Assembly: GCA_016213865.1 (NCBI GenBank)
Contig: JACQZL010000372.1
Location: 1-29,449, forward strand
Reading direction: 5' to 3'
DNA length: 29,449 nt
Source of the DNA: Candidatus Rifleibacteriota bacterium
GTDB taxonomy: Bacteria > UBP17 > UBA6191 > JACPRK01
Part shown: positions 1-29,449 of the stretch, in pieces
Layout of the letters: each line of letters opens with the position of its first letter
How positions within the stretch are numbered: the first letter of the stretch is position 1
Program-made: the position numbers and the translations under genes
The notes under the pieces: model-generated
Told to the model about the DNA's origin: nothing
The model's input: the letters and a program-made list of their open reading frames with translations, nothing else
Database searches by the model: none

Positions 1-293
1 CTCGTCCCAATGGCATCAAATCGTGATGGTTCCCATCTCCTGCCACGGGTTTGCCGGCGAGGCCGCAACGATGGCCACGCCAGAAGGTAGAAGCGGCTTC
101 CAGCCGCTTTTTGGGCGGCCGGGCTCACGTCCGGCACCGAGGAAGCGGCAAGATGCCGCTTCTACCTTGCCGGCTTCTGTCACGCGTCTCCTGGTGCGCG
201 TTTTAACGCCATTGGGCTCGTCCCCGCTTGGGAAGCGGTCTGCCGACCTCTGCGGGCCACACGGTCCCCCCGTCCGGGCCCCAGCCCCGGGCC
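1..293. other. Intergenic region downstream of the histidine kinase, no gene seen
   Basis: No supported coding region. Short open frames here pass through the inverted repeat at 84-168 and have no ribosome binding site or recognisable protein. The stretch lies 3' of the minus-strand kinase that ends at 294, so the repeat may act as its transcription end. Whatever lies left of base 1 is unknown. Confidence 0.6.
84..168. repeat. REP-like palindromic intergenic element (paired hairpins)
   Basis: Perfect 14-bp inverted repeat: bases 84-97 (AAGGTAGAAGCGGC) and 155-168 (its reverse complement). Two smaller hairpins are nested in it. One is AAGCGGC/GCCGCTT at 91-109 with a 5-base loop, followed by five T residues at 108-112. 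The other is a perfect 9-bp stem at 142-162 (GAAGCGGCA, loop AGA, TGCCGCTTC). Two related hairpins in opposite orientation inside one unit resemble REP doublets. The first hairpin plus T-run also looks like an intrinsic terminator for plus-strand transcription. Confidence 0.75.
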
Positions 294-989
294 TCAAGCC
301 TGCAGCCCGGGGGCCATCGGAAGCGTGAAGCTGATGCGGGTGCCGCGCCCGACCTCGCTGGCCACGTCCAGCGTGCCGCTGTGCAGCTCCACGAAACGCT
401 TGACGATGGCCAGGCCCAGCCCGACCCCACGGCGGCCGAACTGATAGGAGCCGGAGGAGTGATGCTCGGTGTCGAAGCTGCAGAAGAAACGATCGAAGAT
501 GCGGGGCAGATCGTCGTCCGAGATGCCGACTCCCTGGTCCTCGACGCAGAGGCGCACCCAGCCGTCGAAGCTCGGCCCCACGACCAGCCGGATGACCGAG
601 CCGTCCTTGCTGAACTTGATGGAGTTCGTGAGCAGGTTCACCAGCACGTCGACCACCTTGCTGCGGTCGGCACGAAGGACGATCTCGGGACCCGTTGCGA
701 CGATTTCCAGCGTCTGCTTCCTCAAGTCGAGGAAGAGGCCGATCGTGTCGCGGGCCTCCTGGACGGCTTCCGAGAGCAGGAAATCGTCCCATTGCATGGT
801 CCCCTGTCGCAGGTCCGCCTTGAGCAGCTTGAGGACCCTCATGACCGTGCCGTTCAGGTGATTGAGGGTGCGCATCAGGTTGTCGACGGGGGGCCGCACC
901 TGGGGAGAGAGCTCGCCGTAGCAGCCCGTCTGCAGAAGATGCAGATACCCGAGCAGGACCGTGATGGGGGTTTTCAGCTCATGCCCCAC
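294..989 (-). CDS. Histidine kinase catalytic part, probably the severed C-terminal half of a receiver-kinase protein
   Basis: Cytoplasmic sensor kinase module of 231 residues counted from a GTG at 989. The H-box GHELKTP sits at the very start (His at residue 3 of this reading), followed by a HisKA-like helix. The HATPase domain has an N-box (NLLTNSIKFS), G1 (DQGVGI), F-box (IFDRFF) and G2 (GVGLGLAIVKRF). It lacks the first half of the dimerisation helix. That half (LRELDRLRAAFLEVV) is encoded in frame just upstream, directly after the TAA at 1032-1034. The frame continues into the receiver gene at 1032-1463, so this is most simply one protein cut by a GAA-to-TAA type change. As an independent gene its start would fall inside its own H-box, which is implausible. 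It could still be made by readthrough. Confidence 0.8.
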   Translation of the reverse strand: MGHELKTPITVLLGYLHLLQTGCYGELSPQVRPPVDNLMRTLNHLNGTVMRVLKLLKADLRQGTMQWDDFLLSEAVQEARDTIGLFLDLRKQTLEIVATGPEIVLRADRSKVVDVLVNLLTNSIKFSKDGSVIRLVVGPSFDGWVRLCVEDQGVGISDDDLPRIFDRFFCSFDTEHHSSGSYQFGRRGVGLGLAIVKRFVELHSGTLDVASEVGRGTRISFTLPMAPGLQA

Positions 990-1031
990 GACCTCCAGGA
1001 AGGCCGCGCGCAGCCGGTCGAGCTCGCGCAG

Positions 1032-1463
1032 TTAGGAGTTGGCGGTCTTGAGGTCGGCCAGTAGCTGGTCCCGCTGCCGCAGCAACTCGTGGTGCGCCAC
1101 TGCCTGCCGAACGACCGCCTGCAGCTCTTGCGGAGCGCATGGCTTGTGGAGATAGCGATAGACGTGGCCCGTGTTGATGGCATCGATGGCCGCCTGGACG
1201 TCCGCGTAGCCGGTGAGCAGCAGCCGGACCATGTGCGGGTAGGCGTCTCCCAGCTCGGCCAGGAAGCTCGTGCCCGTCATGCCAGGCATGCGCTGGTCGG
1301 TGAGCAGCACGTGGACCTGGTGCTGACCCAGGATCTCGCGAGCCTCGGCGACGGTGTTGGCCGAAAGAACGAGGAACTCGCGCCGAAAGAGCCCGACTAG
1401 CGAGTTCGTGATCTCTTTCTCGTCATCGATGACGAGAAGCGTATGAAGGCGCGGGTTAGGCAC
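1032..1463 (-). CDS. Response regulator receiver domain protein, probably the N-terminal half of a split receiver-kinase
   Basis: A 143-residue CheY-like receiver. The acidic pair is D13/D14, the phospho-acceptor is D56 in LLTDQRMPG, the switch Thr is T84 (LLLTGYAD) and the conserved Lys is K107 (YRYLHKP). The ending is a charged helix (RQRDQLLADLKTANS) typical of the linker that joins a receiver to a histidine kinase. The stop TAA at 1032-1034 is in the same frame as the kinase helix that follows at once (LRELDRLRAA). It begins 24 bases after the NtrC-type gene, so the two are probably cotranscribed. As read, the protein has no output domain. The VYRYLHKP signature is common in receivers linked to kinases or HD-GYP domains. 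Confidence 0.85.
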   Translation of the reverse strand: MPNPRLHTLLVIDDEKEITNSLVGLFRREFLVLSANTVAEAREILGQHQVHVLLTDQRMPGMTGTSFLAELGDAYPHMVRLLLTGYADVQAAIDAINTGHVYRYLHKPCAPQELQAVVRQAVAHHELLRQRDQLLADLKTANS

Positions 1464-1487
1464 GTAAGATCGCCGCCGCCTCGAGCT

Positions 1488-2896
<1,409 letters not shown>

Positions 2897-2897
<1 letters not shown>

Positions 2898-4246
2898 CAG
2901 GTGGGCTCGCCGCGGGCGCCTTCGCCATCGGGAGCCGGCAAGCCGACCGGCAGGTGTGGGTGCCCGAGCGGCAGCGTCATCTCGACCAGGGCGCCACCGC
3001 CGGGCGCCGTACCGACGCGGACGGTGCCTCCGTGGGCCAGGGCCGCTCGGTTGACGATGGTGAGCCCCAGGCCCGTTGCGCCGGGGCGCGTGGAGAAGAA
3101 GGGCTCGAAGACGCGCTCGCGATGCTCGGCCGGAATTCCTGGCCCGCTGTCACTGACACGGAGACTGACCTGTTTGCCGTCCGTCATTTCGGTTTCCAGG
3201 ACTATCTTGCCGTTCCCGTCAATGGCTTGCAAGGAGTTTTCAATCAGGTTCTCGAGCGCCTGAGTCATCTGGTGTCGATCCGCGGTCAGCGTCAGGAGCG
3301 ACGAGGCAAGCACAAACTCGAGGTCCACCCTGGGCGCGGCATGCGTGCGGAGCAGCCGCAGCGCCGTCTCCCGAACGAAGGCGTTCAGCTCGAGCGGCTC
3401 GCGCGCCGCCTCGAGAGGACGTCCCGCGTCCGCCAGGTGCGCCGTCACGTCCGTGATGCGCGACACCTGGTCCTCGACGAGCTGCGTGTACTCGCAGATG
3501 TCGGCGTCCTGACCGTGGACCGTGCGCAGGTAGTACATCGCGCCGTCGATGGTGTTCAGGGGATTGCGCACTTCGTGGGCCACCGTCGCGGCGATCGAGC
3601 CGATCTCCGCGAGCCTCCGGGCGTCCTCCCGATCCCTGACGGCCTTCTCCGCCTCGCGCATGCGGTGTCTCAGCTCGCCGACCATCAAGCCAAAGCAGGT
3701 CCTGACCTGGTCGACCTCGTCTCCACGCTCGTCGAGCACCTTGCGCATGGCCTCGCTGGACGCAATGATGACAGTCCCGCCCGACGTCGCTTGGCAGGAG
3801 ACGGTCTCGTGACCGCTCGGCGGCTCCGCCTCGGCCTCCAGCGGCGCCGGCCCGTTCCGTGCGAGGTCGAGGAGGTCGGCCCGCAGTTGCTTGAGCGGCA
3901 GAGTGACGTGCCGCACCACGATCCAGGTGCTCGCCAGACCAAAGAGCAGGGCCACCACGCCGGTCGCCGCCACGGCCTTGGAGGTCAGCAGCGACTCGCG
4001 CCTCAACTCCGAATTCTGACGTTCCACGACTCCATCCAGCATCGCGTGCTCGGGCGCGGACAGCGGCCGGCCCACCAGTTCCAGGAAGACCCGGTCCAGG
4101 ACCACGTCGTCCTGCGCCTCGTGGTGCTCCAACAGCCTCCGGTGCGCCGCCTCGTAGCTCAGCAAGGCAGCGCCCGCCGCCATCGCGTAGAGCACGGACA
4201 GCATGAGGCCCACCTTGAGAGCGACACTCATCCTCTCTCCGAACAT
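2897..4246 (-). CDS. Membrane sensor histidine kinase (NtrB/PilS/AtoS-like)
   Basis: A 449-residue inner-membrane kinase. Two transmembrane segments (about residues 8-30 and 91-111) flank a periplasmic loop of about 60 residues. A HAMP-like stretch follows (HVTLPLKQLRADLLDL), then an Ala/Pro/Glu-rich insert. The H-box is VAHEVRNPLN with H224, the N-box N337 (LIENSLQA), G1 DSGPGIP, F-box FEPFFST and G2 GATGLGLTI. It is the first gene of the signalling operon and overlaps the NtrC-type gene by one base. The start at 4246 has an AGGA just upstream. An alternative ATG at 4231 (MSVALK) follows a GGAGAGAGG run and is also possible. The stimulus is unknown because the sensor loop shows no named domain. 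Confidence 0.93.
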
Positions 4247-4541
4247 CGCATCCTATTTACCGCACACGGTGGGTGCATGTCTCGTTGGTGGTCCCACGTC
4301 CGCTGGGAAGGCCCTTGCTTGACTCCTCGACACAGAGACACGGAGCCACAGAGCCACAGAGAATGAGAGACCGTGAGTGGCGACGTCTATCGGATGACAG
4401 GACGAGGGACACTCGAGGAGTCGCAGCGCCTGCGAGCGAGGCAGAGAAAGACCCCTCTGTGCCTCTGTGTCTCTGCGTCTCTGTGTTTCTCCTGCAACGG
4501 GGGGGGGCCACCTGCTGGACACGCACCCCCGCACACGGTCG

Positions 4542-4570
4542 TCAACTTCCCGATTTTTCTCGCATATACT
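4542..4570 (+). promoter_or_regulatory. Possible sigma-70-type promoter of the LysM/pseudopilin operon
   Basis: A good -10 hexamer TATACT lies at 4565-4570. Seventeen bases upstream is a poor -35 (TCAACT at 4542-4547, about half matching TTGACA). It lies in an unusually AT-rich patch for this genome (GATTTTTCTCGCATATACT), about 35 bases before the start codon. No -24/-12 pattern was found here. Confidence 0.35.
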
Positions 4571-4591
4571 GCATTGGGCCGTCCGGGCCAC

Positions 4592-4597
4592 AGGAGG
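4592..4597 (+). promoter_or_regulatory. Strong ribosome binding site of the LysM gene
   Basis: AGGAGG, a perfect Shine-Dalgarno core, lies 8 bases before the ATG at 4606. It fixes the start, since the frame is open further upstream through the repeat arm. Confidence 0.85.
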
Positions 4598-4605
4598 TCT
4601 CTGCC

Positions 4606-5010
4606 ATGAATCGAAGGTCCTTTGCTCGAGCCGGCTTGCTACTGCTGGTCGGCCTGCTCGTTTTAGTGACTGGCGTCACGGCCGAGCAGTACACAATGCG
4701 CGAGGGTGACACCCTCTGGGAGATCGCCAGGACACGCTACGGCGATCCATCCTTCTACCGGGATCTACAGCAGGTCAACAGCATTGGCGATCCCAGGCAG
4801 ATCCCAAACGGAACTGTAATCACGCTTCCATCCAAGGCTACCCTGCAGAAGCTGCGGCAGACCACCGATCCCGCCGAGAGGGCACGCATCCTCCGCAACG
4901 AAGGGGCCCAGACCAATCCGCAGCAGCCGACGGGGCCGACGCCCTTCAACCCGGTCCAGGGGCTGGGTGCCAGGCAGGAGGTTCCGAGGACAGGTGCCGG
5001 TGGGAACTGA
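4606..5010 (+). CDS. Secreted LysM domain protein
   Basis: A 134-residue exported protein. The signal peptide (residues 1-26) has an Arg-rich start, a long Leu/Val core and a probable cut after VTA. One LysM domain follows (about residues 28-77: YTMREGDTLWEIARTRYGD, then IPNGTVITLP), which binds peptidoglycan or other N-acetylglucosamine polymers. The rest is a short charged helix and a Gly/Pro/Asn-rich tail with no fold I recognise. The start is set by AGGAGG at 4592-4597. It precedes the GspK-like gene by 68 bases on the same strand, so it may anchor or guide the pseudopilus assembly at the cell wall. Small LysM proteins often accompany envelope-spanning machines; the link here is inferred from position. 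Confidence 0.9.
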   Translation: MNRRSFARAGLLLLVGLLVLVTGVTAEQYTMREGDTLWEIARTRYGDPSFYRDLQQVNSIGDPRQIPNGTVITLPSKATLQKLRQTTDPAERARILRNEGAQTNPQQPTGPTPFNPVQGLGARQEVPRTGAGGN

Positions 5011-5078
5011 GACGAGTTGCAGCCCGCACCCGGCCTCGCCCTGGCCGAGCGCTCGTCTCGCCGTGTCTGGATGCCTCC

Positions 5079-7325
5079 GTGTTGAAAAGCCGTTCTGAAG
5101 CCGCCCGCCCGCCGGGCGCAATCCCGCCTTCCTCCGCGCGTTTCTTCCCTGATCGCCGGGGAATCGCCACCGTCGTCGTCTTCTTCGTCCTGCTCGTCCT
5201 GACGATCGGCGTCTTCAGTTATTTCTCGTTCATGCGGGGCAGGCGCTTGCTCCAGTACCGCCAGTTGTTCGGCGAGTTCGCTTACGAGCTGGCAAAGGCC
5301 GGGCTCGAGCTGACGCGCAGCGAGGTGGAGGCGTCGCTCGCCAATCCCGACTCCGACCTCTACAAGAAGCTCCTCTTGGCCCAGAACGAGGGCGCCTGGG
5401 GCGGTGGCGGCCGCACGCTCCTGGGGCGCATCAACCTGCTCTCGTCCAGCTACTCCCCGTTCATCGATCGGGTGGCTTCGAGCTTCGGCGGCCTTTCGAC
5501 CGTCGACAGGCTCGAGAGCGAGATCTACGCCCTGGTGGAGGATGTCGACGTCTTTCCGCCGCCGCCGTGGGCTCCAGCCCTGCCCGACACGAGGCAGAAA
5601 TCGGGCCGCATCTTCATTGAGGTCGAGAGCGTCTACAAGGCCGGCGCTCTGCTCGAGGGCGTCAGCAGGAGACTCGAGGGCTACTTCGAGTTCCGCGTCC
5701 TCTCGGGACTGCTTCCTCTACTCAACCACTTCACGCTGTACCTGGGAGACCCGTCGGCCGGCGGCAACTCCCCGGCCGATTTCAACGCGTCCGACACGGA
5801 CTTCCGCGGCATGCTCAGCAGCGGGGCCGGGCCGATCGTGCTCAACAACGGCGAGACCCTCGACGCCGGCGAGGCCCGCTCGACGATGAACGCGCGCTGG
5901 CTGGCCCGCCAGGGCTTTGTCTACCTCGGCCGCAAGAACGAGCTGCGCCTCAACCTGGCCTTCAGCCACGATGCCAAGGAGCACGCCCTGCAGGCCGGCG
6001 AGGACTTCCTCTTCTACCAGGAGTCGACCGACCCCGCGGTCAAGGAATCCCAGCGCGCCTACGCCGACGCGCGAGTCAACGCGAAGGTCAAGAGCCCCTT
6101 CTGGGAGGTCCGCTTCTGGGACCAGGGGGTGAACAAGCTCGAGGACAACGAGCTCAAGTTCTACAAGGCGGCCTACGACCCGGCCGAGTTGCCGGCCTTC
6201 AGGTCCAGCCTGCTCCACCTCTTCGGCGCGCCTCCGCGCGGCATCAGCCCGACACCCGTTTTCGGCCGCGTGGCGGCCGGCTTTCTGCGACTGTCGGCCG
6301 CCAACCCGAAGGGCGCGCCTGACGAGCCGACGTTCCAGACGCTCTTCACCTTGCTGCCCGGCAACGGCAACGTCGCCTCGTTCTTCAAGCAGTACCACGA
6401 CGAGGTGCCGGTTTCGGGCCCTGCCCTGGACGCCGCCGCTTGCCGGCAGAACCCGATGCTGCCCGGCAAGTTCCTCTTCGGCGACCCGGCCACGCTCGAC
6501 CTGAAGCCGGAGAGCCAGCCTCTCGTGCAACCCGCCGTCTATTCCGAGCTGATGTCGCGCTTGACCACACGCCCTTACAACCAGGGCCTCCTCTTTTTCA
6601 AGGCCGAGAACCACGACCCCGAGCCGACGGCCGCCAAGGTCGGGATCGGCATCCCGTCCGCCTACTTCGAGTCCGGAACCGAAGTCGAGACTCTCTGCAA
6701 GCTCCCCAAGGAGCTGATGCTGGAAGCGCCGGACCAGGGCAATTTCGACGACGTCGACCTGGAACCGATCCTCGGCCAGGTGAAGGACCCCTTCCCTCAC
6801 CGGGCCCGCGTGGCCCGCCAGTCCAGGGAGGCGACCCACTCGGTCCGCTTCCTCGAGAAGCAGGGATGGCTGAACAACGGCGTCCTCGATCTGGGCACCC
6901 TGCTGGTCTGGGAGCAGCCCGGGACCTTCACCCTGCCCGAGATCCGCAAGCTGAAGCGGGGCGGGATGATCGTCGCCGACTCCTTCGAGCTGCAGGGGAG
7001 CATCGAAGGCGAATCGGACACGCCGCCGCTGGTCCTCCTGGCCCGGACCGGCAACATCCGCATCGCGGAGCCCAAGCCGATCTTCGCGGTCCTGATCGCT
7101 CCCAAGGGTGTGCTGGAGGCCCCAAAGGGCCTCGACGTGAACGGCGCCATCCTCGCCCAGGCGATCGACTTCAAGAGCTTTCAGGGCCGGTCGCTGTCGC
7201 ACCTCCAGTACAACCCGCGGTTCAAGGTCGGACCGTGGTCGGCCACGCCGTCCGGTTCGGGCGGCACCAGTCCGAGTTGGTCCCTCGTGGTCGATCACTC
7301 GCGCGACTTCGTGGCGGTGCAGTGA
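5079..7325 (+). CDS. Large GspK/PilX-like pseudopilin, cassette 1
   Basis: A 748-residue envelope protein with a prepilin-like N-terminus: basic leader, probable cleavage at G28|I29 (RRG|IATVVVFF), then a 20-residue hydrophobic helix. There is no Glu at position +5, as in GspK and PilX minor pilins. It is more than twice the usual GspK length (about 320). The middle (residues 176-300: GRIFIEVESV, then LNHFTLYLGD, then GFVYLGRKNELRLNLAF) and the C-terminal beta-rich stretch (from MIVADSFELQG to LQYNPRFK) match in order the protein at 15830-18352, so the two look like distant paralogs. The GTG start at 5079 lies in what may be a decayed repeat and has no clear ribosome site. No in-frame ATG precedes the helix. 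Its TGA overlaps the next ATG (TGATG). Probable role: tip or platform of a pseudopilus. Confidence 0.8.
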   Translation: MLKSRSEAARPPGAIPPSSARFFPDRRGIATVVVFFVLLVLTIGVFSYFSFMRGRRLLQYRQLFGEFAYELAKAGLELTRSEVEASLANPDSDLYKKLLLAQNEGAWGGGGRTLLGRINLLSSSYSPFIDRVASSFGGLSTVDRLESEIYALVEDVDVFPPPPWAPALPDTRQKSGRIFIEVESVYKAGALLEGVSRRLEGYFEFRVLSGLLPLLNHFTLYLGDPSAGGNSPADFNASDTDFRGMLSSGAGPIVLNNGETLDAGEARSTMNARWLARQGFVYLGRKNELRLNLAFSHDAKEHALQAGEDFLFYQESTDPAVKESQRAYADARVNAKVKSPFWEVRFWDQGVNKLEDNELKFYKAAYDPAELPAFRSSLLHLFGAPPRGISPTPVFGRVAAGFLRLSAANPKGAPDEPTFQTLFTLLPGNGNVASFFKQYHDEVPVSGPALDAAACRQNPMLPGKFLFGDPATLDLKPESQPLVQPAVYSELMSRLTTRPYNQGLLFFKAENHDPEPTAAKVGIGIPSAYFESGTEVETLCKLPKELMLEAPDQGNFDDVDLEPILGQVKDPFPHRARVARQSREATHSVRFLEKQGWLNNGVLDLGTLLVWEQPGTFTLPEIRKLKRGGMIVADSFELQGSIEGESDTPPLVLLARTGNIRIAEPKPIFAVLIAPKGVLEAPKGLDVNGAILAQAIDFKSFQGRSLSHLQYNPRFKVGPWSATPSGSGGTSPSWSLVVDHSRDFVAVQ

Positions 7326-7756
7326 TGCGAAACCGCGTCGCCATAAGCCTGATCGAGATCGTCGTCGCCGTCGTCTTCCTGGCGATCGCCCTGATGCCGC
7401 TCCTGGGCCTGCTCATCGCGGGACACCAGGGGACGGCCATGACACTCCATCAGACCCAGGCTTTCCACCTGGCCGACGACATCGTGGAGGCCGTGGGCGC
7501 CTTGCCCTTCACCAAGGTCGACTCGGGCTTGCCGGCCGAGCTCGACCGCGTGATGCCGCTTCCGGCGCCCCCGGGCGGGCCGTCGCCTTACAAGCGCACG
7601 GTCGAGGTCCTCGCCACGGTCGAGACCCCCACGGCAGACGGCAAGGCCACGGTCCGGGTGAGGCCGGTCGTCGTCACGATCGTCTGGGATGGTGTCGGTG
7701 ACGAGGAGCGGCGCACCATCCGTCTGACCGCCCTGGCGACCGAGGTCCAGCGATGA
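7325..7756 (+). CDS. GspI/PilV-like minor pseudopilin, cassette 1
   Basis: A 143-residue type IV pilin-like protein. A six-residue leader precedes the cut site A6|I7, then ISLIEIVVAVVF with Glu at +5 and a hydrophobic helix to about residue 32. A short globular part rich in beta strands follows. Length and order (after a K-like gene and before a J-like gene) fit GspI. Ala replaces the usual Gly at -1, which prepilin peptidases tolerate poorly, though Ala is known in some pilins. The ATG at 7325-7327 overlaps the preceding TGA by one base and the TGA overlaps the next ATG (ATGA), so the three genes are translationally coupled. Confidence 0.85.
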   Translation: MRNRVAISLIEIVVAVVFLAIALMPLLGLLIAGHQGTAMTLHQTQAFHLADDIVEAVGALPFTKVDSGLPAELDRVMPLPAPPGGPSPYKRTVEVLATVETPTADGKATVRVRPVVVTIVWDGVGDEERRTIRLTALATEVQR

Positions 7757-8313
7757 GCCCCCGGCGGCGTGGCTTCACGCTCGTCGAGGCGCTGCTGGCC
7801 TTCGGCGTCGCGTTCGTCCTGATGGCCGTGCTCTACACGCTGCTCGTCTCGAGCCGTCGAGGCATGGTGCGCGGTGAGGGCAAGCTCGAGTACATCGGTG
7901 AGGCGAACCTCTTCTTCCAGTCGCTCAAGCGGGACGTGCAGGCGCTGCGCCAGAAGCCGTCGTGGAACCCGGCGACCAAGGAGCTGAAGCTGGACCTCTG
8001 GAAGGTCCGCCGCCAGCCCTACCTCCTGGTGAACGAGCAGGTCTCGTACAAGCTGGAGAACGGCACCATCCGCCGCCAGGTCGTTCCGTCACCGGGCAGC
8101 CCACCGCCTCCGCCCAACGACCCCGGAAACCGGGCCTTCGGGCTCGACAAGATCCAGTCGCTCCAGATCTTGCCGGGCAAGCTCCTCGACGCCGACTTCC
8201 TCGCGCTTTCGGTGGTCTTCCAGACGGTCCACGAGCCACAACCGACTCGGTTCACCAAGTCGCTCTTCTTCCGCAACCTGAGCCTCGACGCCACCTGGAA
8301 CCGGCTCGAGTAG
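7753..8313 (+). CDS. GspJ-like minor pseudopilin, cassette 1
   Basis: A 186-residue pseudopilin with a textbook N-terminus: basic leader MSPRRRG, cut G7|F8, FTLVEALLAFGVAF with Glu at +5. The globular part contains the SLKRDVQALRQ helix and paired beta segments (ELKLDLWKVRRQPYLLVNEQ, VSYKLENGTIRRQVV) common in PulJ/GspJ. It ends SLFFRNLSLDATWNRLE. It overlaps the GspI-like gene by four bases (ATGA) and is the last gene of the operon. The next gene is convergent. Together with the two genes before it, it would form the tip complex K-I-J of a type II secretion-like pseudopilus. Confidence 0.88.
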   Translation: MSPRRRGFTLVEALLAFGVAFVLMAVLYTLLVSSRRGMVRGEGKLEYIGEANLFFQSLKRDVQALRQKPSWNPATKELKLDLWKVRRQPYLLVNEQVSYKLENGTIRRQVVPSPGSPPPPPNDPGNRAFGLDKIQSLQILPGKLLDADFLALSVVFQTVHEPQPTRFTKSLFFRNLSLDATWNRLE

Positions 8314-8377
8314 CGCCTGGGGTGGTTGGGTGGCTGGATGGCTGGATGGCTGGGTGGTTGGGTGGCTGGCTAGGGAC
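8314..8377. repeat. G/T-rich tandem low-complexity spacer between convergent genes
   Basis: Bases 8322-8371 consist of imperfect 8-base units (TGGATGGC, TGGGTGGT, TGGGTGGC). The tract fills almost the whole gap between the GspJ-like gene and the convergent ychF. No hairpin terminator is visible. The strands are strongly skewed (G+T against A+C). Confidence 0.85.
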
Positions 8378-9457
8378 TCAGACGTTGAACCGGATGTTCA
8401 ACACGTCGCCGTCCTGGACGAGGTACTCCTTGCCCTCCAGCCGCAGGACACCTTCCTTCTTGGCTGCCGCGTAGGAGCCCTGAAGCCGCGCCAGGTCGTC
8501 GTACGTCACGACCTCCGCCCGGATGAAGCCCTTCTCCAGGTCGGAGTGGATCTTGCCCGCCGCCCGCTGGGCGTTGGTTCCGCGCCGGATCGTCCACGCC
8601 CGCACCTCGTCTTCTCCGACGGTGAAGAACGAGATGTAGTGGAGCATTTCGTAGCACGTCCGGATCAGCCGCGCGCGGGCCGGCTCCTTCATGCCCAGGT
8701 CCTCGAGGAAAGCGGTCCGCTCCTCTTCGGAGTCGAGCCCGGCGATGTCGGCCTCGATCCGCGCCGACAAGCGCAAGAACGGCTGCCCGGGCAGGGCGGC
8801 CTGGAAAGCGGACGTCGCAGAGTCCGCGGCATCGCGAAACTGCTCCTCGTCCAGGTTGAGGACCGTGACCATCGGCTTGGCGGTCACTGGAGCAAAACTG
8901 CGCATCAGCCCCTCTTCGTCGGGCTTGATCGCTAGCTCGGTCAGCGGCTGGCCGCCGTCCAGCGCAGCCTTCCGCTTCTCCAGCAAGTGCTGCTCGTGCT
9001 CCTCGCGCTTGTTGCCCTTTTTCACGCTGGCGGCGACCTTCTCCAGGCGTTGTTCGACCAGGATCAGATCGGAGAGGTGCAGCTCGTCCGTCAGCTTCCG
9101 GTAGTCGGAAACGGGGTCGACCGGACCATCGTGGTAGACGTTTTCGTCCCGAAAGCAACGTACCATCTGCAGCAGCCCGTCGACCGTCTTGACCTCCGAG
9201 AGCAGCTTGGCGGCCAGCGCGGACTTGCTGGCGCCCGACGAGATCGGCGCGAAGTCGACGAACTCGATGTCCGAGTAGATCGTCTTGCGCGGGTTGAACA
9301 GCTTCGACAGCACGTCGATCCGGGTGTCGGGGACCTTGATGACGCCGGTACGACCCTTGCCCGGATCGACCGCTGCACGTGAGGCCGCGGCCCCCTGCAG
9401 CAGGTCGAAGGTGGCGGACTTGCCGGATTGCGCCAGACCAATGATGCCGATTTTCAT
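8378..9457 (-). CDS. ychF: YchF/OLA1-type redox-regulated ATPase/GTPase
   Basis: A 359-residue cytoplasmic P-loop protein of the Obg/YchF group, a translation-associated ATPase that binds ribosomes. Full length agrees with the family (about 360). The P-loop is GLAQSGKS at residues 7-14. The C-terminal TGS domain is well conserved (AWTIRRGTNAQRAAGKIH, EKGFIRAEVVTYDDL, EGKEYLVQDGDVLNIRFNV). The start ATG at 9455-9457 has GAGGAG about 9 bases upstream; the frame remains open further upstream but that part lies over the DUF4340-like gene. GLxQSGKS, in place of the NVGKS of the E. coli type, is seen in a separate bacterial branch of the family. It is the last gene of the minus-strand array, 14 bases after the DUF4340-like gene. 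Confidence 0.95.
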   Translation of the reverse strand: MKIGIIGLAQSGKSATFDLLQGAAASRAAVDPGKGRTGVIKVPDTRIDVLSKLFNPRKTIYSDIEFVDFAPISSGASKSALAAKLLSEVKTVDGLLQMVRCFRDENVYHDGPVDPVSDYRKLTDELHLSDLILVEQRLEKVAASVKKGNKREEHEQHLLEKRKAALDGGQPLTELAIKPDEEGLMRSFAPVTAKPMVTVLNLDEEQFRDAADSATSAFQAALPGQPFLRLSARIEADIAGLDSEEERTAFLEDLGMKEPARARLIRTCYEMLHYISFFTVGEDEVRAWTIRRGTNAQRAAGKIHSDLEKGFIRAEVVTYDDLARLQGSYAAAKKEGVLRLEGKEYLVQDGDVLNIRFNV

Positions 9458-9471
9458 CCGCGGGAGACTCC

Positions 9472-10020
9472 TCAGAGATTGGGGCCGCAGCCGGCCAGCG
9501 CTTCGATCTCGCCGGCCAGGTCCCGGCGCAGAAGGCCCGCGCGGCCCAAGTCCGGCAAGCGGAAGTAGCGGCCGTCGCCCGCCGGATTCGAGGCGCCGAG
9601 GTCCAGATGATAGGTGCGCGAGGCGCGGATTGTCAAACGGACGGCCGGCTTCTCGAGCCCGAACTGGGCCCCCGACACTTCTGCAGCCGGCAGCGTCAGC
9701 ACGGGAGGACGCTGGCAGAGACGGTCCAGCACCCAGTCCAGGCGGGCCGTGACCTCGTCCGTGGTCGGCGCCGCGACGCCTCCGTAGGCGGGGCCCGCGC
9801 TCTCCGGCGAGACTGCCACGGTGGCCCACGCGACCCACCGGCCGGCCCTGCGCTCGAAGCCGATCCGCCGGGAGGCCGTGTCCAGGACCAGCGCTTGCAC
9901 CGCCGGCGCCGCCTCCGGCACCGTCCACTCCGCGGGCCCCGGGTCGACCCGGACCAACCAGGCCAGGACCAGCGCGAGCGCGGCGGCAGCGCTGAGGCCG
10001 AGCAGTCGCCCGCGGCTCAC
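9472..10020 (-). CDS. DUF4340-like envelope protein of the ABC-2/GldG module
   Basis: A 182-residue protein with one N-terminal membrane segment (about residues 6-23) and the rest outside. The body has repeated beta motifs (FERRAGRWVAW, FGLEKPAVRLTIR, YHLDLGASNPAGDGRYFRL) typical of DUF4340 proteins, which usually follow gldG-like genes. It is short for the family, with only one repeat. The GTG start overlaps the stop of the GldG-like gene by four bases (GTGA at 10017-10020), and ychF follows 14 bases later. Probable role: extracytoplasmic partner of the transporter. The function is not known. Confidence 0.75.
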   Translation of the reverse strand: MSRGRLLGLSAAAALALVLAWLVRVDPGPAEWTVPEAAPAVQALVLDTASRRIGFERRAGRWVAWATVAVSPESAGPAYGGVAAPTTDEVTARLDWVLDRLCQRPPVLTLPAAEVSGAQFGLEKPAVRLTIRASRTYHLDLGASNPAGDGRYFRLPDLGRAGLLRRDLAGEIEALAGCGPNL

Positions 10021-11459
10021 GGCTTACGGGCCTCCATCCAGAAATAGAGTGCCACCAGGAGCAGCATCGCCGGCACGCCCAAGAGGGTCACCGCGGCGAG
10101 CGCCTTGAGGTGTCGTTCGGTCAGGTACAGGCGCTGACCGGCGCGCCGCTCGGGGAACTCGCCCAGCATCGCCTCGCGTTGCGTGAGCCAGTTCACCAGG
10201 CCCAGAAGGAACTCCCGGTTCGCCGGAAAGCGCGCCAGCGTTGCGTTGGCCAGGAAGTCGCTATCGCCCACGACCGCCAGTCTCTTGCCGTCCGAACCGG
10301 CGCAGGCCGCCGCCACGACCAGGCTGCCCGCGGGTCCCTCCCGCCCGTCGGGCATCGTGGAAGTGCTGCCCGCCGACAGGATCACGAGAGGTTTCCAGGG
10401 CGTCCGGTCGCCGGCCTGGAACCCGAGTGCGGTGACGCCCGGAAAATGGGTGCTGGCGAGCCCCAGCGTCAGGGGATGATCCGGGTACTTCTCGACCAGG
10501 GCGGTCCCCGGGTCGCCCGGAAGGTGGCTGTCCAGGTCGTGGGCCTTGGCGCCTTCCCACAGCACTCCCCAGTCGGCGAGCAACCCCTCGAGGCGCGGGT
10601 GCACGGGGCCCGGCTCGACCAGTGCCAGGATGGAAGCGCCGGCGCGGTGCAGGCGCTGCAGGTTCTCGACTGCCGCAGGGCCCAGGTCCTGCCGCGCGAA
10701 CGGCAGCACCAGCAAGGCCGGAGCGGACGCGACCTGCATCAGGTCGATCGACCCGACGCGGTAGTTCTCGTGTTCCAGGACCGCCCGCGCCATCGTGCAG
10801 CCCAGCGGCCCCTTGTCGTCGACTTCGGGTTCGCCGCTCCCGGTAGCGAAGGCCACGAGCGGCTGGCGGGTCTTTAGCAGCGAGGCAATCGCCAGAGTCA
10901 CTTCGCGTTCCGACGGCCAGCGCACGATTCGCTCGCGGCCAGCCAGGCGGACCACGATGGCCCCGCGGGCCGTGCCGGGGAAGTTGCGCGCCAGCGAGGG
11001 TTTGAGATCGGGATCGAGGAAGTCGACCCGGATATGGCCCGACGCCTGCCGGTACTGGCCCAACAGGTCCCTGGCAAGGTGCCGTCCCGGCGAGTTGGCG
11101 CGAAAGATGACCGTGATCCGGAGCTCTTCCCCAAGCCCGCTCAGCACCTTGCGGGTCTGGTCTGACAGCGTGAAGACCTCCCGGGCCGTAAGGTCGAAGC
11201 GGACCCGGTGGCGCTCCAGCAAGATGTCCAACCCAGCCACGATGCAGAGACTGAGCCCCAGGTACAGACCGAGGAGGATGCCCGGTCCCAGCGAAGGGCG
11301 CAGTCGGTCCCGGGCGGCGAAGAGAGCACCGGCGGCGAGCCCGACCCCCGGCCAGATGAAGCCAGAGCCCGAGAGCCCGGCGGCCGCGGCCACGAGCCCC
11401 AGCAACGTGAGCCCCAGGCCGAGCAAGAGGACCAGTGGTGCCGCGAGCGTCGTTCTCAT
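10017..11459 (-). CDS. GldG-like ABC transporter auxiliary protein
   Basis: A 480-residue membrane protein. About three N-terminal hydrophobic segments lie within the first 80 residues, followed by an extracytoplasmic GldG/ABC_transp_aux region (FDLTAREVFTLSDQTRKVL, ITVIFRANSPG, IRVDFLDPDLKP) and a C-terminal membrane segment at about 455-474. The opening 'LT.....SLS..T..VL' followed by the 'F.D.D' pattern is the family hallmark. A conserved end (GDSDFLANA, then FLLGLVNWLT) precedes the last helix. It begins 9 bases after the permease gene. In gliding Bacteroidetes GldG acts with GldA and GldF; in other phyla the role is unknown. No ATPase gene is found in the window. Confidence 0.85.
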   Translation of the reverse strand: MRTTLAAPLVLLLGLGLTLLGLVAAAAGLSGSGFIWPGVGLAAGALFAARDRLRPSLGPGILLGLYLGLSLCIVAGLDILLERHRVRFDLTAREVFTLSDQTRKVLSGLGEELRITVIFRANSPGRHLARDLLGQYRQASGHIRVDFLDPDLKPSLARNFPGTARGAIVVRLAGRERIVRWPSEREVTLAIASLLKTRQPLVAFATGSGEPEVDDKGPLGCTMARAVLEHENYRVGSIDLMQVASAPALLVLPFARQDLGPAAVENLQRLHRAGASILALVEPGPVHPRLEGLLADWGVLWEGAKAHDLDSHLPGDPGTALVEKYPDHPLTLGLASTHFPGVTALGFQAGDRTPWKPLVILSAGSTSTMPDGREGPAGSLVVAAACAGSDGKRLAVVGDSDFLANATLARFPANREFLLGLVNWLTQREAMLGEFPERRAGQRLYLTERHLKALAAVTLLGVPAMLLLVALYFWMEARKP

Positions 11460-11468
11460 CGACCGGCC

Positions 11469-12185
11469 TCAGTCGCGCGCCGAGCGCGCCGCCTCCAGGG
11501 CTGCCGTCGCCATCGCCAGAAAGGCCGCGGCAAAAAGGACGAAGAACGCCACGTCGCCCGTGTCGACCAGTCCTCGAGTGAACAGCCCGAACCGCAGGTA
11601 GAAGCTGAAGCGATCCGGCAGGTTGCCCTCGTCGATGCCGAAGACCAGCCCCAGGCTGTGAACGAAATAGAACCCCAAGGCCAGCGCGAACCCCAGCAGC
11701 GCGGCCGCGGGGGTCGAGCGCGTCGCCGCGGCTGCGAAGGTGCCCATCGCCGCCACCGTGGCCCCCAGGAGAAAGCTGCCGCCGAGACCGGCGACGGCCG
11801 CCCCCGGATCGGCCTGTCCCACCACGGCGACCCAGAACGGGAACTGCACCGAAAGGACGGTCGCCAGGGCCAGGACGCCGACCGCGCCCAGGTACTTGGC
11901 CAGCACGAGGTGCCGCGGCTTCACGGCGGACGTCAGCAGGAGCTCCATCGTGCCTTCTCGCCACTCGGGACCGAAGGCGGCGGCCGTCAGCATCGGGGCC
12001 AGGATCAGCGCGAGCATCCCCAGATCGAAGTAGACGCCGGCCAGGTCGCTGGAGCTGGTCGTGCCGAGCACCACCAGGAAGAAGACGGCAGCCAAGAACT
12101 GGAACCCGGCGAGCAGCATCCAGGTTCCCGGGCTCCGCAGCATGCCCAGCAGTTCCTTGCGGCACAGAGCGCCGAACGGCGTCAT
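11469..12185 (-). CDS. ABC-2 type permease (GldF-like)
   Basis: A 238-residue inner-membrane permease with about six hydrophobic segments. The hallmark after the second segment is present at residues 74-86 (EWREGTMELLLTS), matching the 'E...GT.E.L...P' element of ABC-2 permeases that work with GldG-like proteins. The start is ATG at 12183-12185 (MTPFGALCRKELLGMLRSP), where the amphipathic lead helix of this family begins. The open frame upstream has no such features. It is the first gene of the permease-GldG-DUF4340 module. The matching ATP-binding subunit, normally directly upstream, is absent; its place is taken by the degenerate GspE-like gene 156 bases away. Confidence 0.88.
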   Translation of the reverse strand: MTPFGALCRKELLGMLRSPGTWMLLAGFQFLAAVFFLVVLGTTSSSDLAGVYFDLGMLALILAPMLTAAAFGPEWREGTMELLLTSAVKPRHLVLAKYLGAVGVLALATVLSVQFPFWVAVVGQADPGAAVAGLGGSFLLGATVAAMGTFAAAATRSTPAAALLGFALALGFYFVHSLGLVFGIDEGNLPDRFSFYLRFGLFTRGLVDTGDVAFFVLFAAAFLAMATAALEAARSARD

Positions 12186-12341
12186 CGGTGCCAGGATACC
12201 AGTGCAGCGGGTGCGGCGTGACGAGACGCGGTGCGCGGGTGTTGTACCGCTGCCAGCCGTGCTTCGACTCGGAGGCTCGCAAACTCGCCTCCGGCTCAGC
12301 ACGAACGGATCCCGGTCCTCTCGTGACCCGTCGTTGCGCCC

Positions 12342-14216
12342 TCACCGACTCGCCAGAGCGAGGTAATCGTCCAGGCCGATCGTTCCTGCCAGCATCGCCT
12401 TGCGTGCCGCAGGGAGCACCGGTACCAGCAGACCCTCTTCGAGCAAGTACTCCTTGAGCGGTCGCGAGTAGAGATCGACGCCGTCGCGATCCAGGCGCTC
12501 TCCGTCGAGCCGCAGGACCTCGTAAAAGTGGACGGGGCCGAACCGACCGGCGTTCTGACAGACGTCGCAGCCGCGGGCCCGGTAGGCGATCTTGCCGGCC
12601 AAGGCCTGAAAGCCCCGGGGCAGGCCGCCGGCGGCGATCGGGAACCCCTCGCGGCAGAACGGGCACAGGCGAGGCAGGCGGTAGGCCGTGACGAAGAGCC
12701 CATTGTGGACCGTCGCGCCCGCGGTCTGCTCGAGCGACCGGAGGGCTGAAAGTGGCGAGAACGCCGCCATCGTGAGGATCAGCGTTGCGTCGTGACGACT
12801 CATCTCGAGCAGGTAGGGCAGGTGCGCCGGAAGACGCTCGGTCCGCAGGGCGATCGCCTCCGAGTGCGCCGGCACGATCGCTTCGCGCTGCGAGGTCGAG
12901 AAGAGGATCTGCTGCGTCGGGTCACGCCCTCCGAGATCGTGGTGGAAGACCCCGGGGATCTCCGCCGCGCGGCCGTTCTCGAAGGCCAGGACCTTGCGGT
13001 CCTTGGCAGCCAGATCGGAGAGGATTGCGACCCATGCGGCCAGACTGTCCAGAGGCGTCGGCCCGGACAGGACCACGAGGCCGCACGGATCGGAGAGGAC
13101 GGACGTCATCAACTGGAGCGCCGCGAGCGGCAGGCCGGCCTCGTCCAGCGTCCAAACAGGTCGATCGGGCGCAATCAGGTTGAGGTCGAGCTGCGGGCTC
13201 GAGGGCGGGAAGAAGACGGTTTCGAACACGGCCGCGCCGCCGTCGTGGGGCCAGAGGAACCTCCGGCGCACCGGATGCATCAGCGTGGCCTCGTCCAGCC
13301 CCACGATGGTCGCCAGGACCCGGCGCAGCCGCGCTCGCCGCTCGGGCGGGATCTGCGTCCGATCGCTGCGTCCGCCCGGGCGGCGCGCAACGACCCAGAC
13401 CGGTCCCTCGCCCGGGGAGAAGGCGACGTTGCAGTAGCGCTCCCTGAGCGACGTCTGGAGCAGCCGGTGGACGAGCGGATCGACGGCCTGCGGGAACGGG
13501 ACCACAACCGGCTCGCCCGCGCACGCACTCACCACCGGAAGCTCGGAGGGGCCGTGAACGGCTGCAGCGGGCGGCGCGGCCGGCTGCAGGTGACAGCTCG
13601 CTTGCGGCGAGCCCGAGCCCCTGCCGGACGGCGTCGCGGGGCCGCAGGCAGTGGCCGGCACCTCTGGTCGCGCTCCGGGGCCGGGTGCCCCGCGCTCGGA
13701 GGCGGTCCCCGCGTCGCCTGTCGGCTCGAGGACTTCGACGTCGAGTTGCCGGGCGCAGAGCGAGGCCAGGTAGACCTCGCGCAACCCCTCGAAGCGCCCG
13801 CGCTCGATGAACCCGTGAGTTACGGTGAGGCCCGTCACGCTCCGAAGCAGTTCGGCCAGGTCCGGCTCGTCGAAGTCGCTGACGCCGATCGTCAGGGTCT
13901 CCTCGTCTCGGCCCAGAGGTACAAACCGATACGAGCGCACGAGAGCGGCCGGGATGTCCGCAAAGAGCTGCGGTCGGACGTTCTCGGGCTCGGGCTCCAG
14001 GTAGGGGCAATGGTGCTGGGCAGCCAGGGCGCGTGCCAGTTCGGTCTCGTCCACGAGCTGATACCGCAGCAGCAGCTCTCCCAGCCGCGGCCGCTCCGTT
14101 CGAGAGACGGCGAAGTCGGCCTGCTCCTTGAGCAAGCTGCGCAACTGCAACGTCGAGACCTTGCCGTCTCTGGCCAGGATCTCTCCCAGGCGCTCGGTCT
14201 TTCGTACGGCCGGCAT
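12342..14216 (-). CDS. GspE/PilB-like protein with lost ATPase motifs (pseudo-ATPase)
   Basis: A 624-residue cytoplasmic protein with the plan of a type II secretion/type IV pilus assembly ATPase. An N-terminal GSPII_E_N-type region (residues 8-150, with RLGELLLRYQLVDETELARA), a Pro/Ala/Gly-rich linker (165-235) and a C-terminal motor-like domain follow in order. The zinc tetracysteine of the family is kept (C518, C521, C550, C553: LCPFC, then GCDVC). The catalytic sites are not. The Walker A position reads GPTPLDSL (385-392) where GPTGSGKT is expected, with no Lys. The Asp-box position reads FENGRA, the Walker B region LLEMSRHD, and the His-box has no His. The frame is intact and a GGAGGA site precedes ATG 14214-14216, so it seems under selection as a non-hydrolysing homolog. 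It follows the second pseudopilin cassette by 88 bases. Confidence 0.85.
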   Translation of the reverse strand: MPAVRKTERLGEILARDGKVSTLQLRSLLKEQADFAVSRTERPRLGELLLRYQLVDETELARALAAQHHCPYLEPEPENVRPQLFADIPAALVRSYRFVPLGRDEETLTIGVSDFDEPDLAELLRSVTGLTVTHGFIERGRFEGLREVYLASLCARQLDVEVLEPTGDAGTASERGAPGPGARPEVPATACGPATPSGRGSGSPQASCHLQPAAPPAAAVHGPSELPVVSACAGEPVVVPFPQAVDPLVHRLLQTSLRERYCNVAFSPGEGPVWVVARRPGGRSDRTQIPPERRARLRRVLATIVGLDEATLMHPVRRRFLWPHDGGAAVFETVFFPPSSPQLDLNLIAPDRPVWTLDEAGLPLAALQLMTSVLSDPCGLVVLSGPTPLDSLAAWVAILSDLAAKDRKVLAFENGRAAEIPGVFHHDLGGRDPTQQILFSTSQREAIVPAHSEAIALRTERLPAHLPYLLEMSRHDATLILTMAAFSPLSALRSLEQTAGATVHNGLFVTAYRLPRLCPFCREGFPIAAGGLPRGFQALAGKIAYRARGCDVCQNAGRFGPVHFYEVLRLDGERLDRDGVDLYSRPLKEYLLEEGLLVPVLPAARKAMLAGTIGLDDYLALASR

Positions 14217-14304
14217 GACAGTCCTCCGGTGCGCTGGGCACCACCCAGATCATCGGCGCGCTGCCGGATCGCCCGAAGCAGGGGTGCCGTCTACCGACTA
14301 CCGG

Positions 14305-15006
14305 TCAGATCGACCCGCCGTCCTGAGGCACCTCGATGCGCAGCTCCATGTTGACCCGCCGTGGATAGACGGTCGTGGCCGTATGGACCACGTCGCGAGG
14401 ATCGATCTTGCTCGGGTCGGTCACGACGCCCTCCTCGGCTTCCATCTCTTCCTTCGACTTCTTGGGCTTGAGCTTGACGTCGAAATGATCGATCTGGACC
14501 ACGACCCGGTAGTACTGGAACAGGATGCGTTCGTTCTCGCTGGTCGCCGTGGCGTAGAAATTGAGCACCTGCGTCTTGCCGCCCAACCAGAGCCGTTCCT
14601 CGAGCGGACCGCCCTTGTCCCGGTTGAGCTTGCGGTAGATGATCTCCTTCTGGTCGGGGTTGTACTCGTACTGGCTGTAGTAGTACCGGTTGAGGTGCTC
14701 GGGCTCGAAGCGACGATCCTCGAGCGGAATCGTCAGCAGGCGGCCGTTCTGCTGGATCTCGACGAGGCCGACGGCGGCCTTCAACTCCTGGCGGATGCGC
14801 GCCGTCAGGATGCGGACCGATTCCTGCCCGTCGGCCCGCTTGCCCAGACCGATGGCGCGGATCGAGGTCGTACTGAAGATCTGCTGGAAGAGGATGAAGA
14901 CGATCGTGGTCAGCACCATGATGAAGAGCATCTCGATGAGCGTGATCGCCCGGCGCTGCCGGCGGCAACGCAACCCACCCAGCCCGCTCGTCTGTCTTGC
15001 TCTCAT
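14305..15006 (-). CDS. GspJ-like minor pseudopilin, cassette 2
   Basis: A 233-residue pseudopilin. From ATG 15004-15006 the leader is Arg-rich (RCRRQRRA) with a cut at A20|I21, then ITLIEMLFIMVLTTIVF with Glu at +5. Ala again replaces Gly at -1. The globular part includes a helix (SVRILTARIRQELKAAVG) and beta segments like GspJ, plus a charged loop (KPKKSKEEMEAEEGV). The frame is open upstream to 15282 but that part only translates the repeats at 15012-15213, so the internal ATG is preferred; its ribosome site is weak. It sits between the GspI-like gene (283-base gap) and the degenerate GspE-like gene. Confidence 0.82.
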   Translation of the reverse strand: MRARQTSGLGGLRCRRQRRAITLIEMLFIMVLTTIVFILFQQIFSTTSIRAIGLGKRADGQESVRILTARIRQELKAAVGLVEIQQNGRLLTIPLEDRRFEPEHLNRYYYSQYEYNPDQKEIIYRKLNRDKGGPLEERLWLGGKTQVLNFYATATSENERILFQYYRVVVQIDHFDVKLKPKKSKEEMEAEEGVVTDPSKIDPRDVVHTATTVYPRRVNMELRIEVPQDGGSI

Positions 15007-15011
15007 CGTCC

Positions 15012-15061
15012 GGCTGTCGACCTGTCCACTGCCGACTCTGGACTGTCGACTCTCGACTTCG
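15012..15061. repeat. Imperfect tandem repeat of 'ctgtcgact' type
   Basis: Five or so 8-10 base units, each a variant of CTGTCGAC or CTGCCGAC (for example CTGTCGAC at 15014, CTGTCCAC at 15022, ACTGTCGACT near 15042). It abuts the start codon of the GspJ-like gene. Confidence 0.65.
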
Positions 15062-15145
15062 TCTTGGGCGGCCCCGCGGAAAGGTGTCTCATTTGGGCAT
15101 CGACCACTCCGGTGTGGATTATCCGCACACTTCGCTCGCGAGGAG

Positions 15146-15213
15146 GTAGGGGCGGGGCTCGTCCCCGCCCGCTCTGGGCGCGCCTTGCGGGCGGGTACAA
15201 GCCCCGCCCCTAC
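15146..15213. repeat. G/C-rich palindromic intergenic element
   Basis: Perfect 14-bp inverted repeat GTAGGGGCGGGGCT at 15146-15159 and its complement at 15200-15213, with a 40-base interior that holds further GGGCGGG/CCCGCCC pairs (GTCCCCGCCC, then GCGGGCGGGT). It is a second REP-like family, unrelated in sequence to the one at 84-168 but of the same size and plan. Confidence 0.8.
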
Positions 15214-15289
15214 GTCGCGGACTGTGCGGCCAGTGAGGTTGGATTTGACCGGTGCCCTCATTTGTGATGATCTCGGTGGCACAAGACGG

Positions 15290-15793
15290 CTAGTCAGGCG
15301 GACCGTAGAACGTCACCAGCTTCAGTTCGCGCTTGTTCTGAGTCGACTTGTCTTTCCAGGCCACTCGCACGCGGACCATCTTCATGACCTTGGGAGGGAT
15401 GTCACCCGCGACCGTCACGTCTGCCAGGATGGTGAAACGCTCGTCGTATTTCTTCAGGTCGTCCCGCTGCGGGATCGGGTGCTTGGTGTAGATGTCCTGC
15501 AGCGTCATGTTCAGCTCTTCGTCCTTCCAGAAGAAGGCGTCGTAGGGCGCGCCGCGGATCACCTCGATCACGTCCGAGGCGTAGATGGTCGCCAGCGTCT
15601 CGTCGCCGCCCCAGTAGATGGCCCGGCTCGAGGTGACGATCCACGCGAAGATGGGGCCGAACATCAGCCCGATGATGACCAGCGTGACCAGGATCTCGAC
15701 AATCGTGAGCCCGGCGGACGCTCGGCCCGCGGATAGAGAGGTGCCCGGGCGCGTCCAGGCCCGCGTGGCACGGCTCGCGTCTGGCTGCATCAT
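15290..15793 (-). CDS. GspI/PilV-like minor pseudopilin, cassette 2
   Basis: A 167-residue pseudopilin with a long leader (28 residues) and cut G28|L29, then LTIVEILVTLVIIGLMFGP with Glu at +5. The globular part is about 115 residues and ends in beta strands (MKMVRVRVAWKDKS, RELKLVTFYGPPD), much like the I-like protein of cassette 1 (TVRVRPVVVTIVWDG). The start is one of two ATG codons in tandem at 15788-15793 with a poor ribosome site. It lies 36 bases after the large GspK-like gene. Confidence 0.85.
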   Translation of the reverse strand: MMQPDASRATRAWTRPGTSLSAGRASAGLTIVEILVTLVIIGLMFGPIFAWIVTSSRAIYWGGDETLATIYASDVIEVIRGAPYDAFFWKDEELNMTLQDIYTKHPIPQRDDLKKYDERFTILADVTVAGDIPPKVMKMVRVRVAWKDKSTQNKRELKLVTFYGPPD

Positions 15794-15829
15794 CGGGTTT
15801 GGCGGGTCGTCATCGCACGGGGCCCGGCG

Positions 15830-18352
15830 TCACTGCGTCGGGTCCAGGATCTTGTAGTCGCGCTTGATGGTGTACTCGTACTGCTTGATCTCGTTGGTGA
15901 TCGCCACGTAGTAGTAGTTGTCGCGATCGAGCTGCTGGGCCTTCGGGTCGATGTGGTAGCCGTAGTCGAACACGATCCGGCCGCCGTCGGGGATCTTCGA
16001 CAGGTCGAGGAAGTTGCAGCCCAGGCCGCCGAAGAGGTTGAGCTTGGTCCCCGCCGCGACGTTGACCGGGTAGATGTAGCTGTAGAGTTGAGCGTCGATC
16101 CGCTCGGACGTCTGCACCTCGATCCCTCCGAGCGCGACGATGGTCAGAAGGGCGTTCTTCTCGGGGTTGTCGGGTTTGTCGTACTCCTCGTGCTTGACCA
16201 TGAAACCCTTGAACACCACGCGCCCGAACGTGATGATGATGCACTTGCCCCGGTACTTGTTGTTGGCGAAGACCAGGTCCTCGGTGCCGGTGATGTAGAC
16301 CACGCCATGAAGGTCGAATAGCTTGTCCTTGGGGTTGTAGTACTTGCGATAGAACTGGTTGACCTTCGGATTGCGCGGGTCGATCAGGCTGGAGATGTAG
16401 TCCGTCGCCTTGCTGTAGAAGAGGAACGGGTTGAACTCGGCCAGGGGCTTATCGTACTCCTTGAACGGCGAGCACTGGGGCGCGAACTGGCGGTCCAGCT
16501 CGTTCTTGAGGAAGAAGAACCCCTTGCTGGCAAAGGTGTCCAGGTAGGAGCGGATGGGCGAGTCTTTCTCGGGGATGAGGAACTCGAGCAAGGCCAGGTT
16601 GTAGGGCGCGAAGATGGCCGCGGCCGGTATCTGGTTGAGGTACTCGGGCCCCAACCCGTAGGTTTGCTGGGCCAGGATCGTCGCGTTCAGCGTGATGTAG
16701 AACTTGGGCTTGCGAAGCTCCTCCGGGAGCTTCAGCCACTTTTCCTTCACGTCCTTGGTCCAGGCCGCTGGTAGGTCGTCGGCCTTGGCGATCGGGTCTT
16801 CGGGGTTCTTGCCCTCCATGAAGCCCTTGGGGAAGTAGGGCAACTGGAACTGGTTCGGGTTGAGGGTCAGCGTGTTCTTGACCTTGTCCAGCCAGCCCGT
16901 CTCCATGTAGTCCCGGACCATGAAGTAGGTCTGGACCACGTCGCCATAGACCAGCGTCGGGCTGATCCGGATGCGATAGTTGGAGTAGAGCTTCTCCATC
17001 AGGTCGGAGGTGATCTTCTTGATGCCAGCCCAGAGCTTGCCCCAGAACCCCTCGGCCTCGACGGCCTTGCCCTTCTCCTTCTCGACCACGTTGCCGAACA
17101 GCGCCAGTCCGGAGAGCGCAGGCGAGGGCCTGCGGCCTTCTTTCCACTCGCCGTCGGCCAGGGCCGAGAAGTAGGCGCTATAGCTGGCCACGGATCGGCC
17201 CCCCAGCGCGTCCTTGAGGGCCTTCTCGTTGTCGAACAGCTCGCGCCCGTGCCCCACGTACCGGAAGATCAGGTCGCCCTTGCCCGGGATGGCACTCGAA
17301 GTGACGCCCGTGTTGGCCGGCTCCGAGCTTGAACCGGGACCCGTCGTGAGGGACATCTCGTCGGTGCCGGCCGCGGCGGCCTCGAGCGCGGCCTCGTTGA
17401 ATTTCTTCTCCAGCACCTCCTTCAGGGCCTTGAGGGGGATCTGGACCTGCTGGGGAAGGAACTCCGACTCGGCCGAATGGAAGGTCTTCTGCAGAGCGCC
17501 GCTCGAACGGTCGCCGTTGGAGAGCGGCACGATCCCCTTGTTGATGAAGATGCGTCCGGGCGGCACCTTGCCGTTCCGAACCACCTCGTTTTCCATGTAG
17601 CTGGTGAACTCGGACTTCTTGAAGGTCTTTTGGCCCGTCCCGGCCCACCCGTTGTCCAGCACCAGCGACTTCAGTGGACTCGGGAAGTCCTTGTACTGGT
17701 AGCCGAAGACCGACTCCTTGGCGCCGTAGTAGTCCACGGACATGTTGTTGACGAACAACGTGCACTCGGACATCACCGGGATCGTCGTCCGCACCACTTT
17801 GAACGGACGAGCAACCGCCACGGTCTTCGCCAGTGGAGGTTTCTGGTCGTGCTCGTACTCCAGCGAGATCTCGATACGCAGACGGCCGTTCTTCTCGACC
17901 GGATCGGGCGGGTTCTTGAACCCGGGGATGTCGAAGGGCTCGATGTCCGTGATGAGGCCCTTGACCCCGAACTTCTCGTCCGGAATGCCGAACTCCTCGA
18001 CCGCGATCTTGCGCGCGTTGGTCGAGATCCTCTTCAGGTAGTCCTTGTCGATCTCGATCTCCTTGGCCCCCGACTGGCGCACCTGGTCGTAGATGCGGTT
18101 GCCGGCGCTGCGCGTGTTCAACTGCTGGACGATGTTGAAGAAGATCTCCTCGCTGGCGGCCTCGGCCAGCGTCGTGATCACCTCGGACTGGTACACGTAG
18201 ATCGACTGGTCGATCTCTCGCGTGCTCAGAAACATCAGCATCCCCGCCAGGATGCTGAGTGCCACCAGCAGCCCCATGGCGTAGTAGAGGACGATTCCGC
18301 GCCGGTTCGTGCCAGTCGTCACGCCATCAACTACGAAAGATCGGGGTCCCAT
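15830..18352 (-). CDS. Large GspK/PilX-like pseudopilin, cassette 2
   Basis: An 840-residue envelope protein with prepilin-like cut G19|I20 (RRG|IVLYYAMGLLVALSILAG). It lacks Glu at +5, as GspK/PilX proteins do. Residues 156-290 (GRLRIEISLEYEH, ECTLFVNNMSVDYYG, GRIFINKGIVPLSNGD) align in order with residues 176-300 of the protein at 5079-7325. A beta-rich C-terminal stretch (GVVYITGTEDLVF, IIITFGRVVFKGFMV, GGRIVFDYGYHID) parallels that protein's end and looks like the repetitive beta sheet region at the end of some PilX-type proteins. It is lower in G+C-type residues (more Lys, Tyr, Asn, Phe) than its neighbours. It starts one base after the lipoprotein stop. Probable role: tip or scaffold of the second pseudopilus. 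Confidence 0.82.
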   Translation of the reverse strand: MGPRSFVVDGVTTGTNRRGIVLYYAMGLLVALSILAGMLMFLSTREIDQSIYVYQSEVITTLAEAASEEIFFNIVQQLNTRSAGNRIYDQVRQSGAKEIEIDKDYLKRISTNARKIAVEEFGIPDEKFGVKGLITDIEPFDIPGFKNPPDPVEKNGRLRIEISLEYEHDQKPPLAKTVAVARPFKVVRTTIPVMSECTLFVNNMSVDYYGAKESVFGYQYKDFPSPLKSLVLDNGWAGTGQKTFKKSEFTSYMENEVVRNGKVPPGRIFINKGIVPLSNGDRSSGALQKTFHSAESEFLPQQVQIPLKALKEVLEKKFNEAALEAAAAGTDEMSLTTGPGSSSEPANTGVTSSAIPGKGDLIFRYVGHGRELFDNEKALKDALGGRSVASYSAYFSALADGEWKEGRRPSPALSGLALFGNVVEKEKGKAVEAEGFWGKLWAGIKKITSDLMEKLYSNYRIRISPTLVYGDVVQTYFMVRDYMETGWLDKVKNTLTLNPNQFQLPYFPKGFMEGKNPEDPIAKADDLPAAWTKDVKEKWLKLPEELRKPKFYITLNATILAQQTYGLGPEYLNQIPAAAIFAPYNLALLEFLIPEKDSPIRSYLDTFASKGFFFLKNELDRQFAPQCSPFKEYDKPLAEFNPFLFYSKATDYISSLIDPRNPKVNQFYRKYYNPKDKLFDLHGVVYITGTEDLVFANNKYRGKCIIITFGRVVFKGFMVKHEEYDKPDNPEKNALLTIVALGGIEVQTSERIDAQLYSYIYPVNVAAGTKLNLFGGLGCNFLDLSKIPDGGRIVFDYGYHIDPKAQQLDRDNYYYVAITNEIKQYEYTIKRDYKILDPTQ

Positions 18353-18353
18353 G

Positions 18354-19127
18354 TTACCGGTCGGCCGGCGGCGGCCCGTCCTCCAGGATGGCGAAGTAGT
18401 AGTCGAACTCGGTGTCGTGCTGGAGCACCAGGGGCTCTCCGTCCTGGCGGAGGCCGAAAACCGCAGCCTCGAGCGCCTGGTCGTCCGTCGAGAAGAAAAT
18501 CTTGCCCCCCGTCTCGGCCTCCAGCTCGAGGACCTTCCCGGCTTCGGAGCCTTGCAGCTTCTTCATGAGGACCTCGCTCAGTCGAGGCTCGGCGGAGGGC
18601 CCGCCGGCTCGCTGCTGATAGACGCTGGCAGCCGCTGCCTGGGCGGCCTTGCGCAACTCTCCTTGTTCCCGGGCGGCCTCGGACTTGAGGTAGTCGGCCT
18701 GCAGTTGCTGAAAGCGCTTCATGGTCTCGGCGGCCTTGTCCTTCTCGCCGGCGCCGGCATAGGACTGTGCCAGGAGGAAGCAGACCTCCATCCGAACGGT
18801 CGGGTCCAGGTTTGGGCGGCCCAAGAGCGCCTCGGCCATCGGGACGATGTAGGCGTAGTTCTTGGCCTCCCAGAGCTCTCGGCACTCGGCCAGCTTCTGA
18901 CGGTCGCCGAGCGGATCACCCCCGCCCTGGGGGCCCGTCGTGGGCTTGCCCGTGCCCTCTGACGAGGCCGGCTGGGCTGGCGAGTCGGAAGGCTCGGGCA
19001 AGGCGGGTTCGTCCCCCCCGGCCTCCTCGCCGGACGGGGCATCGGAGCCGCAGCATCCGGGTACACTCAGGCCAAAGGCCGCAATCGCCGCCAGCACCAA
19101 GAGCCAGTATGCCGCGCACCGCTTCAT
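18354..19127 (-). CDS. Lipoprotein with helical repeat (TPR-like) region
   Basis: A 257-residue lipoprotein. The signal peptide ends in a lipobox-like VPGC with lipidated C25. An acidic Gly/Ser/Pro/Glu-rich tether (residues 26-75) follows, then helices with TPR-like spacing (LAECRELWEAKNYAYIVPMA, EVCFLLAQSYAGAGEKDKAA) and a long Gln/Ala-rich helix. The last 60 residues (FSTDDQALEAAVFGLRQD) are beta/helix mixed and unknown. ATG 19125-19127 is preferred over an in-frame TTG four codons earlier. First gene of cassette 2, one base before the GspK-like gene, so it probably belongs to the same assembly, for example as an outer-membrane pilotin-like or scaffold protein. The role is inferred from order only. 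Confidence 0.8.
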   Translation of the reverse strand: MKRCAAYWLLVLAAIAAFGLSVPGCCGSDAPSGEEAGGDEPALPEPSDSPAQPASSEGTGKPTTGPQGGGDPLGDRQKLAECRELWEAKNYAYIVPMAEALLGRPNLDPTVRMEVCFLLAQSYAGAGEKDKAAETMKRFQQLQADYLKSEAAREQGELRKAAQAAAASVYQQRAGGPSAEPRLSEVLMKKLQGSEAGKVLELEAETGGKIFFSTDDQALEAAVFGLRQDGEPLVLQHDTEFDYYFAILEDGPPPADR

Positions 19128-19170
19128 CGCAAACGTCAAGCCTCGGGTCGAGTCGCGCTCAGCTTACTAT

Positions 19171-19188
19171 GACCGCGTCCGCGCGGTC
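19171..19188. promoter_or_regulatory. Perfect 7-bp inverted repeat in the divergent promoter region
   Basis: GACCGCG at 19171-19177 and CGCGGTC at 19182-19188 with a 4-base loop (TCCG) lie in the middle of the 116-base gap between two divergent genes. It could be an operator or a small hairpin. No matching second site was found, so this is tentative. Confidence 0.3.
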
Positions 19189-19243
19189 GAGTTCGGTTGA
19201 AGTCGAGGGGAGCGCGCCCTGGCACGCGGAGGCCCGAGGCGAT

Positions 19244-20965
19244 ATGATGGAGGACGTTCCGCTGGCGGCCGGACGCGGCCGGGGCAATGCGGGTTCTTCC
19301 CTCTCGATGGGCGCCGACTTCTACACGCCAGGCCAAGACCTCTCGCGCAGGGCCATCCTTCAGATTCTCATGGAGGAGGTCTACCGCAACGGCAGGCCCA
19401 CCGACGAAGAGCGCAAGACCGTCCAGTATCTTCGCAAGGCGCTGAAGCTCTCGGACGACGACTACAAGGCAGTCAAGGCCCGCATCAAGGAGCTTTACAA
19501 GGCGGGGCAGCTCGAGAGCGGCCGGCCGATGGACCCGTTGCGGGCCTATCGGCGCGCCATCGAACTGGCGTACGCCGACAGCAAGGTCTCGGGCAAGGAA
19601 CGTATCTACATCAAGATCCTGGGCAAGGTCCTCTGGATCACCCAGGACGAGCACAAACAGGTCATCCGCGAGATCAAGGAAGGCGCCGCCGCCGGTCCGA
19701 CAACCGACGAACCCCTTCCTGCGCCCGAGATGCCCGACCAGGGCGAACCCGACCCCGACATGCCGGCGGCGCCGCCGCCTCCACGCCCATCGGCCATCAT
19801 GCAGGCGCTGCCCGAAGACGGAGCCGCGGACGACGACGGCGACGAAGCCCTGGATGCCGGTCCCCCTCTGCCCCCGCCGGCCCCGACTCCCCCGCGTGGC
19901 TCCGCGACAACCCCGGCTGCCGGTCACCGGCCGTCCGGCGCGCACGACGCTGTCCGCGCCGCCGCCTCGGAGCCACCCCCCGCGCCGGCAGCCGAGCGCG
20001 GGACCACCGGCGCCAGCTCTCCTCGCCAGCGCGAGCGCGCACGCACCAGTCCCGTCCTGGCCAGCGCCGTGCCCCCCGCCTCGCCGGAGGTCTCAGGACC
20101 TGCTCCCGCTTCCCATCCGGTGGGCGGCAGTCGCCCTTCCCGGCCGACCGGCTCCTATTCCCAGAAGCCGGCAGCCGGCCCGCCGGGCCCCACGGGCGAC
20201 CGGAGCTCCCGCTCGACGACCGCCCCCGTTCCGGCGGCCGCCCAGCCAGCCATTTCCAAGCCCGTCCTCTACGGAGGTCTCGGCGCCATGGCCGCGGTCC
20301 TGCTCCTCTTCATGGTGCAGCAGGTCTTCCTGAGGCCCGGGGCCCAGGATGAAGCCGCGACCTCGACCGAGCAGACGGAGCAATCCGAGCCGCCGACCCG
20401 ACCCACGACGCCCCCTCCCGCCAAGCCGCCGCCCCTCAACCTCGAAGTCGACAAGCACCTGGCTTCCGGTCTCCAGGCCCTTCAGGACGGTCGCCTGGAC
20501 GAGGCCATCGCCGCCTATCGCAAGGCTGTCAGCGTGGAGGACAAGCAGGCCTTCGTCCACAACAACCTGGGGCACGCCTTCGAGAAGAAGGGTGACGACG
20601 ACTCGGCCATCAAGGAGTATCAGCGGGCCATCGAGCTGGACCCGAAATACCCGCTTGCCTACAACAACCTGGGGACGATTTACGAGCGCCGCGGCCGCAC
20701 GATGGAGGCGATGTCGCTCTATCGCAAGGCGACCGAGCTCAAGCCGGACTACGCCAACGCCCACTATAATCTGGGCGTCATGTACGGCCGGGCGGGCCGT
20801 TACGACGACGCGATCGTCCACTTCAAGAAGGTGACGGTCCTGCGGCCGAAGGACGCCTACGCGCACAAGGACCTGTGGCTGGCCTACACGCGCAAGGGCC
20901 TGGACGCCGAGGCGAAGAAGGAGCTCGAGGCAGCTCGAGAACTGGGGCTGAAGATCGGCGAGTGA
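19244..20965 (+). CDS. Membrane protein with tandem TerB-like region, proline-rich linker, TM helix and TPR domain
   Basis: A 573-residue bitopic protein. Residues 36-83 (ILMEEVYRNGRPTDEERK, then LSDDDYKAVKARI) and 100-146 (IELAYADSKVSGKERI, then ITQDEHKQVIREI) are two related acidic helical units resembling TerB/DjlA-type folds, on the cytoplasmic side. A 190-residue Pro/Ala/Ser/Gly-rich linker (about 147-338) leads to one membrane helix (341-363). The C-terminal part has about four TPR repeats (403-570; FVHNNLGHAFEKKGDDDSA, AYNNLGTIYERRGRTMEA, AHYNLGVMYGRAGRYDDA). Start ATG 19244-19246 has GGAGG 11 bases upstream and GAGG 4 bases upstream. A second ATG at 19307 lacks a site. Divergent from the lipoprotein gene. 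A periplasmic TPR end suggests a scaffold; partner unknown. Confidence 0.88.
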   Translation: MMEDVPLAAGRGRGNAGSSLSMGADFYTPGQDLSRRAILQILMEEVYRNGRPTDEERKTVQYLRKALKLSDDDYKAVKARIKELYKAGQLESGRPMDPLRAYRRAIELAYADSKVSGKERIYIKILGKVLWITQDEHKQVIREIKEGAAAGPTTDEPLPAPEMPDQGEPDPDMPAAPPPPRPSAIMQALPEDGAADDDGDEALDAGPPLPPPAPTPPRGSATTPAAGHRPSGAHDAVRAAASEPPPAPAAERGTTGASSPRQRERARTSPVLASAVPPASPEVSGPAPASHPVGGSRPSRPTGSYSQKPAAGPPGPTGDRSSRSTTAPVPAAAQPAISKPVLYGGLGAMAAVLLLFMVQQVFLRPGAQDEAATSTEQTEQSEPPTRPTTPPPAKPPPLNLEVDKHLASGLQALQDGRLDEAIAAYRKAVSVEDKQAFVHNNLGHAFEKKGDDDSAIKEYQRAIELDPKYPLAYNNLGTIYERRGRTMEAMSLYRKATELKPDYANAHYNLGVMYGRAGRYDDAIVHFKKVTVLRPKDAYAHKDLWLAYTRKGLDAEAKKELEAARELGLKIGE

Positions 20966-23900
20966 GCCCGGCCGCCCGGACGGTGCCCTGAACCCGGGGG
21001 GACCCAGGCGCGCAGGCAGGAGCTGCCTCAGTTCCCCGGCACCTGGATGACGCCGCCGGCCGGTCGCGGGATGACGTGTAGCCCTTGCCGGCCTCGAGGG
21101 GCCAGGGCGCTCCGCCTGGCAGCCACGTCTCGAAGCACCCGCGGCCCGAGGTCCCCGCTCGGGTGCGAACGACCACCGAGGAGCCCGTGAGCTGCGAAAG
21201 CGTGTCGCACGTCGCTTGCGGGCCGAGCGTCCCGACGGTCCCGAGCAGGTTCGGCCCGGCCCATAGCCGGCGCGTCCGCGAACCTGCCGGCCACGGGTTT
21301 CCCTTCAGGACGACCGTGCGGGCCTGCGGGGCGAAGAGCAAGTAACCCTGGCCGGCCTGGACCGGCGCGGGCGCTCCGGCAGTGCCGGGAAGCTCCAACA
21401 CTGGCTGACGGCCGCCGGCTCCACCGAGGCGGACCAGGAAGCTCGCCTGGCTGTCGGTCAACAAGGAAGCGGTGTCGTAGGCCTGGCCGCTCCTGGAAAT
21501 GGCGAAAGGCAAGGAGATCAGGTTCAGTCCGCGCGCCAGCGAGAGAGTCGTTGCGGAGAGGTCCACCAGGGTCAGGTCCTCTGAGTGCCGGCGTGACTGG
21601 AGGTCGCGGGCCCTGACCGTGAGCATCGACGGAGTGGTCACGCGGTCCAGCGCCGTGGGGTCGCGGACCACGACCGACAACGTCTCGCTCTGCGCCGCCG
21701 CCAGGCTCGTTGTCGACGAGAGGGTGAGCAGGAACTTGCCGTCCGCGCCGGTCGCCACGCTGTCCGCGACGTTCCGGGTGCCGTTTCGGACAGTTACGGA
21801 AAATCCGGAGCCGACCGCGGCCCCGGCGGCGTTCCGGAGCGTCCCGGCCACAGCCAGCGTCGTGACCGGGGGCTGGGGCCCGTCGACCCGCAGGAGCAGC
21901 GTGGCCGACGTCGCCAGACCGCTCGCCGCCGCGGCCCTGAGGACGATCATGTGCGGACCCGCCGCCAACGTGACCGGCAGGTTGTTTCCGGCACCGACGG
22001 CGTTCCCGTCGGCCGTCCACGAGAGCGCCGACGCCGGCAGGACGACTCCCGTATCCTCGGCCACGGTCGCCGAGAGGCGCGCCGGCTCGTCGAAGAAGAC
22101 CAGGCCGGCCGTCCCCGGCTGCGCCAGCGTCACCAGCAACTCGCCGAGGCGGAAGGTCGGTCGCAGGGCCTGTGGCGCCTCGGCCCGGAGCGCTCCGCCC
22201 GAGTTGGCGTCGCGCAGCAGGGCGGTTGCCCCGAGGGCGAGCGTGCCGATCCGGGCCACCGACGACGGCACGGCCGTATAGCGGACAACCGCCTGGCTCA
22301 GCCCAGCCAGGATCGGGGGGTTCCCTACCGCTGCCGAGAAGGTGTAATCCAAGCCGTTGCTGGCCCCTCCCGAATCAGTCATCGTGAACTGGATGCCATC
22401 GAGTTGCGCCGCCGCCTCCCCGGTGTTCCGGACCGTGACCGTCAGCGCGAGACTCTGCCCCCGGGAAACGACCGCGGGTCGTGCTGTCACGCTCGAGACG
22501 AAGACCGTGGCCGGGAGCTGGACGGTCCAGCTCGACGTGAGCGAGCTGGACGGGAGGACCGCCCCGGCATTCGCGTCCTTGCCGGAGGCGCTGGCCGTGA
22601 TCGAAACCGGCCCCGTGGTCGCCCCCAGCGCCACTGCCACGTCGAACGTGAACTTGCCGCGGGTGCCCCCCTCGACCCGGACGGGGTTCCAGGCCCTGGG
22701 GAACACCGTGAACTGGGAGTTACGCGACCCCCCGCCGGCACCGGCGAAGGCGAGCTGCACTCGCGCGTCTGCTGCCGCCGCCTGGCCGTTGTTCTCCACG
22801 GTTACTGTCACCTGGGCCGTCTGCCCGCGTGAGACGAGTGGGCGCGAGACCTCCAGCGTCGCGGCGTTCAGCCCCGCGGGTCGCTGCACCGTGAACCGCG
22901 GCGAGAGCCCCGCGGTGTACGTCGTGAACGGTACGCCGGAGTTCGCGTCCTGGCCGCGCAGCGTCGCGCTCATCATCACCATCGTCGTGGCCGCGGTCGG
23001 TGAGACGGCCAGGCTGTAGCGGAACTTCGCCGTGCCGCCGCCGGCCACGGAGGTCGGGTTCCCTGCCAGCGGCGCGACGGTGTACTGCAGGGTCCGGTCG
23101 GTTCCCGCCAGATCGACAAACGCGAAGGACGCCGTCGTGAACCGCAGAGTTGCCTCGCCCGCGTTGGCGATAGTAAAAGTCACCAGCGACGTGCGTCCGG
23201 CCGAAACGCCGGCACCCGGCCCGAGAACGCCGGTCAAGGCCATCTCCGCTGGCTTTTGGACCGTCCAGCTATCAGGAATGGCGACCGGGCTGTCGGTCCC
23301 GATCGTGAGGCCCGAATTGGCGTCCGTGCCCGCGGCAGTCGCCTTGAGCGTCATGAGCCCCAGCGGAGCGTCGGCCGGGACGACGACCTGGAAGACGTAG
23401 TTGGCGGGCTTGCCACCGGAGATGAAGTCCGGGTTGTCGCCCGTCGTCGAGGGGGCCGGCGCGACGGCGTACGCGACTCTCTGGCGCGACTCGGCGATCT
23501 CGACCTCGGGTTCTACCCGCGACACGAGGGCCGTCGCCTCTCCCATATTGGCCACGCTCACGGTCAGCGTGACCGACTGCCCGCGAGACACGTAGGCCGG
23601 CACCGCGGTCACCGAGTGGATGGCGAGGATCGCGGGCGTCTGCAGCGTAAACGTGTCCGTCAGGGCCGAGCGCGGGTCGCTGATCCGCTCGTCGGTGGCA
23701 ACAGGGAGCGCGGACACCGACGCGTCGAGCGTCACCAACCCCGATAGCGCCGTCGGGCGCGAGGCCACGGTATAGCGCAGGACGGCGGTCGCCCCCTGAC
23801 CGAGCGACCTGGCGTTGGCCGGGTCGGCCTGCGGAGTCAGGTATTCGACCGTCCGATCGCTCCCCGCGCGCAAGAACTTGAGGCTCGCGCCGAGGCCACC

Positions 23901-26900
23901 GAGCGACGCCGTGCCGCTGTTGGCGACCGTGATCGTGACTGGAAACGTCTGACCGCGGCTGACGCGGGCCAGGTCCACACCGACTGCTTGCACGTCCAGC
24001 GCCGCGTTGCGCCGAACGACCGTGACGCCGTAGCCCCCGGTTGCGGTCGCCGAGACCGGATCTGCGTGCCGCACCCTCAGAAAGTAGGTCCCCTTTCGAG
24101 GGGCCTGGAAGAGCTGGATGAACGACGCGAGGCTTCCGAACGAGTCGGCAGCATCGTCGTTCGACGTGAGCACGGTCTCTCCGTCGGTATCGAGCAACTC
24201 GAGGTACGAATCGCTCAACCCAGCCGTCAGGCTGACCCGGATGTCATAGACCGCTCCTGACAGGGCATCGAAGCGGAAGTGGTCGGCGTCGCCCGGGTAC
24301 TGGATGGTGCCGCTGGCCGGTGTGCCGTCGACAGCCACGACGTCGCTCGGCACCCGGGCCGCCAGGGCGGCGTTCGGATGGTCGTCCGGGGCCTCGGGGT
24401 CCACCACACTGATGGTGTAGGTGCCCGATTGGCCGGTCTGCAACTCGACCCGGGCGAAAAAGCTAGTCGAGGCCGTCGTGAGGCCCGTCGCCGCCACGGT
24501 CACCTCGCTGGTCCGATCGCCCGAGATCGGGTCGCGATCGTCGTTGCTCCCGAGGACAGTCGTTCCGTCGGCCGCGAAGATGGTCAGGATCGTATCTCGG
24601 GCCGTCCCGCCGCCCGTGCGGATCTTGTAGACGTGGGGCTTCTCCGTGCCACCCTCGAGCGGACCTCTCACGACGTTGAATCGGTAGACGTCCACCTCCT
24701 TGACCGTGGAGCCGGGCAGCGTCTTGACTTCGACGTTACCTCTGACCGGAGAGCCGTTGATCAGGAGCAGATCTCGGGCCGCGGCCGTGTTGGGAGCGGC
24801 CTTTACGGCCTGTGGCGAATTCGGATGGTCGTCCACGGTGATCCGCGCGCCGGAGACCGGGCTGGTCGTCGCCATGTTGGCCACGATTGCGGAGAGTGGG
24901 ATCGGCACGTCGCGCGGAGGAAAGGTGGCGCTAATGTGGGTGTTGTCGACGACCTGGAAGTCGGTCACCGGCGTGCCGTCCGACAGGCTGACCCCGCTGG
25001 CACCCGCGAAACCCTCCCCCTGCAATTGGACCGGCGTGGTGGAGCCCAGCAACATGAACGTGGGGCTTATGGAGGTCACGCGTGGCTTGAGAAACCCGCG
25101 CTTGATCGCCGCCTGCACGACGGTGCGCGCGTTGGCGCCCTTGCTCAGACGCTGCTCGGCCGTGACCATCGCTCGGGCAGCGGCGAAGAAGGTCACCGAC
25201 GGCGTGAAGAGCGTGTTGGCCGTCAAGGCCAGCCGCGCCGTCACCTCGTTGCCGAGCCCCGGCACGCGCTGGCCGGTGCTCGTATCGTCAAAGCCCTGGC
25301 GAACCTCCCACAGGTACCTCGACCAGACCTCACCGTCGGCGTGGACCTCCCTCTTGGGATGGAGATCTTCCGGGTAGTGCTTGTACTCGGGGCCGCGGTC
25401 ATCGACTCGGCGCAGGGACTTTCCATCGTACGACGCCGGAACGGCGACCCCGCCGCCCCGGATCCACCACTCCGCCAGGCCGGCTGGGTCCGGATCCAGG
25501 TAATTCGCGTCCTGGACCCTTGTCAGCACGGAACTGACCGAGCACGAGAAGAAGTCCGCCCAGCCTTCCATGATCGCTCCCGAATCACCGGCGTACACCA
25601 GCCCCGGAACCTGCTGGTCCTGGATCGCGTGACCGTACTCGTGCATGATGACGTCTCCGTCCTCGGCAGCGTCGATTTCGCCGTCACCGAAGACGATGGC
25701 CTTTGCCAGAGGGGAGTAGTACGCGTTCTGCGCGCACGTCCCGTGGGCATACACGAGGATGGAAGGAGGGATCGGTTCCAGCATGCCGACGCTGTCTCGC
25801 ACGAACCGTGCGGCCTGATCCACGTGGAAGAAGGCATTGGCCTCCTCGAAGTGCGGATTGGAGCGAAGAAACGTGTCGAAGAGCCCGTTGGGCTGGCTGG
25901 CGCGATCGGACGCCTCCTTGCCAATCACGTCCACGAACTGGTTTCGCAGCCACGGAGAGCTATCGGTCTGCACCTGGATTCGCCGATAGGCCCCCGTGAA
26001 GGCTTCCGTCGCGGAGTCGGCCTGGTCGGTCAGTTCGGGCACCGGTCCGAGATCCTGCTTCACCACCACGGGGTTCCCCGGAAAGACCTTCACCCACGCT
26101 TCCCGCAGGAGGTTTCTCGACTCCAGTACCGTGCCGTCCGCGGCGCTCACCAGGACTTCGCGCTCCGTCCACGGCTCGCGGCCTGCCACCTCCAAGCGCC
26201 AGACGGGTAGCCCCAGGCCGCCTTCAAGCACGTGCAGCCCCAGCTCGGCCGTGGCCACCGTGCCCGGTTTGCCGGCCGGGCGTCCCACCTGCACGGCAAC
26301 GCTTCGCGCAACGTCTTCGCCGACCCGCACCCCTCCCGGCACCAGGCGTGTCGGGGGTCGATCGTCGTTGTCCACACCCAGCACCCGGCCCTGTCCATCT
26401 GTCTGGACGGCCAGCAGGTGCCCCAGTACGGGCAGGCCGAACGCCTTTCGGCGATACCAGACGTGTGCAGTGAAATCAGCGACATGCTCGCGGACCTGCT
26501 CCATCTCCGCCGTCTCGGCGCCGAGGCCGAAAAGCGGAGCGTTCTCCTTCAGGAAGGCCCGCGCCACCTGCGAGGCAGTCCCGGGATACACCTTGGAAAC
26601 GGACCCGCAGAGCTTGGTCACAACCCCGCGCTCGTCGGTGTCGACGAGCCACGGCTGCCGGCTGGCCGCATCGAGCTTGGCCAGGCCCTGCGTCACGGCG
26701 TCCGGCGTGGCCCCGGGGGCCGCGAGTGCCGGGCTCACCGCTGGCAGCACCAGCAGGGCCAGGGCCAAGAGGCTGCTGACCGCTGTGCGACCCGACCACG
26801 CGGACCAGCCTGAGACACTTTCGATTTTCGATTTCTGGTTTTCGAATGCACACGCGCTGCCGCGGGCGCCCCAAATCGCAAATCCCAAATCTGAAATCGC

Positions 26901-26996
26901 AAATCCCCGGGGCGTGGCCCCAAGACCCGGAAGTACTTCTCTTCCCTCCGTGTCTCCGTGTCTCCGTGTCTCTGGGTTGAAACGTGCGCTGTGCAT
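20823..26996 (-). CDS. Giant secreted zinc metalloprotease with PPC and CARDB-like repeats; apparent 3' frameshift
   Basis: Open frame of 2057 residues. A signal peptide lies at about 68-92 (SSLLALALLVLPAVSPALA). An FTP-like propeptide follows (FLKENAPLFGLG, VWYRRKAFGLPVLGHLLAVQ), then a catalytic domain with HEYGH (452-456) and a downstream glutamate MEGWADFF (E477), as in M4/M36 thermolysin/fungalysin-type enzymes. Next come an IPT/TIG-like domain, two PPC-like domains, five CARDB-like repeats of about 125 residues, and a C-terminal GLNLISLP domain shared with the next protein. Residues 1-60 only translate repeats at 26818-26981, so the true start is uncertain. After LEAGKGY the frame changes: one base seems missing near 21078, and the other frame gives HVIPRPAGGVIQVPGN then TGA at 21028-21030, the expected end. 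The last 85 residues of this open frame are therefore spurious and overlap the TPR gene in opposite direction. Confidence 0.85.
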   Translation of the reverse strand: MHSARFNPETRRHGDTEGREVLPGLGATPRGFAISDLGFAIWGARGSACAFENQKSKIESVSGWSAWSGRTAVSSLLALALLVLPAVSPALAAPGATPDAVTQGLAKLDAASRQPWLVDTDERGVVTKLCGSVSKVYPGTASQVARAFLKENAPLFGLGAETAEMEQVREHVADFTAHVWYRRKAFGLPVLGHLLAVQTDGQGRVLGVDNDDRPPTRLVPGGVRVGEDVARSVAVQVGRPAGKPGTVATAELGLHVLEGGLGLPVWRLEVAGREPWTEREVLVSAADGTVLESRNLLREAWVKVFPGNPVVVKQDLGPVPELTDQADSATEAFTGAYRRIQVQTDSSPWLRNQFVDVIGKEASDRASQPNGLFDTFLRSNPHFEEANAFFHVDQAARFVRDSVGMLEPIPPSILVYAHGTCAQNAYYSPLAKAIVFGDGEIDAAEDGDVIMHEYGHAIQDQQVPGLVYAGDSGAIMEGWADFFSCSVSSVLTRVQDANYLDPDPAGLAEWWIRGGGVAVPASYDGKSLRRVDDRGPEYKHYPEDLHPKREVHADGEVWSRYLWEVRQGFDDTSTGQRVPGLGNEVTARLALTANTLFTPSVTFFAAARAMVTAEQRLSKGANARTVVQAAIKRGFLKPRVTSISPTFMLLGSTTPVQLQGEGFAGASGVSLSDGTPVTDFQVVDNTHISATFPPRDVPIPLSAIVANMATTSPVSGARITVDDHPNSPQAVKAAPNTAAARDLLLINGSPVRGNVEVKTLPGSTVKEVDVYRFNVVRGPLEGGTEKPHVYKIRTGGGTARDTILTIFAADGTTVLGSNDDRDPISGDRTSEVTVAATGLTTASTSFFARVELQTGQSGTYTISVVDPEAPDDHPNAALAARVPSDVVAVDGTPASGTIQYPGDADHFRFDALSGAVYDIRVSLTAGLSDSYLELLDTDGETVLTSNDDAADSFGSLASFIQLFQAPRKGTYFLRVRHADPVSATATGGYGVTVVRRNAALDVQAVGVDLARVSRGQTFPVTITVANSGTASLGGLGASLKFLRAGSDRTVEYLTPQADPANARSLGQGATAVLRYTVASRPTALSGLVTLDASVSALPVATDERISDPRSALTDTFTLQTPAILAIHSVTAVPAYVSRGQSVTLTVSVANMGEATALVSRVEPEVEIAESRQRVAYAVAPAPSTTGDNPDFISGGKPANYVFQVVVPADAPLGLMTLKATAAGTDANSGLTIGTDSPVAIPDSWTVQKPAEMALTGVLGPGAGVSAGRTSLVTFTIANAGEATLRFTTASFAFVDLAGTDRTLQYTVAPLAGNPTSVAGGGTAKFRYSLAVSPTAATTMVMMSATLRGQDANSGVPFTTYTAGLSPRFTVQRPAGLNAATLEVSRPLVSRGQTAQVTVTVENNGQAAAADARVQLAFAGAGGGSRNSQFTVFPRAWNPVRVEGGTRGKFTFDVAVALGATTGPVSITASASGKDANAGAVLPSSSLTSSWTVQLPATVFVSSVTARPAVVSRGQSLALTVTVRNTGEAAAQLDGIQFTMTDSGGASNGLDYTFSAAVGNPPILAGLSQAVVRYTAVPSSVARIGTLALGATALLRDANSGGALRAEAPQALRPTFRLGELLVTLAQPGTAGLVFFDEPARLSATVAEDTGVVLPASALSWTADGNAVGAGNNLPVTLAAGPHMIVLRAAAASGLATSATLLLRVDGPQPPVTTLAVAGTLRNAAGAAVGSGFSVTVRNGTRNVADSVATGADGKFLLTLSSTTSLAAAQSETLSVVVRDPTALDRVTTPSMLTVRARDLQSRRHSEDLTLVDLSATTLSLARGLNLISLPFAISRSGQAYDTASLLTDSQASFLVRLGGAGGRQPVLELPGTAGAPAPVQAGQGYLLFAPQARTVVLKGNPWPAGSRTRRLWAGPNLLGTVGTLGPQATCDTLSQLTGSSVVVRTRAGTSGRGCFETWLPGGAPWPLEAGKGYTSSRDRPAASSRCRGTEAAPACAPGSPRVQGTVRAAGLTRRSSAPVLELPRAPSSPRRPGPCACRPATGPCARRRPSAAGPSPS
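22150..24000 (-). repeat. Five tandem CARDB-like repeats in the metalloprotease
   Basis: Each unit starts with a VSRGQ-type motif, then a beta strand and NxGEA. The markers fall near 23950, 23578, 23190, 22822 and 22458, that is 365-390 bases (about 125 residues) apart. Most units carry a DANSG or DANAG motif near the end and close with WTVQ or FTVQ plus PA. The units have diverged at the DNA level, so they are an old array. Confidence 0.8.
26818..26981. repeat. Cluster of three short low-complexity repeats at the metalloprotease start
   Basis: Three types sit side by side: (a) 26820-26844, units of TCGATTTTCGATTTCTGG; (b) 26870-26907, units of AAATCGCAAATCCC; (c) 26944-26981, units of CCGTGTCT, a variant of the unit at 4454-4490. 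They are AT-rich compared with the genome, non-coding in character, and lie between the stop of one giant gene (27022) and the signal peptide of the next. Confidence 0.8.
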
Positions 26997-27021
26997 TCAG
27001 TCCCCGTACATCGCCGTTGTC

Positions 27022-29449
27022 CTACTGCCCCGCCGGCAGCACCATGTCCCCGCCGGACGAGACTCCGATGAGGTAGCCGCGTCCAGTCTCCAGCGGGAAG
27101 GTGGCCCCATCGCGTACTCCGATCTCAAATCGCGACATGCCGGTCGAGTCTGGCAGCAATCGTCCCACGAAGCTCGAGCCCGTTGCCCGCTGCAGGAGGT
27201 TGTCCGAACGCAGCCCTGCGGGGACTCCCAGCGGCAGTCCGATGAAGCTGACACCCTTTCCCAGCTTGCGGTACAGCAAGAGGCCCGACCACGGCGTGCC
27301 CCGAAGCCTGAGGACCTTGTCCGCTGGCGAATCGAGCAGGTAGCCTTCATTTGCCTCGATCGGGAAACCGCGACCCGACGACGACCCTCGAGTGTAACCC
27401 TCCATTCGCATTCGGTGGGTCACAGGGTCCTCTGCCATCCGCGCCACGAAGGTGGCCCCGGCAGCAACAGCCAGGTCGCTTGCCAGGTACCGATCGGTGC
27501 CCGTCGTGGAGGGCTCGAGCGGCAGTCCCACGAGATTCAACCCGCGGGAGAGGGACAGCAGCCCTTCGCTCAGGTCCGCCGCGGCGAAGTCCTGCGTGCG
27601 CGAGCCAAGGACGAGGTCCCGGCTCCGCAACACGAGTGCCGCCGGAGACGTCGCGCGACGCAGGCCTTCGAGGTCCCGGATCTGGGCGGTCACCGTGTCG
27701 CCGGCCGCCAGGCTCGCCGTGGCCGCGGCCAGCGTCAGCGAGTAGCGCCCTCCGGCGGCCGTCCCGCTGGCCCAGACCCCTCTGGCCCCGTCGGTCAACG
27801 TCAACGTGAACCCGGTCGGGAGCGGCGAGAGCGTCCCGGTCCGCACCAGCGCTCCCGAGAGCGAGAGCGTGGAGACCGGCGCCGGAGCGGCTTCCACCTT
27901 GATCGCGACGGTGGTCGAACTGGTCAAGGCACTGCCCGAGGCCGCCGCGAGACGAAGGGTGTGCGTTCCCGCACCGAGCCGCGCGTAGCAGCTCGGACCG
28001 CTCCCCAGGGCCCCCGACACGTTCGAGGACCACGTCAGACCGCTGCCCGTGATGACTGCCCCCGAACGTGTCTGCGCCCAGCCGACGAGCGGGACCGTGT
28101 CATCGAAATAGTAGAGGTCCGCCGCCCGCGGCGAGACGATGCCCATCAGGAGCTCCTCCACCGACAGGATCGGCTCGGAGAACGCCTGCGATGCCGCCTG
28201 CACCGTGAAGCCCGAGTTGACGTCCCGGCCCTCCACCGAAGCGGCTGCCCGCACCGGCCCCGCAGTGGCCGTCAGTGCGGCGGTCGCCGTGAAGACCAGG
28301 TCGGTCGTCGTCTGCCCGGCGATGACGGACGGCAGACTGCCGGCCGCTCTCAGGACGAACTGCCCTGTCCGTTCGGCGCCCGTATCGAGCGCGAAGAGCT
28401 GGAAGGCCGCCCGGACCAGCCGCAAGTCGCTCTCGCCGTCGTTTCGAACGGTCATGGACAGGACCGTGGAGCCGCCGCGAGAGAGCGTCGTGGGCCGCGC
28501 CGAGAGAGCGACCAGGGAGAGGGCCGCGGGAGCTCGAACTGTCCAGATCGCTGGCTGCGAAGCCCGGAACAGCTCGATCGTCTGGCCCGTCCGGTCGTCT
28601 CGGGCCGTTGCCCTGGCATCCAGGACAACCCGCCCCCGCTGCGCCGCCGCCCCGACGAACACGTTGAAGGCGACGGCCAGGCGAGACTGGCCTTGAACCG
28701 TGAAGGGCCCGGGCAAAACGAAGGTCGACCCGTAACTCCCCGTCAGGTCGTTGCCCGCCTCGTCCAGGAAGCGGAGGCTGGCCCCTACCAGCGTGGCCGG
28801 AGCCTGGCCGGGGTTCTCCAGGTTCATGACGACGCGGGTCGTCTGTCCTTGACTGACGACCGAGGGTGCCTGGACCGACGCGATCACGAGGCCCGCCGCG
28901 GTCTGAACGGACCACTGGCCGCGGGTCGTGGCCGTGTCGTCAAGGACGACGGCACCCGAGTTGACGTCCCGCCCCCGGAAGCTGCCGTCGATGGCGACCA
29001 CCTCGGTCAAGGCCGCCGGCTTGACGTCCACGTTGAATCGGAGGTACGTCCGGGCCGGTGGCGGCGTGGCCCCCGTCGCGAGACCGGCCGCGGCGGTCGG
29101 GTTCCCCGTGGCGAGGACGGCCCGGTAATCCAGGTCCCGGCTGACGCCGCCGGAGCCGAGGAACCGGATGGCCGCCGTCTCGATCGACGCCGGGGCCTGG
29201 CCGGCGTTGTTCAGGACCATCGTGACGACGATCGACTGGCCCAGCGAAACCTGGGCCGGCGTCTGGAAGGAGAGGACCGTGACGCGCGCGGGAGTCTGGA
29301 CGAGCCAGCGCGTGGTCGCGAAGCTGGACGGGCTCGACAGGGAGCCGCCCCCGCCGGTGGCCGCGGCCCGCGCATCGGCCGTCACCGTGCCCAGGCTGGC
29401 GGACGCAGCAAGGCGTGCGTTATAGACCAGGACGCCCGACTGACCCGCC
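27022..29449 (-). CDS. Large secreted CARDB-repeat protein, 5' end beyond the window
   Basis: At least 808 residues; the frame is open to the right edge, so the start, signal peptide and any enzyme domain are unseen. The visible part has the end of one unit and three full CARDB-like repeats (VSLGQ near 29236, VSQGQ near 28843, LSRGG near 28469; about 125-130 residues apart; DVNSG motifs). An Ig-like segment (YYFDDTVPLVGW), a carboxypeptidase-regulatory-like beta domain (GALVRTGTLSPLPTGFTLTL) and a two-part C-terminal GLNLVGLP domain (IEANEGYLLDSP, LETGRGYLIGVS) follow. The last 350 residues or so match the end of the protein at 20823-26996 block by block. It ends 25 bases before that frame begins. 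Probable exported adhesin, or a protease with a catalytic domain outside the window. Confidence 0.85.
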   Translation of the reverse strand, partial: AGQSGVLVYNARLAASASLGTVTADARAAATGGGGSLSSPSSFATTRWLVQTPARVTVLSFQTPAQVSLGQSIVVTMVLNNAGQAPASIETAAIRFLGSGGVSRDLDYRAVLATGNPTAAAGLATGATPPPARTYLRFNVDVKPAALTEVVAIDGSFRGRDVNSGAVVLDDTATTRGQWSVQTAAGLVIASVQAPSVVSQGQTTRVVMNLENPGQAPATLVGASLRFLDEAGNDLTGSYGSTFVLPGPFTVQGQSRLAVAFNVFVGAAAQRGRVVLDARATARDDRTGQTIELFRASQPAIWTVRAPAALSLVALSARPTTLSRGGSTVLSMTVRNDGESDLRLVRAAFQLFALDTGAERTGQFVLRAAGSLPSVIAGQTTTDLVFTATAALTATAGPVRAAASVEGRDVNSGFTVQAASQAFSEPILSVEELLMGIVSPRAADLYYFDDTVPLVGWAQTRSGAVITGSGLTWSSNVSGALGSGPSCYARLGAGTHTLRLAAASGSALTSSTTVAIKVEAAPAPVSTLSLSGALVRTGTLSPLPTGFTLTLTDGARGVWASGTAAGGRYSLTLAAATASLAAGDTVTAQIRDLEGLRRATSPAALVLRSRDLVLGSRTQDFAAADLSEGLLSLSRGLNLVGLPLEPSTTGTDRYLASDLAVAAGATFVARMAEDPVTHRMRMEGYTRGSSSGRGFPIEANEGYLLDSPADKVLRLRGTPWSGLLLYRKLGKGVSFIGLPLGVPAGLRSDNLLQRATGSSFVGRLLPDSTGMSRFEIGVRDGATFPLETGRGYLIGVSSGGDMVLPAGQ
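28150..29300 (-). repeat. Three tandem CARDB-like repeats in the right-edge protein
   Basis: Same repeat family as at 22150-24000, recognised by the SxGQ start, the N(A/P)GQA turn and the DVNSG motif near the end of units 1 and 3. Unit 2 has DDRTG at the same place. A further partial unit runs off the window. Confidence 0.75.

Follow-up and report, generated by a model that had tools for sequence, protein, structure and literature searches.

We analyzed a stretch of DNA of 29,449 bases (the window), which had a G+C content of 62-72% in 1,500-base steps and in which no tRNA gene was found. As the initial annotation had proposed, the window contained two K-I-J pseudopilin cassettes on opposite strands, K1-I1-J1 at 5079-8313 on the forward strand and K2-I2-J2 at 18352-14305 on the reverse strand, and a gene for a small envelope protein preceded each of them, a LysM protein before K1 and a lipoprotein before K2 (Table 1). 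The LysM domain was detected at 3.6e-4, just under the cut-off. For K1 and K2 alike, the relative that carried an organism name came from Candidatus Wallbacteria. A 6.2 Mb Wallbacteria assembly (G001), whose K2 relative was 78% identical to the K2 of the window, was used for comparison.

Table 1. Genes and features of the 29,449-base window.
Feature	Position	Strand	Remark
Histidine kinase and response regulator genes	294..1463	-	Upstream of cassette 1
Small LysM protein	4606..5010	+	Directly 5' of K1; longer open frame from 4273
K1, 748 aa giant GspK/ComZ-like pseudopilin	5079..7325	+	Leader, profile, model
I1, 143 aa minor pseudopilin, Glu+5	7325..7756	+	PilV N-terminus 1.3e-4, below cut-off
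J1, 186 aa minor pseudopilin, Glu+5	7753..8313	+	N_methyl 3.5e-5
GTPase, convergent to cassette 1	8378..9457	-	Start set by comparison with G001
182-aa protein, GldG-like protein, GldF-like ABC permease	9472..12302	-	NCBIfam matches below cut-off
Pseudo-GspE/PilB	12342..14216	-	MshEN and C-terminal CxxC...CxxC kept, Walker A lost
J2 minor pseudopilin, Glu+5	14305..15006	-	Open frame to 15282; probable start ATG 15006
I2 minor pseudopilin, Glu+5	15290..15793	-	Order, size, leader
K2, 840 aa giant pseudopilin	15830..18352	-	In 24-row clade across the phylum
Small lipoprotein	18354..19139	-	Directly 5' of K2; present there in G001 too
TPR protein	19310..20965	+	Opposite strand to K2; same place in G001; start approximate
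M36 (fungalysin) metallopeptidase, 2057 aa	20823..26996	-	PPC and CARDB domains, HEYGH motif
Partial protein	27022-29448	-	Related to C-terminal region of M36 protein and to G001 protein at same place

Both cassettes had the same surroundings in G001. The K1 block of that genome comprised two two-component genes, LysM-K1-I1-J1, the convergent GTPase, GldG, the permease and the pseudo-GspE, and its K2 block comprised the CARDB protein, the M36 peptidase, the TPR protein and lipoprotein-K2-I2-J2. The histidine kinase and response regulator had close relatives beside K1 there (60% and 69% identity), and the two genes at 1488-4246 had only domain-level matches at that locus. A 7.6 kb contig of G031 carried a partial K1 block (LysM-K1-I1-J1, GTPase and GldG); the LysM gene adjoined K1 and the convergent GTPase kept its position in both G001 and G031, and a weaker LysM match was found in G032. 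The M36 metallopeptidase and the protein encoded at the corresponding position in G001 were 43.5% identical over 1905 aa, and the partial protein at 27022-29448 appears to form, with the C-terminal region of the M36 protein, a repeated adhesin-like domain family. A GspE/PilB-derived protein that has an MshEN domain and a zinc motif and lacks Walker A was encoded together with GldF/GldG-like genes and a GTPase both in the window (12342-14216, reverse strand) and at L033 (1789-3618, forward strand). Its relative adjoining K1 in G001 was 53% identical and also lacked Walker A; the Walker A pattern was present in 11 of 12 tested GspE loci of G001 and absent from L013. The protein beside K1 is possibly a c-di-GMP-sensing pseudo-ATPase.

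The leaders of K1 (RRG↓IATVVVFF) and K2 (RRG↓IVLYYAMG; arrows mark the cleavage site) were both class III-type, with Val and Tyr, respectively, at +5, so the earlier reading that K1 (748 aa) and K2 (840 aa) lack Glu+5 was correct. Ala instead of Gly preceded the cleavage site in I1 and J2. Gene order, protein size and leader are the basis for the labels 'I' and 'J', since searches of the PDB with the I and J profiles returned mainly pilin N-termini and chance names. Three pairs of blocks had been noted beforehand as common to K1 and K2 in the same order (GRIFIEVES/GRLRIEISL, FTLYLGD/CTLFVNN and GFVYLGRKNE/GRIFINKGIV), and all three pairs fell in identical columns (298, 353 and 477) of a 77-row alignment built without reference to them. 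Two C-terminal blocks were also in register, and SPTxVxG was common to both proteins but off register. In this alignment 100 of 598 aligned residues of K1 and K2 were identical, and a direct profile comparison of the two covered only the N-terminal ~190 residues, with a probability of 88. A bridging profile was made of K1, six relatives and five G001 paralogs, with K2-type members excluded. It matched the K2 of the window at an E-value of 1.4e-16, where 0.87 was the best score among 3,633 reversed frames, and it recovered 20 of 20 K2-family proteins, the window's included (E 9e-24 to 1.4e-6). In the window K2 the match fell into two parts that kept their order, one N-terminal (domain E 8e-10) and one C-terminal and weak (domain E 0.005), with hardly any match in the middle region; across the K2 family the N-terminal end matched in 20/20 and a C-terminal segment also in 15/20, mostly weakly and again in the same order. 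Judged from these sequence comparisons, K1 and K2 are homologous.

Searches of Pfam gave no family match for K1, K2 or eight giant paralogs of G001, and the T2SSK models PF03934 and PF21687 had no match at E<=1 in these ten proteins; the core-linked GspK of G001 (L046, a 457-aa frame), taken as positive control, matched PF21687 at 2.2e-17. No NCBIfam family claimed K1 or K2, and a scan of 19 K members yielded nine families with one member each and a best E-value of 0.14. Profile A3, a joint profile containing K1, K2 and paralogs, and profile A1 found no relative of the K proteins among PDB sequences, and a protein homologue search with A3 returned the K1 family again and nothing further. Cassettes of the Verru_Chthon type, a repeated set in which a single huge protein goes with small prepilin-type proteins, were considered as a possible home for the family. 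The models TIGR02598, TIGR02599 and TIGR02600 are, as we take it, the families of this cassette. Verru_Chthon proteins B and C gave weak N-terminal matches in I1 and J1, TIGR02599 (protein C) being the best, though weak, NCBIfam match of J1. TIGR02600 (protein A) was over the cut-off in 0 of 39 genomes, with weak N-terminal matches in 12, and had no match among the 19 K members at E<=10; membership was rejected on the cut-off result.

Structure models of K1 and K2 were weak and supported a pilin-like N-terminus joined to a beta-solenoid, the plan of ComZ. The solenoid of K1 was C-terminal and of low confidence, with the end of the protein at pLDDT under 50, and the middle region of the K models, where between strands 3 and 4 the alpha-domain of a GspK-type protein would sit, was also mostly under 50. 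In the low-confidence K2 model, strands 814-818 and 826-832 came after the solenoid, and the match to 7o5y spanned residues 46-831. Foldseek gave no match for the K2 model at E<=0.001. GspK was unnamed in the VIA-align lists for both models, which excludes nothing. The initial annotation had named a lack of structural similarity between K1 and K2 as a result that would refute it; the sequence homology and the matches of the two models, each taken singly, to the same folds speak against such a lack. If K carries a beta-solenoid joined to a pilin-like domain like ComZ does, a position at the tip would be favored.

The family proved to be large. Profile A3 matched all 39 genomes of the phylum, with at least 4 to 28 matches per genome among those listed, matches being pieces and not genes. 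In stop-to-stop frames of at least 500 codons, 33 matched in G001 and 42 in G018, of which 26 and 35, respectively, matched beyond the N-terminal helix; the corresponding secretin matches numbered 7 and 8, and the completeness and contamination of the assemblies behind these K and secretin counts are not given. Matches confined to the N-terminus were set aside because the true GspK of G001 (C5, T2SSK match 2e-17, adjoining GspE and GspF) also matches there. Over the 39 genomes the secretin matches ranged from 2 to 10 per genome. G001 further had 67 N_methyl matches and at least 12 near-full-length GspE/PilB-type matches, which together with its seven secretin matches spoke against the proposal that one machine uses the cassettes. 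The proposal of two specialized tips held in part: giant paralogous GspK-like tips in K-I-J order are supported and their specialization is plausible; 'two' is an undercount. Two frames of G001, of 1543 and 1786 codons (C28:6309-10217 and C94:30894-34973), each had three successive T2SSE-type matches and look like three ATPase domains fused in one protein. In summary of the family, the K proteins are a phylum-wide group of giant, ComZ-like proteins in K-I-J cassettes, for which the members scanned have no Pfam or NCBIfam model, and our search of the open-access literature found nothing on such an expansion of giant K-I-J cassettes.

In the fetched stretches of G001, which total about 0.94 Mb when overlaps are counted, we surveyed 24 giant K genes, each 450 aa or longer. 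Of these, 23 had a neighboring Glu5 pilin gene that was convincing by eye, a judgment made because the Glu5 search pattern also catches spurious frames. Matches to GspE, GspF and secretins, partial GspE-type matches not being used, came closer than 12 kb for one of the 24 (a GspF at 9.5 kb). The earlier statement that no core genes are near thus holds for most cassettes and has to be amended for the window itself, where a GspE/PilB-derived gene lies between the two. From G018 and G011 we took 20 regions because they hold K matches. In 12 of them K was followed by both an I-like and a J-like gene, in 5 by one of them and in 3 by none that we recognized. I proteins typically have about 140-180 aa and J proteins about 150-230 aa; GspE and GspF occurred together in one region, a K2-type locus. 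A lipoprotein before K was rejected as a general rule, as a strict lipobox, a pattern that misses some lipoproteins accepted by eye, occurred at 7 of 21 loci in the K2 clade and at 5 of 50 elsewhere.

A tree was built from 75 of the 84 matching frames and the window pair (572 columns, SH-aLRT support only, many long branches). K2 fell in a clade of 24 rows (support 97), and K1 grouped far away and solely with rows of G001, G031 and G032 (support 100). In G001, the one genome where the adjacency of K1 and K2 could be checked, the two blocks were on separate contigs, C80 and C134, and each K gene was 15 kb or more away from the ends of its contig; because of this, the adjacency is not a conserved unit there. 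The idea of K1 and K2 as a special pair was rejected on both grounds, the two being distant paralogs. The K2 clade had one row per genome, and in genomes with several rows one alone fell there, a pattern that came partly from fetching the best K2 match of each genome. In 14 of the 24 clade rows, GspE/PilB and GspF/PilC genes lay ~2 kb upstream of K2 and divergent from it, and among the 53 other rows there was one GspE (L161) and one GspF at 9.5 kb (G001 C49). Fisher's test for 14/24 against 1/53 gave a p-value of 3e-8, with flanks of unequal length and 14 loci that are kin; these platform-linked loci may reflect one event. Outside the K2 type, L161 (G030 C126) was the one giant K seen to have a full-length GspE immediately upstream in the same orientation. 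No platform neighbor was present at the K2 of the window, G001, G017, G019, G033, G034 and G036, and G018, G023 and G035 had less than 4 kb of contig upstream of K2. The best K2 matches of G037-G039, which had no full match and for this reason do not appear in the tree, were also without a platform.

The genes of L144, a locus that belongs to the 14, served as reference for scoring the content of the K2-linked operon. A short protein (a cupin in L144), a TPR protein, GspE and GspF were present in 14/14 loci, a G-like gene in 13/14, and H, I, J, a small K-like gene and PilM in 11/14; the operon ended after G in L145 and L165, and a contig edge cut L147. The small K of L144 has 135 aa, no Glu5 and no Pfam match. 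In five extended loci, searches with the G001 secretins found no secretin beside the platform. At L180 of G013, the K2-linked platform was followed downstream by another frame (6045-9160; 693 aa) that has a K-like leader, by I- and J-like genes and then by a run of ~1000-aa proteins beginning with a membrane segment. The initial annotation had named as a second refuting result that each cassette is paired with its own complete core elsewhere. Such pairing was seen in part for the K2 relatives, which often lie beside a platform that nonetheless has its own small K-I-J and no secretin seen; at the K1 loci no core partner was seen. K2 is the most widely kept cassette and often platform-linked, and K2-I2-J2 is most likely a giant set used alternatively to the small K-I-J of the linked operon. 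K1 looks like a lineage-specific extra tip.

From these results we propose, with a probability of about 0.6, that the cassettes are type IV filament tip complexes and form an exchangeable repertoire that caps the filaments of a few shared machines. K would be cleaved by the prepilin peptidase and would then join I and J, the small minor pseudopilins that seat it, as a priming complex. It would stay at the tip, its bulk letting nothing sit above it. K would be modular, built of a pilin-like domain at the N-terminus, a middle that is large and variable, and the C-terminal solenoid as the outward working part, and different cassettes would cap filaments from few shared platforms and so present different surfaces for ligand binding. 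Since the cassettes outnumber the machines, several tips would have to share platforms or act at different times. Exchange of tips is plausible because Myxococcus xanthus has 12 minor pilins and 3 PilY1 proteins for one machine (PMC7541494). A wider version, in which the phylum holds a combinatorial library of some 26-35 or more ComZ-like cassettes per genome for a handful of machines, with K2 as the ancestral cassette with its own platform, is tentative and in our estimate falls somewhat short of an even chance.

Two other readings appear unlikely, to a similar degree. Each cassette might cap a short T2SS pseudopilus dedicated to one exoprotein, as K2 might for the M36 protease. The M36 metallopeptidase may be a client of the K2 tip or its cargo, as it lies beside K2 in both Wallbacteria loci along with the CARDB/Ig protein, the TPR protein and the lipoprotein, and this is the only hint at the different cargo that the initial annotation considered possible; the HEYGH motif is present in the window's M36 protein, and the platform of the K2 relatives has a GspE-to-K-like order. 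However, no M36 match at E<=1e-6 was found in 25 K2-relative loci from other genomes, the five extended platform loci showed no linked secretin, and to our knowledge known T2SS do not work with one cassette per cargo. It is equally improbable that K is a surface or periplasmic protein that uses its prepilin-type leader for anchoring and processing only and is no filament subunit. Most cassettes seen were orphans, the copy number is high, and the NCBIfam family nearest to J1, by a weak match, is TIGR02599. DUF1559 or Verru_Chthon cassettes are expanded prepilin-type families that are perhaps likewise anchored non-filament proteins. The recurrent K-I-J trio in which K alone lacks Glu5, the pilin-like N-terminal part of K and the linkage of K2 to a platform operon argue against this reading. 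That the K proteins are DNA receptors in competence is very unlikely: ComZ, which binds DNA, is built on the same pilin-plus-solenoid plan, but a genome with dozens of such receptors would be hard to explain.

How tip minor pilins set the function of type IV filaments is an open question, and few tip sets per species have been studied so far. If the tip reading is true, dozens of giant tip modules in one phylum would be an extreme diversification of the tip, in proteins of which none of the ten scanned is recognized by Pfam. The K system would make it testable whether one machine serves many tips, a question that could start from a defined case, the K2 cassette and the platform linked to it, and the beta-solenoid parts of K would be a pool of unknown binding modules.

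The cassettes resemble the GspK-GspI-GspJ set of type II secretion in the gene order K-I-J, in the K leader without Glu+5 and in the proposed role at the tip. They differ in that K1 and K2 have no T2SSK match, carry a solenoid in place of the alpha-domain in the low-confidence models and are presumably two to three times longer, given the size we take GspK to have. According to PMC6561018, ComZ of Thermus thermophilus (PDB 6QVI) is a minor pilin of large size that combines a GspK-like pilin domain with a beta-solenoid, and the fold closest to this solenoid is that of an ice-binding protein; ComZ adjoins small minor pilins, is argued to fit at the tip only and binds DNA. K1 and K2 likewise lie beside small minor pilins and show a pilin-like domain and a beta-solenoid in low-confidence models, the fold match to ComZ being confined to the solenoid and tied with ice-binding proteins. 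Unlike ComZ, the K proteins are longer and number dozens per genome, they have no sequence similarity to it at E<=10 in searches of profiles A3 and A1 against PDB sequences, and the insertion of the solenoid before the last pilin strand is suggested in the K2 model and unseen in that of K1, both of low confidence. Modular pilins in general are widespread according to PMC8179133. In M. xanthus, one machine serves several minor-pilin clusters, and clusters 1 and 3 each suffice alone, as PMC7541494 reports. The cassettes described here are like these clusters in that many minor-pilin sets face few machines, and unlike them in number and build, as M. xanthus has three clusters and a separate PilY1 tip protein, whereas here there are dozens of sets, in which the K subunit itself includes the large part.
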